Source: Pirellulaceae bacterium
GTDB taxonomy: Bacteria; Planctomycetota; Planctomycetia; Pirellulales; Pirellulaceae
DNA length: 64,000 nt
Direction of reading: 5' to 3'
Assembly: GCA_016784735.1 (NCBI GenBank)
Contig: JADHUC010000009.1
Location: 1 to 64,000, forward strand
This document shows, piece by piece, positions 1-64,000 of this stretch (the stretch's first letter is position 1; every line of letters begins with the position of its first letter). Both the position numbers and the translations under genes were made by a program. The notes under the pieces were generated by a model. The model made no database searches, was not told the origin of the DNA, and worked only from the letters and a program-made list of their open reading frames with translations.

Positions 1-1271
1 AAGATCTGCCCGCGACTGATGGCCGGGGACGCGTAACAGTGTTCACCGATCGCGTTTTCGGCGACCAGCTCAAATTCCTTTCCCGGTCGAACGATCTTGG
101 CTACGCCGTCGTCCGACAGAAAGTAAACGAGTCCGCCTGCCGACACGAGCGATGCGGTGTGGCCCCTGCCGATCCTGTTTTGCCAATGTCGCTTTCCGGA
201 CCAGGCGTCCAAGCAGCTCGCGATCCCGGAGTCGGAAACCACCACCAAGTAGTCGCCCACGGCGATGGGCGATGGCACGAAGGGGACGGACCTGCCCGAG
301 CGCCACACCACGTGCGTTTCGCTGACGTCTCCGCGACCGTCCGGCCGAATCGCCAACACTTCACGGTCCGGGTAGGCGGCGCACACCAGAAGCAGACCGC
401 TGGTGAACACGCCAGACGCGACGGCCCGGCCCCGCGGGCCCTTAGTAAACCAGTGCGTTGAGCCATCCCTGGGGTCGTAGCTGACGATCGAGTGGCTGCC
501 GGCGACCATCATGTGAGGTTGGCCATTCAAGTTGCGGATCAGGGGCGTCGAGTAGCTGCGAATCCGATTCTCGCGGGCCACCTTCCAGGCGATCTCGCCC
601 GTCTGGCGGTCGAGCGCCACGATGTACGCGTCTCCATCATGGTCGCCGTTCAGCATGACGTTGTCCTCGTACACCACGGGACAACTGCAGTAGCCCCACA
701 CGCTCGCGAACTTCCCTGGCCGGGCCACCCACTTCCGTTTGCCATTCATGTCGTACGCCGCGACGAACATCTGGCCCGGGTTCACGGGGAGCCCCGCATT
801 GTTCGCCCGCAATTCTCCGCTGCGTTTGCGAATCACTTCGGCAGGGACGACCGATCCGTCCGGTTCAAGAAACGAGACGTAGACGTACACGCCATCCGTT
901 GCCGGCGTACTGGAGGCGCAACTGTTCAGGCGGTGCTTGGCCTCCAAGGGCGCGCGAAGCGCGACGGTCTGCCACATCGTCTCACCCGTTTTCCGGTCCA
1001 AGCACAGAAGAATGCGTTCCTTGGTCTCTGGGATGCAGGTCACTAAGAACACTCGGTCGCGGCAAACGATCGGAGAAGCATGCCCCCGGCCGGGAGCCTC
1101 GACTTTCCAAGCGATGTTGTCCGTCGCGTCCCAATGGATGGGAATGCCCTCCTCGATACTCGTCCCGTCACCACGGGGACCGCGCCACATGGGCCAGTCT
1201 TCCGCTGGGGCCGTTCGCACGGTCGCGGCAATTACCAACGCAAGGATGCACTTGACAGCTCTGCCGTTCAT
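1..1271 (-). CDS. PQQ-like beta-propeller repeat protein, 3' end cut by window edge
   Basis: This reading frame is open from an ATG at 1271 to the left edge of the window, so at least 423 codons are present and the C-terminus is missing. The start MNGRAVKCILALVIAATV is a signal peptide, followed by WPMWRGPRGDG, the usual entry motif of exported PQQ-type (BamB-like) propeller proteins of planctomycetes. Blade motifs such as LLCLDRKTGETMWQ and IVALDRQTGEIAWK recur. The family usually lacks bound PQQ, and its exact job is unknown. Its ATG overlaps the stop of the sialidase gene upstream by four bases (ATGA), which implies translational coupling. It is the last visible gene of the minus-strand operon. 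Family assignment is secure; function is not. Confidence 0.9.
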   Translation of the reverse strand, partial: MNGRAVKCILALVIAATVRTAPAEDWPMWRGPRGDGTSIEEGIPIHWDATDNIAWKVEAPGRGHASPIVCRDRVFLVTCIPETKERILLCLDRKTGETMWQTVALRAPLEAKHRLNSCASSTPATDGVYVYVSFLEPDGSVVPAEVIRKRSGELRANNAGLPVNPGQMFVAAYDMNGKRKWVARPGKFASVWGYCSCPVVYEDNVMLNGDHDGDAYIVALDRQTGEIAWKVARENRIRSYSTPLIRNLNGQPHMMVAGSHSIVSYDPRDGSTHWFTKGPRGRAVASGVFTSGLLLVCAAYPDREVLAIRPDGRGDVSETHVVWRSGRSVPFVPSPIAVGDYLVVVSDSGIASCLDAWSGKRHWQNRIGRGHTASLVSAGGLVYFLSDDGVAKIVRPGKEFELVAENAIGEHCYASPAISRGQI

Positions 1272-2449
1272 GAACCACAGTCATCCTGTTCAAGGACCGT
1301 TACGAACACCCCGCGGATCTCGTTGAATTGTCCCGGCATAAGCTTGCTCCATCCCGCCGGTACAACATCGTGGACGTACAAGAGCTGCCCCGGCGCCACT
1401 TCGCGGATCGCCGTGTAACTGGTACTGGGGCCTTGGAAAATGGTCGCACGTTCGGTCCAGTGTTTTCCTTTGCCGTCGACGCTGAACATGAGATGGCAAC
1501 CGGGCCGGCCGAAGCTGCAGGCGAGCACTCCGTTCGACGTGAGTACGAGATCCGGGAAAACGCTTGCCGTGTACGGTGCCAGTTTGACTGGCGCTGACCA
1601 CGCCTTGCCGCCATCGGAGGAGTGAACTGAGTGCATGGGCTTGCCGGAACTGACGCGCATGATGCAGAACAAGTCGCCGCCGGCCAATTGGACCACGCAC
1701 GGTTCGCACAGCCCTTCGCCATCGGCGTTCGGGTCGTAGGCCATCGTCGAGAAGTACTCCCAATTGACGCCTCCGTCCGTGCTTCGAACGAGGATCGACC
1801 GATAGCGTTTGTCGCCGGCAAAGCGGCCGTACATGCTTGCCAGCAGCGAACCATCGGACGTCTCCAGGATCGAGCGGGCAAAGACCATGTGGGCGTTTCC
1901 ATCCTTCCATTCGTTGACGGCTTGGGGAAACGTTACTTTGCCCACGGACCACGAGTAGGTTCTGCCGTCCTGCGAGTGGCCGACATTACACGTGGCCGTC
2001 GTCTCATCAATGCGGCGGGTGAAATAGGAGAGCCATACACAAGTGTCGTCCTTACGCCGAATCCACGAGTGCCCGCCTGCGTGCTTGCCTCGAAACGAAA
2101 CCGGCTCGCCCCAAGTGCGACCGCCGTCCTGCGACCAGACACCAACCGAATGGACTCCCTGTTCCGACATCGCCGCATCCGCTGAGGCCCAGATGCCGAC
2201 AAACAGATGTTGCGGACTGATTTGCTTCAGTGTGGGGAACCAATGATGGCCGGTGGACTTGCTGATGACGAACGGTTCGCCTACTTGGACGCGAATCTTT
2301 CCGTCTCCGAGCGTAATCTCCGCGGAGTTTTCGGGCGCGCGTATCTCTCCGGACTTCTCCTCGGCTGCGTTGGCGGTTACCGAGAACACGACCGGGCCGC
2401 AACATGCAAGTACAGACAATCCGATCCGCAGGTTATGGAGTTTCTTCAT
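1268..2449 (-). CDS. Exported sialidase-superfamily (BNR/Asp-box) protein, 393 aa
   Basis: An N-terminal signal peptide (residues 1-29, ending near TANA) is followed by a six-bladed sialidase-type propeller. Asp-boxes are visible at about 106-113 (SQDGGRTW), 222-229 (STDGGVNW) and 276-283 (SSDGGKAW). A GLCEP...RVSSG stretch near 246-268 is placed like the Glu and second Arg of family GH33, but the N-terminal RIP arginine motif and the late YS...LYE motif are not obvious. Hydrolysis of sialic acid is therefore not assured. The start overlaps the stop of the next sialidase by four bases, and the stop overlaps the start of the PQQ protein by four bases. Probably a periplasmic glycan-active or glycan-binding enzyme. 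Confidence 0.88.
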   Translation of the reverse strand: MKKLHNLRIGLSVLACCGPVVFSVTANAAEEKSGEIRAPENSAEITLGDGKIRVQVGEPFVISKSTGHHWFPTLKQISPQHLFVGIWASADAAMSEQGVHSVGVWSQDGGRTWGEPVSFRGKHAGGHSWIRRKDDTCVWLSYFTRRIDETTATCNVGHSQDGRTYSWSVGKVTFPQAVNEWKDGNAHMVFARSILETSDGSLLASMYGRFAGDKRYRSILVRSTDGGVNWEYFSTMAYDPNADGEGLCEPCVVQLAGGDLFCIMRVSSGKPMHSVHSSDGGKAWSAPVKLAPYTASVFPDLVLTSNGVLACSFGRPGCHLMFSVDGKGKHWTERATIFQGPSTSYTAIREVAPGQLLYVHDVVPAGWSKLMPGQFNEIRGVFVTVLEQDDCGS

Positions 2450-3738
2450 CGCAGGTCCGTTCTGGTTAGAGTAAAGGTGTACCTATAGGCATCGGCTCCC
2501 CAGAAATCATTTGGATCGGCACCGATGCGAGTCAGGTAGACCTCTAGTGTGCGGTTTTCCCGATTCTCCAGCAAGGAGAAGTTCGATAGCTGCAAACGTT
2601 CCGAATCGCCCGCCTGGCGATCATCGATCGCGGTGACGGTACTCCGCTTCAGGGCCGGGATCGACTCGTCCACCTCGGCGATGACCAGCGGGTAACGGGG
2701 CGAGTTGCCGCGTGGCGGCACGGCGGATATGTTCCCGACCCAGTACAGTTTTCCAGTCACGCTGTGGCGGATCATCTGGTGGATCGACGATGGCGAGTAG
2801 AACCGCGTGCCGTCGTCGTACTTGAGTTCCTGTACTGCGCCCAGCGTCAGTCCGCCGTCCACAGACACGCTGAACCACTTGCGGCCGGGAGTCTTCGATG
2901 TATTGGACCCGCGCCAGATCACGAGCACACGTCCGTCGTCCAACTCGGCCACCGCCGGCTCCATCAAGCCTCGCGAAGATACGTCCGGCGAGATCTCGAC
3001 GCGTTTGCCGGCGGTCCATTGGTAGTTTCCTGGTTCCGCGTTCCACTTGCCGACGAAACACAACGACCCCATGCGCCACGGACGCTCGTCGTTGTGCGGG
3101 TCACCAGTAGCGTTGGCGTGGGCGACACAGTGGATCAACGTGCCGTCGGTATGACGCAGGATGTTGCTGCCTAAGTAGGCTTGATTGTGTTTCAAAAAGC
3201 TCTCGCGGAACGGATCGTCGGGGTCGAAAGCGTCTCCTTTTTCGTACCGCAGCAGCGCCGGTTCTCCCCACGTCCGCCCATGGTCGGGCGAGATCCGCAC
3301 GAAGCAGTGATTGTGATGACGACCGCGAACTAGCGGCTGGCGGAGCCAGATCGAAACCGTCACCTTGCTTGCGGGATCGTACAGTTGAGGCCCTTGCCCC
3401 CAGAAGACTCTTACGCCGTCGGGATGTGTGACCACATCCGGCATCGGCTCGAATTCTGACCAAGTCCGGCCGTTGTCGCGCGACCAACGTCGCTTCGGTT
3501 TCTCCGGCGTGTCGCTTTTGGCCCAAGTGGTGTGGACTTCCTCTCGTTCAAGCCCCGGTCCCACGTAACGAACTGACACCCACGCACCGACACCCTTACG
3601 CGGATGACGAGAGTAGACTTCCTTCCCTACCTCCACGATCGGGCGATTCTCCTCCCAGGGCAACCGGGGCGCCTTGCCAGGAGCCTCGGACGCCGAGGCC
3701 GCGGTCAACAGTACGAGAACCAGCTTTGCGAGTGTCAT
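2446..3738 (-). CDS. Exported sialidase-superfamily protein, 430 aa
   Basis: The frame is open from 3768, but the ATG at 3738 (MTLAKLVLVLLTAASA) begins a good signal peptide and has an AAGGAA ribosome site upstream, so I start there. Asp-boxes SRDNGRTW and SPDHGRTW are clear and SVDGGLTL is a degenerate third. The protein is a sialidase-fold propeller distinct from both neighbours, which have different spacing between boxes. A canonical GH33 catalytic set is not evident. It may act on another glycan or be a non-catalytic propeller. Its stop overlaps the ATG of the downstream sialidase gene by four bases. Confidence 0.85.
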   Translation of the reverse strand: MTLAKLVLVLLTAASASEAPGKAPRLPWEENRPIVEVGKEVYSRHPRKGVGAWVSVRYVGPGLEREEVHTTWAKSDTPEKPKRRWSRDNGRTWSEFEPMPDVVTHPDGVRVFWGQGPQLYDPASKVTVSIWLRQPLVRGRHHNHCFVRISPDHGRTWGEPALLRYEKGDAFDPDDPFRESFLKHNQAYLGSNILRHTDGTLIHCVAHANATGDPHNDERPWRMGSLCFVGKWNAEPGNYQWTAGKRVEISPDVSSRGLMEPAVAELDDGRVLVIWRGSNTSKTPGRKWFSVSVDGGLTLGAVQELKYDDGTRFYSPSSIHQMIRHSVTGKLYWVGNISAVPPRGNSPRYPLVIAEVDESIPALKRSTVTAIDDRQAGDSERLQLSNFSLLENRENRTLEVYLTRIGADPNDFWGADAYRYTFTLTRTDLR

Positions 3739-3867
3739 GCGTTTCTTCCTTTCCGATCGAAAAACCAATGCGTTGTTCGATCGATTCTACCCTTTCCAGG
3801 GTCGTACCTGTTCATCGGCTGAAGAGTCAAACAGAACTTCTCCCGTTCGATATTCGCGCTGAACCGT

Positions 3868-5007
3868 TCAGCGCTGGCGGCGTTGCAACGTGTCCTCGCC
3901 GTCAGTCAACCATTCGATGTTGAACCGTGCCAACACAATCTTCGAGTAGCTGTCGGCTTCGTAAAGGCATAGAACGTCGTGTTGGTCGGTGACGGCCAGG
4001 TCGGAGTAGGCCGCTGAGCCGGAATGCAGAACCTTCGACACGGGCCAGCTTCGGCATTCGTCGTAGCTGACTCGCACGGTCATCCGCGTGCGGGTCTTTG
4101 GGTTGGCGGGTGTGGACAACAACACGCGGTTCTTCTCGAACTGACGCGTGTCGGTGAATCGAACGACGCTGCCCTGGCACGACGGCTCAGGAAGTCCTGG
4201 ATGATACTTGACCGTCGACCATGTCTTTCCGCCGTCCTGGCTGAACGCGTACGCTCGCTGCTTCTTCCCCTGGCGGCTGCGCATGTTCATGTACAACGTG
4301 TCATCGGGCAATTCGACGACTTCGCATTCGTCGGACGCGTTGGCGTCGAGGGCCGAACCAAGTCGCCACGCTGCTCCGTGGTCGTCGCTGTAGAAGCAAT
4401 ACGAAAGCTGGATCTCGCCCAGCCGCGGTGTCGCATCGGCCCAACAGGGAATCAGCAGTCTGCCGCTTCGCAGTTGAATACCGTGACCTGGGCCGGTGCC
4501 AGCCCAATGCCATGCCGGATTCATGGCGACATCGGTGATGTCCACAGGCTTGGACCACGTTTTTCCGTCGTCGTTGCTCTTCGTGATGAGCACTCGCTTG
4601 TTGTCACGGCAGAAGGGCAACCAGATGGTGCCGTTGGTTCGATCGACAACGGGACACGGATTTCCCATCGTGTGGCCCCCGTCGTCGGCGATCATTCTCG
4701 GGTCGGTCCAGGTCCTTCCGCCGTCGAAACTTCGACGCAGCGCCAAGTCAATGTCGCCATGGTCGGAACGGCTGCTCTTCCGGGCCTCGGCCATTGCCAA
4801 AATCGTTCCGCGATTTGTTACCGCCAGCGACGGGATGCGATAGCAGTGGTAACCAAGGTCGCCGGATTGAAACAGTGGTTGTTGTTCCAGTTTTCCTGAC
4901 AGCTTGGGACGTGCCGCCTCGAGTTGGTTCGCGAAGGCCACGCACGCGAGTAGCAGGAAACAGGACAACAATAGAACCGTAGCTCCCCGACTCGCCGACT
5001 TGTGCAT
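3868..5007 (-). CDS. Exo-alpha-sialidase, family GH33, exported, 379 aa
   Basis: Cleaves terminal sialic acids from glycoconjugates outside the cytoplasm. The start at 5007 was chosen because AAGGAG lies just upstream and a signal peptide follows; the longer frame to 5136 has no such support. GH33 landmarks are all visible: YRIPS with R57, the acid/base region SDHGDID (D84/D86), DECEVVELPDDTLYMNMRS with the glutamate and R243, a late arginine in the 304-312 region, SAAYSDL with Y334, and LYE with E350. Asp-boxes lie near 93, 144, 207 and 256. Of the three sialidase-like genes here this is the one most likely to be catalytically competent. It follows the esterase fusion gene by 50 bp in the same operon. 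Confidence 0.92.
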   Translation of the reverse strand: MHKSASRGATVLLLSCFLLLACVAFANQLEAARPKLSGKLEQQPLFQSGDLGYHCYRIPSLAVTNRGTILAMAEARKSSRSDHGDIDLALRRSFDGGRTWTDPRMIADDGGHTMGNPCPVVDRTNGTIWLPFCRDNKRVLITKSNDDGKTWSKPVDITDVAMNPAWHWAGTGPGHGIQLRSGRLLIPCWADATPRLGEIQLSYCFYSDDHGAAWRLGSALDANASDECEVVELPDDTLYMNMRSRQGKKQRAYAFSQDGGKTWSTVKYHPGLPEPSCQGSVVRFTDTRQFEKNRVLLSTPANPKTRTRMTVRVSYDECRSWPVSKVLHSGSAAYSDLAVTDQHDVLCLYEADSYSKIVLARFNIEWLTDGEDTLQRRQR

Positions 5008-5057
5008 GAGTGTTCTCCTTATGCAATTGGAGATGCTCTGTTGGGGCCGGTAGTGGA

Positions 5058-6725
5058 TCATTTTGGTGTTACATCGCGCACGCGACCGTCCAGCTTGGCT
5101 TCGATTTGGCCGCCACACTTGTCGATGTAGCGCCATGCTGCCGAAATATTCGTGATTTCGAGTTCACCGTAGGGGATCTTGCCGTAACGTCCGGCCAAAT
5201 GCAGCACGTCGCCGCGGCTGAGCAAGCTGCTGTAGCACACAACGCGGTAAGTGCGATCGGGTTTGATGTCTGTCTCGACGATACGTCGTCCGCGCGGCTG
5301 TGAACGGTCGAACGCATATCGGCACCCGGAGACTTGTACGAGGAACTGCCCATCGTAGGATTTCTCCTCGCGGATGTTGTCCTCGACGATCTCCAGCAGG
5401 GACTTCCCATCGATTTCGAACCGAATCAATGCCCGGTTGAAAGGTCGCAGCCAGTTCAAGAGGTCCATCAGATACAACTGTTGGCCGTCGCGAAGCGGGA
5501 CACCGCGAAAGTGCCTGCGCGTGGCGATGGCAATGTCGGCGTCGGTGGCGTCTCGCATGGCGTCAGCCATCCAGCTTCCCAGAGTGGTCTCGACTGGGCC
5601 GACCGTGGTTGGAGCTTTGATCACCTTGCCTATCTTGTGGGATTGGTAGTCGGTGTAGGGACGCTCCTTTCGCGGATGGGCCGTGCCGCGCCAACCATCG
5701 GCCATAAAGTCGAACTGGAGTTGCTCCTCGGCCGAACACCGGCCTTCGAATGCCGGCTGGCCGTGCACCGCGACGCGAATCGGCTGGTCCAAATCGAGCA
5801 ACTCGGGATCCGGGCGCAAAATGAATTGCCGCGCGTTGCGTATCTTCACGCTGATTCTCTGATCCGATTCGACCGCGGCATCAAATTCGGCGAAGTTGCC
5901 GATCTTGTCGATCGCCGACAATTCTGTCCAATATGCACGGCCATGAATTGGCAGGTACGCCCGGAACGTAACTCGCTGCGGATGCTTCACTCGCTGCTGT
6001 TTGAGCGCCCAGTCGAGAACCTGGCCAGTGGTTACCGTCATGGTATTGTGCCCGGCGCCGGGGACCATCCACAGCCGACCGTTGTAGCCCAACTTCTTCA
6101 TGCGGCGAGTTATCGGGATGGGGCCGTCCTGAGCGTACACGGGCCAGTCCTTCTCGCCATGCACGTAGAACATGGGCACGTGTCGCAGGTTTTCGATCAG
6201 CGCGAGATGTCCATATGTGGACGCCAAGGGAACGCCGGCCGCGAACAGGTCGGGGTAGCGGCAGCAAAGGTACGTCGTGCCCGTGCCGCCCATCGACTGG
6301 CCACTGCAGATGATACGATCGCGATCAACGAGGAATCGTCGGCACACTTCCTCGATCACAGTCAGTACGTCATTCTCGCCGATGCCACGATACTCGGTCG
6401 TGCCCCGACCGTGCGGGCATACAACAATGATTCCACGTTTCTCGGCTTCCTTCTTGTAGACACCGTTGTTGTAGGCGGCATGATCGAAGTACTTGTTTTG
6501 ATCGCCTCCCGTACCGTGCAACGCGATGAACAGCGGCAGTCGCTGTGTGCCATCATAAGCTGACGGTAGGTACAGCCGGTACGGTTGATCCGTATCGTCG
6601 ATCCGTGATCGGTACGACAACGCCAGATCGCGCGGCCCCCTGATCGTTTCATCGCCGACGACCGAAGGCAGGCCAGCGGTCAAAAAGACTATAGCCACAA
6701 TCAAGGGCGAGATTCTGTTTTTCAT
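5058..6725 (-). CDS. Exported alpha/beta-hydrolase esterase fused to a 5'-nucleotidase C-terminal domain
   Basis: 555 aa with a signal peptide (residues 1-24). Residues 45-265 are a PHB-depolymerase/acetylxylan-esterase-like alpha/beta hydrolase: oxyanion region LFIALHGTGG, nucleophile elbow GQSMGG (S144), HGEKDWPVY (D193) and GAGHNT (H226), so the triad is complete. Residues about 375-545 match the C-terminal substrate-specificity domain of 5'-nucleotidases (TLGSWMADAMRDATDADIAI, then LRDGQQL and LLNWLRPFNRALIRFEIDG). The metallophosphatase domain that normally precedes it is absent. The gene sits between the GH33 sialidase and the isochorismatase-like gene. A natural guess is an O-acetyl esterase whose second domain binds a sugar or nucleotide-sugar. 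Confidence 0.85.
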   Translation of the reverse strand: MKNRISPLIVAIVFLTAGLPSVVGDETIRGPRDLALSYRSRIDDTDQPYRLYLPSAYDGTQRLPLFIALHGTGGDQNKYFDHAAYNNGVYKKEAEKRGIIVVCPHGRGTTEYRGIGENDVLTVIEEVCRRFLVDRDRIICSGQSMGGTGTTYLCCRYPDLFAAGVPLASTYGHLALIENLRHVPMFYVHGEKDWPVYAQDGPIPITRRMKKLGYNGRLWMVPGAGHNTMTVTTGQVLDWALKQQRVKHPQRVTFRAYLPIHGRAYWTELSAIDKIGNFAEFDAAVESDQRISVKIRNARQFILRPDPELLDLDQPIRVAVHGQPAFEGRCSAEEQLQFDFMADGWRGTAHPRKERPYTDYQSHKIGKVIKAPTTVGPVETTLGSWMADAMRDATDADIAIATRRHFRGVPLRDGQQLYLMDLLNWLRPFNRALIRFEIDGKSLLEIVEDNIREEKSYDGQFLVQVSGCRYAFDRSQPRGRRIVETDIKPDRTYRVVCYSSLLSRGDVLHLAGRYGKIPYGELEITNISAAWRYIDKCGGQIEAKLDGRVRDVTPK

Positions 6726-6786
6726 TGTCGATCTCCACGCGTATTCGCGGCTTACTCAGATTGCCTGCCGTTGTTCATCGTTCATG

Positions 6787-7866
6787 TCATTCCTCTCTCT
6801 CTGCCAGTTCCTTCACCCACGAAACCTGGGTCACCAATTGATTGAGCGATGCGAAGGAGATGTGGGCGTTGGTTGCGTATCGCGGCGTTGAATTGGCGGG
6901 AAAGGTGGCCAACGTGGCGTCGCCGACCAGGAAGACGTTGAAGTCTTTCGAGAGATTCTGGTAACCCGCCGTTGTGCGGCAGAAGCACATGTCGGTGGCG
7001 TAGCCGGTCAACAGAACGTGGCGAATGCCGTTCTGTTCCAGGAACTGCTTCAACGGTTCGTATCCCGGCGAGTCGTAAATCACCACATCATCGGGATGGA
7101 CCGTGATATCGCTGGTCACCGGAATCGGCAGGCTCCAGAACCCCGCGTTGTTGAACTTGGGCCCGGCATCCAAACCTGGGAATTGCCGGAAGTAGTCGAT
7201 GACGGGCCGGTCCGACGACAGGGTCCGACGACTGGGAAGGGGCTGGCCTTTGTACGAAAACGAGTTCAGCTTGGCATCCAGCTCCTTCCGTCCTTCGGCA
7301 CGCTGCTCCGCGGTGGGACGGCTGGTGAAGGACCGGTACAGCTTCTTGCGGATCGGATCCTCGTTTCCCGGCAGACTGTACATCACCAATGCCACGTTGT
7401 CGCGCAGACGCTTCAAGAACGGGTCGATCACCTCGCGAGTGTGTCGCCCGGCAAGGTGGTTCTTTTCCAGCGTGCAGAAATCGGCAACTCCGGCCGGTTC
7501 CGGGGTTCTCCAACCTTGTCCATCGTCGATGCCCCACGGATGCACCATGATGATTGCCGTCCGGTCGGCGCGCAGCCGGTTGGGCATCTCGATGACGCCA
7601 CGCGCGTTGTAAGAGAATCGCCAAGCGCGCACGGACAAGTCGGCACCGTCGTCCTGAACCAGCGGCGGCGCCTCGAAGCGTCGTGTCTCTTCGATGGGCT
7701 GGACGAACTCGGGGTGATCGGCCAACAACGGTTTCGGCTCCGCCAACAGTGTCAGTTGATTCTCGTAGGCTCGCGACGAAGGTTGTTCGGCAGCGTTAGC
7801 GGACTCGACCGCCACGGTGCAGGCAATTAGCAGGATCAGACAGGTGTTGGGAATGAGTCTATTCAT
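6787..7866 (-). CDS. Isochorismatase-superfamily (cysteine hydrolase) protein, exported, divergent active site
   Basis: 359 aa with a signal peptide (cleavage near ANA, residue 26). The C-terminal half carries the isochorismatase-superfamily signature LLTGYATDMCFCRTTAGYQ with C294 in the nucleophile position, followed by FLVGDATLATFPA. The usual aspartate of the family's N-terminal DxQ motif is replaced by MVHPWGIDDGQ (H109 in the Asp position), and the lysine expected before the Cys loop is not seen (VIYDSPGYE). The residue set therefore differs from standard amidases and isochorismatases. Sixty-one bases separate it from the esterase gene. Substrate unknown; a secreted amide hydrolase acting on glycan-derived molecules is possible. 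Confidence 0.8.
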   Translation of the reverse strand: MNRLIPNTCLILLIACTVAVESANAAEQPSSRAYENQLTLLAEPKPLLADHPEFVQPIEETRRFEAPPLVQDDGADLSVRAWRFSYNARGVIEMPNRLRADRTAIIMVHPWGIDDGQGWRTPEPAGVADFCTLEKNHLAGRHTREVIDPFLKRLRDNVALVMYSLPGNEDPIRKKLYRSFTSRPTAEQRAEGRKELDAKLNSFSYKGQPLPSRRTLSSDRPVIDYFRQFPGLDAGPKFNNAGFWSLPIPVTSDITVHPDDVVIYDSPGYEPLKQFLEQNGIRHVLLTGYATDMCFCRTTAGYQNLSKDFNVFLVGDATLATFPANSTPRYATNAHISFASLNQLVTQVSWVKELAEREE

Positions 7867-7921
7867 TGTTTACGATCCTTGGCAGTGACGTGTCGTGATC
7901 CGTTCGCTCCGGTTCGGCAAT

Positions 7922-8944
7922 TCAAGCATCCGCCTTCTTCTTGGCGACCCGTTGGGCGATCGCATCAAGACCGACGATGGCAGCCCGGTCGCTGGCTTGG
8001 TTGACCAGGTCGCAAATCAGTTCATAGGTTCGGAACTCGGGGTCCTCGACGTACATGATCGACGGATGGCCCAAGAGGTCGAAAACGCCGCGGTGCTCGA
8101 TCGCCCACTGGACGTTCTTTTCGATCATCTTTAGGAAGTCGTCGAGTTTCCACTTTTTCTTCTCACGCCGAAACGACGCCACGTCGCCTAGCGGGCTCAT
8201 GGGAATCTCGATCAAGCCTGATGGGTAGACGAACGGTTGGCTGTCCTTCTGGGCATCGGCCACGCGTTGGAAGTCCTCGTCGGTCGGATTTTCCTGCTTG
8301 ACCGACACGCCTCTGGCCATGCTGCTGACCCAGGTGAAACCGGATTCGAGCATCATCTCTTGAACGTCCACGCGGCCGATCAGGCCCGAACTCGATCCGC
8401 CGGGAGTGCGAAAACCTACCGGCCTGACACCGATACGCGTTTTCATGGCCATGTCGGTCAAACGGATGTTTTCCAAAATCACTTCGCGCGACGTCTTGCC
8501 GTGGATCAGCCATGGGGCTCGGCGGAAACGAAACTGCATATTCTCCGTTTTCGTGGACCATACGTTCACATGGTCGTAAGTGTGGTTCGCCACGGGATGC
8601 CCCTCCGCGACGATCTCCTTCAGCCAGTCTACGTTCTCCTGCTCGAAGACCTGCCCGACAACGAACGACTGCAGCACGCCACCTTTCGCCTTCACCAGCC
8701 GGCAGGCTTTGACCGTGTACTGCTTGGTGGCTTCATTCAGGTTCCCTTTCTCGTAGTCCCAGTGCATGATATCCCACTTGGGATAGTGTCGAGACATTTC
8801 CAGGTCCAAAGTAATGGCAATGAGGGCCTTATCGTCAAGCGAATCGTCTCGATGCCGTGCGGCTGCCGTCCCGGCAGCCAAAGCACCCGCAACCGAACCG
8901 CATAGAAAATGACGTCGCGACATGGGAACTCGAGTCGTATCCAT
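7922..8944 (-). CDS. Tat-exported polysaccharide deacetylase (NodB-type, CE4-like)
   Basis: About 340 aa. A twin-arginine leader (SRRHFLCGSVAG...) is followed by a NodB-type deacetylase fold: motif 1 is ITLDLEM with D48 (counting from the first of two adjacent ATGs) instead of the commoner TFDD, and motif 2 is NHTYDH with the metal ligands H122 and H126. GFRTPGG is the usual arginine-bearing motif 3. It should remove N- or O-acetyl groups from a glycan using a divalent metal. Two ATGs lie side by side at 8947 and 8944; the GGAGG upstream is better spaced for 8944. It is the first gene of the minus-strand operon. Confidence 0.88.
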   Translation of the reverse strand: MDTTRVPMSRRHFLCGSVAGALAAGTAAARHRDDSLDDKALIAITLDLEMSRHYPKWDIMHWDYEKGNLNEATKQYTVKACRLVKAKGGVLQSFVVGQVFEQENVDWLKEIVAEGHPVANHTYDHVNVWSTKTENMQFRFRRAPWLIHGKTSREVILENIRLTDMAMKTRIGVRPVGFRTPGGSSSGLIGRVDVQEMMLESGFTWVSSMARGVSVKQENPTDEDFQRVADAQKDSQPFVYPSGLIEIPMSPLGDVASFRREKKKWKLDDFLKMIEKNVQWAIEHRGVFDLLGHPSIMYVEDPEFRTYELICDLVNQASDRAAIVGLDAIAQRVAKKKADA

Positions 8945-9026
8945 CATCCATCCTCCAAAAGGTATCTACGTCAATCCGAGAAGCTGACGCGCGTTGTCGC
9001 GTGCGCCGTTGTCGGCTAAAGTCCAC

Positions 9027-9803
9027 TCAACCGGCAAGCAACTCGACGAGCCACGCAGCATCGGAATCGTTGAGCGCGGGTGAGAGCGGGATGTCGTAGT
9101 TGATCGAGAGTTCGTAGCGGGCGCGATCGTAGACGGTCGAGAAAACGGTTTGCAGGTCGAGCGTTACGTCGGGGTCGCCCTTCTTCAGCGGGATGGGGAT
9201 GCCCGACAGCCGGTTGCGAATCGTCCAGGCATAGATTCTCCCGCGCGGGCGACGTTCTTGGCGGCTGACGATTGCGTAATAGTCGCCCTGCGGAAGCGGG
9301 CTGTTCATCGGCAATCGCTGGCCGCCTCGCAGTAGGTCGATTTCGACCAGGTGAGCTTGGCTCCGCAGGACCTCGTCTCGCTTGGTCAGATATTCACGCC
9401 GGCCGTCGCTGGCCGGCCGCTTATTGCCGGGCGACAGCGTTTCTATGACCGTGACAACCTCTCTCGTTTCTCGCTCGCGAATCACCAGATACGTTTCGCG
9501 AGTTTCCTCCAGCATCGGCAAAAGACACTCGACCGGCGCAGTAGCCGTGACGACGGAAGCCGTGCTGGCTTCAACCGGAGTGCCGCCTGCGCCGGTTAAC
9601 AACACGGCTACGTCGGCTCTGCGCGGCTGATCTTGCTCGTCGGTCGGGTGTTCCACGTACACTCGCCGCCCGACGCGGACGATGTAGCGTGGTTCGACTT
9701 GCGGCGACAGCGTCTCGCGTATTACCGTGTTGAAGGTGGTGTGAAAATCCTCCCATTCCTCGCCTTCAAGGAACGGGTCCATGCCTGGAAACGGAGACGG
9801 CAT
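9027..9803 (-). CDS. DUF4058 family protein
   Basis: 258 aa, cytoplasmic, no signal peptide. The opening MPSPFPGMDPFLE is the hallmark of DUF4058, a family common in cyanobacteria and planctomycetes. Other typical segments are VIETLSPGNKR, YLTKRDEVLRSQAHLVEIDLLRGG and PLPQGDYYAIVSR. The pattern of conserved acidic and lysine residues is reminiscent of a restriction-endonuclease-like fold, but no activity is established. It is 82 bases upstream of the deacetylase on the same strand and may or may not be co-transcribed. Confidence 0.92.
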   Translation of the reverse strand: MPSPFPGMDPFLEGEEWEDFHTTFNTVIRETLSPQVEPRYIVRVGRRVYVEHPTDEQDQPRRADVAVLLTGAGGTPVEASTASVVTATAPVECLLPMLEETRETYLVIRERETREVVTVIETLSPGNKRPASDGRREYLTKRDEVLRSQAHLVEIDLLRGGQRLPMNSPLPQGDYYAIVSRQERRPRGRIYAWTIRNRLSGIPIPLKKGDPDVTLDLQTVFSTVYDRARYELSINYDIPLSPALNDSDAAWLVELLAG

Positions 9804-10124
9804 CGGGGGCGCCCTCGTAATGGATTGGAGAATCGTAGTTCATTGTAACCCGATCGGCCGAGCGGTGGCAAATGGCTGTCAGTGGTCACCTCTCAAGCGG
9901 AGCGTCTTGGCGCTGGTCACGATCAATTGAGCGGTCGCACCGTAGCTACGGCGTCCTTTCCCAGTCCGTCCGAATTGATATGATAGCCGGTGCCTATTCT
10001 GTCCGCGAGCAGGTTCGACCATGGCCGAATTCGCCGGAATTCGGTGCGGTGCGGAAAGCCCCGAATTCTGGCAGATTCGGCTGCAGGTCGACGGATAATA
10101 CTGGTGTGAAGGAGCGGAGACGCG
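9804..10124. other. Intergenic stretch between divergent genes; holds a palindromic element
   Basis: 321 bases between the divergently transcribed DUF4058 and UPF0158-nucleotidyltransferase genes. It must contain both promoters, but I cannot assign boxes with confidence. The only clear structure is the palindromic element at 10025-10081, described separately. Confidence 0.7.
10025..10081. repeat. Intergenic palindromic element (two hairpins sharing CCGAATTC)
   Basis: CCGAATTC-GCCG-GAATTCGG at 10025-10044 is a perfect 8-bp stem with a 4-base loop. About 15 bases further on, CCGAATTCT...AGATTCGG repeats the same arms with one base missing. The layout of two hairpin arms around a short spacer is the same as in the other palindromic elements of this window. 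Confidence 0.7.
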
Positions 10125-11225
10125 ATGTCTGACCTAAGAAAACTGACAATTGATTGGCAGAACCTCGAAATGGCGTTCGAGGATCATTCTGGCGAGTACG
10201 GAGATTTGTGTGAACATGAAAACTACTTCGACCTGGAAACGGGCCGGGTGGTTTTTGTGAGTGAAGGAATTCGGTCCGCCCTCGACCATATTGAAGAGGA
10301 ACTCGCGGAAGAACTGCTAGAAGACGCCGAGGTGACGCTGGACGCGATCCGGAGTACCGATGCGTTCGGCTGCCTACCGGACTGGGAAAAGGACATGGTG
10401 CTGACCGCGGCGGACGTGCGATTCGGCGATTTCGACCGCTTTGAACGGATCCCGAATTTCGAATCGCACGAGTCGTACGGGTACATGGAAGACTTTATCG
10501 AGACCGTGCGCGACCCTGCCACGCGCGATCGATTGAGCCAGGCGATCAGCGAGCGAGGACCGTTTCGGCGATTTCGCCACACGCTGGCCGGCGACCGGCG
10601 GCTCCAGCGCGAGTGGCAGGCGTACGAACGCCGTCGCCAGCGTGAAACGATCATCGAGTGGCTTCGTTCTGTGGGCGTCGAGCCGGCCAACCCGGACGAC
10701 TGCACGTTCGCGCCGCCGCCGCTGCCCGACCTGCGCAAAATCATGTTCGTCGAGGTGCGGCGGTTTGTGCGGTTTGCCCGCGACTTGCCTGGCGTGGCGC
10801 GGATTGCCATGATCGGATCACTGACGACGGAGAAGGAGTTTCCCAAGGACATTGACATGCTGGTCACCGTGACCGACGACTGCGAACTGGCACCGTTGGC
10901 CAAATTGGGCCGGCAGATCAGCGGGCACATGCAGACGCACCAAGCGGGGGCCGACGTATTCCTGGCCGACGAGAACGGCAACTACCTGGGACGCACCTGT
11001 CCGTGGAAAGAATGCGGGCCCGGCATCCGAGTGAGCTGCGATGCTCTGCATTGCGGAGCACGCCATTACCTGCACGACGATTTTGAGGCGATACGTTTGG
11101 ACCGGCACGTTATCACCAGCCCGCCGCTCGTTCTTTGGCCGGAAGCCGTAGCGGGCGATGACCTTCCTCAAGACGTGCGCAGCGAGTTGATCGAGCAGTT
11201 GGCAAAGGATGAACAACGCTCATAA
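10125..11225 (+). CDS. UPF0158-domain / nucleotidyltransferase fusion protein, 366 aa
   Basis: Residues about 10-150 resemble UPF0158 proteins: a YFDLETGRVVFV strand pair followed by acidic helices and YMEDFIETV, FRRFRHTL. The second half holds a DNA-polymerase-beta-type minimal nucleotidyltransferase motif, GSLTTEKEFPKDIDML, that is GS followed by D-x-D at about residues 231-244. The C-terminus adds a Cys/His-rich segment (TCPWKEC, SCDALHCGARHYLHDD) that could bind zinc. AAGGAG lies about ten bases before the ATG. The gene precedes a small basic protein by 21 bases in the same direction, which suggests a two-gene unit. Nucleotidyl transfer to a protein or RNA is an inference; the target is unknown. 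Confidence 0.78.
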   Translation: MSDLRKLTIDWQNLEMAFEDHSGEYGDLCEHENYFDLETGRVVFVSEGIRSALDHIEEELAEELLEDAEVTLDAIRSTDAFGCLPDWEKDMVLTAADVRFGDFDRFERIPNFESHESYGYMEDFIETVRDPATRDRLSQAISERGPFRRFRHTLAGDRRLQREWQAYERRRQRETIIEWLRSVGVEPANPDDCTFAPPPLPDLRKIMFVEVRRFVRFARDLPGVARIAMIGSLTTEKEFPKDIDMLVTVTDDCELAPLAKLGRQISGHMQTHQAGADVFLADENGNYLGRTCPWKECGPGIRVSCDALHCGARHYLHDDFEAIRLDRHVITSPPLVLWPEAVAGDDLPQDVRSELIEQLAKDEQRS

Positions 11226-11246
11226 CGCGCAGAGGAACATCGTCGA

Positions 11247-11717
11247 ATGAAGAAGATCACCGGATCGAACTACAAGAAGGACAAGCTCTACCCGACGGTC
11301 GCACGCGCGGTTGCTGAGATCATGAAGACCGAAGATGCGGTCACGCCGATTGACGTCTTGATGCGTATGAACCGCATCGACAAGAAGGCTTACGAAGACT
11401 GGCGTTTCGGCCGCATCCCCTACCTGGAAAAGGTCTTTCTTGGGAGCCTGGGCAAGGCGAATCGAATTCTGCGCATCCTGCGGCTGCACGCCGAGTCGTT
11501 ACAGCTTGTCCCATCGCAGTCCGTGTATCGGAAATGGGGCAAAGGCAAAAAACGGATCATTCTGCGGTTTTCAAAATCCGGCCATCCAAACCTCGAAAAG
11601 GCGTATTCGACGCACTACCTGATCAAGAGTCGCATGAAGAAGCTACCCAACCAATCGTCCACGACTTCAACCCCCAATCCACAGCGCCCTACTTCGGCGC
11701 ACTCTCCAGGTAGCTGA
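11247..11717 (+). CDS. Small basic hypothetical protein, probable partner of the nucleotidyltransferase
   Basis: 156 aa, lysine/arginine-rich, no signal peptide. The opening KKITGSNYKKDKLYPTVARA and the segments AYEDWRFGRIPYLEKV, LRILRLHAESLQLVPSQSVY and KWGKGKK look like a conserved cytoplasmic family, but I cannot name it. The last 25 or so residues (Ser/Thr/Pro-rich) look like unconstrained tail and overlap the 3' end of the convergent PVC cytochrome gene by 29 bases. AGAGGA precedes the ATG. It follows the UPF0158-nucleotidyltransferase gene closely and may be its partner. Confidence 0.7.
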   Translation: MKKITGSNYKKDKLYPTVARAVAEIMKTEDAVTPIDVLMRMNRIDKKAYEDWRFGRIPYLEKVFLGSLGKANRILRILRLHAESLQLVPSQSVYRKWGKGKKRIILRFSKSGHPNLEKAYSTHYLIKSRMKKLPNQSSTTSTPNPQRPTSAHSPGS

Positions 11718-14700
11718 ACAGATCGCGGAGTTGTTGTGGCTTGAGCGGCTTCAGAATATCCTCAGGCATCTGGGATATCTGGGATGGCACCATTTCGTCG
11801 ATGTCGTCACGGGGAATCGTCGTGTATTCGACCTGAGAGTTGACCAGCGTGATCGCACTGGGTGTTTCCTTGTGGACCAATCCGGTCAGGATCCGCCCGT
11901 CGACCGTGATCACTTGAACGGAAAGATACTCCGTGCGAATGAAACTGCTGGGATCCACGGTGCTGGTCAGCATGTACTGCCGGTCTTGGCGGTTGGCAGT
12001 GGTCAGTTCCGGGCCGATTTCCTCGCCTTCGCCGAACAGCTTGTGGCATTTTCCGCAGTGTTCCTTGTAGACGGCATTGCCGTCCGACGCGTTGCCCGAA
12101 AATGCCCGCAAGTCGTTATTGAAGCGGCGTATGTCCGCCAACTTCTCCTCGGGAGTTCCCCGAGTGATCTTCCCCCAATGCTTGCGTACCTGGTCGTTGA
12201 TCCCCTGATCGCCAAAGACCTCCAGGCCGCGGAGTTCCTCGATCTCTACGATTTTGGGGTCGAATTGGCCTTCGTCGACCCGGCCCAGAAAAGCCAGCGC
12301 CCAGTCTTTTCGCGTGAACAAGGTCTGTCGGCAGAGCGTCTTGAGTTTGTTGCTGAACCGGGGATATTCCTTCAAGATTCTGGCCGGGACTCGCTCGTCG
12401 TCGAATCGAGCAACCGCCTTGACGGCCGCCACCTCGACATCATGCTGTTCGTCCCACTCCAGCAGCGAGAGCAGGGCCGGCACACAGTCGAGCCCGCCCA
12501 ACTGACTCAGCACCTCGACCATGGACACGCGAGTGGTCGTGGGCATCTTCCGGTCGGTTGCGATCCGGACGACCCGCTCGTATGCGCCGGCAATGCCAAC
12601 ACGAACGGCCAAGCGAAGTCGGTGCACATCGGTGGTGGAGTTGGTATCGACAAGCTTAGCTACCATCGCGCGGAAGGTTGCCGGTATCGCCTCCATCTGT
12701 CTGCCGCCGAGCCCCTCGTCCAACGAGGCGATCATCCGGTCGCGGTCCGCATTGCTCGGCGCGGACGCGATGAGTCGTGCGCAGGCGTCGAGCGAGTCGG
12801 TGTCCGCCTCGGCGGCATAGCGGAACATCAGTCGGTTCAGGACCGCCTCACGAACCAGGGGCGCCTTCCACGCCTCTGGCGAGGTGGACATCTCCACGAC
12901 GCGGTTCCGATCCGACGCGGCCTTCGATTCGACCGCCCACCAAAGTAGCAGAGGAATGTGCGGGTCTTCCTGGTCCTCCTCGCGAAGCAAGAGCTGCCAG
13001 ACAATGGGCAGTGCCTTGTCAGCAGGTAGCCGCTTACACATGGATGCCATTTGGCTGCGCACGACCGAGCTGGGTTCCGTCTTGGCGAGTTCCGTCAGTT
13101 CGACTTGGATCTCCGGCGATACGTCCCGCGCGTCGCTCAGCAGGCGGACCGTCCAGTACCGCACCGGTACACTGCGGTGTTGAAGCGTTTGCCGAGCTAA
13201 TTCGTTGTCGAACCCCCCGCTCGCATTGAGTGCCCACATGGCTTCCAGAGCGAGCTGGTCTTCGTCGTTCCCAGGAACCTTCCCGCCGTGGGGCACGTTT
13301 CCAACGTGCCGAGAACTGCTTTCCCGGATCCCTGGCACGTTGGAAACGTGCCCCACGGAATTCTCCAGCACGATCTGTTGCAGCTTTGGGATGACGGACT
13401 GGTCGCGACGCTCTGCCAAGATACGCCGCGCGCGGCGGACGAACCAATCGTTTGAATGTCCCAGCCAATCGACCAATTCGTCGCTCGGCAGATCGTTCAG
13501 ATCCACGTGAGGCGGCGATTCGGCTCCCTCGGCCTGGATCCGATAAACGCGGCCGTTGGTGAGATCCCAGACGGCGTCCGGATCGGGATGCGCCGTGCGT
13601 TTGTCGTGGAAATCGCACACGTAGACCGCTCCGTCTGGACCGAGCGTCAAGTCGGTCGGCGCGAACCACCCATCGTTGGCCAGCAGAAGTTCGCCGCCGT
13701 GGGAGGTTCGATACGTCGACGCGAAAGGCTCGATGTGATGCCAGTGGACTTCGTGCGACAGCAAGTTGTTACCGATCAGCTTGCCACGGAAACTCGCGGG
13801 GAAGGTTTTACCGTAATAGAAAGTGCCGCCCGTGGTGACGTGGCCCCCGCGATAGTCGCCGTCCCGTTTCACGCTGCCGAAGTACCCGAATGCATAGGGG
13901 TTGTGCAACTCGCCGTGTTTGCCGAAGGACTTCCAGTAGTAGGCGCCCTGCACGCCGTGCCAGACTTTGTGAGAGCCATTGGAGCTATAGAACAGATGCC
14001 CGTGGCGATCGAAGTCGAGGCCGTAGCAATTTCCGCCTCCTTCGCAGAACAACTCGAACTCGTCGGCGATCGGATGGTATCGCCAGACTCCCTGCTGAAA
14101 CTCGATACCGCGGATGTTGCACGTCGTAGTGCTTCCGTTCAGACCGTACAACCAGCCGTCCGGCCCCCAGGTCAAATGGTTCGCAAAAGCCTGAGCGTCC
14201 TCCATGCCGAATCCCTTCAGCACAACCTGCGGATCGCCGTCCGGCACGTCGTCCCGATTTCGGTCGGGATAGAACAGCAGATACGGCACCTGGATCACAA
14301 ACACCCCGCCGTGGCCGAAGGCGAGTCCGGTCGCGAGATTCAGGCCGGTTACGAAATCCTTGAACCGATCGGCCCGTCCGTCGCCGTCCGTATCTTCCAG
14401 GATGGTGATGCGGTCGGCCCCGCGCGGCCCTTTCGGCGGTGGTTCGGGGATTCGGTCGTAGATCGTCCGGGAATAACGGTCGACCTTCACCCGCGTCAGA
14501 CCTTCTGGATTCGGATACTGCAGGTATTGGATGACCCACAGCCGACCACGGTCATCGAACTTGACAAGAATGGGTTGCCGTACTTCCGGTTCCGAGGCGA
14601 CAAGCTGGACGGAGAACCCCGCCGGCAACGTCATTTTGCCGGCGGCTTCTTCCGGCGGATGCGCTCGAGCCACATGCATCGTGGCCAGCAGACAGAATGC

Positions 14701-14793
14701 CAGAGCAAACATCCCGATCAGCAGTCGCGTGCCAATCGTTTTGTCGTTGCTCCCGCACGGGCTGTTGATGCGTTTAGAACTACAGTTCACCAT
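11689..14793 (-). CDS. PVC-type heme-binding CxxCH protein (sorbosone-dehydrogenase-like propeller + HEAT repeats + cytochrome c)
   Basis: About 1034 aa from the ATG at 14793, which has GGAGGG upstream. The order is: signal peptide, an NHL/glucose-sorbosone-dehydrogenase-like propeller (LPAGFSVQLVASEPEVRQP, then GDGRADRFKDF, LTWGPDGWLYGLNG, LTLGPDGAVYVCDF), a HEAT-repeat domain from about residue 440 to 850, and a C-terminal cytochrome c module with one heme motif (CGKCH near residue 911) ending in VDGRILTGLV and LSYLES. This is the standard layout of the large planctomycete 'membrane-bound dehydrogenase' family, thought to oxidise sugars or alcohols in the periplasm. A hairpin-armed palindrome lies in-frame within the HEAT region (13286-13358). 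Confidence 0.93.
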   Translation of the reverse strand: MVNCSSKRINSPCGSNDKTIGTRLLIGMFALAFCLLATMHVARAHPPEEAAGKMTLPAGFSVQLVASEPEVRQPILVKFDDRGRLWVIQYLQYPNPEGLTRVKVDRYSRTIYDRIPEPPPKGPRGADRITILEDTDGDGRADRFKDFVTGLNLATGLAFGHGGVFVIQVPYLLFYPDRNRDDVPDGDPQVVLKGFGMEDAQAFANHLTWGPDGWLYGLNGSTTTCNIRGIEFQQGVWRYHPIADEFELFCEGGGNCYGLDFDRHGHLFYSSNGSHKVWHGVQGAYYWKSFGKHGELHNPYAFGYFGSVKRDGDYRGGHVTTGGTFYYGKTFPASFRGKLIGNNLLSHEVHWHHIEPFASTYRTSHGGELLLANDGWFAPTDLTLGPDGAVYVCDFHDKRTAHPDPDAVWDLTNGRVYRIQAEGAESPPHVDLNDLPSDELVDWLGHSNDWFVRRARRILAERRDQSVIPKLQQIVLENSVGHVSNVPGIRESSSRHVGNVPHGGKVPGNDEDQLALEAMWALNASGGFDNELARQTLQHRSVPVRYWTVRLLSDARDVSPEIQVELTELAKTEPSSVVRSQMASMCKRLPADKALPIVWQLLLREEDQEDPHIPLLLWWAVESKAASDRNRVVEMSTSPEAWKAPLVREAVLNRLMFRYAAEADTDSLDACARLIASAPSNADRDRMIASLDEGLGGRQMEAIPATFRAMVAKLVDTNSTTDVHRLRLAVRVGIAGAYERVVRIATDRKMPTTTRVSMVEVLSQLGGLDCVPALLSLLEWDEQHDVEVAAVKAVARFDDERVPARILKEYPRFSNKLKTLCRQTLFTRKDWALAFLGRVDEGQFDPKIVEIEELRGLEVFGDQGINDQVRKHWGKITRGTPEEKLADIRRFNNDLRAFSGNASDGNAVYKEHCGKCHKLFGEGEEIGPELTTANRQDRQYMLTSTVDPSSFIRTEYLSVQVITVDGRILTGLVHKETPSAITLVNSQVEYTTIPRDDIDEMVPSQISQMPEDILKPLKPQQLRDLFSYLESAPK
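13286..13358. repeat. Palindromic element inside a coding sequence (25-bp perfect arms)
   Basis: Arms 13286-13310 and 13334-13358 are perfect 25-bp inverted copies around a 23-bp spacer. Each arm is itself a hairpin: GCACGTT-TCC-AACGTGC. On the minus strand it is translated in frame as SVGHVSNVPG...SRHVGNVPHGG between two HEAT-repeat helices of the PVC cytochrome, adding about 25-30 residues of low complexity without a stop. Confidence 0.88.
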
Positions 14794-14836
14794 CGACCCT
14801 CCATACCGGTGCGATGGTTGGAAATTGTAGTCCCCT

Positions 14837-15919
14837 TCAACGCGAATTTCCATCGTGCGAGGACAGTGCCTTTTTCAACAGAACGTCGACTCGCTCCCTT
14901 CTTTGGGACCAACCGTCCGAGATCTTTTCGGTCTTTTGGATAAGCTGCTTGTCACCGAGCAAGGAGACGATGGCCCTGCGACTGGATTCGCCTTCTATCC
15001 CGCCAAGCGCAAATGCGGCACTTACGGCGAACGCAGGTTTCTGCTTGACCAGGGCCGCAACGTCAGGAACGACATTCTCCGTCCCATACGTAGCGACAAG
15101 ATCAAACACGACAGACTCAGCGATACGCCCGGTACCAAGGAACTGAGGAATGTTATCCAGTAGCGCCCGCAAACCCTTGTCGCCTTGCTTCGCGGCCAAC
15201 GCCTCGGCTGCAACACAGTACAAATGAAGATCAAAGCGTTTGCGGTCTTTCACCGATACCATTTCGATCAACACGTCCTTGCCGATCTCCGGAGTCGCTG
15301 CCGCCGCCATTACAACCGCAGAGTACACCTTGCCCCACGAGTCACTGCGATACTCGGCGATCAGCTTCGAGGCCAACGCTGGATTGTGTTTGCCAGACAC
15401 AAGATGCTGCAGCATCTCCATCCCGACATCCTTCGAGCAATTGTAGGCCCCAACGACTCTCATTACATTGTAGCTCTCACGATACACATACCACGCTTCT
15501 ATGACCGTCGGCCCTTTTCCTTTCAGCGTCTCCAAAAGGAAAACATGCTCGGCACCATCCTCGATGCTTGTTGCAGACGGCGTGAACTTGAGGTGGAGTT
15601 GGCGTCCATTCAATTCGCCCTTCACTACGCGCAACGCGGTTACATCGGCCTCGTAAGACTGGATTCGCTCAACGGGAACCGATACCTTGATCTCCCTGAG
15701 ATTGTGCGCCGCACCAACAATAATCACATCGGCCTTCTTCACCTTCCCCGCCAAGCCTTGTTCAGCTTGCAAGCGGAGGTGCTCGGCCGAGAATCGCCGA
15801 TAGCTCTCGGGCCACACGCCGAGATAGGGCTGATCGTAATTGGACTCGGCCAAAGCCTGGCTTTGCTGGGCCAAGAGAAGAACGAGAGTCGTGTGTTTAA
15901 TCGCTTTCAGCATCCACAT
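14837..15919 (-). CDS. Exported hypothetical protein with HEAT-like helices
   Basis: The frame is open from 16000; I favour the ATG at 15919 (MWMLKAIKHTTLVLLLAQQ), which follows GGGAG and starts a signal peptide ending near ALAES, giving 360 aa. Residues about 30-170 form a beta-rich domain (VKKADVIIVGAAHNL, VERIQSYEADVTALRVVKGE, HVFLLETLKG) and the remainder is helical, HEAT-like (AAFALGGIEGESSRRAIVSLLGD). I do not recognise the family. It lies 43 bases upstream of the PVC cytochrome gene on the same strand and may be its operon partner. Confidence 0.75.
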   Translation of the reverse strand: MWMLKAIKHTTLVLLLAQQSQALAESNYDQPYLGVWPESYRRFSAEHLRLQAEQGLAGKVKKADVIIVGAAHNLREIKVSVPVERIQSYEADVTALRVVKGELNGRQLHLKFTPSATSIEDGAEHVFLLETLKGKGPTVIEAWYVYRESYNVMRVVGAYNCSKDVGMEMLQHLVSGKHNPALASKLIAEYRSDSWGKVYSAVVMAAAATPEIGKDVLIEMVSVKDRKRFDLHLYCVAAEALAAKQGDKGLRALLDNIPQFLGTGRIAESVVFDLVATYGTENVVPDVAALVKQKPAFAVSAAFALGGIEGESSRRAIVSLLGDKQLIQKTEKISDGWSQRRERVDVLLKKALSSHDGNSR

Positions 15920-16144
15920 GGTACTCCCGAGCAGATCAGACATTGAAAGCCGTCCAAAGATCAAGAAACGGGCGGCGCATCCATTACGGCGTACAAACAT
16001 GATACCACGCTCCCATCCGCATCGCAGCCTGATGAATCACGGTAATGGCTGGTCGGCTGTCTGGGGCGAGACAATGGATTTTCAACCTAACAGCTCTCAG
16101 GCTCGCTTCAACGCAAGCCGCCGCGACAACGAAGGACAATGTGC

Positions 16145-16180
16145 TTGACGGTATGTCACATGTGACATATAATTGATCGA
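16145..16180 (+). promoter_or_regulatory. Sigma-70-type promoter with an 18-bp perfect palindromic operator
   Basis: TTGACG, a 17-base spacer and TATAAT stand immediately before the toxin gene. The spacer is almost entirely a perfect 18-bp palindrome, TATGTCACATGTGACATA, which runs into the -10 box, so a dimeric repressor bound there would block polymerase. Only seven bases separate the -10 box from the ATG, so transcription should begin at or next to the start codon (leaderless message). The antitoxin downstream has an HTH domain and is the obvious candidate repressor. Coordinates may be off by one base. Confidence 0.8.
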
Positions 16181-16522
16181 ATGAACGGCGAGGACAAACC
16201 GCTCGTGTGGCTTGAAGGCGAGGTCAAATCGCCGCCATTCACCACGGAGGCTCGAATCGAGGCGGGGATCTTGCTGCGGAGGTTGCAGCAAGGCGAGAAC
16301 ATCGGAATGCCGCATTCAAGGCCCATGCCCTCGATTGGCCGACGGTGTCACGAGCTGCGCATCCGCGATGAAGACCAGAATTGGCGGATAATCTACCGAA
16401 TTGACCCTGATGCAATTGTCATCGTCGAAGTCTTCGCAAAGAAAACCGGGGGCACGCCGAAAAAATTGATTGATACGTGCAAAGCACGGTTGAAGGCGTA
16501 CGATAAACTCGACAGGCCATAA
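16181..16522 (+). CDS. Toxin of a type II toxin-antitoxin pair (RelE/HigB-like, phage Gp49-like)
   Basis: 113 aa. Segments typical of the HigB/Gp49-like branch of the RelE superfamily are visible: ILLRRLQQGENIGMPHSRPM, CHELRIRDEDQNWRIIYRID, and IVIVEVFAKKT...KKLIDTCKARL. Members are mRNA interferases that cut ribosome-bound transcripts; here that is inferred from the family. The stop codon abuts the ATG of the HTH antitoxin, giving the toxin-first order usual for HigBA-type modules. A strong promoter with a palindromic operator lies directly upstream with no room for a ribosome site. Confidence 0.88.
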   Translation: MNGEDKPLVWLEGEVKSPPFTTEARIEAGILLRRLQQGENIGMPHSRPMPSIGRRCHELRIRDEDQNWRIIYRIDPDAIVIVEVFAKKTGGTPKKLIDTCKARLKAYDKLDRP

Positions 16523-16858
16523 ATGATGAAGAAAACGAAGATTGAACGCCTGAAAAACGCCGGCTGGAAGGTGGGATCGGCCAAGGAATTCCTTGCGTTG
16601 AGCGACGAAGAGACGGCGTTGATTGAGATGAGATTGGCGCTTGCCCGACACTTGAAAGAGCGACGCATCGCTCACGAATTAACTCAGGACGAGCTTGCGA
16701 AACAGCTTGGGTCCAGTCAATCGCGCGTGGCCAAGATGGAAGCGGCAGACGCAACCGTATCGTTGGACCTGTTGGTTCGGTCGCTACTGGTACTGGGGGC
16801 GACGCGGCAAGACGTGGGGCGAATCATCGGACGGAAAACTGCAGCTCCCGCCGCCTAA
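16523..16858 (+). CDS. HTH (XRE-type) antitoxin
   Basis: 111 aa. Residues about 38-95 form an XRE helix-turn-helix: LARHLKERRIAHELTQDELAKQLG followed by SQSRVAKMEA and SLDLLVRSLLVLGA. It should neutralise the preceding toxin and repress the pair by binding the 18-bp palindrome upstream of it. It begins directly after the toxin stop codon; a second ATG three bases later is an alternative start. Confidence 0.9.
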   Translation: MMKKTKIERLKNAGWKVGSAKEFLALSDEETALIEMRLALARHLKERRIAHELTQDELAKQLGSSQSRVAKMEAADATVSLDLLVRSLLVLGATRQDVGRIIGRKTAAPAA

Positions 16859-16938
16859 CCAGTCCATCCAGCGTATTCCCGCGAGAGTATGGTCTGGCGC
16901 TGCGCGCCGAACCGCGCCCCCTCTTTCTTTGGCTCCGC

Positions 16939-17022
16939 GCGGAATTCCCGGAGACCCGCATACCATCGGCCTGAAAGGCCGGGACTTTCGGGTTTGTGCC
17001 CTTCGGGCTTCCCGGAATTCCG
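16939..17022. repeat. Palindromic element between convergent genes
   Basis: CGGAATTCCCGGA at 16940-16952 is mirrored near 17010-17021 by TCCCGGAATTCCG with one mismatch; both arms hold the self-complementary core GGAATTCC. Inside, CGGCCT-GAA-AGGCCG forms a further hairpin. It sits between the 3' ends of the antitoxin and the oxidoreductase genes, so a role as bidirectional terminator is possible, but no T-run follows. Confidence 0.6.
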
Positions 17023-17054
17023 TGAAGAACCCTTTCTCTCCCGTCCTGCTGAAG

Positions 17055-18323
17055 CTACAGACGCCACGGTTCGCGGTAGGGGGCATCGAGCAGGCGGTTT
17101 GCCTCTTCGTCGCCGACAAAGCGCTCCTTGGCCGGGTCCCATTGGACTTTGCGTCCGAGTGCGTAGGCGATGTTGCCCAGGTGGCTCCAGCTTGTTACGC
17201 GATGGCCGATTTCGACGTCCATTACAGGGCGTCGGCGCGCGGCGATGCATTCGAGCCAGTTGCCGGAGTGGTTGTCGCTGACGCGAAGCTGGCGTTCGTC
17301 GGGACGCGTGGGCGACAGGTCGGCTTCGCCCTTGGTGACCTCCCAGTTCCAAAAACCGCTCAACGTGGCCTCGCTGCCGACGAAATCTATGCCCAGCTCG
17401 CCATCACTGGGCTGTTCCCAGATCATCTCGAACGCCGGATCGGCGAATTTGTATCGCACGGACATCTCGACGGGCGCGTCGAACAGATTGTTGGGCTCCT
17501 GACGGCCGGTGGCTTCAATCGTTACCGGACCTGTGTGATCGGCGCCCATGGCATACGAGACGACGCCGAACATGTGCACGCCATTGTCGGCCAGCGATCC
17601 GCCGCCATAGTCCATAAACCAACGGAAGCTGAAATGACACCGCGCCGGATGATAGTCGGCCCACGGCGTCGGTCCCAGCCACAGGTCCCAGTCCAGGTGC
17701 GGCGGCACGGGCTGGGCGGGTTCCATCGGGTGGGTGCGATTCGGACGATGAGTGAGCCGGACGGTGTGTACCTTGCCAAGCCGGCCGTTTCGCACCCATT
17801 CGCACGTCTGAAGGCTGCGCGCGATCGAGCGGTACTGGGTACCCATCTGGACGACCCGATCGTAGCGTCGGGCCACGTCGACCATCTTTCTGCCTTCGCG
17901 GATCGTCCGGCACAACGGCTTCTCGCAGTAAACGTCCATTCCCGCCTGGCAAGCCATAATCGTAATGGGAGCGTGCCAATGGTCCGGCGTTCCGATCAGC
18001 ACGGCGTCGATGTCCTTGCGGTCCAAGATGCGGCGAAAGTCTTGGTACCCGTCACAACCGCCGATCCGTTTCTGCGCGGCGGCCGTGCGTTGCTGGTCCA
18101 CGTCGCACACAGCGGCAATCGTGCAGCGCGGGTCGTTGTGGATGCCCAAGAGGCCCGTACCGCGCCCGCCCACGCCAATCAGCCCCGCCACCACGCGTTC
18201 GCTGGCAGGACTATCCGCGGCCAAACCAAGCACGCTGCTCGGGACGATTATCGGTGCGGCGAGGCCGAGTCCTGTGTTTCGTAGAAAGCGGCGGCGGTTC
18301 AGTTGTGGCATCTTGGCAGGCAT
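17055..18323 (-). CDS. Tat-exported Gfo/Idh/MocA family oxidoreductase
   Basis: About 422 aa from the ATG at 18323, which is preceded by GGAGGAG; the frame extends further upstream without support. The leader NRRRFLRNTGLG is a twin-arginine signal. The Rossmann motif GLIGVGGRGTG, the VCDVD strand and CEKPLCR (EKP motif) mark the NAD(P)-binding half; DYGGGSLADNGVH and YREPWRL belong to the C-terminal half. Such proteins act on sugars or inositols with a tightly held cofactor and are very numerous in planctomycetes. The FG-GAP gene lies 75 bases upstream on the same strand. Confidence 0.92.
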   Translation of the reverse strand: MPAKMPQLNRRRFLRNTGLGLAAPIIVPSSVLGLAADSPASERVVAGLIGVGGRGTGLLGIHNDPRCTIAAVCDVDQQRTAAAQKRIGGCDGYQDFRRILDRKDIDAVLIGTPDHWHAPITIMACQAGMDVYCEKPLCRTIREGRKMVDVARRYDRVVQMGTQYRSIARSLQTCEWVRNGRLGKVHTVRLTHRPNRTHPMEPAQPVPPHLDWDLWLGPTPWADYHPARCHFSFRWFMDYGGGSLADNGVHMFGVVSYAMGADHTGPVTIEATGRQEPNNLFDAPVEMSVRYKFADPAFEMIWEQPSDGELGIDFVGSEATLSGFWNWEVTKGEADLSPTRPDERQLRVSDNHSGNWLECIAARRRPVMDVEIGHRVTSWSHLGNIAYALGRKVQWDPAKERFVGDEEANRLLDAPYREPWRL

Positions 18324-18398
18324 GGCATTCTCCTCCGGCGTGTTTGTGACCTCGGCGTGACTTGTGCGCAAGCTACTCCAGGCACGCTGCCGAGTCAA

Positions 18399-19808
18399 TC
18401 ACTGCGGCGCGAACTCGACCGTTAGCGTTCGGTCGATCTCCGTTTCTACCTGCTGTTTCGTTCCATTCGGCCAGCGGATTTCCGCCGATACTGGCTCGGC
18501 GTGCGAACCAAGTCCGAAATGCAGCGTCAAGTCGTTCTGGTTGCCTTGGCCCGTCGCGCCTTCCACTTGCCGCGTCAGCATCTTGTCGCCCAGTTTGATT
18601 CGCACTTGGGCGCCAATTGCGGCGGCGTTCACCTTGCCACCGCCGACCAGTCGCACTTTCAGCCAGTGGTTCTTGCCTCCTGGATTGCGGAACAGCCGGC
18701 CACCGGTGACCAGGTCCAAATAGCCGTCGCCATCGAAGTCGGCCCAGGCTGCTTGATAGGTTGTGGGCATGTCTACTTTCGCAGAGGTCGATACTTCCTC
18801 GAATCTCCAACCGCCCAGATTGCGATACAGGACACTGCGGTCGCCGGAATAGACAGTGGTAAAGAACAAATCGAGATGGCCGTCGTTGTCGAAATCGGCC
18901 AAGGCGGGCGAGGCGTAGGATTCCTGCCAGCGCAGTCCGGCGGTCTCACTTTGGTCGGCAAAGTGGAACTTGCCCTCCGGGCCGAGGTTTCTCAGGAACT
19001 TTGGCCGGTCTTGATATTGGGGCGGGTGGCTGAAGTTGCCGACGAACAAGTCGAAACGGCCATCGTTATCAAAATCGCCCCACGCCGATCCGATCGTGTG
19101 GCCCCACGCGCCCAGCCCACCGTCGCCCGCCGTGCCAAACTCCGCTGCAACGTCCGTTACATCGCCCTTGCCATCGTTTTGCAGCAACCGATTCGGCTGG
19201 AGCCGATAGTTCGATACATATACGTCCAGGTCCCCGTCTTCGTCGAAGTCGGCGGCCGTGATCCCGCGGGCGCGCAGTATCCGATCCTGTCGCCAATGCT
19301 CGACGAATCGCTCGCCTTTTTCATTCAGCAGCATCACGTCCGGATACTCCTTCGACGGCCAGACTTCGTAGCCGCCGACGTACAAGTCGATGAAGCCGTC
19401 GCCGTTAAGATCGCCCCATGTCGCGCCCAGACTGACTGTCGTCGGCAGTTTCGGAAACCCTTCGCCAACGTCCTCAAAGCCCTTTCCATGTTGGCTCCGA
19501 AACAGTCTGCCTTCGCCCGCCCAACTGAACAGATCCAGAAAACCATCGTTGTCGAAATCGCCCCAGATGCCGGGTCCGGCGAGCGGCGCGTTCTCCACGC
19601 GCACGAACCGTTTGCCGCCGTCGTTTCGCCAGAGTTTGCCGCCCGAGTACAGATCGGTCCAGCCGTCGTTGTCGAAATCACCCCAGGCCGCCACGCCACC
19701 GGAATACTCCTTCAATCCGACGGCCTCGGTGACGTCCTGAAAAGGCTCCGCGGCCGTCAGGCGGATTGTCGCGGCGCACAAAAGAACGAGCGGGATCAGG
19801 TTTCGCAT
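18399..19808 (-). CDS. Exported CRTAC1-type FG-GAP/VCBS repeat protein with UnbV/ASPIC domain
   Basis: About 469 aa from the ATG at 19808 (AGGAGA upstream), with signal peptide MRNLIPLVLLCAATIRLTAA. At least six FG-GAP calcium-binding loops are readable (GDFDNDGWTDLY, GDLNGDGFIDLYVG, DFDEDGDLDVYVSN, DFDNDGRFDLFVGN, DFDNDGHLDLFF, DFDGDGYLDLVTG), building an integrin-like propeller. The C-terminus AAIGAQVRIKLGDK...GQGNQNDLTLHFGLG is the ASPIC/UnbV domain. Extracellular, probably adhesive or glycan-binding; the role is unknown. The longer frame to 19913 only reads through a palindrome and is rejected as a start. Confidence 0.9.
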   Translation of the reverse strand: MRNLIPLVLLCAATIRLTAAEPFQDVTEAVGLKEYSGGVAAWGDFDNDGWTDLYSGGKLWRNDGGKRFVRVENAPLAGPGIWGDFDNDGFLDLFSWAGEGRLFRSQHGKGFEDVGEGFPKLPTTVSLGATWGDLNGDGFIDLYVGGYEVWPSKEYPDVMLLNEKGERFVEHWRQDRILRARGITAADFDEDGDLDVYVSNYRLQPNRLLQNDGKGDVTDVAAEFGTAGDGGLGAWGHTIGSAWGDFDNDGRFDLFVGNFSHPPQYQDRPKFLRNLGPEGKFHFADQSETAGLRWQESYASPALADFDNDGHLDLFFTTVYSGDRSVLYRNLGGWRFEEVSTSAKVDMPTTYQAAWADFDGDGYLDLVTGGRLFRNPGGKNHWLKVRLVGGGKVNAAAIGAQVRIKLGDKMLTRQVEGATGQGNQNDLTLHFGLGSHAEPVSAEIRWPNGTKQQVETEIDRTLTVEFAPQ

Positions 19809-19861
19809 TTTCTGGTCTCCTGTGTCTCGTAAGCACCCGTGCATGAATCTCCCGGTGAAAT

Positions 19862-19895
19862 AGAAACCCGGTTTTTCCGAAAAAACCGGGTTTCT
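19862..19895. repeat. Perfect 15-bp hairpin in a divergent promoter region
   Basis: AGAAACCCGGTTTTT, the four-base loop CCGA, and the exact reverse complement AAAAACCGGGTTTCT. It lies between the divergent FG-GAP and kelch genes. On the minus strand it could terminate transcription or fold in the FG-GAP leader; the A/T-rich tip and the arms flanked by unique sequence suggest a mobile palindrome. Confidence 0.8.
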
Positions 19896-20008
19896 GCCAT
19901 CCGTTCTGCCCAAAGATCTGTGACTGGGTGCTTCTTCAGCATCCGAAGTGATATTGTAATGGTTTCCGGCGCAAGAAACCTGATTGGAGTAGCAGGAGGG
20001 GGAAACTC

Positions 20009-21079
20009 ATGACCATCGACAAACGAACTACTCTGACGCTCGCGTCGCTCTGCGTTGTCGCACTCGTCGGTTCTGCGTTACGAGCCGGCGAACCGGAGTG
20101 CGACTACAAGTGGGTCAACGTTACCATGAATGCGGCCTTTGCACCACGCGATGGAGCCGGCGCCCTGGTACTCAAAGATCAGATGTGGCTGCTGGGCGGA
20201 TGGAACCCAGGTGATAAGGTCCACTTTCCCAGGATCTGCAACAACGAGGTGTGGAGTTCAGCGGACGGCGCAACTTGGACGCTGGTCAAGCCGAACACGT
20301 TCGTTGATGACAGTTTCGACCCGGCACAGGACTGGGAAGGCCGGCACACGGCCGGATACGTCGTCTACAAGGACCGGATGTGGATCGTCGGTGGCGACGT
20401 GAACCAGGGCCATTACCACTTCGACGTGTGGAACTCGGACGATGGAGAGACATGGACGTACGTTAACAAAGGACACGACGTGCCGTGGGGACCGCGTGCG
20501 TTGCACTACACACTGGTGTTCCAGGACAGAATCTGGGTCATGGGCGGGCAGACAATGCCCAGGTTCGCGCCGGCAGAAGAGGTCTTCTACCGCGACGCCT
20601 GGACCACGACGGACGGCATCCACTGGGAACGAATCGAGCCCAAAGAACCCTACTGGGCAACTCGCGGAATGATCGGAGGCAATGTCGTTTTTAAGGGCCA
20701 GATGTGGATTCTGGGCGGCGGCACTTACGACACTCCAACGACTCCCAGACGAACATTCTACAACGACGTCTGGAGTTCACCGGACGGTGTCAACTGGAAG
20801 TTCCACCTCGATTCTGCGCCGTGGGATCCACGGCAGTATCACGAAGTGGCCGTGTTCGACGATCGGATGTGGGTCTTGGAGGGCTGGAACAAACAGAACC
20901 GGAACGATGTCTGGTATTCCGCGGATGGAGTGAACTGGCACGAAGTGCCCGACACACCGTGGAGACCGCGCCACGCCGCCAGCGTATTCGTCTTTGACAA
21001 CGCCCTGTGGATGGTCGCCGGCAACAACATGCAAAGCGACGTGTGGAAACTGACCCGTACGGCCACGATTCAGCCGTAA
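20009..21079 (+). CDS. Exported kelch-like repeat protein, 356 aa
   Basis: Signal peptide to about residue 26 (ALRAGEP). Six kelch-type blades follow, each with an MWLLGG/MWIVGG/IWVMGG-like strand and a W-S-S-x-D-G-x-x-W motif (EVWSSADGATW, VWNSDDGETW, AWTTTDGIHW, VWSSPDGVNW, VWYSADGVNW). The repeated DG..W resembles Asp-boxes, a mixture common in secreted planctomycete propellers. No catalytic residues of galactose oxidase are evident. GGAGGGGG precedes the ATG. It ends 21 bases before the 3' end of the convergent helicase gene. Confidence 0.88.
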   Translation: MTIDKRTTLTLASLCVVALVGSALRAGEPECDYKWVNVTMNAAFAPRDGAGALVLKDQMWLLGGWNPGDKVHFPRICNNEVWSSADGATWTLVKPNTFVDDSFDPAQDWEGRHTAGYVVYKDRMWIVGGDVNQGHYHFDVWNSDDGETWTYVNKGHDVPWGPRALHYTLVFQDRIWVMGGQTMPRFAPAEEVFYRDAWTTTDGIHWERIEPKEPYWATRGMIGGNVVFKGQMWILGGGTYDTPTTPRRTFYNDVWSSPDGVNWKFHLDSAPWDPRQYHEVAVFDDRMWVLEGWNKQNRNDVWYSADGVNWHEVPDTPWRPRHAASVFVFDNALWMVAGNNMQSDVWKLTRTATIQP

Positions 21080-21100
21080 GGCGGTTCTGGTCATCATGCC

Positions 21101-24100
21101 CTATCGACGGGCCTTGCGTGCTGCTTTCTTGCGGGCCTTGCGCGGGCGTTTCTTCGGAGGCTGGGAATCGTCGGGCTCTTCGAAACGGCTCGCTTGTTGG
21201 CTTTGGAAGGTCTGTTTGACTGGTTTGGTCACGAAGCGGGTCAGTTCGCGGCGCTCGTACACGTCGCCGAGCCATTTGTTTCCGTAGGACGACGACTCGC
21301 GCTGCGCGTGGCAGACGTAGAGGCAGTCGGCGGCGCGCGTCAAAGCAACGTAGAACAGACGGCGTTCCTCTTCGAGTTGCTCCGGATCGATCAGACTGCG
21401 CTCCCAGGGGATTTTGCCGTCGGTGGCGTGAAGCACGTAGACCACGGACCATTCCAGTCCTTTGGCCGAATGCATGGTGCTGAGAACAAGCGGATCGCTG
21501 TGGGCCGCACCGCGCGGCAACTCGGCCGTGCTGGTCGGTGGGTCTACCGTCAAGTCGGCCAGCAGCGTGGTACGATCCGCAAAACGCGTAGCCAGCCCCT
21601 CCAGTTGCTCCAGGTCGGCAAGTCGCTGGTCCGCGTTTTCGTAGTTGTCTTGAAGGAACGGTTCGTAGAACTTGAGGACGCGGTGAACCTGGCCAGACAA
21701 ATCTTTGGCGGCCGCCTCGCCGGCCAGCCAGCGCATCAAGGTCACGAAATCGGGCCAGCATTCCTTGCTCTTGGCCGGGACCTTGACATCGCTCCAGGCG
21801 TCGAACTGCCAGTCGGCGGCTGTCAAGTCGCGCAACAGGCCGCTTGCCTTCTTCGGCCCCACGCCCGGCAGCAGGCAAAGGACGCGCTGGCCCGACACGA
21901 CGTCCCGCGGATTCTCCGCCAGCCGTAGAATCGACATCAGGTCTTTGACATGCGCCGATTCGACAAACTTCAACCCGCCGTACTTCACGAATTCCAGATT
22001 GTGCCGAGCCAGTTCGGCCTCCAGGGCAATGCTGTGATGCGACGCTCGAAACAAGACGGCTTGCTGCGACAGGCAGACGCCCATCTTCTGGTGCTGCAGG
22101 ATGCGTCCCACCACAAACTCGACCTGTTCATGTTCGTCGTAGCAGGTGATCAATTGCGGCTGTGGCCCGCCGGAACGCTCGGACCAGAGGTCTTTCGCAT
22201 ACCGCTCGCGCGCCTCGGCAATCACGCCGTTTGTCGCCGCCAGAATCGGCTGCGTGCTGCGGTAGTTCTGTTCCAAGCTGACGACGCGCGTGCCGGGAAA
22301 CTGATCGGGAAAGTCCAGAATGTTGCGGACCGTCGCGGCGCGGAACGAGTAGATGGACTGAGCATCGTCGCCGACCACCGTCAGGCCGCGGCCGTCGGGG
22401 CACAGGCTCTTCAGCAGCCTGGCCTGCAAGCGGTTCGTATCTTGGTACTCGTCCACTAACACGCAATCGAATCGGTCGCGGATCGCTTTGCCGACTTGCT
22501 CGTGCTCCAACAGCTCGCACCATCTCAACAGCAGATCATCGTAGTCGAACACGTTCAGGTCCGCTTTGCGTTCCGAGTACGCTTGGAACAGCTCGCGCAA
22601 CGGTTTGGCGTATTTCTCGTGTTGCGAGAACTGCGACCGGAGCACTTCCTCCAGCGGCAATTCCGCGCCTGCGCCGTAGCTGTGGATAGCCAGACACGCG
22701 CGTTTCTTGGGGAACTTCTTGTCGTCCGCACCCAATTCAAACTCGCGGCACAACAGGCCCATCAAGTCTTCGGCATCGCCCTGGTCGTGGATGGTGAATC
22801 TGGTGTTCACGTCGATCGCTTTGCCGTACTGGCGTAACAGCCGCAGTCCGGTTCCGTGGAACGTGCCTCCCCAAACGCGGCGACTCACTTCGGCTTCGTC
22901 AAGCACGTCGGCCACGCGTCGAACCATCTCGCCGGCGGCACGGCGAGTGAACGTCAATAGCAAGATGCGCTCGGCCGGTGTCCCCTGCGCGATAAGCCAT
23001 GCCACGCGATGGACCAGCGTTGTGGTCTTACCCGTGCCGGCCCCGGCCACGATCAACAACGGATCGTGACCATGGCAGGCGGCTTCGCGTTGTTGGTCGT
23101 TCAGCCGTGCGAGCAGGGCGTCGAGTTTTGGTGGTGGCGTAGTCGGAGCGCGATCGGGAGCAGGAACTTCACGTTTCAGTTCTTCGTCGGCTATTTGCAC
23201 TACCTTGTTGCGAGCAGGTTCGTCTGGTTGGAGTCCAGGCTTCAGCCTGTCTTCGCAGCCTGAAGGCTGTACTCCAACAAAGCAGTCCCGCGCGCGGTAC
23301 ACAGTGGCCCGAGCGCCATTGTCCAAGTCGAACGTAACTTCGTCGCCGCAGCCTGCCACGGCTTCGATCAACGCACGCATGTAGGCCAGTCCGCGTGTGG
23401 CTTCCGGCACGTCCAGCACTTGCGGCGGGGCGTCCAGTAACGGTCGCGGCAGGCACACGATGCACTTCGATCGGGCTCGCGTGATCGCTACGTTCAGCCG
23501 GTTCAGCCCGTAGATGAATTCGGCCTCGGCCATGGCAAACTCGGGATCGGACACGCCGTAGCTGACAATCACCGCATCGGCTTCCTGGCCTTGCATCTTG
23601 TCGACTGTGTCGACCAGCGGCGGCGACTGCCACATCCGTCCTCGGCGCAGCTCGCGGCGGATCGTACGGATCTGGGCGCGGTGGGGGCTGACGACGAACA
23701 CGCCCTCGCGGAAGAAGGTGGCGTCATCGTCGTACAGCTTGTGGTCGGGCCGCCTTAAAGTGCCGCGCAAGCCGGTGACGAGCCTGGCAACCAGTTCTGC
23801 TTCGAGCGGATTCTCGCGAGCTGCCCAGACGCCGTCCAAAACGACGAACACCAGCGGGAATTGCGGGTCGAGGCACGCTTCGACGAATGGATCGAGCGAC
23901 CGTTCGGCGGGCAGGTTCAACCGCCGCTGGGCGACGGTGCCATCGAAACTGCGGTATGCCGTGCCGTAGAGCAGCTCGGCGGCGAAGCTGGTCAGCACAT
24001 CGTTCATGCGGAAGTTTTCGGTGAGTTGGTGGACGATGCTGTTGGGTGGGGCAGAATCAGCCGGGACGATGCTCTGCGTGGATGAGGTCCCGCTCGGCAA

Positions 24101-27100
24101 GTAGGTCCCTTCTGCCGGAAGGGACCTGGAAGCGCGACACGACTGTCCACGCGCAAGAGAGGTCCCGCTCGGCAAGCGGGACCTACTGGCGATTGTTTCA
24201 AAGATCGAACGGTGCAGGATGGGTTCTTCGGGTGGAGTTTCCGGATAGGCGCCGACTACGATCGGGGGAAGCTGGAGATGATCGCCGGCTAGGACCAATC
24301 GCCCTTTGGGCCCGACCAACCCGATCGGCACGGCGGCCTCGGGGACGCGTACCTGTGACGCCTCGTCGATGACCACCAGATCAAACGGCGGCAACTCGTC
24401 GAACTTTTTCAGGCTCGAATAGACGGTTGCCCCAACGACCGCCTGCGGGTGCTCGTCGAGCCATTCGCACAAGCAGCTTTCGTCGACGATCTCGACTTCG
24501 CCGTTGTCTTCGCCCTGCCAGTATTTGACCTTGCCGATGCTGATGGCAGCTTCGCCAAGTGCTTGACGAAGCGAGGCTATCTTGCGGAGCAAGTTCTCGA
24601 TAGCCGCGTGAGTAAAGGCGGTTGCCAGCACGCTGAACGGTTTTCCGGTCCGGGCATGGGCGGATGCCAGCGCTAGAACCGCAGCGGCCAGGAAGTGCGT
24701 CTTACCCGTTCCCGGCGGTCCCCACACGGGCACGACGCGTTGCCGGCAGATCGCGCGGAACGCTCCTTGCTGGCTTTCCGTCAAGTGGAAGATGGTCGTT
24801 TCGTCGTTGGCCAATCGTTGCACACGCTTTGGTAGCGCGCGCGATTCACTGGCTTCCGCCGGGTCGCGGAGACAACGGAGGAACAGTTCGTGTACCTTGG
24901 CACCGGCCGTGCGCAGAAATTTGACAACGCGGTCCGTCGTGAAATCGGTGAATCGGGAATGCAGAAGGAATCGCTGTCCGGGCTCCGGGCCGTCGCCGTC
25001 GAAAGCCTGATGGATCTTGACCGTCAGGCCGGTTGGCGTGCCAAGCTCGTCGCGCTCTACGTCCGTGATGCCGACCAGAGCCAGATCCTTCTGCTTACGG
25101 CCTTGCCACATCTTAGCGCGAGAGGCATAGTCGCGGAATTCGAGCTGGGTTCGGCGACCTGCTTCGCCGTCGGTCACCAGCAGCCATTCGGGAAAGCCAC
25201 CTGGCTCGATCTCCATGGTGCCGCCGGTAATCGCAAAGCGGTCGCCGTCCAATGCCTCCAGTTCCAGCGTCTTGCCCAGCAGGAATTGCACCGGCCGCGG
25301 CTCGCAGCGCTGGTTGCGTGTTTCGAGGCATCGCAACAGGCTTTCGTATCGCGCGAAGAACGCCAGCCGCGAAAGGAGCGGATCGGCGTACGGTTCGCGC
25401 GTGGGCAGCGTGAACTTGGCCGACCACGTGAAGATCGCGTCCTTGGCGTGATGCCGCACGCCTTGCAACAGTGCCCACATAGCCTGCAGCCGCGTTCTGC
25501 CTTGGTCGGCGATCTCGGCCACCGTGTCTGTCTTGCCGCGGTACCACGCCGCATGAATGGGCTCGGCCCTCATGCCGGGGCCCAACGGGAAATGATGATA
25601 GTCGTTCCGCCGCAGCTTGAAACGGCTGCCGAGTGAATCCAGGGCCTCGGGCAGGGTGTAGCTGACTTCCACCGGCAGGGCCAGCACGTGGCCGAGTGCG
25701 TCCAGCAGTACGACCAATGGAAACGGCACTTCGCGATCCGGGTGCTCGTTGGCCACCAGCAACTCGGGCGCCTGGAAATGGAACAACAGCGTCATGGCCT
25801 CTTCGGCCAACTCGGGATCCCGCAGCGAATCCAGCAACCAGGAAACCAGCAGCGCCCGCTCCTGTTCGGCCGGCACGTACGCTTGCAGGCTGAGTTGGTC
25901 TTTCCAGTCACGCCCGTCGTTGTAGTTGTGCACTTGGACGACGATCTCGTGCAGCAGATGCACCCATTGGCGACGCATGTCCTCGACCGCCGCGGGACGC
26001 TCGGCCACGAGAACGAACGGCTGGGACTTTCGCCCCTCGAACAACCGGGCACGGACCTCGTCGGAGAAAACCGCGCGGCGCAGGTCGTTTCGTATGGTGA
26101 CGTAAATGCCGGCCAGATACACGGAGTCGCCCAGCGGCTCCTGCTGAAGCGTGAGAAAGAGCCCGATATTCTCGCCGCGCGACAGCGACGGAGACGCGGC
26201 ACCGTGCGAATGCGGTTTGCCTTCGTCCAGCGCCGCGACCTGTTCGGCAAGCCGGGGGCCGCGTCCGGCCAGCGATGCGCAGCGGCCCAGCACATCATTC
26301 GCTTCTGGTTCTTGGAGGAATTGACCAAGCTCATTGGTCGTCCGCACACCGACTCGATCCCACAAAAAGCGTTTGCCCCACGGTGTAAGCTGGCTCAAGC
26401 GCGAGAGATCGTCGTTGCGTTGCATTTCGCTCCAACAGTAGCGAAAGAACTCGCACCATTCGCAACGGGAATGCACGTGCCAGTGCGCGTCCGCGACGCT
26501 GCCGCGCAGAATCCGAATCAGGTCGTAACGGAGAAAGTTCTCCAAATGAGGCCGCAGTTCGCCGAGTGAACACGCGGTCGGCTCCGGCTGCGAGCCCAGC
26601 CAGACCGAACCGATCTGGAGGTCCACCTGCGCGTCGTCGATCCGCTGGTCGCGGACAATCGTATCCAGCTCCATTGCGTACAGCAGCACCTGCACGCGGT
26701 GAGTCAACTGAAGCGACTCACCGCGTTTCAGGTCGATTAGGTGGAACCTGCGGTGGCCGTCCTCGTCGCCTACGATCGCGATCAGATCGGGGTGATTGTC
26801 ACTGATCGTCACCAGCGTCGGGTCGATGCCGTAACGTTCATAGAACGCGGCGGGCAGATGCAACGTGGGCTGATAGACGTACGAACCGGGCTTGGCGGTC
26901 CGCAGCAACTCCTGTGTTTCTTGCCAATCAAAGCGGCGCGTATGACACGGCCCATCGCCCGTCGCGATGAAGACTGGCCCGTCCATGTGTTGCTCCAGGA
27001 CGGTCTGCTCCCACGCGTATCCGCTTTCGAGCAACGCTTTGACCAGCGGACTGTGATCGAACTCGCGTTTTGGAATGCCTTCTTTGCGTTGCAGTTCGGC

Positions 27101-27193
27101 GCCCGCGGCATGAAACCTAAGAAACCGTTCGCAATCGTGAAAGAAGTAACGAGCGATAGCGGAAGGGCTGGTGCGAAAAGGAGTGTCGGCCAT
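21101..27193 (-). CDS. Giant nuclease-helicase-helicase fusion: Cas4/AddB-like Fe-S nuclease + SF1B (Dna2/Upf1-like) + SF1A (UvrD/PcrA-like)
   Basis: About 2030 aa from the ATG at 27193. (1) Residues 1-260: RecB-family PD-(D/E)XK nuclease with SPSAIARYFFHDC (C21), HPDLIAIV (D136), LIDLKRG (D152, K154) and CEWCEFFRYC, that is C-x2-C-x5-C; the four cysteines match the Fe-S arrangement of Cas4, AddB and Dna2. (2) About 810-1260: SF1B helicase with GPPGTGKT (about 825), VVIDEASQV (about 940), LTENFRMN, and the late motifs VDKMQGQEADAV and LNVAITRARSK (about 1238). (3) About 1365-1990: UvrD-type SF1A helicase with AGAGTGKTTTL (about 1384), VDEYQDTN (about 1579), VVGDDAQSIYSFR, MHSAKGLEW and FYVALTRAAD. 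A Lys/Arg-rich tail ends it. Two palindromic elements are embedded in frame. Most likely a DNA repair or anti-DNA machine; both translocation polarities in one chain are inferred from the families. Confidence 0.9.
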   Translation of the reverse strand: MADTPFRTSPSAIARYFFHDCERFLRFHAAGAELQRKEGIPKREFDHSPLVKALLESGYAWEQTVLEQHMDGPVFIATGDGPCHTRRFDWQETQELLRTAKPGSYVYQPTLHLPAAFYERYGIDPTLVTISDNHPDLIAIVGDEDGHRRFHLIDLKRGESLQLTHRVQVLLYAMELDTIVRDQRIDDAQVDLQIGSVWLGSQPEPTACSLGELRPHLENFLRYDLIRILRGSVADAHWHVHSRCEWCEFFRYCWSEMQRNDDLSRLSQLTPWGKRFLWDRVGVRTTNELGQFLQEPEANDVLGRCASLAGRGPRLAEQVAALDEGKPHSHGAASPSLSRGENIGLFLTLQQEPLGDSVYLAGIYVTIRNDLRRAVFSDEVRARLFEGRKSQPFVLVAERPAAVEDMRRQWVHLLHEIVVQVHNYNDGRDWKDQLSLQAYVPAEQERALLVSWLLDSLRDPELAEEAMTLLFHFQAPELLVANEHPDREVPFPLVVLLDALGHVLALPVEVSYTLPEALDSLGSRFKLRRNDYHHFPLGPGMRAEPIHAAWYRGKTDTVAEIADQGRTRLQAMWALLQGVRHHAKDAIFTWSAKFTLPTREPYADPLLSRLAFFARYESLLRCLETRNQRCEPRPVQFLLGKTLELEALDGDRFAITGGTMEIEPGGFPEWLLVTDGEAGRRTQLEFRDYASRAKMWQGRKQKDLALVGITDVERDELGTPTGLTVKIHQAFDGDGPEPGQRFLLHSRFTDFTTDRVVKFLRTAGAKVHELFLRCLRDPAEASESRALPKRVQRLANDETTIFHLTESQQGAFRAICRQRVVPVWGPPGTGKTHFLAAAVLALASAHARTGKPFSVLATAFTHAAIENLLRKIASLRQALGEAAISIGKVKYWQGEDNGEVEIVDESCLCEWLDEHPQAVVGATVYSSLKKFDELPPFDLVVIDEASQVRVPEAAVPIGLVGPKGRLVLAGDHLQLPPIVVGAYPETPPEEPILHRSIFETIASRSRLPSGTSLARGQSCRASRSLPAEGTYLPSGTSSTQSIVPADSAPPNSIVHQLTENFRMNDVLTSFAAELLYGTAYRSFDGTVAQRRLNLPAERSLDPFVEACLDPQFPLVFVVLDGVWAARENPLEAELVARLVTGLRGTLRRPDHKLYDDDATFFREGVFVVSPHRAQIRTIRRELRRGRMWQSPPLVDTVDKMQGQEADAVIVSYGVSDPEFAMAEAEFIYGLNRLNVAITRARSKCIVCLPRPLLDAPPQVLDVPEATRGLAYMRALIEAVAGCGDEVTFDLDNGARATVYRARDCFVGVQPSGCEDRLKPGLQPDEPARNKVVQIADEELKREVPAPDRAPTTPPPKLDALLARLNDQQREAACHGHDPLLIVAGAGTGKTTTLVHRVAWLIAQGTPAERILLLTFTRRAAGEMVRRVADVLDEAEVSRRVWGGTFHGTGLRLLRQYGKAIDVNTRFTIHDQGDAEDLMGLLCREFELGADDKKFPKKRACLAIHSYGAGAELPLEEVLRSQFSQHEKYAKPLRELFQAYSERKADLNVFDYDDLLLRWCELLEHEQVGKAIRDRFDCVLVDEYQDTNRLQARLLKSLCPDGRGLTVVGDDAQSIYSFRAATVRNILDFPDQFPGTRVVSLEQNYRSTQPILAATNGVIAEARERYAKDLWSERSGGPQPQLITCYDEHEQVEFVVGRILQHQKMGVCLSQQAVLFRASHHSIALEAELARHNLEFVKYGGLKFVESAHVKDLMSILRLAENPRDVVSGQRVLCLLPGVGPKKASGLLRDLTAADWQFDAWSDVKVPAKSKECWPDFVTLMRWLAGEAAAKDLSGQVHRVLKFYEPFLQDNYENADQRLADLEQLEGLATRFADRTTLLADLTVDPPTSTAELPRGAAHSDPLVLSTMHSAKGLEWSVVYVLHATDGKIPWERSLIDPEQLEEERRLFYVALTRAADCLYVCHAQRESSSYGNKWLGDVYERRELTRFVTKPVKQTFQSQQASRFEEPDDSQPPKKRPRKARKKAARKARR
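23228..23277. repeat. Palindromic element in the linker between the two helicase domains
   Basis: Arms TTGGAGTCCAGGCTTCAGCC... (23228-23249) and its inverted copy (23256-23277) differ at three of 22 positions. Two of the differences are compensatory within each arm's own hairpin (CAGGCT-TC-AGCCTG; CAGCCT-GA-AGGCTG). It is read in frame as VQPSGCEDRLKPGLQPDE between the SF1B and SF1A modules. Confidence 0.85.
24084..24187. repeat. Compound palindromic element inside the SF1B helicase domain
   Basis: Two hairpins, AGGTCCCTTC-TGCCG-GAAGGGACCT (24103-24127) and GGTCCCGCT-CGGCA-AGCGGGACC (24161-24183), are framed by outer inverted arms AGTAGGTCCC/GGGACCTACT. An exact 18-bp direct repeat, GAGGTCCCGCTCGGCAAG, occurs at 24084-24101 and 24159-24176, suggesting two rounds of insertion. 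It is translated in frame as Arg/Ser/Pro/Gly-rich sequence between the SIFETIA and NSIVHQLTENFRMN segments of the helicase. Confidence 0.85.
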
Positions 27194-27545
27194 GACGCGT
27201 ACCATGTATCCGTACAAAGGCGGGAAACGATTACAGACTGCCGTACAATGTAACCCTTGCGGCGGAGAACAATCCAGTAGGAAATCGGCTGAACGCCAGC
27301 GGAATTACGCGCGGCGGATGGTGAATGCTAGCATCGGACGGTCAGGGCCCATCCGAATTTGAGGGGAGAATGCTCGCCACGGATGGCATCCAAGACCACG
27401 GATAGGAACACATCGGAGCAGACAAATTTCGTTCGCTCCTGTTCGTTTCTGCAGTCATCCAGTGGCTATCGCCGTTTCTTGCCACCCGTGTTGCCGCTCG
27501 CGTTCCACGGCTACCGGAGGGATTCAAGTAGGCGGACCATCAGAG
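27194..27545. other. Intergenic stretch upstream of the helicase fusion gene
   Basis: 352 bases between the 3' end of the HzsA-related gene and the start of the helicase gene, both on the minus strand. A 61-codon minus-strand frame (27342-27527) has no recognisable content and no ribosome site that I can see. ACGGAT occurs twice near 27377-27405, but I see no gene, no strong hairpin and no promoter I would defend. Confidence 0.6.
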
Positions 27546-30035
27546 TCAGTTCTGTTGTAGCGCCTTGATATTGGTCTCTTCGACGGCTTCCCACCGTTGT
27601 CGCTTCGCGACTGCGCGGGCGTAGAACTCCAGATCTTCCTTTGACCATGCGTTGGATTCCAGGTAATCGCCGCAGTAAGGAACCAACAGGTCGATCCAGC
27701 ATGCGATCTTGTCCATTTCTTCGCCGGAAAGCCTAACGTCTTCGTGGCCTTTTTCGAGAATCGTTATCAGTTCGCTGGTCGCTGCGCCGCGGTGGTACGG
27801 GGCCAGCAATGACGGCTCGGACATGCAGTCGATCCAGTTCACCATCGCGTGGTTCCAGTTGCCGCAGCTCTCTTTCGTGTTGGTCAAGGCCAAGTACGAC
27901 TGGCTGAACTTGCGTTTCGTCTTGCCAAGTGCGACGAGTTCGCCCGTCAAGCTGAACGTTTCGTCCGACTTGTCGTGGTGGCAGCCGATGCAATGTTTGT
28001 CCAAGATTGGCTGGACCTCGTTGGGAAAACTGAATCCGCGAGATGGTCCGTGGAACGGCACAAGCGTTTGAGGGCCTGCTTCGATTGCGAGCGAAGCACC
28101 CAGCCCTGCTCGCGGTGCACTGTTCTTGTGCTCGTGACAGCCAACGCACGATTGGGCCTCGCCGGGCATGAGCGTGGTCCAGCTTCGCATCGTTTGTACC
28201 ACTCGATTCTTTTCGTCCAGTGCCTGGAAGTAAACTGGCGTTCGCGCGGGCACTTCGAAGAACGCCGAACCGTCGTCATGGACTTTCGCACTGCCCAGTA
28301 CGACTTTCACGTCCCAAGATCCGTTGCCCACGGCAATCGGTGTGGTGACCTCGGAGTGACCGCCTCGTCCGTCTTGGTGCAAACTGCCGATCGCTGCGGC
28401 CCTGTACTGGAGAGCGACCACGCGTAGGCGTTTGATCGCGCCGCGCGGCACGCCGGCCAATCCATCGCCTTCGTAGATGTCTTGCAGATAAACCGTGCCG
28501 GTCGTTTTCTCGTAGTCCACCGTGCTGGGACGCATCGTTGGTCTTTCACGAGGAGCAAGCGGGAGGATTTGCTTGCAGCCGACGCCTTCGCCCGGCGCTT
28601 GCCCTTCAACCAGTAGTTCGCGCCGGCCGTCCACGTCCATGAAATAGATGTCGAAGCGGCCGAGCTTGCCCTCCGGTGTGGGCAGCGCGAGCGTCACAAG
28701 GCAGTGCTCCTCGTCGATGGGATAGGGGTACTGAAACTGAATGCCGTCCAGACCATATTTGTCGACCTGCAGCGGCTCCGTCTTCCGGACCGGTGCAATC
28801 AGTTGCACACCTCGCCCCTCCTGCCGGCCGAGCGCCGGGTCGATCAAGCCCAGTTTGCCATGTGCGGGACGGTGATGGCCGGTTATGACAGCCAGTACCT
28901 TCCTGGATCCCGGGATCTTCCGGGCGTGGATGATGTTTGTCGGAAACCACGAGTTGTTGCCGTAAAACTCACGTTGGTTCGTGCCATCGGAGTGCATTTG
29001 GAACAGTGGCTGGGGGAAGATCTGTCCGCGGTCGCTGTATTCCCAACGCGTGTAGAGGACGCGGCCATCGTCCGTGACCGTCGGGAAGATCGTATGCACC
29101 TGGTCGAATCCGACTCGGCGCATGTACCGGCCGTCCTGGTCCATCAGGTACAGGTTGCTGACCTCGACCCAGTTGCAGTCGACGGTCTGACCGCATCGCG
29201 TCGAACTGAACACGATGTTGCCATCGGGCAAGTAGACACCTTCGTAATCGGCGAATCCCAGCCCGTTGGTGAGTTGACGTATTTCGCTGGTCGCGACTTC
29301 CATTTCGTACAAGTGAAAATCGTCCTCGCGGTCTGACTTCTTCCAGGCAAACAAGACGCGCCCGCCGTCGTAAGACACATCGGGATTTCGCAGGATGCCG
29401 CCCGCATCTTCCAGCAGGGTGCGGGTGCGTCCATAGGTCCCGTTCATTTCCATGATGCTCAACGACGCTTCCGGCCGATACTGGCGATTGCGATGGGCAC
29501 AGGACAGTACCTCGGTGTATTTCCAGCTACCAGGGACATGACGATGTCGGTTGAACACAAACCGCTGCCATCGCGCCAGAAGCGGCTCGAGTCGCTTCGC
29601 ACGCCGGAGTTCACAGGCACGCACGTAAAGCCGTTTCCAGAAGGAATCGCGTCCGGGCGTATCCGCCAAGGCAAGTGCCTTCGCCTCGGCTCGCATCCGG
29701 TCCCCCAATTCACCAAGCTCGTCCAGCACGTGCGCGATCATCCGCTGTTCCACGACCGAATCGCGATCACTGATGAAACACTTCAGATCCTTCAGCGTGG
29801 GAGGATCCAGTTTGGACTCCGGCGCTTTGACGTGCTCGTCTCGCCATTTGCGTTTCTCTTGCTCGAACGCTTCCGGCAGACGGGCGCTCATGTAATCCTG
29901 GTGCATCCAATCGCGAATAATGGCGTCCCGCGAAGCGGCGTCTCGCCCATCCGGCTCGGCGGGCGACGCGGTCACTGGGATTGTCACAACCGCCAGCAGG
30001 ACGCCGACGCAAGTGTCTATTCGAGTGCGAGTCAT
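27546..30035 (-). CDS. HzsA-related exported di-heme cytochrome (hydrazine synthase alpha-like)
   Basis: 829 aa with a signal peptide (MTRTRIDTCVGVLLAVV...ASPAE). The middle is a TolB/WD-like propeller (PDVSYDGGRVLFAWKKS, YLPDGNIVFSSTRCGQT, VTDDGRVLYTRWEYSD, HARKIPGSRKVLAVITGHHR), as in hydrazine synthase alpha. The C-terminal third carries two c-type heme motifs, CVGCHEH (about 628) and CIGCHHD (about 681). HzsA-related proteins are widespread in non-anammox planctomycetes and verrucomicrobia, so the similarity does not imply hydrazine synthesis; it is more likely a periplasmic redox enzyme of unknown substrate. The acetyltransferase gene lies 29 bases upstream on the same strand. Confidence 0.9.
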   Translation of the reverse strand: MTRTRIDTCVGVLLAVVTIPVTASPAEPDGRDAASRDAIIRDWMHQDYMSARLPEAFEQEKRKWRDEHVKAPESKLDPPTLKDLKCFISDRDSVVEQRMIAHVLDELGELGDRMRAEAKALALADTPGRDSFWKRLYVRACELRRAKRLEPLLARWQRFVFNRHRHVPGSWKYTEVLSCAHRNRQYRPEASLSIMEMNGTYGRTRTLLEDAGGILRNPDVSYDGGRVLFAWKKSDREDDFHLYEMEVATSEIRQLTNGLGFADYEGVYLPDGNIVFSSTRCGQTVDCNWVEVSNLYLMDQDGRYMRRVGFDQVHTIFPTVTDDGRVLYTRWEYSDRGQIFPQPLFQMHSDGTNQREFYGNNSWFPTNIIHARKIPGSRKVLAVITGHHRPAHGKLGLIDPALGRQEGRGVQLIAPVRKTEPLQVDKYGLDGIQFQYPYPIDEEHCLVTLALPTPEGKLGRFDIYFMDVDGRRELLVEGQAPGEGVGCKQILPLAPRERPTMRPSTVDYEKTTGTVYLQDIYEGDGLAGVPRGAIKRLRVVALQYRAAAIGSLHQDGRGGHSEVTTPIAVGNGSWDVKVVLGSAKVHDDGSAFFEVPARTPVYFQALDEKNRVVQTMRSWTTLMPGEAQSCVGCHEHKNSAPRAGLGASLAIEAGPQTLVPFHGPSRGFSFPNEVQPILDKHCIGCHHDKSDETFSLTGELVALGKTKRKFSQSYLALTNTKESCGNWNHAMVNWIDCMSEPSLLAPYHRGAATSELITILEKGHEDVRLSGEEMDKIACWIDLLVPYCGDYLESNAWSKEDLEFYARAVAKRQRWEAVEETNIKALQQN

Positions 30036-30064
30036 AATATTCCCTCAATCTTTCCTGGTCTAGG

Positions 30065-30613
30065 TCACGGCAGTTTCCCGAACAAGGCAGATTCCCGCGG
30101 TAGATTCGCTGGCCCCTCGGTCTCGTCGGACAGGCGAAACCCACGCGCCTTGTAGTTCTCGATCGCGTGTGGATGATCGTGGCTGCAAGTCGACAGCCAG
30201 ACGCGCGCGGCGCCCAGATCCCAGCAACGTTGAACGGCTTCGCTGAGCAAATGCGCGCCCAGCCCCTGCCCGTGAAACGAGCCGCGGAGACCAAAGCAGG
30301 GAATGCGAATGCTCTGGTCCGCTTGTTTCTCAAGCTCGAAGTAGCCGGCCGGAGTACCCGAGACGTAAGCGACCCAGGTTTCCATTTCCGGCCGGTCCAC
30401 GTACGCATGCCACTCGGCCGGTCCCCAGCCTTCCCGACCGCCCCAGCGGAAGTCCACACCCACGCATTGATGCAGAAACCAGTTGTATTCGGGGCAAGCG
30501 ATGCCGACTTGTCGGATCTCCAATTCGCCCGATTCTATCCGTTTCGGCCGAAAGTCTTCGGGCCGCATTTCCAGCCAGTAGATTTGCTTGGTTTCCGATT
30601 CGCTCGCGGTCAT
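30065..30613 (-). CDS. GNAT family N-acetyltransferase
   Basis: 182 aa. The acetyl-CoA-binding signature is GSFHGQGLGAHLLSEAVQRC (motif A, R/Q-x-x-G-x-G/A type), followed by ARVWLSTCSHDHPHAIENY and the usual late YKARGF. The N-terminal half (WLEMRPEDFRPKR, NWFLHQCVGVDFRWGGREGW) matches a GNAT subgroup acting on small molecules; the acceptor is unknown. It precedes the HzsA-related gene by 29 bases and may share its transcript. Confidence 0.9.
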   Translation of the reverse strand: MTASESETKQIYWLEMRPEDFRPKRIESGELEIRQVGIACPEYNWFLHQCVGVDFRWGGREGWGPAEWHAYVDRPEMETWVAYVSGTPAGYFELEKQADQSIRIPCFGLRGSFHGQGLGAHLLSEAVQRCWDLGAARVWLSTCSHDHPHAIENYKARGFRLSDETEGPANLPRESALFGKLP

Positions 30614-30867
30614 GGGCGCAGTCCTTTTGAAGACCGGGCCGAGTGCGGGCCAGCGTCACGTACCTGAACTCGAATCCGCAGCAGACAAACGCTCGTCTTG
30701 CTCAAACCCGGCCTTGACTCCCACGATACGAAGTCATTCAGGCCACGTCCAGTAAGTCCAAGTGCCCGATCGGCAAACCATCGTTTTAGAGCTACAATTC
30801 ACCGCGATAACTGACGCCACGCATCTCTTCTGACCTTGCCGAAACTGTCGACCGAAGGTGGTGACCT

Positions 30868-33255
30868 ATGACGGCTTCGAATTCATTCAGTTCGATCAGG
30901 GGCCAAGTCGCACAAGTAACGATACTGGTAGGAGCCGCGTCGGTCTCGGCTTTGGCCACAGCGGCCGAACCAGAGTTTCTGGCCGCGCAGGCGGAAGCCG
31001 TCGCGGTGAACCCCGAGGGGGCGAGCTTCGCGATTGAGCTGGTCGATCCGCAAACTCAATTCCGCGTCGGGCAGTTGATTCCTCTGGACCTCGTGCACAC
31101 GTTCGGTGAACCGAGTGAGTTTCTGATCAACGACGGATTGGCGAGCGGGTCGGGTACTGCTCGGCTGCTGGAGGTGTTCCGCGTCTCGCCTCAGACGGGG
31201 ACTCGTCAGCAGACTTCGGACAAACCGAACTTCTATCACTGGGCTGGCGGCACGCCGCGGGAACCAAAAACCGATCGCGTGTACCGCTACCGCGTCTATC
31301 TGAACGAATGGCGACGCTTCGACAAGCCGGGCAAGTATCGCTTCTACAGCGTGAGCGCCCGTGTCTGGAAACCGAACGTCTGGCCGTCCGGCAACAACGA
31401 ACTGCGGCTGACCTCGAACGTGCTGGAGTTGGAGATCATACCAGTCACGGGCCAGTGGCAGGACGAGCAACTTCGCATGGCCGTCGAGGTTCTCGATCGC
31501 CAAGCCGACGAGACGAAAGAGCACCGGGCGCTACGCCGCGAGGCGCTGCGACGGTTGCGGTATCTGGACACCGAGGCCGCGACGCGCGAACTGGCTCGTC
31601 GTCATCCGGGCCGCAACGAGGGGGAGAAGTATGACATCGGCATGGGGATGCACGAGTCGCGGTACAAGGCCGCCGCGGTCGACGAATTGAAGCGACGTCT
31701 GGACGTTCCCGATTTCGTAGTGACTGCCCCATTCCTCTGCCAATTGGTGTATCTGGCTGCCGATGTCCAAGTGCCCATCGACTACTGGGCATTTCGCGAC
31801 GGCAAGGGCTCGCGTGAGGAACTCGATCGGCTCACGAAGGAACATCGTGCTTCGAAGCAAAGGCTCTTCGTCGAATTCTTCCATGCTGCCTGGGCCGCTG
31901 CCGAGAAGAAAGAGCCGCTGGTCCGGGCGCGGTCGGTGTTCGAACTGTTCCAGTTCGCGAGCTACAGCAACATGCGCGACGAGGCACTTCTGACCCCCGA
32001 ACGACTGGCGCATATCCGCGCGGCGGTTCTAATAGTGTTCGAGCAGCTTCCGGAACGCGATCAGGAGCTACTGTTGACCTTGTACTGGAGGCAGTTCGGT
32101 GGAGTCGACTTCCTGCCGGCGCTGCGTAGGTTCATCGCCGTCGCTCCCGAGCGTGAAGAGGGGGCCCGTTTTCCCGTGCCCCTCGACAAGTCCTTTCGTC
32201 GCTTCCTCGAACTCGCGCCCGAAGAGGGTCGCGCGCTGGTTCTGGCCGAGCTTCGACGTACGAGGCCGCGAGCCACAGTCGATTCGCTGACCCTGCTGCC
32301 GGATCGGCCGATTCCCGAATTGGACGACTCGCTCGCCACACGGCTGGAAGAAAGCATGGACGATCTGTACGAGAGCGAGTTGGCCGCGGCGCTGGTGGCT
32401 CGCTACGGTTCGGCAGCCATCTACGACCGCGTCCGCAAGTTGTACGGCGACGATGGCAGGAGTTGGCTCTCTGACATGCGAGTCTCGATGCTCGCCTACC
32501 TCGTGCGTCACAATCACGAAAAGGGCGGACAGTTGGTGGAGCGAGCACTCGATGCCAGAGGAAAGACGGGGCGCTATTGCACCGTGTTAACCGACGTGGC
32601 CCGAGTACATATGGCCGCCGAGTTGGAGCGGATTGCCATCGAGCGTCTGGACGACGAAAACCTGGAACTCGCGGGCGATGCCGTGCGGCTGCTCCGGAAG
32701 CACGGTTCTGCCGCGGCGGAGCAAATCATCTGGCAGAAATTCGAGAGATGGCACACCGCGTGGAAAGACCGCGTCGGCGAGCTGAAAGTCGTCGACAGCG
32801 GTTCGCAGACAGATCCGCAAGTCCGCTTCGAGTATGAACTCGTCAACGCGTTGATCTACGGCAGGAGTTGGTTCACCGACCTGCCCAAGCTGAAACGCGT
32901 GCGCTCGCTTTGTCTGACCAAGCCGAACCGAACGATGGTCGACAGCCGTCTTTACAGTTGGCGCGAACCGGTGGCCATCCAATTCCAGGAAGGTACCGAA
33001 AGCGAATTCCTAAGTACCCACCGGTCGTTTCATCGCGGAAATCCGTCCTACGACTGTTGGTACGTAGCTCAGTACACCGCCTACTCCCTGGCCGAACTCA
33101 AGAAGCTGCTGGCGCGTTTCCCCAAGGGTACAACGCTCAGCTTTCCGACCGGCATGCTGACCGACGCGCAAGCCGATGAGCGACTCTTCACCGACCTGCA
33201 ACAGCACGTTGCATCGCACGGCCTGAAGCTCGTCAAAGCACAACGCCCCGAGTGA
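30868..33255 (+). CDS. Exported 795-aa protein of unknown function with HEAT-like helical domain
   Basis: The leader (residues 1-32, VTILVGAASVSALATAAEP) directs export. Residues about 45-195 look like a beta-sandwich (FAIELVDPQTQFRVGQLIPLDL ... GKYRFYSVSARVW ... LTSNVLELEI). From about 200 a helical, HEAT-like array follows (RREALRRLRYLDTEAATREL, AAAVDELKRRL, LVARYGSAAIYDRVRKLYGD). The last 100 residues (YGRSWFTDLPKLKRVRSLC, YDCWYVAQYTAYSLAELKKL) may form a separate alpha/beta unit. I do not recognise a named family. Upstream the intergenic region contains a 20-base motif also found at the PVC cytochrome start. Confidence 0.8.
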   Translation: MTASNSFSSIRGQVAQVTILVGAASVSALATAAEPEFLAAQAEAVAVNPEGASFAIELVDPQTQFRVGQLIPLDLVHTFGEPSEFLINDGLASGSGTARLLEVFRVSPQTGTRQQTSDKPNFYHWAGGTPREPKTDRVYRYRVYLNEWRRFDKPGKYRFYSVSARVWKPNVWPSGNNELRLTSNVLELEIIPVTGQWQDEQLRMAVEVLDRQADETKEHRALRREALRRLRYLDTEAATRELARRHPGRNEGEKYDIGMGMHESRYKAAAVDELKRRLDVPDFVVTAPFLCQLVYLAADVQVPIDYWAFRDGKGSREELDRLTKEHRASKQRLFVEFFHAAWAAAEKKEPLVRARSVFELFQFASYSNMRDEALLTPERLAHIRAAVLIVFEQLPERDQELLLTLYWRQFGGVDFLPALRRFIAVAPEREEGARFPVPLDKSFRRFLELAPEEGRALVLAELRRTRPRATVDSLTLLPDRPIPELDDSLATRLEESMDDLYESELAAALVARYGSAAIYDRVRKLYGDDGRSWLSDMRVSMLAYLVRHNHEKGGQLVERALDARGKTGRYCTVLTDVARVHMAAELERIAIERLDDENLELAGDAVRLLRKHGSAAAEQIIWQKFERWHTAWKDRVGELKVVDSGSQTDPQVRFEYELVNALIYGRSWFTDLPKLKRVRSLCLTKPNRTMVDSRLYSWREPVAIQFQEGTESEFLSTHRSFHRGNPSYDCWYVAQYTAYSLAELKKLLARFPKGTTLSFPTGMLTDAQADERLFTDLQQHVASHGLKLVKAQRPE

Positions 33256-33399
33256 CGCTCGGCCCAATTCGGATTGCGCACCGTCGGTCGATGTGAGCGC
33301 CGCACGCTGGTTGGTACCGTCGCTCCGAAGAAACGGTCTTCTTTTTGGAGCGAACCTCGTATACTGGTGTTATCAAACACTGTTTCAAGGTGCCGGACT

Positions 33400-36363
33400 A
33401 TGAAAACGCAACAGCCCGTCTTTGTCTTTCGTCACCTTCTTCCGTCTCTTATTCTGCCGGTCGTTCTGCTGGCGTGTTCTGGCCCATTGGCGGCTGCGGA
33501 GCTTCGTTTTGGCAACAGTATCGAATACGTCCATCCGGACGAGGTGGAAGTGGTGCAATACTGTCGCAAGGCAGGGATCGGCTATAACCTGAACAATCAA
33601 ACCAGCAATCCCGGCGGCGGCGGAATTGTCGATACGAAAGAGGGACGAATCATTGTTCTGTACTTTCGCGCCCAGCATTCCCTGACGCTCGAGCAGCTCA
33701 AGCCCCTGAGCAAGGCAACCCACCTGAGCAATTTCAATTGCCCCTCGTGGGCCGACGACGAAATCCTCGGTTTCTTCACGCACGCGGGACGCTTTCCGAA
33801 AGTCACCGGGCTGAGCATCTATGGCTCGAAAATCACTGACGAGGGTCTGGCCGGGTTGAAGAGTTTTCCTATCGTCGCTTCGTTGAACCTGGAATCGAAA
33901 TCTATCACAGACAAGGGAGTCCGGCACCTGTGCAAGGTTTCAACATTCAGCTTCTTACGATTGAATGCAACTCGAATTACCGACAAGGGTGTGTCCTATC
34001 TGACAGATCTGCCCAATCTTTCCTTTCTCGAGTTGAAAACGACACAGATCACCGATGACGGGCTGGAATACCTGGGCCGCTTACCGAAACTGCATACCCT
34101 TTACCTGGACAATACTTCGATAACCGGCAGCGGCATGAAGCATTTGGCACCACTGAAGCAGCTTCGATGGTTGAGCTTGAACAATACGCCTTTTCAGGAC
34201 CAGGGCCTGACCGAACTGGCGGAACATCCCAACCTCGCGAAGATCGAGGTGCTGTACCTGGCCAATACGAAAATCACTGATGCAGGATGCGACGCGTTTG
34301 AGAATCTGAATGATCTCATCGTGCTTACGGTCGATAAGACAGAGGTTACGGACAAGGGCATTCGCCACCTGAAAAATATGCCCGGGCTGTACAACCTGGG
34401 GCTCAGTGACAAGGTCACCAGCAAAGGCCGGAGATGGCTGGCCGAAAACGCTCGGTTTGCCCCTTCTCTGCAAACGCAGCTTCGCAAGGCAGCACGCGCC
34501 GCCCAGAATAGGAAGACGAATGAAATGGACCTGCAGGCTTTCCGGGCAAGTCTCAAAGGAACCGATGCGATCGTTTTCCACTTGGGACAGTCTTCACGCG
34601 ATTCGAAGACAGAAGAAGCGCGTCAGCAACTGTTGAAAATGAATGCCGACGCCATCGGGCCGATTCTCGACATGGTGGAGAAATGCAGCGAACAAGGCCA
34701 TCCGCTGGGTAAGGACAGTAGGTTCAAGTGGAACTTTCGCAATAACGCATCCGTTATTCTCCGGGCCGTTTCCACCAAGTCCATGCCGGCGCTGGCTGAC
34801 CACTTTGCCCAATCCTCCGGGAAACGCGAGGTGATTTCACGTGCACTGGAAAGTGGCGAAGGTGATATCATCCCGCATCTTGAGGTATGGCTCCAACACG
34901 AGTCCCCCCTGGTTCGCCTCGAGGCATTGCAGCAGTTGGCACGCCGGGCCACGGTTCGATGGTTTGGCCATGGCACGGCGGCTCACTCCACCAGCGAACA
35001 CAATTCGTTACACCTGTCCAAGTCGGGACGCAAACAGGTTTACTCTTTGCTTACCGACACGGATGCCAGTGTACAGCAGGCCGCCTGTACTGTGGTCGTT
35101 GCCGTTAACGATGATCATTCTGTGAAAGCGGAAATTCTGGCCAAGGCAGCACTGCCTGAAAAGAACTCCATGACTCTCTACAGAATGCAGGAAGCGTTGT
35201 TCTTCCTGGCTGACCAGCAGCCGATCGACAGCAAGGAACTGTTGGCGTTGATCAACGGATTCATGGTCGTACTGCGGAAATCGGATAACACAGAAGCGCA
35301 GCACATTGCCATGCGTCAACTGGGCAAACTCGGCGGAAAAGCCCAACCTGCGATCGGTCTGCTACAGGGTTTTCGAGAAGGGACGGACGAGAAACTTACA
35401 GCCGCGGCGGGACATGCCCTGGATCAGATCCGCCGATGTCCGATCACGTTGATGCGTGCGGCCGAAATACCTGTGGACGTCCAAAACCTGGTTTTCACGT
35501 TGAGCAGATATGATCAACAGGCCATTGACCGGGCGACCAAAGAGTTGGCGCGCCGGGGGCCGAGCATGGTCCGGCCGCTGTTGACCGCGGCGCGTGGCGA
35601 GGTCGATGAATACTATCCCCCAAAGGCCGCAGCGATTGTCGTTCAGTGGAAGCAGGAGGACGTCCTGCCTATGCTACGTCCCGTTTTCAACCAGAAGGGT
35701 ACTTGGGTGCGGTTGTTCGTTATCTACTCGATCAGCCAGATGAAGTGGAGTGAATTGCCAGATGTCGTCAAGGATTCCCTTGAGGGAGTCGACGCGAAAG
35801 TACGTAACCAGATGCGGAACTCGCTTTCAACGCTCGCCAAGAATACGACAGGTCGAGCGTCGCAGGAACTGGCCCGACTCATAGCCGCCGAATTGAAGCA
35901 CCCCATATCGGACTGGGGTCTTGCCAGCAGGCTGACCGACTCCTTGACCACGTGTTATCCAAGTTCCCGTGAAGTTCCGTCCTTGTTGATCGACATCCTC
36001 AATCAAGACGGACAATATACGTCAGCCTATGCCTGTCGCGCCCTGGGGAAAATTGCCCACGATCACTTGGCCGGCAAAACCGATGATCGCAAGCAGATCA
36101 TCGAAGCGATACTCGGCGTGCTCCAGACTACCAAGAACGAAGATCTCAAGAAGGAATGTATGGGGGCGCTCGCGCGGTTTGGCCCGGAGGCCCGATCGGC
36201 TCTTCCCACCCTGCGGCAGATCCAGAAGGGAGCTTCCAAGAACCTGGCCACGTCAGCAACGCATGCGATTACCAGTATTGACCGGCAAAGTAAACGGACG
36301 AACAGGAATCCACAAGAACCCGCAAGTGAAGATCCTCCTGGCGCCGAAGAGCCACCAGAGTGA
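33400..36363 (+). CDS. Exported leucine-rich-repeat + HEAT-repeat protein, 987 aa
   Basis: The ATG at 33400 begins a signal peptide (FRHLLPSLILPVVLLACSG, with a possible lipobox-like LLAC). Residues about 100-340 hold eight or nine 24-residue leucine-rich repeats of the L..L.L..T.ITD.GL..L type. The rest, about 380-960, is a HEAT/ARM-like array (ALQQLARRATVRWFG, AILAKAALPEKNS, YACRALGKIAHDHL, CMGALARFGPEARSALPTLR) ending in a Pro/Glu-rich tail. It is a typical planctomycete surface repeat protein that probably binds proteins or glycans. The caspase cluster begins 670 bases downstream on the same strand, but the large gap argues against one transcript. Confidence 0.85.
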   Translation: MKTQQPVFVFRHLLPSLILPVVLLACSGPLAAAELRFGNSIEYVHPDEVEVVQYCRKAGIGYNLNNQTSNPGGGGIVDTKEGRIIVLYFRAQHSLTLEQLKPLSKATHLSNFNCPSWADDEILGFFTHAGRFPKVTGLSIYGSKITDEGLAGLKSFPIVASLNLESKSITDKGVRHLCKVSTFSFLRLNATRITDKGVSYLTDLPNLSFLELKTTQITDDGLEYLGRLPKLHTLYLDNTSITGSGMKHLAPLKQLRWLSLNNTPFQDQGLTELAEHPNLAKIEVLYLANTKITDAGCDAFENLNDLIVLTVDKTEVTDKGIRHLKNMPGLYNLGLSDKVTSKGRRWLAENARFAPSLQTQLRKAARAAQNRKTNEMDLQAFRASLKGTDAIVFHLGQSSRDSKTEEARQQLLKMNADAIGPILDMVEKCSEQGHPLGKDSRFKWNFRNNASVILRAVSTKSMPALADHFAQSSGKREVISRALESGEGDIIPHLEVWLQHESPLVRLEALQQLARRATVRWFGHGTAAHSTSEHNSLHLSKSGRKQVYSLLTDTDASVQQAACTVVVAVNDDHSVKAEILAKAALPEKNSMTLYRMQEALFFLADQQPIDSKELLALINGFMVVLRKSDNTEAQHIAMRQLGKLGGKAQPAIGLLQGFREGTDEKLTAAAGHALDQIRRCPITLMRAAEIPVDVQNLVFTLSRYDQQAIDRATKELARRGPSMVRPLLTAARGEVDEYYPPKAAAIVVQWKQEDVLPMLRPVFNQKGTWVRLFVIYSISQMKWSELPDVVKDSLEGVDAKVRNQMRNSLSTLAKNTTGRASQELARLIAAELKHPISDWGLASRLTDSLTTCYPSSREVPSLLIDILNQDGQYTSAYACRALGKIAHDHLAGKTDDRKQIIEAILGVLQTTKNEDLKKECMGALARFGPEARSALPTLRQIQKGASKNLATSATHAITSIDRQSKRTNRNPQEPASEDPPGAEEPPE

Positions 36364-37035
36364 TGCTGGGCGGTGGGAAAGGCATACAGCCTGCGGGAAG
36401 TCCTGGCGACTCTACAGGTTGCAGGCTCCATACGCCTTTGCGCACTGGCGGCATGCGGTCGACGAAGTCGGCATCGTTTCGTCGAAGCTCGGCCATGGCT
36501 TCTCACGCTCGGCGCTGGTCTGGCGGACCGCCCAAGAACAGTCGAACGTTTCCCGGCGCGGGTGAGATGGTGACGTGTCTTCGGCATTTGATTCTTGATA
36601 TGGCAATCTGAGGATTCTTGGCAAGGAGTTAGGCCACTGACAGCCGATGGGCCGGTTCTCGGGCACAGAAGCCGAGCGTTGCGGTCTAGCACCTGAGTTT
36701 GCATCTCGATTCGCCACCCGCTAAAATGGCGGGACTGCAGTGTGTGAGATGTGCCGGAATCCGAACGGTTTTTCAAAGGGCAATGCGCGACCGAAAGACA
36801 AACGGAGCGGCGATTGAGAAGTCGCCTCGTCTTCCTGGCTGGGTAGGAAACCGCTTTTCCGGTCATTGTCAGAATCCACGTTCGACTTTGTCGGATGCCA
36901 ATAAGAACGAAAACGCTCAACGCTGCCGAAGGTTCGCAAACGATCCGATGGAGAGTGCGGGATACAATCGGCGCGTTTTGCACACAATGGAAAATACACA
37001 GTTGCGCATCCACTGAACGAAGCGGGAGGGTTCGC
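36364..37035. other. 672-base intergenic region before the caspase cluster
   Basis: It carries a short stretch matching the C-terminal tail of a sulfatase (see 36440-36530) and must contain the promoter of the caspase-CHAT genes. I find no other gene; the long minus-strand frame crossing it (36063-37049) is Arg/Ser/His-rich and overlaps real genes, so I treat it as a shadow. Confidence 0.6.
36440..36530 (-). pseudogene. Possible sulfatase C-terminal remnant
   Basis: On the minus strand, MAELRRNDADFVDRMPPVRK (about 36496-36437) parallels IAQLRKNNAGFVDRMTPPVR of the sulfatase pseudogene at 49.4 kb. The DNA underneath, CATGCGGTCGACGAAGTCGGC at 36452-36472, is 20/21 identical to 49475-49495. Upstream the frame is broken by a TGA. 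Too short to be sure; it could be a conserved tail of a lost gene or a recombination footprint. Confidence 0.45.
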
Positions 37036-40000
37036 ATGTCGAGGGACATCTATGCTCTGCTGGTTGGCATCAACGACTATTCGCCGGACGTGGGGAAGCT
37101 GAACGGCTGCCTGAACGACGTCGATCGTTTCCACGGCTACTTGACGGATAGATTTGGCCGGAGCGTACTTCATATCGAAGTCCTCAAGAACGCGGACGCC
37201 ACGCGCCCAAACGTCATCGAGCAATTCCGCACACACTTGTGCAAGGCCAAGGCGGATGATGTGGTCGTCTTCCAGTATTGCGGCCATGGTGCCCGCTGGA
37301 AATCGGCGAAGCCGTTCGAGGAGTTCTTTCCCGATGGCAAGGACGAGGGGCTCGTGTGTTACGATAGCCGCAAGCCGGGCGGTTTTGATTTGGCCGATAA
37401 GGAACTGGCCGTTTTGCTCGCCGAGGTGGCCAAAAACGATCCGCACATCGCCGTCATCCTCGATTGCTGCCATTCCGGTTCCGCCACGCGTGGTGCCGAC
37501 GATTTTACGCAGCTCAAAGCGAGGCAGACCCACGAAGTGCTCGACGAGAGACCGCTGGAGAGCTACCTGGATGGCTACTACGCCGAGCTACGCCAGCGCG
37601 GAGCGTCACTAGAGATCCCGGCCAGCCGCCATATCCTGCTCGCCGCCTGCCAGCGCGTGCAGAAAGCTTGGGAAGCCAGGGATCACAGTGGAGTGTTCAC
37701 CAGCACGCTGCTGGAGGTGTTGGGCAAATCAGGAACCGACATTTCCTACGCCGACCTGTTTGTGCGCTGCCGCGCCGCGGTGCGCAAGCGAGCCGATAAC
37801 CAGGACCCGCAGTTCGAGACCTACAGAAGTTTCAGTGCCTACAGCGGATTCCTCGGCCATCGGGCTTCCCAGACCGTGCGCCCTTACAGCGTCTACTTCG
37901 AAACAGGCGCCTGGCAGGTCGATTGCGGCGCGCTACACGGCCTGCCCAGCGATCCAGATAAGAAGGTCGAACTGGCCCTCTACCCGGAATCGAATCGGTC
38001 CCATTTGGCTGGACATGCCACGACGATTCAGGTAGGGCCTCAGAAAAGCGAATTAGAGCTGCTGGACATCGACGCCGACACGTCCACGCGTTATCAGGCC
38101 GAGATCACCAGCCTGCCCGTGCCGCCCTTGGCTGTGTACCTGGAAGGTGACGCCGAGCGGACGGAGTCCTTTCAGAAGTTCCTGGCAGCATCGGAAGATC
38201 GTTCGTTCGGCATTTCTCTGCTTACCGACGCGGAAGACGGAGCACGCTATACGCTGACCGCCGAGAATGGCTGCTACTTGCTGAGATTGCGCGAGACGGG
38301 CAAGTTGATCCAAGGGGCGAAGGGTCAATCGCAAAAGGCCGCTGACCACATGTTCGGGATTCTGAAGCGGGTCGCTGCTTGGGAGCGAGCTGTGAGACTG
38401 CAGAATCACGCCACCAAGATGGACCCGGACGATATCGAGTTCAAATACTTCGAGTCGATCGGAGACGAGCGCGAACATGAATACCGCAGCAGCGAAATCA
38501 CACTCGACATGACCTTGGAGAATGGGGAATGCAAGCCCGTATTCGGAAAGCTGAAGGCTATCAACCGGATGGCTCAGCCTCTGCACTTGCTGCTCGTGCA
38601 TTTGTCGGACCAATACGGAATCCAACCCTTATACAATGAACGAGTGGAGCCTACCGATTCGTGGTTCACCGTCACGTTAGATGGAAATGCCGAGTTCCAC
38701 TTGAAACTCGAAGATGACGAAGGTGACGTAGCGAATCACCAATTCAAACTCATTGTCAGCACCGAGAAAGTGGATGATTTCCTGTTAGCGCAAGAGCAAC
38801 TCGAACTCGGCAAGATTGTCTCGTTCCAATCAAACGATCGGGGAACACCTAAGGGCCTCGGTTTTGGCAAACCGCGCAAGAAGCTCGTCCACGAGAATGA
38901 ATGGTTTACCAAAGATCTGCATATCAAACTTGTCCGGCAACTCGACCGCGTTTCTGCCAACGATACGACGCTGGCCAATCGGCAGATCACCATCAAAGGG
39001 CACCCGTCGCTGCAAGCCAACATCAGCCTCTGCGCCGCCAAGACCGCGACGCGCGGCGTGGGGACGGGGTCGGACATCTACCGAGTCCTGGAACGCCAAG
39101 GGATGGAGATGGTGGACTTCTCCGCCACACGCGGCGACAGCGAGAGCATTCTGGAGTTGACCGACATCCAGAATCCCGAGGTCCTCGCAGAAGACCCGCT
39201 GGTGATCGAATTGGACGTCGAACTAGCGGACGACGAGTTCATCCTGCCGCTGGCGTTCGATGGCGAGCACATCCTGCTGACCGGCGACCCCTCGCGGGAT
39301 GACGAAGGCCGGACGCACATCAGCATCGACCACATCCCCGGGATCCCGGACAACCGCCGCAGCGTGGGCAAGGCGTTAAAGCTCTACTTCTTCAAAACCT
39401 ACCTTCGGCGCGAAAATGTCAACCGGCTGTGCTGGGTTGAATACAAAGACGATGGTTCGGCCGAGCGGCGCAGGAGCGGCGTGGCCGAGAAGGTCGCGGC
39501 CGCGGAGAATGTCTTGCTGCTGATTCACGGGATCATCGGCGACACTCGGGGAATTGCCGAGGGGCTGCGAAATGCCAAGGACGCGGACGGAAAGAGTGTC
39601 GATCAGAGATTCGACTTGGTGTTGAACTACGATTACGAAAACCTTAGCACGCCGATCTCCGAGACCGCAGTAATGCTGAAGCAACAGCTTAAGGAAATGG
39701 GCCTGCACGATAGCGACGACAAGCGACTGACGCTGCTGGTTCACTCGATGGGCGGATTGGTCTCACGTTGGTTCATCGAACAGGAAGGCGGCAACAAGGC
39801 CGTCGACCATTTGGTGATGTTCGGCACGCCGAACCGCGGGTCTCCTTTTGGCAAGGTCGGCGGAGCGCGGAAACTGTCGAGTCTGTTAACCACGCTTGCC
39901 ATCAACGCATTTCCAGCGTTCGCCCCATTCGGCGGGGCGCTGCTCTCGGTGCTAGTCCGATCCAAGAAGGTCACGCCAACGCTGGAGCAGATGAATCCTG

Positions 40001-40317
40001 CTTCGGATTTCATCAAGTCGCTGAATGCCAGTGACGATCCCGGCGTTCCGTACACGATCGTGGCCGGCGACATTCGCGATTATCAAGAGGAGTCGGACAG
40101 ACTGATCCCGCAATTGATCGCAAAGCTCGGCGGCGGAGTCCTATTCGATACGCTCTATCAGGACGCCGGCCACGACATCGCGGTCAGCGACGAAAGCATC
40201 CGCGCAGTCCCTGCCGACCGAACCCCAAGTCCCGAAAAGCGGGACGTAATCTGTCATCACCTGAACTATTTCGCTTCCGACGCTGGACTGAGCGCAATGG
40301 CGGCTGTGAAATGGTGA
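37036..40317 (+). CDS. Caspase-like (peptidase C14) / alpha-beta hydrolase fusion protein, 1093 aa
   Basis: The start at 37036 has GGGAGGG five bases upstream; the frame extends to 36895 without support. Residues 1-270 are a caspase-fold peptidase: YALLVGINDY, catalytic His84 in FQYCGHGARW, and catalytic Cys145 in LDCCHSGSATRG, with SRHILLAACQRVQKAWE and GVFTSTLLEVL completing the fold. Residues about 280-820 are beta-rich and unrecognised. Residues about 825-1090 are an alpha/beta hydrolase: LLLIHGIIGDTRG (oxyanion), LLVHSMGGLVSRW (nucleophile Ser904, PGAP1/lipase-like), FGTPNRGSPFG, and late DAGHDIAVS for the histidine. No signal peptide. It heads a three-gene run with two CHAT-STAND-WD40 proteins (25-base gap). 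Probably a protease-controlled lipase or esterase executioner. Confidence 0.88.
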   Translation: MSRDIYALLVGINDYSPDVGKLNGCLNDVDRFHGYLTDRFGRSVLHIEVLKNADATRPNVIEQFRTHLCKAKADDVVVFQYCGHGARWKSAKPFEEFFPDGKDEGLVCYDSRKPGGFDLADKELAVLLAEVAKNDPHIAVILDCCHSGSATRGADDFTQLKARQTHEVLDERPLESYLDGYYAELRQRGASLEIPASRHILLAACQRVQKAWEARDHSGVFTSTLLEVLGKSGTDISYADLFVRCRAAVRKRADNQDPQFETYRSFSAYSGFLGHRASQTVRPYSVYFETGAWQVDCGALHGLPSDPDKKVELALYPESNRSHLAGHATTIQVGPQKSELELLDIDADTSTRYQAEITSLPVPPLAVYLEGDAERTESFQKFLAASEDRSFGISLLTDAEDGARYTLTAENGCYLLRLRETGKLIQGAKGQSQKAADHMFGILKRVAAWERAVRLQNHATKMDPDDIEFKYFESIGDEREHEYRSSEITLDMTLENGECKPVFGKLKAINRMAQPLHLLLVHLSDQYGIQPLYNERVEPTDSWFTVTLDGNAEFHLKLEDDEGDVANHQFKLIVSTEKVDDFLLAQEQLELGKIVSFQSNDRGTPKGLGFGKPRKKLVHENEWFTKDLHIKLVRQLDRVSANDTTLANRQITIKGHPSLQANISLCAAKTATRGVGTGSDIYRVLERQGMEMVDFSATRGDSESILELTDIQNPEVLAEDPLVIELDVELADDEFILPLAFDGEHILLTGDPSRDDEGRTHISIDHIPGIPDNRRSVGKALKLYFFKTYLRRENVNRLCWVEYKDDGSAERRRSGVAEKVAAAENVLLLIHGIIGDTRGIAEGLRNAKDADGKSVDQRFDLVLNYDYENLSTPISETAVMLKQQLKEMGLHDSDDKRLTLLVHSMGGLVSRWFIEQEGGNKAVDHLVMFGTPNRGSPFGKVGGARKLSSLLTTLAINAFPAFAPFGGALLSVLVRSKKVTPTLEQMNPASDFIKSLNASDDPGVPYTIVAGDIRDYQEESDRLIPQLIAKLGGGVLFDTLYQDAGHDIAVSDESIRAVPADRTPSPEKRDVICHHLNYFASDAGLSAMAAVKW

Positions 40318-40342
40318 CTCCTCAAGAAATGGGAGGTGGGCC

Positions 40343-43300
40343 ATGTCGGACATGACCAGCAAACCAGCCATTTTCTTGGCGTTTGCAAACGATGCGGCCG
40401 GAGGTGCACGATACCTCCGAAATCTCGGCGCCGAGGCCAAGAGAATCCGAAGCTCCTTGGGGCAGGTCGACGAGCTGTGTGAGCTGGTGATGCAGGAAAA
40501 CGCCACGATCACCAGCATTCTCGATGCCTTTCAGCAATACCGAAATCGGATCGCAGTCTTTCATTACGGGGGCCATGCCGATGGCTTTCGGTTACTGTTG
40601 GAATCGGGAGAGGGGCACCTCGCGGCGGCTGATGGACGAGGGTTGGCTGAGTTCCTGGGAAACCAGTCAGGTCTGCAACTGGTCTTCCTCAACGGATGCT
40701 CAACCGAACAGCAGGTCGACGAGTTGCTACGAGCCAATGTCTCGTCCGTGATCGCCACCACGCAGGCTGTTGATGACGAAGTGGCAACTGAATTCGGTGG
40801 CCGCTTCTATCAGGGCCTGGCGAGTGGGGCCACCGTAGCCACCGCCTATAAAGAAGCGGCTGCCGCTATCAAGTCGGCGAAGGGCACTGATCCGCGAGCG
40901 CTGTATTTCGGAGGCCACAGGCCCAACTCGCTGATGGTAGCAGATCGTTGGCCGTGGATCATGGCCTGCCGTGACGGCGCTGAAGCTGTGAAGAATTGGA
41001 ATCTGCCCGATGCAGCGGACAACCCACTTTTCGGCCTGCCCGATCTACCCGAGATTCAATTCCCCAGCACTCCATTTCAGTTCTTGAAACGATTCACGCG
41101 GAATGAGGCCAGAGTGTTTTTCGGTCGTGGTTACGAGATTCGCGATCTCTATCACAAGGTGATTGGCGGCGAGAGAGACATGTCGATTATTCTCCTGTAC
41201 GGGCAGTCTGGCGTGGGAAAATCGTCGCTATTGGATGCTGGCTTGGTTCCGCGGTTAGAGTCCGACTATGAAGTCCGCTACCTGCGCCGTAGCCGTGAAG
41301 GCGGTTTGGTCGACACGTTGCAGCTCGCCTTCCTCCCGGAAGCACACGGAGATTCTCTTGGAGAGGCGTGGCAACATAAGGAAAAAAAGCTTGGAAAGCC
41401 GCTGATTGTCATTCTCGACCAGGTGGAAGAAGTCTTCACACGGCCAAACCAATTGCTGCCAAATGAGCTGGACGAGTTCCTTCGCACACTACGTCGTATC
41501 TTTCTTCGCCGCGAAAACCACCCCGCCGGCAAGCTCATTCTCAGCTTCCGAAAGGAATGGCTGCCTGAGCTGGAAACGGCATTGAATCTGCATCGTCTGG
41601 CTCGGGAACGTGTCTTTCTCGATCGGCTCAGCAGACGCGGTGCAATCGAGGCGGTTCGTTTGTCTGCCGAGGTCGTCGACCATTTTGGGCTCGAAGTCGA
41701 TGAGAAGCTGCCCGAGACAATCGCCACAGATCTGCTGGCCGATCGAGATTCCGCTGTGTCGCCAACTTTGCAGGTTCTCTTGTCCACCATGTGGGCTGCG
41801 ACCTCCAACGATGACGGCAATCCACGCAGATTCACAATGGGCTTGTACAATCAACTCAAAACGCGCGGCCTCCACTTGGGAGATTTCCTTGATCGACAAT
41901 TGATGCTGATTCGGAAATCCGATCCGTCCGTCGTGGATTCTGGATTGGCGTACGACGTGCTCGCGTACCATACCACAGAACTAGGAACGGCCGAGCAACG
42001 GACCGAAGGCGAATTGGATAACGCTTACGGACGACCGAAGGACAAGACGCAGGCTCTCGAGCAGATCGCGTACGGCGAGCGACGGAGCGCCGTCGATCGG
42101 CTCGTCCGAGAGTGCATGGACAACTACTTGCTGGTCGAGACTTCCACAGACGGTGGAAAGAGGATGACACGTCTGGCCCACGACACCCTGGGTCTCTTAG
42201 TCCGAAAACGTTTCGACGAGTCGGACTGTCCGGCTCAGCGGTCCTACCGCATACTCCGCAGCCGAGCCAGAGACTGGGAAGGCGACAAGGCTGGAACGCC
42301 TTTGGACGAAGATGATCTTTCGCTGGTGAGGGCAGGGTGGTCCGCCGTTCGCAACTGGACACAGGCAGAGGGAAGGTTGATCTCGGCGAGCCTCGACGCA
42401 AAGGGTAAACGCCGCGAGTCGCAACGACGCAGACGCTTTCTTCTGATCGCGTTGATCGTGACAACGCTGCTTGCTGGTGGGATTTCAATCGGCGCTCTCG
42501 CATTCATGGTTCGAACCGGGAAAGACGCACAGGATATCGTCAAAGGGAGCAAACGAGCTGTAAGCAAAATGGACAAGGAATCGGAGGAATTCCGGCAGTT
42601 GATCGCCGATCTTGGACGCTACAACGCAGAGCTCAATCGAATACCAGGAATATGGGCAGAGGATCCACAGAAAGCACGTGAGATGCTTGTCGACAAGGAC
42701 TTGTTTCCTGAGGCGTTGCGGGACTTCACATGGGGCTATCTGCATCACCAATGCGGCGACGCGGGAACGCTCCTGGACGCGAAACACGCATGCTCCGTTG
42801 CTTTTTCCCATGACGGAAGCGCGCTGATAGCGGGCGAATTGAATGGGCGAGTGAATGTCTGGGATGTTTCCAGCGGGAACTTGAAGTGGTCGCTGACGAC
42901 GGACGCGGATTCTCTTCGGTCGATCTGTTCCCACCCGAGCGGTCCGTACTTCCTGACAGTTAGCAGGCAACAATCGGATCTTTGGGATATCAACAAATCC
43001 GAGAAAATGGAGATCGGGATCGAGGGGGATTTCCGCGGGGTAGGTGGGGCGATCTCTTCGTGTGGAAAGTTCGTCGCCCTGGGACAACAGCGCAATGTGC
43101 GAGAACGCAATGTGCGAGTCTGGAGTCTTGAAAGTGGCGATCTGCTTCAAGAATACGAAATACGAGACTTCAACGGACGAGCGGGAATCTCCTTTTCTAA
43201 GGATAGCCAATTGCTTGCGGCTGCAGGAACCGAGCTTAGAATAGAACGCGCTCCGATCGAAAGTGGGCAGGACGAGCGAGGGCAAGATCGGAAAATCACT

Positions 43301-44779
43301 TATTCGTGTCAACTCTACATATGGGAGTTGGATTCAGATACGCCGGTACGCAAGATCGAGCCTGATCCTATGACGCATGTTTCGGCGATCGCTTTTTCAC
43401 CAGTGAGCGCGAAACTCGCCATCGCCGGGGGAGTCGGCACGTCATATAGCGTTGTCGGTTTGTGGAGTCTACCCGAAGGGCGGCTGGTCTGGTCGCAGCC
43501 ATGTGAACGCACCGTAACTTCGCTTGTCTTTACGGAAGACGGGACGAAGCTTTTCGCAGGTTCCTACGAGGGCATCCACGTCAGGAACACGGCGTCGGGT
43601 GAGTTGATCTCTACCTATCGCAAGTGGTCCGGGACGAAAGATGTCGATATTTCGCCCGACGGCAAAACCGTCGCAGCAGCAGAGCTTGACGGGGTCAGGC
43701 TCATCCCTTTGGCTCTGTCCGAAGCTCGAAAAGATGCTGGCGATTCTCGCATCCACACCATTACGGAGGATGAACGCCGCGGCGATCGGGACGCTTATGG
43801 TGTGCTCGCGTTCTCTCCGGACGGGCACAGACTCGCATCGGCGACCGATCGTTCAATTGTCAAAGTCTGGGATGTGGCGACGGGAACATTGCTGCACACG
43901 ATACCGTACATATCCGATTTCGCGGGCTTTGAGGACCTCCGGGGGCCGACGATTGTCGACCTCACGTATATCGACAACGGGAGATTGGCGGCAGCAAGCG
44001 AAACACGAGAGACGTTTGAAGGTCGCATCGAGCTTATCGATATTGAATCGGGGGAGAGGACGAGGCCATTCGACGCGAGCGGCCCAGCGACGGCCATCGT
44101 GTCGATGGAAGAAGAAGGCTCATTCGCCGCATACGGAAGAGTCTCCGTATTCTATCCGACAACTGGTACTCGCACTGATCAGCATGCCCTCGGCGTGTGG
44201 AAAACGGACGACCTTTCTGCCGCAGAAATGGCCGTCCCCACTGATTCGCCCATGTACGCCATCGCGTGGTCGGGTGAGAGGCGTTTGATTGCCGTTGGCG
44301 GCGGAGAAGAAAATGACCCCAGAATTCGTTTCTGGAGTTTGGCCTCGAAAGACTGGCTGCAGGATGACCTGGATGGTCACCCTCGCGCTTTCGTGCGATG
44401 CATGGCGTTCTCTCCCGATGGCAAGTCGCTGATCTCCGGAGGGATAAGACACGTCAAAGTCTGGGACGTCGAGGACCGCACGCTCCGTTTCTCTCTTCCT
44501 TTCAAAGGCCCCCGTGTCTTCTCCGTGGTAGTATCTCCCTACGGCGACACTCTGGCATGTACGGATGGCAGAAGCATCGCACTGATTGACTTGCTCACAG
44601 GCCAACGACGTGGAGCACTCGATGGTCATCATGCCGTAGTCACCTCGCTTGATTTCTCGCCGGACGGGACGATTCTGGCATCTTGTGACAAACTTGGCGT
44701 GATCCGGTTGTGGAAAGCGACTCCGACCCCAGACGGCGGAGCGGCGTCGTCTGTTGGTGATCGAAAACGAACAGAGTGA
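40343..44779 (+). CDS. CHAT protease - STAND NTPase - transmembrane - WD40 protein (first paralog), 1478 aa
   Basis: Residues 1-190: CHAT peptidase (caspase-HetF-TPR fold) with His78 in HYGGHAD and Cys119 in LVFLNGCST. A conserved FTRNEARVFFGRGYEIRDLY segment leads into a STAND-type NTPase: Walker A YGQSGVGKSS (287-296), Walker B LIVILDQVEEVF (D359), then LILSFRKEWLPELE and a winged-helix-like region. A single membrane span (about 695-718, IALIVTTLLAGGISIGALAF) follows a run of arginines, so the N-terminus should face the cytoplasm. About 815-1465 are WD40 blades (VNVWDVSSG, VKVWDVATG, VKVWDVEDR, LDFSPDGTILAS). GGGAGG precedes the ATG. Likely a ligand-triggered oligomerising protease. Confidence 0.9.
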   Translation: MSDMTSKPAIFLAFANDAAGGARYLRNLGAEAKRIRSSLGQVDELCELVMQENATITSILDAFQQYRNRIAVFHYGGHADGFRLLLESGEGHLAAADGRGLAEFLGNQSGLQLVFLNGCSTEQQVDELLRANVSSVIATTQAVDDEVATEFGGRFYQGLASGATVATAYKEAAAAIKSAKGTDPRALYFGGHRPNSLMVADRWPWIMACRDGAEAVKNWNLPDAADNPLFGLPDLPEIQFPSTPFQFLKRFTRNEARVFFGRGYEIRDLYHKVIGGERDMSIILLYGQSGVGKSSLLDAGLVPRLESDYEVRYLRRSREGGLVDTLQLAFLPEAHGDSLGEAWQHKEKKLGKPLIVILDQVEEVFTRPNQLLPNELDEFLRTLRRIFLRRENHPAGKLILSFRKEWLPELETALNLHRLARERVFLDRLSRRGAIEAVRLSAEVVDHFGLEVDEKLPETIATDLLADRDSAVSPTLQVLLSTMWAATSNDDGNPRRFTMGLYNQLKTRGLHLGDFLDRQLMLIRKSDPSVVDSGLAYDVLAYHTTELGTAEQRTEGELDNAYGRPKDKTQALEQIAYGERRSAVDRLVRECMDNYLLVETSTDGGKRMTRLAHDTLGLLVRKRFDESDCPAQRSYRILRSRARDWEGDKAGTPLDEDDLSLVRAGWSAVRNWTQAEGRLISASLDAKGKRRESQRRRRFLLIALIVTTLLAGGISIGALAFMVRTGKDAQDIVKGSKRAVSKMDKESEEFRQLIADLGRYNAELNRIPGIWAEDPQKAREMLVDKDLFPEALRDFTWGYLHHQCGDAGTLLDAKHACSVAFSHDGSALIAGELNGRVNVWDVSSGNLKWSLTTDADSLRSICSHPSGPYFLTVSRQQSDLWDINKSEKMEIGIEGDFRGVGGAISSCGKFVALGQQRNVRERNVRVWSLESGDLLQEYEIRDFNGRAGISFSKDSQLLAAAGTELRIERAPIESGQDERGQDRKITYSCQLYIWELDSDTPVRKIEPDPMTHVSAIAFSPVSAKLAIAGGVGTSYSVVGLWSLPEGRLVWSQPCERTVTSLVFTEDGTKLFAGSYEGIHVRNTASGELISTYRKWSGTKDVDISPDGKTVAAAELDGVRLIPLALSEARKDAGDSRIHTITEDERRGDRDAYGVLAFSPDGHRLASATDRSIVKVWDVATGTLLHTIPYISDFAGFEDLRGPTIVDLTYIDNGRLAAASETRETFEGRIELIDIESGERTRPFDASGPATAIVSMEEEGSFAAYGRVSVFYPTTGTRTDQHALGVWKTDDLSAAEMAVPTDSPMYAIAWSGERRLIAVGGGEENDPRIRFWSLASKDWLQDDLDGHPRAFVRCMAFSPDGKSLISGGIRHVKVWDVEDRTLRFSLPFKGPRVFSVVVSPYGDTLACTDGRSIALIDLLTGQRRGALDGHHAVVTSLDFSPDGTILASCDKLGVIRLWKATPTPDGGAASSVGDRKRTE

Positions 44780-44815
44780 TTCCTCTGACAGTGTACCGAC
44801 CAAACATCGACCATT

Positions 44816-47800
44816 ATGAACAAGCCAATCATCTTACTGGCGTTTGCCAACAACCGTGACGACACCGTCGGCTATTTACGGAATCTGCCCGACGAAGCGC
44901 GGTGGGTGCGGGACGTGCTGAGTTCCGCCGAGCAGGCCGGGTTGTGTGAAGTGGAAGTGCGATCGAATTGCACGGCCAGTGACGTATTCCAGGTGTTTCA
45001 GGATCCGAGGTTCCGCAACCGCATCGCCATCTTCCACTATGGAGGTCATGCCAACGGCTACCAACTGTTGCTGGAATCGTCGGAGGGTCAGGCGGCAGCG
45101 GCGGACGCCGGTGGGCTGGCCGCGTTTCTCGCGCAGCAACAAGGGCTGCAACTGGTGTTTCTGAACGGCTGTTCGACGCAGCAGCAGACCCGTGGGTTGC
45201 TCGACGCGAACGTCTCGGCGGTGATTTCCACGTCACGTGCCATCGACGACCAGGTGGCCACCGACTTTGCCCGCCAGTTCTATCAAGGGCTGGCGGGCGG
45301 GGCGACGATTCGTACGGCCTACAACGAAGCCGAAGCTGCGGTGCAGATGGCCAAAGGTGGCAAGACGCGAGCGCTGTACTACGGCGGCCCGGACGATTCG
45401 CGAAGCCAACAGGTGGACGACCGCTGGCCCTGGAATCTGGATTTGCGTGAAGGTTCTGAGAAGGCCGCCCAGTGGAACCTGCCCGAGGCGGTGAATGACC
45501 CCTTGTTCGGTTTGCCGCCGCTGCCGGAACAAGATTTGCCGGAAAGCCCCTATCGGCATTTGAACTGGTTCACCCGCAAGGATGCCGAGGTGTTCTTCGG
45601 GCGTGGCCATCAAATCCGCGAGCTATACGACCGTCTGACCGCCCCTCGCACAGCACCGATCATACTGTTCTACGGCCAGTCGGGCGTGGGCAAGTCGTCC
45701 ATCCTCGCAGCCGGACTCCTTCCCCGCCTCGAGCGAGACCACGAAGTCCGCTATTTGCGGCGCACCCAAGGTGGGCTGCTGGATACTCTTCAGTTGGCAT
45801 TCTTACCGGAAGCGTCCGACGTGCCGATCGAAAAGGCCTGGCGGGCGAAAGAGAAACGAGCGGGCAAGCCGCTGATCGTGTTCCTGGACCAAGTGGAAGA
45901 AGTCTACACACGTACTATTGCAGACCTGCCCGACGAGTTGGAGCAACTGTTGCTGGTGGTCAAGGCCGCGTTCGGCGATCCGAGTCGTAGGCCACAAGGC
46001 AAGCTGGTACTGGGTTTCCGCAAAGAGTGGCTGGCCGAGTTGGAAACGCAACTGGTCGACTACAAATTGCCGCAAACCAAGGTGTATCTGGAACCGCTAG
46101 ACCGCCGCGGCATCATCGAGGTGGTCTCGGGACCGGCTCGATCCGAGCCGTTGCGCGACCGCTACGGGCTGACCGTCGAAGATGGACTGGGCGAGATCAT
46201 CGCCGACTTTCTCATGGAGGACCGCGGCTCGGCAATTGCTCCAACCTTGCAGATTCTGCTAACCAAGATGTGGAGCAAGGCAACGGAGGCCAACTACGAT
46301 CACCCGCATTTCAGCCTGGGACTTTACCAACACTTGAAACGCGATGGAATTCTGCTGACTGACTTCCTCGATCAACAAATCGCGGCGTTTCGCCAGCGGT
46401 ATCCCAAGGCGACGGATTCAGGATTGTTGCTGGATATCCTGGCGCTACATACCACGCCACTGGGCACGGCCGACCAGTGTTCCGTCGAGCAGTTGCAGGA
46501 ACAATACGCTCACGTGGGTGACACGCTACCCGCGCTACTGCAGCATTGCCAAGATCTGTATCTGTTGACGGTGGTGACCCGCCCGCTGAAAGACAGCCCT
46601 AGAACGACTCGCTTGGCACACGACACGTTGGCTCCACTGGTCCGCAAACGATTCGACGAATCGGACAAACCAGGACAGCGGGCCCGCGGGATCCTGGAAA
46701 ACCGCACGCGGTCGTGGCTCACAGCGAAAGATCTGGCTTTGGTCAAAAAGGGCACTGCTGGAATGCGTTGTCTTACGGACGAAGAAAACGCAGTACTTGT
46801 AAGAAGCCGCAGAAGACGGCTGGCTGGGAGATTGGCCTGGGTATTCGCCGCGACGGTCGCGATTCTCCTTATCACCGTTGCCGGTTACTTTTCCATACAA
46901 ACCCGTATCAAAAACGCTGAGGCAGCCGTGGCGGAACAGCAGCGAATCGCCCAGCAATTGGCGGCTCACGCACAGGCCGAGTTTGCACGTAGCGGACAAC
47001 CACAGTTCCTTGAGCGAAGCGCCTTGCTTTCGATCGAATCGTTGCGGCGCCAGTCATCGTTGCAGGCGGAATTGACGTTGCGCTCGGCCATGGCACGTCT
47101 CCCACGAGAAGTGCTTCGCAGGAAATTGCCCGACGGTGTCCTCCATGTGACCTTCAGCCCTTCTGGACGGTACTTGGGTGTCGGCGGAAGTCGCAATCTC
47201 CGTGTGATCGCCACAACCGACTGGCATGATGTCATTCAAGAAGAGATTGCGTACAACCTCGATGCGATTGCCTTCAGCCGAGACAGCCGCTACGTGGCTG
47301 TAGCCCATCAGTTTGGAACGAGGATCTATTCTCTAGAGACCGGTGAACCACCTAGAGATCTGAAAACGATGGCGATAGCTAGGAAACTGGCGTTCCATCC
47401 TGTGCAGGATTGGCTGGCTAGTTGGCCAGGCGCGGTGGTCGACCGGGAAAATAGACTGGCAGCCGTAACGGTCCAGGATGTGGATACGGAACACGTCGTT
47501 AACGGAGATGAGCATACACATGACTGGCGAGTGGGTAACCTTGCATTTAGCCAAGACGGAACATTTCTGGCGAGTTGCGGCGGTGACCGAAGGATCATTG
47601 TGAGTGATACCGACGCCTGGAAAGTGATCGACGAATTCGAGCTTTCCGACACCATTTGGGATGTTTCGTTTTCGCCGAAGCAGAAGTTCATCGGTGCGGC
47701 TGTCCGTGATGGTCATGTGCTCGTGCGAGATTTCGAGAATAGGGAGACAATTCGCGACTGGCGTCATTCGGGAGTTTTCGCAGTGGCATGGAGTCCGGAC

Positions 47801-49378
47801 GGGATGACTCTGGCGTCGGCGGGTGACAGAACTTGTTCTTTGTGGGACGTCGAAACGGATCGGGAGAAGGTACGCTTGATGCACGCGGCCGAGGTCAGCA
47901 AAGTCCGTTTCGCCCCCAATAACGAATGGGTCGCCACTGCAAGCGAGGACTTCACGGCTCGAGTCTGGGATTCTCGGGATGGGAGCGAACTGGTTCGGGT
48001 GGTTCATGAGAAGGAGGTATACGATATCGCGATAAGCCCCGACTGCAAACGATTGGCAACCGCGAGTCTAGACAACTTTGTACGCGTTGTCGATGCCTCG
48101 CGTTTCGGAGAGAAGATGCGGTTGCCGCTGGACCTCAGTCCGTGCGACATAAGTCTGATGTGCGCCGGTCCCCTTGGGAAACATGTAGCAGTGACAGATG
48201 GCGACCATGAGAAACCACATCGTGCGTATCTCGTTGATACGGATACCGGAACTGTGGCTGTGGTGGACTTACCCTCGATGGCAGTCAAGATGAGTTTCGG
48301 TCAAAAAGGAGATTTGCTGGCCATCGGTTGCAGCGGCGGTGATGTCGCAGTCGCGTCCCCAAGTAGAGCAAAAGCTCCAAGATTCTTGTCCACTCCTGAA
48401 TCACGCTTTGTGCAGAAATCGTGCAAGGTGTTGGTGTTGAGTGCTTCGGCAAAGCTCCTCTGCGCGGGATTCCAAAATGATCATACATACCTTTGGGATC
48501 TTGATTCTCGGGAGCCACCCTTGCTGCTGCAAGACACGCAGCACTCTTCCGATGCTGATTTCCATCCTGACGAGTCTCTTGTGGCCGTTGCCGGAAAACA
48601 GGGGATACAGCTCGTTTCCACGGAAGACACCACAAAGCGGCAGACTCTCAGCCTGGACGATAATGTCAACCATTTGAGATTTTCATCCGACGGCCAATGG
48701 TTGTGTGCGTCGGGCGGTATCGCGGAAACCGAATTCTTGCGGATTTGGAAGATTAGCGACGCGCCGATGGAACAAGAGGGTCAGCCCAAGCCGATTCACG
48801 ACCTTCCAGTGATGGGACCTGTGCAGGCGATGAGCCTGAGCCCGGACGGCCGGTATGCCATTACGGTTTCTGATACGACCAACCTAGTGACAGATTCTGG
48901 TCTGGGGCAAGTATGGGACATCCGAGACGGCCGGGAGGTGTTCCGGTTCTCTGCAAGAGAGCCAGGGTTACTTCCGTCGAGCCCAGGGTCGACGCCCGGG
49001 ATTCTATGCTTCGAGAGCGACCGGCAACTGATGGGCAACACCGCGAAGGAGCATTACTTCGCAGTGTTCGGTTACTCCTCAGATCTGCGGATCTGGAGCG
49101 TGGAAGCGCAGCGTGAAATCGGGCGCATTTGCCACCTCGAACAGGTGACTGACGCCGCCCTGATAGGCAACCAACGTTTCGTCGTATCGCTCGCTGGACA
49201 GACCCTTCAGGTTTCACTATTGGGGCAGGAGGATCTGGTCGCCGAAGCCTGTTCACGTCTCACTCGCGACCTTTCACGTGAAGAATGGCGGGATTATGTA
49301 GGGGCGGAACCTTATCGCACGACGCGCGACTTCGATTCAAAACCCGTACTACCCCGGCAGGATGTCGATCTCAATTAG
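44816..49378 (+). CDS. CHAT protease - STAND NTPase - transmembrane - WD40 protein (second paralog), 1520 aa
   Basis: Same order as the preceding gene: CHAT with His78 (HYGGHAN) and Cys119 (LVFLNGCST), FTRKDAEVFFGRGHQIRELY, Walker A YGQSGVGKSS at the same position, LIVFLDQVEEVY, LVLGFRKEWLAELE. A membrane span (about 670-692, WVFAATVAILLITVAGYFSI) after Arg-rich sequence is followed by a coiled coil (NAEAAVAEQQRIAQQLAAHA) not seen in the first paralog. WD40 blades fill about 770-1490 (VIVSDTDAW, CSLWDVETD, ARVWDSRDG, LSPDGRYAITVS). The first 600 residues align closely with the paralog, whereas the propellers differ strongly. It starts 36 bases after the preceding stop with a weak ribosome site. 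Duplicated sensor with probably a different ligand. Confidence 0.9.
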   Translation: MNKPIILLAFANNRDDTVGYLRNLPDEARWVRDVLSSAEQAGLCEVEVRSNCTASDVFQVFQDPRFRNRIAIFHYGGHANGYQLLLESSEGQAAAADAGGLAAFLAQQQGLQLVFLNGCSTQQQTRGLLDANVSAVISTSRAIDDQVATDFARQFYQGLAGGATIRTAYNEAEAAVQMAKGGKTRALYYGGPDDSRSQQVDDRWPWNLDLREGSEKAAQWNLPEAVNDPLFGLPPLPEQDLPESPYRHLNWFTRKDAEVFFGRGHQIRELYDRLTAPRTAPIILFYGQSGVGKSSILAAGLLPRLERDHEVRYLRRTQGGLLDTLQLAFLPEASDVPIEKAWRAKEKRAGKPLIVFLDQVEEVYTRTIADLPDELEQLLLVVKAAFGDPSRRPQGKLVLGFRKEWLAELETQLVDYKLPQTKVYLEPLDRRGIIEVVSGPARSEPLRDRYGLTVEDGLGEIIADFLMEDRGSAIAPTLQILLTKMWSKATEANYDHPHFSLGLYQHLKRDGILLTDFLDQQIAAFRQRYPKATDSGLLLDILALHTTPLGTADQCSVEQLQEQYAHVGDTLPALLQHCQDLYLLTVVTRPLKDSPRTTRLAHDTLAPLVRKRFDESDKPGQRARGILENRTRSWLTAKDLALVKKGTAGMRCLTDEENAVLVRSRRRRLAGRLAWVFAATVAILLITVAGYFSIQTRIKNAEAAVAEQQRIAQQLAAHAQAEFARSGQPQFLERSALLSIESLRRQSSLQAELTLRSAMARLPREVLRRKLPDGVLHVTFSPSGRYLGVGGSRNLRVIATTDWHDVIQEEIAYNLDAIAFSRDSRYVAVAHQFGTRIYSLETGEPPRDLKTMAIARKLAFHPVQDWLASWPGAVVDRENRLAAVTVQDVDTEHVVNGDEHTHDWRVGNLAFSQDGTFLASCGGDRRIIVSDTDAWKVIDEFELSDTIWDVSFSPKQKFIGAAVRDGHVLVRDFENRETIRDWRHSGVFAVAWSPDGMTLASAGDRTCSLWDVETDREKVRLMHAAEVSKVRFAPNNEWVATASEDFTARVWDSRDGSELVRVVHEKEVYDIAISPDCKRLATASLDNFVRVVDASRFGEKMRLPLDLSPCDISLMCAGPLGKHVAVTDGDHEKPHRAYLVDTDTGTVAVVDLPSMAVKMSFGQKGDLLAIGCSGGDVAVASPSRAKAPRFLSTPESRFVQKSCKVLVLSASAKLLCAGFQNDHTYLWDLDSREPPLLLQDTQHSSDADFHPDESLVAVAGKQGIQLVSTEDTTKRQTLSLDDNVNHLRFSSDGQWLCASGGIAETEFLRIWKISDAPMEQEGQPKPIHDLPVMGPVQAMSLSPDGRYAITVSDTTNLVTDSGLGQVWDIRDGREVFRFSAREPGLLPSSPGSTPGILCFESDRQLMGNTAKEHYFAVFGYSSDLRIWSVEAQREIGRICHLEQVTDAALIGNQRFVVSLAGQTLQVSLLGQEDLVAEACSRLTRDLSREEWRDYVGAEPYRTTRDFDSKPVLPRQDVDLN

Positions 49379-49447
49379 CGTTGGCTCGGTCTTAAACGCA
49401 GTGAGCCCAACATTGACACGTCGCATTCGGATGAAGCTAGAGGCCGT

Positions 49448-50069
49448 TCAAGGACCTGCACGAACCGGCGGTGTCATGCGGTCGACGAAGCCGGCGTTGT
49501 TCTTCCGCAGTTGGGCGATGGCTGCGGCACGGAACTGGTTCAGTCGCTGGGCATGTTCGGGTTTGACGGCCAGATTGTTTAGTTCGTCTGGATCTTCGCG
49601 CAGATCGTACAGTTCCTCCAGGTCGTTGGGAATCAAAGGTCGTACGTATTTGTAGCGTCCTTCGCGCAGCATCACGTACCAGGGGGCGCCGCCGTGGTAT
49701 GCGTCTTTGCCGGTTGGGATTACGTCGGTGTCGGATCCGTACTTGCGGCCGGTGGCCGTCATCAGCATCGGGTGCGGCCAATCGGCTGTCGGCTCGGCCA
49801 GTAGAGGCGAGAGGTTGTGGCCGTGCATGGGCCAGGGGAGGTCGATTCCTGCGAAGTGGAAGAACGTGGGGACAAGATCCACGCCGCCCACGGGCGCGGG
49901 ACAGACGCTGCCTTGTGGGATGCGCCCAGGCATGCTGTTAACCGTCCGTGTAGATGAACAGGATATTCGGCCGTTTCGATCGAGCCGCCGCTCGGGCAGA
50001 ACGAATCTCCAAGCCGCAGATGATCAACAGACCCAACAGCACCAAATGCAGTTCACGATTTGGGAGCAT
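49448..50069 (-). pseudogene. Sulfatase pseudogene with a large internal deletion
   Basis: From an ATG at 50069 the minus strand reads a signal peptide and then SKRPNILFIYTDG, the N-terminal metal-binding start of an arylsulfatase. A TAA follows at 49940-49938. Directly after, the C-terminal part of a sulfatase resumes: RIPQGSVCPAPVGGVDLVPTF, then LREGRYKYVRPL, LEELYDLREDPDELNNLA and FVDRM to a stop at 49448. The central few hundred codons, including the C/S-x-P-x-R formylglycine site, are gone, so it cannot be active. It lies head-on against the second CHAT-STAND gene, 69 bases beyond its stop. Confidence 0.85.
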
Positions 50070-50270
50070 GATTCGAGACGTGATGTCCTCACGTAGTCAG
50101 TTGACGATAAGCTCGCAGTGTCGTGATTATGTCGCGCCGCGTTTGTGGAGTCAAAACAGGTTTGGCTGACGACACGGCAACGTCTCCACATGCCGAGGGC
50201 ATCTATCGCTCGCCAAGTTCTTGCGGGGTGTGTCTGACGCATGTAGGCTGTTGCAAAAGGGAGGGTTGCT

Positions 50271-51248
50271 ATGACACGATTCGCGCCAACGTTAGGCCCC
50301 GCGTTCTGGCGAACGCGGCTACTCGCGAGCTTTCTTGTGCCGCTCGCCTTGTGCGTAGCCTGCCCGGCGATCGCGGCCGACAAGCCGCTGGTCGTGGAAC
50401 TGTGGCCCGGCAAGGTCCCGGACGAGGTCGGCAACATCGGTGCGGAAAAGGTCGTGATGTCACCGGAGTTGGACCGTAAGCAGGTCGAAGTCACGGAGTC
50501 GACCCGGATGGTGACCAACGTGAGTAAACCGACCATCACGATCTATCGGCCGGCGAAGGACAAGGATGCTGGATCGGCGGCCCTGATCTGCCCTGGGGGC
50601 GGCTACTGGAACCTGTATTGGGAATTGGAGGGCGAGGAGGTCGCTGCTTGGCTGAATTCGCTGGGCGTGACTGGCATCATCCTCAAGTACCGTGTGCCGC
50701 GCCGACCCGACGAGCCGAAACGCCAGCCGGCACGACGCCCGCAGCAGGATGCTCAACGGGCCGTCAGCCTGGTACGGAGCAAAGCCGGCGAATGGGGAAT
50801 CGATCCCAAGCGAATCGGCATGGTCGGCTTCTCGGCGGGGGGCCATCTGGCATTGGCAACGGCTACCGGTTTCGAGAAGCGGACGTATGAACCGATCGAC
50901 GACATCGACAAAGTGAGCTGCCGGCCCGATTTCGCCATCCTGTGCTATTCGGGCTATCTGAAGGCCAACGACAAGGATGAACTAGCTCCCGGCCTGCGGA
51001 TCCCAGCGGGGACACCCCCGATCTTTCTGGCGCATGGCGGCGACGATATCATCAGCCACCCCGGTCACAGCGTGGTCGCGTACCTGGCCTTGAAGCAAGC
51101 GGGCGTCCCGGCCGAGTTGCATGTGTATGCAACAGCCGCCCACGACTTCGGTGTTCGACCGAGCGACCATCCATGCAGCACTTGGACGAAGTCCTGCGCT
51201 GACTGGCTGCAGCAACAGGGATTGCTCAAACCACTCGCGAGCGAATGA
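50271..51248 (+). CDS. Exported alpha/beta hydrolase (esterase/xylan-esterase-like), 325 aa
   Basis: GGGAGGG lies eight bases before the ATG. A signal peptide (to about residue 35, CPAIAAD) is followed by AALICPGGGYWNLYWELEG (HGGG-type oxyanion region), nucleophile elbow GFSAGGH, and late LAHGGDDIIS plus TAAHDFGVR for the Asp and His. This is the BD-FAE/esterase D-like group common in planctomycete polysaccharide loci, cleaving acetyl or feruloyl-type esters. First gene of the plus-strand run that continues with the transglutaminase-like and propeller proteins. Confidence 0.9.
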   Translation: MTRFAPTLGPAFWRTRLLASFLVPLALCVACPAIAADKPLVVELWPGKVPDEVGNIGAEKVVMSPELDRKQVEVTESTRMVTNVSKPTITIYRPAKDKDAGSAALICPGGGYWNLYWELEGEEVAAWLNSLGVTGIILKYRVPRRPDEPKRQPARRPQQDAQRAVSLVRSKAGEWGIDPKRIGMVGFSAGGHLALATATGFEKRTYEPIDDIDKVSCRPDFAILCYSGYLKANDKDELAPGLRIPAGTPPIFLAHGGDDIISHPGHSVVAYLALKQAGVPAELHVYATAAHDFGVRPSDHPCSTWTKSCADWLQQQGLLKPLASE

Positions 51249-51326
51249 TCGCTGAAACCCCGGCTTCGCGATGCGGCGAAGACGGTTTGGTGCACGCGAC
51301 AAATACAACATATTGGAGCAGATACG

Positions 51327-53864
51327 ATGCACAACATGCTGTTTCTTCTGTCGGCGACCATCGCGGCAGCTACCGGTGCAGACGATGCCTTGAAGCCCTG
51401 GTCGGCCAATACCGACCCGACCGACGTGGAGAAGTCTCACGTCGAGGAGATCACGGCGGGGCAGCACAAGTACACGGTGATTCAGTCGGGCACGATGGAC
51501 GGCCGGAATTGCCGGTCGCCCATGGGATGCGGAATGTCCAGGGAAGGGGCGTTCATGCAAACTTGGGAGTCCAACCGGTCTGTACGGATGGAGAATGTGG
51601 GACAGACCGATATCGTCAACCCGTGGCTCTCCAACGGCCGCAACAATTTCCGCAGCGTCGACGAGATCGTGTCCTCGGCCGTTACGCCGGATATGACCGA
51701 CGCGGAGAAAGCCTTTGCGCTGTGGTTCCAGGAGATCCGGTATCGCCATCACTCCCCCGGAGACAACAGCGAACTGGGCGACCCCGTCAAGGTGTTCAAC
51801 GTCTACGGCTACAACACGTGCGGCAACGATTCCATTTGCCTGGCGACGCTTTGGAAAAAGGCTGGACTGAAGGTGGCTCCGGTCCGGGCCCTCGGACATT
51901 GCATCTCGCAGGCATTCTACGACGGCCGCTGGCATTTCTATGACGGCGATCTCCATTGCGTCTACCTCCTGCGTGACAACGAGACCGTGGCCGGCGAACA
52001 GGACATCGTACGCGACCACGACCTGATCAAGCGCACCCATTCCCAGGGAATCCTCCTGTCGGAGGCCAGTTGGCGGGGGCAGAACGCAGCCGCCCTCTAT
52101 TCCTATGAGGGAGAGGTCACCGGCGACCGCAGCGGCAAAACGGACACCACGATGGACATGGTGCTGCGCCCTGGCGAGGCGCTGGTTTGGCGATGGGGAC
52201 AAACCGATCCGCTCAAGTACCACGGAAAGCTGTACGTCTCTCCCGCCTACAAAAACGTTATCTACAGCGGTATCTGGGAGTATCGGCCGGACTTCTCCCA
52301 GGAGAATTGGCGCCAGGGGGCCACGAGCGTAGAAAACGTCGTCACCGGCCCCGATGGCCTGCGCGCTGAAGAAGGTCAGACGGGTACGATCATCTGGACG
52401 ATGCGCAGCCCTTACGTGTTTGTGGGAGGTCGGCTGGAAGCGGAAGGTTCGGACGCCAAGTTCTTCCTTTCCGCCGACGGCAACACGTGGAGACGGATGC
52501 AAGGGAACCTGGACAAGTTCTTCTCGATCGTCGGGCCGCCGCACTACGAGTACCAGCTCAAGTGCGAAATGGCCCCAGAGGCCCGGCTCCGCCGTTTGGC
52601 GATTCTCAACGACGTCCAGATGGCGCCGATGACGCTCCCGGAAATGGCCGTGGGCGAGAACACGTTCGCCTACTCGGACCAGACTACTGGTGACCGCAAG
52701 GTGCGAATCACGCATCAATGGGTCGAGCGTTCGGCGTCGAGGCCGCCGGAGGCGCCGCCGGCACCTGTTTACCCGCCCGACGCTGGTGAGGCCGCCGGCA
52801 CAGATATCGTCTTCCAGTGGACTCCGCCCGATGATCCCGACAGCGATGCGATCGCCGACTACCACTTCGAACTCTCGAACCGCGCCGACATGAAGTGGCC
52901 GTTGTCGATGAGCTTTTACAAGCTCATCTCCCGTGCCTCCGGCGTGGTCAAGGAAAAGGACAAAGCGACGAACAAGGTCATCAAGGTCACGGTCAAGTCC
53001 CAGTACACGTTGCCTCAACCCGGGCTGCTCACACCCGACCGGACATACTACTGGCGCGTGCGTGCTCAGGACGACCAGGGCGTGTGGGGGCCCTGGAGCC
53101 GGACCTGGAGCTTCACCCCGCGCGGCCCGGCGTATCCGCTGGCCGTTGTCGTGGACTACGATCAAAACAAGGGCGTGGGAACCCTCCGTTGGAAAGCTAA
53201 TTCGGTGGGCCTGCCGCCGGTCAAGTACCGGGTCTACGGCAGCGACGAGAAGGGCTTCTCGATCGCCGACAAGCGGTACCAGAGCGTCCGTGGCATCACC
53301 ACGGAAGAGATGCCGCTGGATTTCCCGGCGAACTTCATTGCCGAGACAGCGGCTACGGAACTGGCGGTCCTGGGCTGCGACGTAACGTTGCCCGGCGCCA
53401 ACAAGGCCTATTACCGCGTTGTGGCCGTGGACGACCAGGACAATCGCAGCGGGCCGTCCGACTACACGACCGCTCCCCGGCCCTTGATCTACAGCAAGCC
53501 GGTCCAGACGGCCACAGTCGGGGCCGAGTACCGCTATCAGGTCCGGGTGAATCGGTCTCTAGGGGACCTGAGTTCGCGGATGGTCGACGGCAGGCAGGCC
53601 AAGGGCTACTTTGATATCGAAAATCCCAGGTACGTGCTGGATCGGGGACCGGCCTGGCTCACGATCGACGAATCCACGGGCGTGCTTTCCGGGACGCCGG
53701 AGACGGCAGGCAAGGTAGACGTGACGGTCACGGCAAGCATTGACCGGGAAGTACGGGAATTGGACGAGGCCGCGCTCAAGTGGGGCAGAGAGAAGGTGCT
53801 CTCGGTGACAACCGAGAGCGTCGGCAGCGCGACTCTGAAGTTCGTCATCCATGTTCAGCAGTAA
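51327..53864 (+). CDS. Exported transglutaminase-like protein with Ig/fibronectin-like and putative-Ig C-terminal domains
   Basis: 845 aa with a short signal peptide (MHNMLFLLSATIAAATGA). Residues about 100-215 look like a transglutaminase/papain-like core: NTCGNDSICLATLWKKAGL (C166), GHCISQAFYDGRWHFYDGD with H191 and an Asp near 206-208. Central beta regions include a discoidin-like or carbohydrate-binding-like stretch (YVFVGGRLEAEGSDAKFFLS) and a fibronectin-III-like domain (DRTYYWRVRAQDDQGVWGPW). The C-terminus has GPAWLTIDESTGVLSGTPE, the He_PIG cadherin-like motif. It may act on or bind surface polymers; no substrate is evident. Confidence 0.82.
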   Translation: MHNMLFLLSATIAAATGADDALKPWSANTDPTDVEKSHVEEITAGQHKYTVIQSGTMDGRNCRSPMGCGMSREGAFMQTWESNRSVRMENVGQTDIVNPWLSNGRNNFRSVDEIVSSAVTPDMTDAEKAFALWFQEIRYRHHSPGDNSELGDPVKVFNVYGYNTCGNDSICLATLWKKAGLKVAPVRALGHCISQAFYDGRWHFYDGDLHCVYLLRDNETVAGEQDIVRDHDLIKRTHSQGILLSEASWRGQNAAALYSYEGEVTGDRSGKTDTTMDMVLRPGEALVWRWGQTDPLKYHGKLYVSPAYKNVIYSGIWEYRPDFSQENWRQGATSVENVVTGPDGLRAEEGQTGTIIWTMRSPYVFVGGRLEAEGSDAKFFLSADGNTWRRMQGNLDKFFSIVGPPHYEYQLKCEMAPEARLRRLAILNDVQMAPMTLPEMAVGENTFAYSDQTTGDRKVRITHQWVERSASRPPEAPPAPVYPPDAGEAAGTDIVFQWTPPDDPDSDAIADYHFELSNRADMKWPLSMSFYKLISRASGVVKEKDKATNKVIKVTVKSQYTLPQPGLLTPDRTYYWRVRAQDDQGVWGPWSRTWSFTPRGPAYPLAVVVDYDQNKGVGTLRWKANSVGLPPVKYRVYGSDEKGFSIADKRYQSVRGITTEEMPLDFPANFIAETAATELAVLGCDVTLPGANKAYYRVVAVDDQDNRSGPSDYTTAPRPLIYSKPVQTATVGAEYRYQVRVNRSLGDLSSRMVDGRQAKGYFDIENPRYVLDRGPAWLTIDESTGVLSGTPETAGKVDVTVTASIDREVRELDEAALKWGREKVLSVTTESVGSATLKFVIHVQQ

Positions 53865-53977
53865 GGTACGGACGCCGCGGAACCGAAGAAGAACAAGGAC
53901 TCAAGGATCTTCACGCATTTCAAAGCCGGTGGCACACTAAATCCCGCCCACGCCGGCGAATGGGAGGAGCCAGACCC

Positions 53978-56900
53978 ATGAAACGATTGATGCTTATCCT
54001 CGTCGGGTACTTCACCTCGGTGACAAATGCCTCGGATAATTCGCCGGACGAGTTAATCAAGATGGCCGACGTGAAGGGCGGACTGATCGTCCAGGTCGGC
54101 TGCGGCGACGGGTCTCTGACGAGCGAACTGAGGGCGAGCGACAGCTACATTGTCCACGCCCTGGACGTGGATGACGCGAAGGTCGATCGCGCGCGGAAAA
54201 CGATAATGGAACGAGGCGTCTACGGCCCCGTGTCGGTCCATCTCTTCGACGGGGTTCATCTGCCCTACTCGGAGAATCTGGTGAACTTGCTGGTGATGCG
54301 GGATACGGGGTTGGGGATACGAGATGAAGAGGTCATGCGGGTGTTAGCTCCGGGAGGTGTCCTCCTGAAGATCACTCCTGACACCCGAGAACTGACACCT
54401 GAGACCTTCCGCAAGCCGCGACCGGAAGAAACCGATGAGTGGACACACTGGCTTCATGGGGCTGACGGGAATGCGGTTGCACGGGACCGCATCGTTGGAC
54501 CGCCGCGCCGCCTTCAATGGATGGCCCGCCCCTACTGGGCGCGTTTGCACGATGCGCCGTCCAGCACAAGTGCCATGGTCTCCTCTGGCGGCCGTGTGTT
54601 CTACATCTCTGACGAGGGACCCGCGGGAACATATGCCGGTCTGGAAGACAAGTGGTTCCTCGTTGCAAGAGATGCTTACAACGGGACGCTTCTGTGGAAA
54701 CGGTCGATGCCCAACTGGGGATGGAAGCAGTGGACCGCCGATTGGCACGCCCGGAACAATCAACCCTTCCAACTGCCCAAACGGCTCGTGTCCATCGGCG
54801 ATAGGGTCTATGTGACGTTGGGATTCAACGAGCCTGTGTCGGAGCTGGACGCAGCGACCGGCGAGGTTGTGAGGGCCTTTGAGGGAAGCGGACGCACAGA
54901 CGAGATCCTCTATCACGAGGGACGATTGATCTTGTCGGTCAACAAAACAGCTCATGATCCTTTGAGGACCGAGCATCAGCCCTTGAAGAAGAGTATCGCG
55001 GTCGTCGAGGCCGATACAGGGAAGATGCTCTGGAAAACTGGCGACTACGCAGGTTTGGCGGCCAAGACAGATTCGATCGAGCCCAACGGGCGTCTGGAGC
55101 TGGCGGTAGGAGATGGGCGGATTCACTTCAGCGATCGCGATGCCCTCGTCACTCTCGAACTGGAGACGGGAAGCGAGATATGGCGGGCTCGGCGATCGTT
55201 CGGTCCAAAACTGAACGCCAACTTTAACACGCGAATGTATGAACTGCCCGTGCTTGTGTACAACGACGGTGTCGTGTTATTCGCGCAACCGGAGGGAACG
55301 ATCAGCTTTCATTCCGTACCGGGGACCTTGTACGCGCATAGCGCAAGCGACGGCCGGCTTCTTTGGCAACATCGCTATGGCGGATGGGTACACAATACTC
55401 AGCCGAACGTGTTCGTCATCGACGGAACTGTGTGGATTCACGAACATCAAGAGGGCGCCGTCATGCAGGGAGGGAAGCGAATGGTTCTTCCCAATAACTT
55501 GCAGAGCAAAATCGACTACGCCGTGCTGGGACTGGATTTGCACTCGGGAGAACAAGTATCCCGGCTATCCACCAAAGCGATCTTCAACGTAGGCCACCAC
55601 CACCGCTGTTACCGTAATAAGGCCACCGAGCGTTTCCTCCTGACGTCGCGACGCGGCGTCGAATTCATCGACACAAAATCCGGCGAGAATGATTTGAACC
55701 ACTGGACGCGCGGCGACTGCCAACTTGGGATCATGCCCTGCAACGGCCTGCTGTACACCACGCCTCATCCATGCAGTTGTTACATCGACAGCAAGCTGAA
55801 CGGCTACTATGCGCTAGCTCCCGCGGCAGAAAGCTCGCCGCCCACCGGTTCCGGCCCGTCGTTTGTCAAGGGACCCGCCTTTGAAGCCGCTGTTTCACGA
55901 GATTTGCCAAGCTCCGAGGATTGGTGGACGTTTCGGGGAGATGCAAAGCGAAGCGGGTCGGCAGAAACGTCGATTCACGGCAACTTGATTCCCACGTGGA
56001 AGGCAGAACTTGGCGCCAAAAGTGGACCGCTTACGATCGCGGAAGGAAAGGTGTTCGCACCGGTCGTCGACCAGCATCGGATCGTGGCCCTGGATGCCGC
56101 GTCGGGAGCCGCCGTATGGGAGTATGTCGCGGGTGCTCGAGTGGACACGCCGCCCACGATCTACAAGGGGATGGCACTGTTCGGATCATCCGATGGGTGG
56201 GCGTACTGTCTGCGAGCCTCGGATGGACAGTTGATGTGGAAACGTCGCGTTGCGCCGCGCGATCGACTGGTCGGCGTCCAGGGGCAACTCGAATCGGCCT
56301 GGCCTGCCCACGGGAGCATCCTTGTCCACGACGACATCGCCTACCTTGCCGCGGGCCGTTCCTCCTTTCTTGATGGCGGAATTCATTTCTACGCGATTCA
56401 ACCTGTGACGGGCGAGATCGTTCAGCAGCGAAACGAATACACTCCCGATTCAGAAACGCACAAAATGGCGGCGAATCCCTCGTATACCCAGACGATGCCG
56501 GGCATGCTGGCAGATATCCTGGTCAGCGACGGTTCTGCAATCTGGATGCGCAACCACCAAGTCTTTGGCGACACGCCGTCAAGGCAAGGTCATGTCCACG
56601 CCACCGGCGGCTTCCGCGATGACACTTGGTTTAACCGCACGACCTGGAAGGTGGCCGCCGCAACGCACGCTCAACTTCTCGTCTTTGATGAAACGGCCGT
56701 CTACGCAATAGAAGCGTTTTCGAGCACGAGTCGAGCTAAGGCGTTCACGGCCGGAGGCAATGGCTACCGACTTTTCGCCAGATCGTTGAATCGCTCAGGA
56801 CCGCTCATACCGCGCACACGCAAGGGAAAAGCTGGGAGAAAAGGTGCGAAACCGAACATCTCCGACAACTGGTCCGCTCAGATCCCTGTCCGAGGAACTG

Positions 56901-57160
56901 CCATGGCCGTGGCCGGCGATACGCTGCTGATCGCCGGTGCTCCGGACATCGTCGATCCCCAGGATCCTCTCGCCGCGTTCGAAGGACGCAAGGGTGGAGT
57001 ACTCTGCGCCTTCTCTGCCAAAGATGGCAGCAAGCTATCCGAGCTGAACATCAACGCCCTGCCCGTGTGGGATAGCATGGCCGTGGCACGAGGCAAGATG
57101 TTTCTCGCGATGAAGGATGGCACCATCAGGTGTTTTCAGGGAAGACCCGTGGACGAATGA
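53978..57160 (+). CDS. Exported methyltransferase-like / PQQ beta-propeller fusion, 1060 aa
   Basis: The start at 53978 has GGGAGGAG upstream and opens a signal peptide (MKRLMLILVGYFTSVTNAS); the frame from 53780 overlaps the previous gene and is unsupported. Residues about 25-135 look like a Rossmann SAM-dependent methyltransferase: IVQVGCGDGSLTSEL (motif I), VHALDVDDAKVDRAR, and EVMRVLAPGGVLLKI. After about 140 a PQQ/BamB-type propeller runs to the end (ARDAYNGTLLWKRS, VEADTGKMLWKTG, LELETGSEIWRA, YCLRASDGQLMWKRR). A methyltransferase fold on an exported protein is odd because SAM is cytoplasmic. It ends 15 bases from the convergent lyase gene. Confidence 0.85.
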   Translation: MKRLMLILVGYFTSVTNASDNSPDELIKMADVKGGLIVQVGCGDGSLTSELRASDSYIVHALDVDDAKVDRARKTIMERGVYGPVSVHLFDGVHLPYSENLVNLLVMRDTGLGIRDEEVMRVLAPGGVLLKITPDTRELTPETFRKPRPEETDEWTHWLHGADGNAVARDRIVGPPRRLQWMARPYWARLHDAPSSTSAMVSSGGRVFYISDEGPAGTYAGLEDKWFLVARDAYNGTLLWKRSMPNWGWKQWTADWHARNNQPFQLPKRLVSIGDRVYVTLGFNEPVSELDAATGEVVRAFEGSGRTDEILYHEGRLILSVNKTAHDPLRTEHQPLKKSIAVVEADTGKMLWKTGDYAGLAAKTDSIEPNGRLELAVGDGRIHFSDRDALVTLELETGSEIWRARRSFGPKLNANFNTRMYELPVLVYNDGVVLFAQPEGTISFHSVPGTLYAHSASDGRLLWQHRYGGWVHNTQPNVFVIDGTVWIHEHQEGAVMQGGKRMVLPNNLQSKIDYAVLGLDLHSGEQVSRLSTKAIFNVGHHHRCYRNKATERFLLTSRRGVEFIDTKSGENDLNHWTRGDCQLGIMPCNGLLYTTPHPCSCYIDSKLNGYYALAPAAESSPPTGSGPSFVKGPAFEAAVSRDLPSSEDWWTFRGDAKRSGSAETSIHGNLIPTWKAELGAKSGPLTIAEGKVFAPVVDQHRIVALDAASGAAVWEYVAGARVDTPPTIYKGMALFGSSDGWAYCLRASDGQLMWKRRVAPRDRLVGVQGQLESAWPAHGSILVHDDIAYLAAGRSSFLDGGIHFYAIQPVTGEIVQQRNEYTPDSETHKMAANPSYTQTMPGMLADILVSDGSAIWMRNHQVFGDTPSRQGHVHATGGFRDDTWFNRTTWKVAAATHAQLLVFDETAVYAIEAFSSTSRAKAFTAGGNGYRLFARSLNRSGPLIPRTRKGKAGRKGAKPNISDNWSAQIPVRGTAMAVAGDTLLIAGAPDIVDPQDPLAAFEGRKGGVLCAFSAKDGSKLSELNINALPVWDSMAVARGKMFLAMKDGTIRCFQGRPVDE

Positions 57161-57175
57161 AAAGAACTCGTCGGT

Positions 57176-59941
57176 TCAGCCAGATTGCCCGCCGGAGGCA
57201 AGGCGGTTGATCAGGCGCAGCCGGATGTTGCCTTTGAAGACGCGTCCGGGCGAGTATATTTCGCGCCAAGTCGCCCCGTCGGCCTCCGCTGTCAGCCCGT
57301 GCCCGTCCGGGCAGCGCAACACGCCCGGGCCCTTACCGAGCCGCAACCGGATTGCCCGCGTATCGCCGCCGGGGTAGATCAGGATTCCCCATTGTTCGTC
57401 GCGCTGGCTTGTGGGAATGTTACCCTCGACCTGCAGGTAGTCACCATCGTCATCCGCACCGGCTGCACAGACCGTCAGCATGGGCGCCGGATGACATTGG
57501 ATGTCGATACCACCCGCACGAAAACGATGGCCGTCAACCATTGCGACCCGACAGTTATCGCCAGCCTCTCTCAGGCAGGCAAACCGCCCAGAGAACTGCG
57601 CGCCGTCATGCGCGAGCCCTTCGGCGTCCGCGGGCGACCAGAACACTCGGTACCTGGCGTTGTCGGTTCGCGCCTCGACCACGATACCGTCGCCTGAAGC
57701 GTGGCCGAGTCTGACATCGTGTAGCCAGGGCTCGGGCTGGTAAGGCTCCCAAACGACGACGTACCGGCTGGTCAAATTCGTGCCGCGGCGGCGCGCGGTC
57801 AGAATTGGCATCATGTAGTTCTCGATCTTTGACGTGTCTTCCTCGGCTCGCCGGATCGATGGCGCCTCGCCAGCGTACAGTTCGCAGTCGATGGGCGCGA
57901 GCAGGTGCATCCGGAGTCGCGCGTCAGTCGGTGCAGATCCCGAGAATGTTCCCTGCCATGGCCCGGGGCCTTGCGTCTGTCGGACGTGCCGGATGTTGCC
58001 CCAATACTGGCTGAGCACGCCGTACTTGTCGAAATCCTTGCCCACGTCGCTCGTGCCGTAGTAGGCTCGCGTGGGCGTCGGCAGCTTGATCTTGCCGTCC
58101 GCGGCCAGCGAATCGGCGAAGGACGTGAGCGGCTTGTCGAAGGTGAGACGTTGGTCCTTGTCGGCGCTGCCATGGGCGAGGAAGTCGTGCTGGCTGCCGC
58201 CGATTACGTCAAACACATCGACAACGAAGGCGTTCGTCTCGTTGTCCTCGACCAGCATGATCGTGCGGCGGTAAGTCGAACACTGCGGGTACGATTTGAC
58301 GTCTTCGGCTTCAATCACACCGAAGCCGTCCTTGATCGGTGCCCAGCAAGTGATACGCCCGCCAACCGTGTCGTGCGGTGTGTTGATGACCGAGAAACCG
58401 CCTGTCTCCTGGTTCATGCCATCCACAACAACCAGATTGTGCGCTAGCGCGCCTCGGGCCCAGCCGCGATACGTGTAGGTGTAGCCCACGTCCGACAACA
58501 GTTCCTCGCCACAGGCCCAGAGAATCAAGTTCAGCGTGTCTTGGTGCCCATGCCCGAAATCCGGTCCATAATTGAGGTGCGCCTCCATCTGTGCCGCGTC
58601 CCGGCCGCGGCCGAGAACGGCGTGGCCGAACACGGGCCAGATCCGGCTGGTCGTATGCGTGCGCTTGAAATGGGCGTGCTGCCGCGGCCATGTGTCGTGC
58701 ACCATGAGCACCCTGCCGTCGGGGAACGCGGATTCGCGTTGGAATTCCGTTGCCTTTGCGAAAGTCGGGAACTCGACGGCAGGATCCACGTTGTCAAACC
58801 GCCGTTTGGTCAGGGGATCGACGTAGCCCGTCGGATCGGTGTAGCCTTCCAGGTATTTGAGCGCTGCCCCAAGGTTCCCAATCATCTGGCCGTGATAAGA
58901 TGGTGATTCGGGGAAGACGCCGTCCAGGCCGATCCGACGGTCGATAGCCTCCTTAACAAACGAGTACGCGTAGTGAACTAACTCCGGGCGTTCGATCGTG
59001 CGTCCAATCGCGATCATCGCACGACATTTGTACGGCTGCACATTGTGCGTGCGGAACGCGAGCGTGTTTGCGTGCCATTTGTCATATCTCTGAATGAGCC
59101 GACAGTTGTCGAGCAGAAAGTCGGTCTCGATTTCTTGCCGCAAATCACGTTTCCACGCCTGGCTCAGATCCTCGATCACGCCGCTGGACCGAATGGCGTC
59201 GTAGGCCAGTACAAGCGGCTCGATCAGTTTGAGTTCGACCGGGTACCAACTACCCCACTTGCCCGTATGTACCGGGTACGGCTCCTTGTGGAAGAACATC
59301 GACTTGCCCTTGCTCGATGTCTTGCCGTAAATCGGATAACCCGGATAGACCGCCGCGAATTGGGCCACGATCACAGCCGCCTTCCGCGCGTACGCCGTGT
59401 CGCCCGTAGCTGCATAGAGCGTCGAGAGCGTCTTCGCTGCGCGCATAAGCCAGTCACGCGCGACTGCATCGCGCACTGACGTGACGTACACTCGTTTGCC
59501 TGCTTTGTTGACGGCATATTCGTATTCCCACTCGGTGCCGTCCGGGCCTGTCACCTTTGTGACCTCCGGAATCGTAAATCGTTCCTCCGGAATGAAAGAC
59601 ATCCCGCCAATGCTCAAGTGCTGCGGCACTCGCGGGGTCCAGCCAAGTTTGCCCCGGTATTCGGGGCCCATGTTCGCCAGGCTCGTATCCCCGATTGGAC
59701 GTCGCGCCGGGACCAGCGCGGCGATCTTTTCGTCTGGCATATCGAGCAAGGGCGCGACGCGCTTCTTCAGTGTGTTCACTGCCGCCAAATCCGGCGGCAC
59801 CACGTACCACGGATGCCGCCAAGGCAGACCTGCCTTGGGATCGACAATGTCCGGCGATTGCGCCTCACCAGAGCACTCGGCCGCTGCCAGCGTTGAAGAT
59901 ATCATTGCAGCAAGAATCACCTCGGCCCGCTTCATCAACAT
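57176..59941 (-). CDS. Exported heparinase II/III-like polysaccharide lyase, 921 aa
   Basis: The ATG at 59941 has AAGGAG nine bases upstream and begins a signal peptide (MKRAEVILAAMISSTLAAAE after two alternative ATGs); the frame further up to 60139 is not used. An alpha-toroid domain (WHANTLAFRTHNVQPYKC, ESPSYHGQMIGNLGAALKYL) is followed by a heparinase-II/III-type beta-sandwich with GHGHQDTLNLILWACG near 460 and GALAHNLVVVDGMNQ. The conserved Tyr and His suggest a uronate beta-elimination enzyme; the substrate (alginate, heparan-like or other) cannot be read off. The gene follows a small ORF and a double hydrolase on the same strand. Confidence 0.88.
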   Translation of the reverse strand: MLMKRAEVILAAMISSTLAAAECSGEAQSPDIVDPKAGLPWRHPWYVVPPDLAAVNTLKKRVAPLLDMPDEKIAALVPARRPIGDTSLANMGPEYRGKLGWTPRVPQHLSIGGMSFIPEERFTIPEVTKVTGPDGTEWEYEYAVNKAGKRVYVTSVRDAVARDWLMRAAKTLSTLYAATGDTAYARKAAVIVAQFAAVYPGYPIYGKTSSKGKSMFFHKEPYPVHTGKWGSWYPVELKLIEPLVLAYDAIRSSGVIEDLSQAWKRDLRQEIETDFLLDNCRLIQRYDKWHANTLAFRTHNVQPYKCRAMIAIGRTIERPELVHYAYSFVKEAIDRRIGLDGVFPESPSYHGQMIGNLGAALKYLEGYTDPTGYVDPLTKRRFDNVDPAVEFPTFAKATEFQRESAFPDGRVLMVHDTWPRQHAHFKRTHTTSRIWPVFGHAVLGRGRDAAQMEAHLNYGPDFGHGHQDTLNLILWACGEELLSDVGYTYTYRGWARGALAHNLVVVDGMNQETGGFSVINTPHDTVGGRITCWAPIKDGFGVIEAEDVKSYPQCSTYRRTIMLVEDNETNAFVVDVFDVIGGSQHDFLAHGSADKDQRLTFDKPLTSFADSLAADGKIKLPTPTRAYYGTSDVGKDFDKYGVLSQYWGNIRHVRQTQGPGPWQGTFSGSAPTDARLRMHLLAPIDCELYAGEAPSIRRAEEDTSKIENYMMPILTARRRGTNLTSRYVVVWEPYQPEPWLHDVRLGHASGDGIVVEARTDNARYRVFWSPADAEGLAHDGAQFSGRFACLREAGDNCRVAMVDGHRFRAGGIDIQCHPAPMLTVCAAGADDDGDYLQVEGNIPTSQRDEQWGILIYPGGDTRAIRLRLGKGPGVLRCPDGHGLTAEADGATWREIYSPGRVFKGNIRLRLINRLASGGQSG

Positions 59942-59942
59942 G

Positions 59943-60170
59943 CTATGGATCTCCTTCGTGTTGGCGCTTCGTTTCCGGCACTTCGGGCAGCGACTTGACC
60001 AGATGCGCGCCGCGAACGTACGCGATGAGATGTTCAGCCCAATGGGGCGTGCGACCAAACGGTTCGCGGTAGAAGATCGCGATCTTCGCTTTGTTCCACG
60101 CGGAATCGTCATCGCCGATCGCAAGTGCTGGAACCGCAAGCAGCAGTTCTATGAACATTGTTTCGCGCAT
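59943..60170 (-). CDS. Small exported hypothetical protein, 75 aa
   Basis: ATG at 60170 preceded by AGGAG at good spacing. A hydrophobic start (TMFIELLLAVPALAIGDDD) could be a signal peptide or anchor; the remainder is KAKIAIFYREPFGRTPHWAEHLIAY... with no recognisable motif. Its stop lies two bases before the lyase ATG, and the upstream double hydrolase ends 52 bases away, so its position fits an operon member. It might equally be a degenerated piece of a longer gene. Confidence 0.45.
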   Translation of the reverse strand: MRETMFIELLLAVPALAIGDDDSAWNKAKIAIFYREPFGRTPHWAEHLIAYVRGAHLVKSLPEVPETKRQHEGDP

Positions 60171-60222
60171 CACTGCTGCTCCTGTGGTCTTCGAGTGACC
60201 GAGTGGCTGATGGCACGTTCGT

Positions 60223-62457
60223 TCACGGGTGGCCGAGCAGCCAATCCGTGGCGGCTTCGGCCGTTCCGCGCGATTCGTCCGAGATTACTTCGAGTCTCTC
60301 CGGGTGCTGGTTGGCTTCGTAAGCGGCGCGAACGATCGCCGGTGAATTGTCGCTTTCGCCAGCAAGCCATAGGCGCGTCGGTGCGGCGAGTGCTAACAGC
60401 CCCGGCAGGTCGTGGTATTTCGCCGCGCCGGGCACGAAGTCGACGTGGTAGACATCGCTCAATCGGCCAAAGCGGAAGCCGTCCGTGTCGATTGCCGCCC
60501 GCGTGACGGCTTCGGGGGCGAGCGCCACGGCCGCCGCAGCCCAACGTCCGGCACCGCTTAACCCAACCAAGTCAATCTCGCACCGCGACCCGCCGTCGCG
60601 CTTCGCCCACTCGACAACTGCCAGAACGTCGTGGACGCGACGGGCAAAGAGCGGAAGGTTGTAGCAATAGGTCCAACCGGCGAACGCCTCTTCGCCCTCC
60701 AGCCAGCGTTGTCGTAGAACCGGCTGTCCCTCTTGCAGGAATTCGCCTTGTTCGAGCAAATCAACACCGACGACTGTAACTCCCGCATCGAGCAGCCGGC
60801 GTGCATGACTCGCGAGCGAGCCATCCGGGGCCACAAGCCCTGCTTTACCAATCCTGTCGAGCCAGACAACGGTACGCCGCCCGGACTCCTTCGGCGAAAG
60901 ACGTACGACCGGCAGTTCTGCAGCGTGGTCTTCGATGGAACGATAGCTGAGAAGCCCCAGCGTGAGCTGATGATCGCCCCGGTCAATCGTGTCTGCGGTC
61001 TTGAATTGGATATGTGGTTCCGGCGGCAAACCTCGGAGGAGTACCCGCCAGGCAGTCCCTACGACATCGCGGTATTGTTCGAGCGATCTGGCGTCTCGCG
61101 GGATCAAGGCGTCGATCTGGCGTTTGGCGTCTTGGGTCAGCCAGTCGAGCACCGCAGATTCTGTTTCGGCCGTGGCGTCCGGCCGTGGATGATCGTGGTT
61201 CCAGACGGTCAGTTGCTGTTCAGACAGGTGTTGATAGGGACGCTCGCGAATCGGCTCTTGGATCCCAATTCCAAGATGCCGGTCGAGCCAGCGGTACATA
61301 GCCGTGCGGCTGACCATGTTGTAGTTGTGCGGGAATTGCAGCAACGGTACGTGTGACACATGGTCTGCCCGACCAAGCATCTTGTAGTGTTGCAGCAGTT
61401 CGGGGAATCCTCGCTCGGACATCGTGCGCGTCGCGTCATCCGCAGAAATCAACAGGAGCGGTTTGGGAGCGTGCAAGGCAGTGAATTCAAGATTGTAGGT
61501 GCCGATCCGCAAACCGCTGATGTTCTCGCAGGTACATCCGCCCTGTCGCGTAGTCGAGACGATCACGACCGGTACCGACACACGTGGCCGGTCGTCCACC
61601 GCCGAGAGCATGAATGTCTGCGTTCCTCCGCCGCTCCCGCCAGTAACCGCTATCCGTTTGGGATCCACGTCCGGAAGGTCCAGGAGGAAGTCCAATGCCC
61701 GAATCGAATGGTACGTGTGAAGCCCCATCGGGTTGTGCAAGTTAAGTTCCGCCGACGCGCTGTAGAAACCGCTTTCCGGCGGCTCGTGGAACTCTCTGCG
61801 CAGCCTTGAAAAGCGATGGACCACGTCGAGCGGAATCTGCTGGCAATCGCCGTAGCCGATCATGTCGTAGTGAAATACCACGCATCCCATTCGGGCGAGA
61901 TGCACGCATCGCGATTGCATAAAACTCCGCGCGGCGTCTTCAAACTGTTCGGCGCCCTTCGCGATCAGCCGCTGCGCGGTTTCGAGCCCGGCATCCTGAA
62001 AGCGGCCGCCGGGAAAGTGCCCGTGAGGGCTCAGCACGGCTGGTCGTCTTCCTCGCTTCCCTTTCGGGCGGTAGAGGTTCCCTGTGATGTACAGCCCTGG
62101 AACGCTCTCGAAATAGACCTTCTCGACGGTGTAGTCTTCCTGCTTGACCCTGCCGTGGATTTGTGGCTTGACAGGCAATTCGGTAGGCATCGGCCAGAGA
62201 CCGAGCGTCACCAGGAGTATCTGCCGCACTCGCCGCGCACGAGCCTGCCACGACTCCGGATTCGCGGCGGGCGTAAACGAGAAGTCGCCGGTCTCGCCGC
62301 GAAGCGGGCCCAATCGTGTGTCTGTGGGAAGCTGACCGGATGCAAGGACTCGTAGTGGATCAGCCAGGGCTGTCGATGCGCTCATCAACGCTCCCGTGAG
62401 CGTCACGGCCGATATCGCTGTCCAGCACCACCGTCTCTTGCTCGTGAAATCACTCAT
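60223..62457 (-). CDS. Exported double alpha/beta hydrolase (acetyl-xylan-esterase-like), 744 aa
   Basis: The ATG at 62457 follows GAGGA and opens a leader (MSDFTSKRRWCWTAISAVTLT...STALA); the frame to 62598 is unsupported. The first half has PAVLSPHGHFPGG (oxyanion), a nucleophile elbow GGSGGGTQT (about 273-281), then ISADDATRTMSERGF and FPHNYN. The second half has a second elbow, GLSGAGRWAAA (about 634), preceded by RRTVVWLDRIGKAGL and followed by LWLAGESDN. Two hydrolase folds therefore seem joined. Likely substrates are acetylated glycans. First gene of the minus-strand run that leads to the lyase; the region to 62619 is its divergent promoter. Confidence 0.85.
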   Translation of the reverse strand: MSDFTSKRRWCWTAISAVTLTGALMSASTALADPLRVLASGQLPTDTRLGPLRGETGDFSFTPAANPESWQARARRVRQILLVTLGLWPMPTELPVKPQIHGRVKQEDYTVEKVYFESVPGLYITGNLYRPKGKRGRRPAVLSPHGHFPGGRFQDAGLETAQRLIAKGAEQFEDAARSFMQSRCVHLARMGCVVFHYDMIGYGDCQQIPLDVVHRFSRLRREFHEPPESGFYSASAELNLHNPMGLHTYHSIRALDFLLDLPDVDPKRIAVTGGSGGGTQTFMLSAVDDRPRVSVPVVIVSTTRQGGCTCENISGLRIGTYNLEFTALHAPKPLLLISADDATRTMSERGFPELLQHYKMLGRADHVSHVPLLQFPHNYNMVSRTAMYRWLDRHLGIGIQEPIRERPYQHLSEQQLTVWNHDHPRPDATAETESAVLDWLTQDAKRQIDALIPRDARSLEQYRDVVGTAWRVLLRGLPPEPHIQFKTADTIDRGDHQLTLGLLSYRSIEDHAAELPVVRLSPKESGRRTVVWLDRIGKAGLVAPDGSLASHARRLLDAGVTVVGVDLLEQGEFLQEGQPVLRQRWLEGEEAFAGWTYCYNLPLFARRVHDVLAVVEWAKRDGGSRCEIDLVGLSGAGRWAAAAVALAPEAVTRAAIDTDGFRFGRLSDVYHVDFVPGAAKYHDLPGLLALAAPTRLWLAGESDNSPAIVRAAYEANQHPERLEVISDESRGTAEAATDWLLGHP

Positions 62458-62619
62458 TCCTCGTCGACCCTCGTTCTCACCGGATGCGGATGGCGCGGGA
62501 AATCCTCGACTGTGGCATCGACGCACGCTAAAATCGCCTGCGTACGGCACGGACACATATGGTAAAGCTAAGTGATTCCAGAAGCAATTTCCCAACACGG
62601 CCAGATACGAGGGTGAACG

Positions 62620-64000
62620 ATGCGTACCATCACACAGATTGACGTTCTGAAACGGTTCCTTGTGACATCCATTCTGATCCTGTTCTTTTGTTCGAGTGCC
62701 GCGCGCAGCGACGACGAGACGCTGTTGACCGATGAATTTGATGGTCTAAGGTCCGGCATGTTCTCTCGGGTTCTGGGAGCCCACACAGAGTATCATCACA
62801 TACCGGAGGCGACGCCCAAGGGGAACTGGGCCATTTCGTGTTTCGGCACGGGTACGGGGCCGCAACGGGCTTGGCGAGTCATGAGCGACGGTGGCAAGAA
62901 GGTGATGTATCAGTCGTATGACAACAAGCGGGCGCACACTAACCCGATGGTCATTGCCGGCGACGAGCTATGGCGAGACTATACGGTCAGCGTCACGTTT
63001 GCTCCGGAGTCGGAGCGAGCGCAGAGCGGTTTGGTGTTTCGTTATCGGAACGATCGCTGCTACTACTTCTTCGGCGTGCATGGCAATCGAGCGGTGCTCA
63101 AGATGGTCCGCCATGGCATCGCCTTCCGTAAGCCGTTCGAGAAGATCCTGGCCGAAGCCCCTTGCCAGTGGCGCGTCGGAGAGTACCTGGTCGCCAAAGT
63201 GACAGTGCATGGCGAGCGCATCCGGGCAGAGCTAGGAAGCAGTGTTGTGCTATCTGCCGAAGATCCCGCTTTCTCACAAGGCAAGATCGGACTGATGTCG
63301 GATGTACCCACGCGATACCGCGAAGTGAAGGTCACTGCGGGCGCCAAGGAAAAGCAAGCCTATCTCGACCGAAAGGCGGAACGCAAGCAAGAACTACTCG
63401 ATCTCCAGGGTGCGAACCCGCGGCCGGTTGTCTGGAAGAAGATCAAGACAGAAGGTTTTGGCGTGGGACGCAACTTGCGTTTCGGAGACCTCGACGGAGA
63501 CGGGCAGACGGATCTTCTGATCGGCCAGGTCGTCCATCACCTGCCGAACTATAGTGAAGTGAGTTGTATGACGGCGATGACGTTCGATGGCAAACAACTG
63601 TGGCAGGTCGGCGAACCCGATCGTTGGAAAGATCACCTAACGAACGACGTCGGTTTCCAGATTCACGACTTGGACGGCGATGGCCGGAACGAAGTGGTTT
63701 ACTGCATGAACTTCGAGATCGTCGTTGCCGACGGTGCTACGGGGAAAACCAAATACAAGGCCCCTACTCCAAAGACCGATTTGCCAAAAGCCCGCTATCC
63801 ACGGATTCTGGGGGATAGTCTCTTCTTCTGCGACACGCGAGGAACGGGACACCCGCGGGACATCGTCATCAAAGATCGCTACCGCCGGTTTTGGGTTCTG
63901 AACGATCGTCTGGAGCTGATATGGAAAGCGGCCTGCAATACGGGCCACTACCCGTTTGCTTACGACGTCGACAATGATGGAAAAGACGAGCTGGCAATGG
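62620..64000 (+). CDS. Exported DUF1080-like / FG-GAP repeat protein, 3' end cut by window edge
   Basis: Open frame from the ATG at about 62620 to the right edge, at least 460 codons, C-terminus missing. The leader is KRFLVTSILILFFCSSAARS. Residues about 35-215 resemble the jelly-roll concanavalin-like domain of DUF1080/3-keto-disaccharide-hydrolase proteins (LWRDYTVSVTFAPES, GLVFRYRNDRCYYFFGVHG, GKIGLMSDVPTRY). Then FG-GAP-like loops appear (GDLDGDGQTDLLIG, HDLDGDGRNEVVYC, YDVDNDGKDELAM), as in rhamnogalacturonan-lyase-like propellers. It is divergent from the double hydrolase and probably belongs to the same carbohydrate locus. Confidence 0.88.
   Translation, partial: MRTITQIDVLKRFLVTSILILFFCSSAARSDDETLLTDEFDGLRSGMFSRVLGAHTEYHHIPEATPKGNWAISCFGTGTGPQRAWRVMSDGGKKVMYQSYDNKRAHTNPMVIAGDELWRDYTVSVTFAPESERAQSGLVFRYRNDRCYYFFGVHGNRAVLKMVRHGIAFRKPFEKILAEAPCQWRVGEYLVAKVTVHGERIRAELGSSVVLSAEDPAFSQGKIGLMSDVPTRYREVKVTAGAKEKQAYLDRKAERKQELLDLQGANPRPVVWKKIKTEGFGVGRNLRFGDLDGDGQTDLLIGQVVHHLPNYSEVSCMTAMTFDGKQLWQVGEPDRWKDHLTNDVGFQIHDLDGDGRNEVVYCMNFEIVVADGATGKTKYKAPTPKTDLPKARYPRILGDSLFFCDTRGTGHPRDIVIKDRYRRFWVLNDRLELIWKAACNTGHYPFAYDVDNDGKDELAM

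Follow-up and report, generated by a model that had tools for sequence, protein, structure and literature searches.

The three genes at positions 37036 to 49378 of the window, i.e., of the whole stretch of 64,000 nucleotides of Pirellulaceae DNA analyzed here, on balance appear to encode a transmembrane, apoptosome-like circuit for cell death (or arrest), likely serving immunity against mobile elements or rivals. Gene 1 encodes a caspase fused to a lipase-like hydrolase (caspase-hydrolase), and genes 2 and 3 each encode a predicted receptor with CHAT protease, nSTAND1 NTPase, transmembrane (TM) helix and WD40 repeats (Table 1). We propose that the propeller would sense a ligand or an envelope disturbance, upon which the STAND NTPase would oligomerize at the membrane and cluster the CHAT protease as initiator, which in turn would cleave, or otherwise switch on, the caspase-hydrolase as executioner. 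In the last step, the caspase would degrade cellular proteins and the lipase-like arm would attack an ester, perhaps a membrane lipid, so that the cell would be killed or arrested. Varied receptors, with WD40, TPR, HEAT or periplasmic-binding sensors and an initiator that is either CHAT or another caspase, may feed one executioner, and the presence of two paralogous receptors here might be due to this proposed sharing.

Table 1. Features of the locus, with positions in the window.
Feature	Position	Strand	Evidence or remark
Gene 1, caspase-hydrolase, 1093 aa, predicted executioner	37036..40317	+	Pfam C14 and DUF7379, full-length homologs, AF2 model
Caspase domain (Peptidase_C14, metacaspase/orthocaspase type)	37051..37821	+	Pfam, fold, conserved dyad
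Caspase dyad, His84	37285-37287	+	
Caspase dyad, Cys145	37468-37470	+	
Lipase-like alpha/beta hydrolase domain	39514..40260	+	DUF7379 match, fold, triad
Hydrolase triad, Ser904	39745-39747	+	
Hydrolase triad, Asp1047	40174-40176	+	
Hydrolase triad, His1075	40258-40260	+	
Gene 2, CHAT-nSTAND1-TM-WD40 receptor, 1478 aa	40343..44779	+	Pfam, TM estimate
Gene 2, CHAT protease domain	40343..40972	+	Pfam CHAT; His78 40574-40576, Cys119 40697-40699, invariant in alignment
Gene 2, nSTAND1 NTPase	41072..42190	+	Walker A GQSGVGKSS 41201-41227
Gene 2, predicted single TM helix, aa 699-717	42437..42493	+	Hydropathy; RRRR on N-terminal side
Gene 2, WD40 repeats, predicted extracytoplasmic sensor	42779..44722	+	Pfam
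Gene 3, CHAT-nSTAND1-TM-WD40 receptor, 1520 aa	44816..49378	+	Pfam, TM estimate
Gene 3, CHAT protease domain	44816..45445	+	Pfam; His78 45047-45049, Cys119 45170-45172
Gene 3, nSTAND1 NTPase	45545..46630	+	Walker A GQSGVGKSS 45674-45700
Gene 3, predicted single TM helix, aa 676-694	46841..46897	+	Hydropathy
Gene 3, WD40 repeats, predicted extracytoplasmic sensor	47258..49015	+	Pfam
Sulfatase 3' end remnant, left island edge	36447..36500	-	Direct repeat of 49470-49523, 76% identity; frame reads ..AMAELRRNDADFVDRMPPVR
Sulfatase 3' end remnant, right island edge	49470..49523	-	Part of broken sulfatase gene, N-terminal piece nearby

The caspase-hydrolase and the two receptors

The genes are consecutive on the plus strand with gaps of 25 and 36 nt, as given in the preliminary description, and the domains, catalytic dyads and Walker A motifs listed there were recovered by Pfam matches over the cut-offs, TM estimates and conservation in alignments. 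The start of gene 1 was placed at 37036 and not at the longer ORF start 36895, as its homologs begin at the same methionine. Peptidase_C14 was matched at aa 6-262 (E 4.6e-23, 82.5 bits) and the alpha/beta hydrolase family DUF7379 at aa 827-997 (E 2.1e-18), both over the Pfam cut-off, and the middle part of the protein (approximately aa 310-800) is mostly beta. Profile, caspase fold and His/Cys dyad identify gene 1 as a metacaspase/orthocaspase (C14), and against the EACC1-type caspase model NF047832 it scored 47.1 bits, below the cut-off of 140. In the AlphaFold2 (AF2) model, built from an alignment of 39 homologs (mean pLDDT 80.3), the caspase domain resembled GSU0716 (3bij; Z 26.0, 2.8 A over 241 residues) and Arabidopsis metacaspase-9 (Z 24.2), and the hydrolase resembled the lipase BlEst2 (Z 20.2) and the phospholipase PlaB (Z 19.6). 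In the family alignment, all 39 members keep the caspase His and Cys; of the hydrolase triad, Ser is kept in 33, Asp in 38 and His in 37 of them, the nucleophile being replaced by G, E or D in the other six. Since the dyad is invariant while the hydrolase serine is lost in these six, the caspase is the core activity and effector, and the lipase arm is usual yet dispensable, its action therefore not being essential everywhere; this revises the initial view, which had the hydrolase arm make the attack. Comparison of the linker across caspases revealed no partner-specific cleavage site in the caspase-hydrolase; Arg163 in this linker, considered as a site for CHAT, was discarded because it is also found in 66 of 73 caspases without hydrolase.

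Genes 2 and 3 are paralogs, since their products are 53% identical over the CHAT-STAND region. Pfam matches were obtained for CHAT (gene 2, E 4.5e-10, 39.9 bits; gene 3, E 8.9e-9, 35.6 bits; cut-off 24), for nSTAND1 (gene 2, E 3.9e-29, 102.9 bits; gene 3, E 8.4e-33, 115 bits; cut-off 27.1) and for WD40 (E 2.3e-32 and 5.2e-39, respectively, both over the cut-off), while NACHT matches were seen only below cut-off and in relatives. Across related CHAT domains the Cys is present in 74 of 75 and the His in 65 of 75, eight of the other ten being alignment gaps, and both proteins combine profile and dyad for a CHAT protease with profile and Walker A motif for nSTAND1. A CHAT-STAND AF2 model was obtained from an alignment of eight sequences (pLDDT 80.9). 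The modelled CHAT domain of gene 3 matched the activated SAVED-CHAT filament 8tl0 far above all others (Z 24.0, 2.1 A over 194 residues), and a sequence profile of the CHAT-STAND region recognized the same structure as its only clear PDB relative (E 2.5e-22). The modelled NTPase of gene 3 resembles ORC/Cdc6, the plant NLR NRC2, NOD2 and Avs4. Thus, the structural check asked for at the outset placed the caspase in the metacaspase fold and CHAT in the SAVED-CHAT fold, with AlphaFold models and fold matches taking the place of catalytic distances. A repeat search of the receptor genes detected neither DGR-like nor other long repeats.

Genomic setting, recurrence and mobility

The source genome, a MAG of 11.66 Mb with 79% completeness, contains three CHAT genes, three caspases and six nSTAND1 proteins over the cut-off, and two of the three CHAT genes lie directly downstream of one of the three caspases. 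PADLOC returned only generic matches for genes 2 and 3 and only a generic caspase model for gene 1, and none of its Avs families matched the window genes up to E 0.1. No classical defence operon flanks the locus, neither a Cas family nor an MBL-fold nuclease was present among the scanned flanking genes, Rfam gave no match, and promoter and terminator scans yielded sites no more numerous than in shuffles. The diverged sulfatase remnants bracketing the island may mark its insertion route. Just upstream of the island, on the same strand, a 1029-aa leucine-rich and HEAT repeat protein is encoded (33274-36363), the gene having a lower GC3 (0.638), like genes 2 and 3. The product of 21101-27217 of the window (2038 aa) combines the helicase modules AAA_11/AAA_12 and UvrD; with GajB-, DpdJ- and MkoA-like matches in PADLOC, it could act in defence or merely be an SF1 helicase fusion of large size.

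When 84,980 species genomes were scanned for the caspase-hydrolase, 80 loci were obtained, and the counts of this and the other surveys are not independent, as these overlap (L086 is G727, L088 lies in G756, L097 is contig 5 of G752 and L112 is L039). Full-length homologs were found in Planctomycetota, Pseudomonadota, Bacteroidota, Cyanobacteriota, Chloroflexota, Actinomycetota, Thermodesulfobacteriota, Calditrichota and Deinococcota, with some outside named groups, and the module of caspase-hydrolase and CHAT- or caspase-STAND protein recurs in at least nine phyla with a varying form of the partner. A quick tree of the caspase-hydrolases, with long branches, mixes phyla and has Electrothrix, Variovorax and one bacterium outside the named phyla nearest to the planctomycete clade. 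Order-wide, among 397 genomes including the source, the caspase-hydrolase was present in six, CHAT-STAND in six and both in five; without the source (396 genomes), the respective numbers were five, five and four (Fisher p 2.5e-8). CHAT-STAND lies directly downstream of the caspase-hydrolase in L086, L087, L088 and L127, the order of the window (caspase-hydrolase, CHAT-STAND, CHAT-STAND) is found exactly in L183 of genome G739, and G756 has two such operons, one with CHAT-STAND-WD40-HEAT and the other with caspase-STAND-WD40 followed by CHAT-STAND. A STAND gene within 10 kb was detected in 21 of 53 caspase-hydrolase loci as compared to none of 30 Planctomycetota caspases without hydrolase (p 1.4e-5, not phylum-matched), and in 7 of 14 as compared to the same 0/30 when restricted to Planctomycetota (p 9e-5). 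CHAT within 10 kb was less specific (26/53 loci, 7/30 control caspases) and was dropped as a specific mark of caspase-hydrolases. Neither CHAT nor STAND lies within 10 kb in about 40% of the caspase-hydrolase loci.

The partners were sorted into (a) CHAT-nSTAND1 fused to WD40, WD40 plus HEAT or TPR (window, L086, L087, L088, L109 and others), (b) unfused CHAT and nSTAND1 genes, in some cases together with one for WD40 (L096, L131 and L103, the latter with two tandem sets), (c) a second caspase in place of CHAT on the STAND protein (L100, L104, L107, L116, L117, L128), (d) CHAT proteins without nSTAND1 (L114, L119, L126 and others) and (e) no CHAT or STAND neighbour. The second caspase of type (c) has an intact dyad in 14 of 14 cases, and L184 harbors both initiator types within one operon. 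In some genomes of type (e), e.g., Thermoflexibacter ruber, CHAT-STAND proteins with 51-54% identity are encoded elsewhere. Hence, the independent scattering considered in the preliminary description does not apply to most loci, which are syntenic, yet certain caspase-hydrolases occur alone or in genomes that encode CHAT-STAND at another place.

Three further arrangements were observed. In Fischerella and related cyanobacteria (L102, L105, L106, L108, L113), a solitary caspase-hydrolase occupies a conserved neighbourhood with no CHAT or STAND next to it, which points to a second role, perhaps a domesticated one. In the actinomycetes Humibacillus, Terrabacter and Intrasporangium (L139, L145, L148, L150, L156, L160, L163-L165), CHAT directly upstream of a hydrolase-less caspase constitutes a related two-gene pair. 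On contig G365:C168, a kinase-nSTAND1-FGE-sulfatase protein (L040:1379-6004, minus strand) has a broken CHAT-nSTAND1 gene on one side and, on the other, a caspase-hydrolase that has lost its hydrolase serine; the arrangement may represent a copy of the system in decay or after remodelling.

Full-length caspase-hydrolases were also found on four plasmids, each time beside another caspase-fold peptidase: a divergent CHAT gene on the conjugative Rhizobium pRlX4, TPR-CHAT on Anabaena pANA01, a second caspase on Deinococcus pDAETH-2 and, on the conjugative Nostoc pNLP1, a second caspase within a single fused protein (L193:3491-12664, beside an IS1380 transposase). This fusion of 3057 aa has the order caspase-hydrolase(lipase)-caspase-nSTAND1-TM-Peripla_BP_6, with a weak TM segment at aa 2590-2608 between STAND and binding domain that is preceded by basic residues, and it is the strongest single argument for executioner and receptor acting together. 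Moreover, integrases adjoin L112, L103 and L088, and a TIR-TPR gene lies beside both alphaproteobacterial loci (L096 and L131); in phages, only one weak partial match was found. The Pacificimonas system is preceded upstream by a fusion of CHAT with OmpA domains (L096:7248-9965), which would put a CHAT protease in the periplasm. The conserved operon, the co-occurrence in genomes and the natural fusion show that the three genes form a functional unit whose coupling is conserved, in accordance with the system initially proposed.

Predicted topology, direction of the proposed cascade and likely purpose

According to hydropathy estimates, a hydrophobic helix is located 68-142 aa after STAND in 36 of the 41 distinct STAND proteins of these loci, with a mean net charge of +4.4 in the 15 residues before it and +0.5 after it. 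In three of the five proteins without TM (one of L083 and two of L135) the frame is broken or fragmentary, L085 is not associated with a caspase-hydrolase, and the intact receptor of L100 is a real exception. Furthermore, both split WD40 proteins of L103 start with a sequence that, read by eye, resembles a signal peptide. The conserved inside-positive TM, the signal peptides on split sensors and the periplasmic-binding sensor of the fusion strongly suggest a cytosolic location of CHAT and STAND, with the sensor on the outer side of the inner membrane; the propellers, likened to Avs sensors in the preliminary description, would thus probably be extracytoplasmic, unlike those of Avs. A cytosolic Avs- or NLR-like antiphage system, in which WD40 binds a phage protein in the cytoplasm and the hydrophobic segment merely anchors, would agree with the STAND fold resembling Avs4, NOD2 and plant NLRs, with Avs systems consisting of STAND plus effector, with the mobile-element context and with the TM-less receptor of L100, but is rather improbable given the topology signals just described and the lack of a match to Avs models.

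With respect to the direction of the cascade, the architecture and the precedent of SAVED-CHAT (PMC11229360) suggest that CHAT would act on the caspase, and the earlier assumption that CHAT starts a proteolytic cascade is supported by this analogy; CHAT would then activate the caspase-hydrolase by proteolysis. A reverse cascade, with the caspase-hydrolase activating and CHAT executing, or two proteases working in parallel on different targets, would be compatible with both peptidases being intact, with an order that is not fixed by sequence and with the absence of a partner-specific cleavage site in the linker comparison; either is doubtful, however, as sensor and switch are found only on the CHAT- or caspase-STAND proteins, the caspase-hydrolase bears an additional enzyme domain and lacks a known sensor, and SAVED-CHAT heads its cascade in type III-B CRISPR (PMC11229360). 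As to purpose, we infer an immune or death role of the circuit from its mobility (integrases, plasmids), patchiness, sensor variability and TIR-TPR neighbours. Regulated proteolysis or stress signalling without death, in which the caspase trims targets and the lipase remodels lipids during envelope stress or development, was also weighed; orthocaspases have been proposed to function in homeostasis and differentiation (PMC7517822), and the solitary loci conserved at one site in Fischerella-type cyanobacteria look vertically kept. We regard this reading as unlikely, since the patchy distribution, the phylum-mixing tree, the plasmid and integrase association and the interchangeable sensors and initiators follow the pattern of conflict systems. 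That three unrelated signalling genes became neighbours by chance is hardly credible: CHAT-caspase pairing alone is indeed not specific, as seen from the control caspases, but only three CHAT and three caspase genes exist in 11.66 Mb, and synteny is repeated, alongside co-occurrence and a natural fusion.

Relation to known systems

In Avs (AVAST) proteins, a STAND switch lies between an effector at the N terminus and a repeat sensor at the C terminus, and phage terminase or portal is recognized in the cytosol. This order of domains and an Avs4-like NTPase fold are shared by the receptors of the window, which differ in having nSTAND1 with a membrane helix, a probable extracytoplasmic sensor and a separate caspase-lipase executioner. 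In Craspase, TPR-CHAT is the partner of the gRAMP/Cas7-11 effector, whereas no TPR precedes CHAT here and no Cas family occurs in the scanned flanking genes. A proteolytic cascade of SAVED-CHAT and PCaspase in type III-B CRISPR, with SAVED-CHAT at its head, was reportedly described by Steens et al. in 2024. The window system resembles this cascade, which confers immunity through proteolysis (PMC11229360), in that SAVED-CHAT is its closest solved CHAT relative by sequence and fold and in that a CHAT protease is paired with a separate caspase in both. However, CHAT begins at residue 1 and is fused to nSTAND1-TM-WD40 in the window, whereas it comprises chain residues 286-466 in 8tl0; no SAVED was among the families matched, no Cas10 or second messenger was seen, and the caspase carries a lipase domain, unlike PCaspase.

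An alpha/beta hydrolase gene is always found next to those for caspase-fused VMAP proteins (Kaur et al., 2020, PMC7159879), and the MoxR-vWA-VMAP ternary systems share with the window the combination of caspase and alpha/beta hydrolase as well as an occurrence in similar multicellular bacteria; here, by contrast, the NTPase is nSTAND1 and the hydrolase is fused to the caspase. VMAP-C had no match in the source genome (79% complete, the same search being silent in control genomes too); among 24 genomes with caspase-hydrolase, seven were matched by this model and 17 were not. Caspases are also found in operons with AP-ATPases (Kaur et al., 2021, PMC8195603). In the multi-gene defence locus Canu, a caspase activates an MBL-fold nuclease (PMC12799240); a caspase within a proteolytic activation step is common to both systems, whereas such a nuclease is missing among the scanned neighbours here. 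In the CARD-NLR-like LypABC and bacterial gasdermin systems, two peptidases and a STAND ATPase, a set comparable to that of the window, drive lysis (PMC13236601), but LypA combines a trypsin-type peptidase with a CARD, its ATPase partner falls into the CARD-NLR clade, and neither lipase nor hydrolase is mentioned.

The combination of caspase-lipase and CHAT-nSTAND1-TM receptor, which the preliminary description could not assign to a described system, was not found described in the open-access full texts searched either. The works on VMAP, AP-ATPase, Canu and LypABC systems cited above do not describe it, and the defining features tested for these families are absent here; it falls among the known circuits of STAND-controlled caspase-fold proteases. 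In the animal apoptosome, APAF-1, caspase-9 and caspase-3 act together. Similarly, a STAND NTPase, a WD40 sensor and initiator and executioner caspase-fold proteases come together here, with the differences that the receptor spans the membrane and carries the initiator protease in the same chain and that the executioner is fused to a hydrolase. The circuit is apparently a real, undescribed relative of the animal apoptosome. Only tentatively do we extend this to a widespread transmembrane apoptosome, plasmid-borne and present in at least nine phyla, in which outward sensors would act via STAND on a CHAT or caspase initiator and further on a shared caspase-lipase hitting protein and membrane.

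Rhodopirellula solitaria, Flectobacillus, Variovorax and Pacificimonas are cultured hosts open to direct tests. To our knowledge, bacterial STAND/NLR immune receptors described so far are intracellular sensors; if the proposed circuit is true, a receptor that senses outside and drives a caspase cascade inside would be a bacterial analogue of a death receptor and apoptosome in one chain. Moreover, the logic of initiator and executioner proteases, with many receptors converging on one executioner, would then be ancient and mobile in bacteria.
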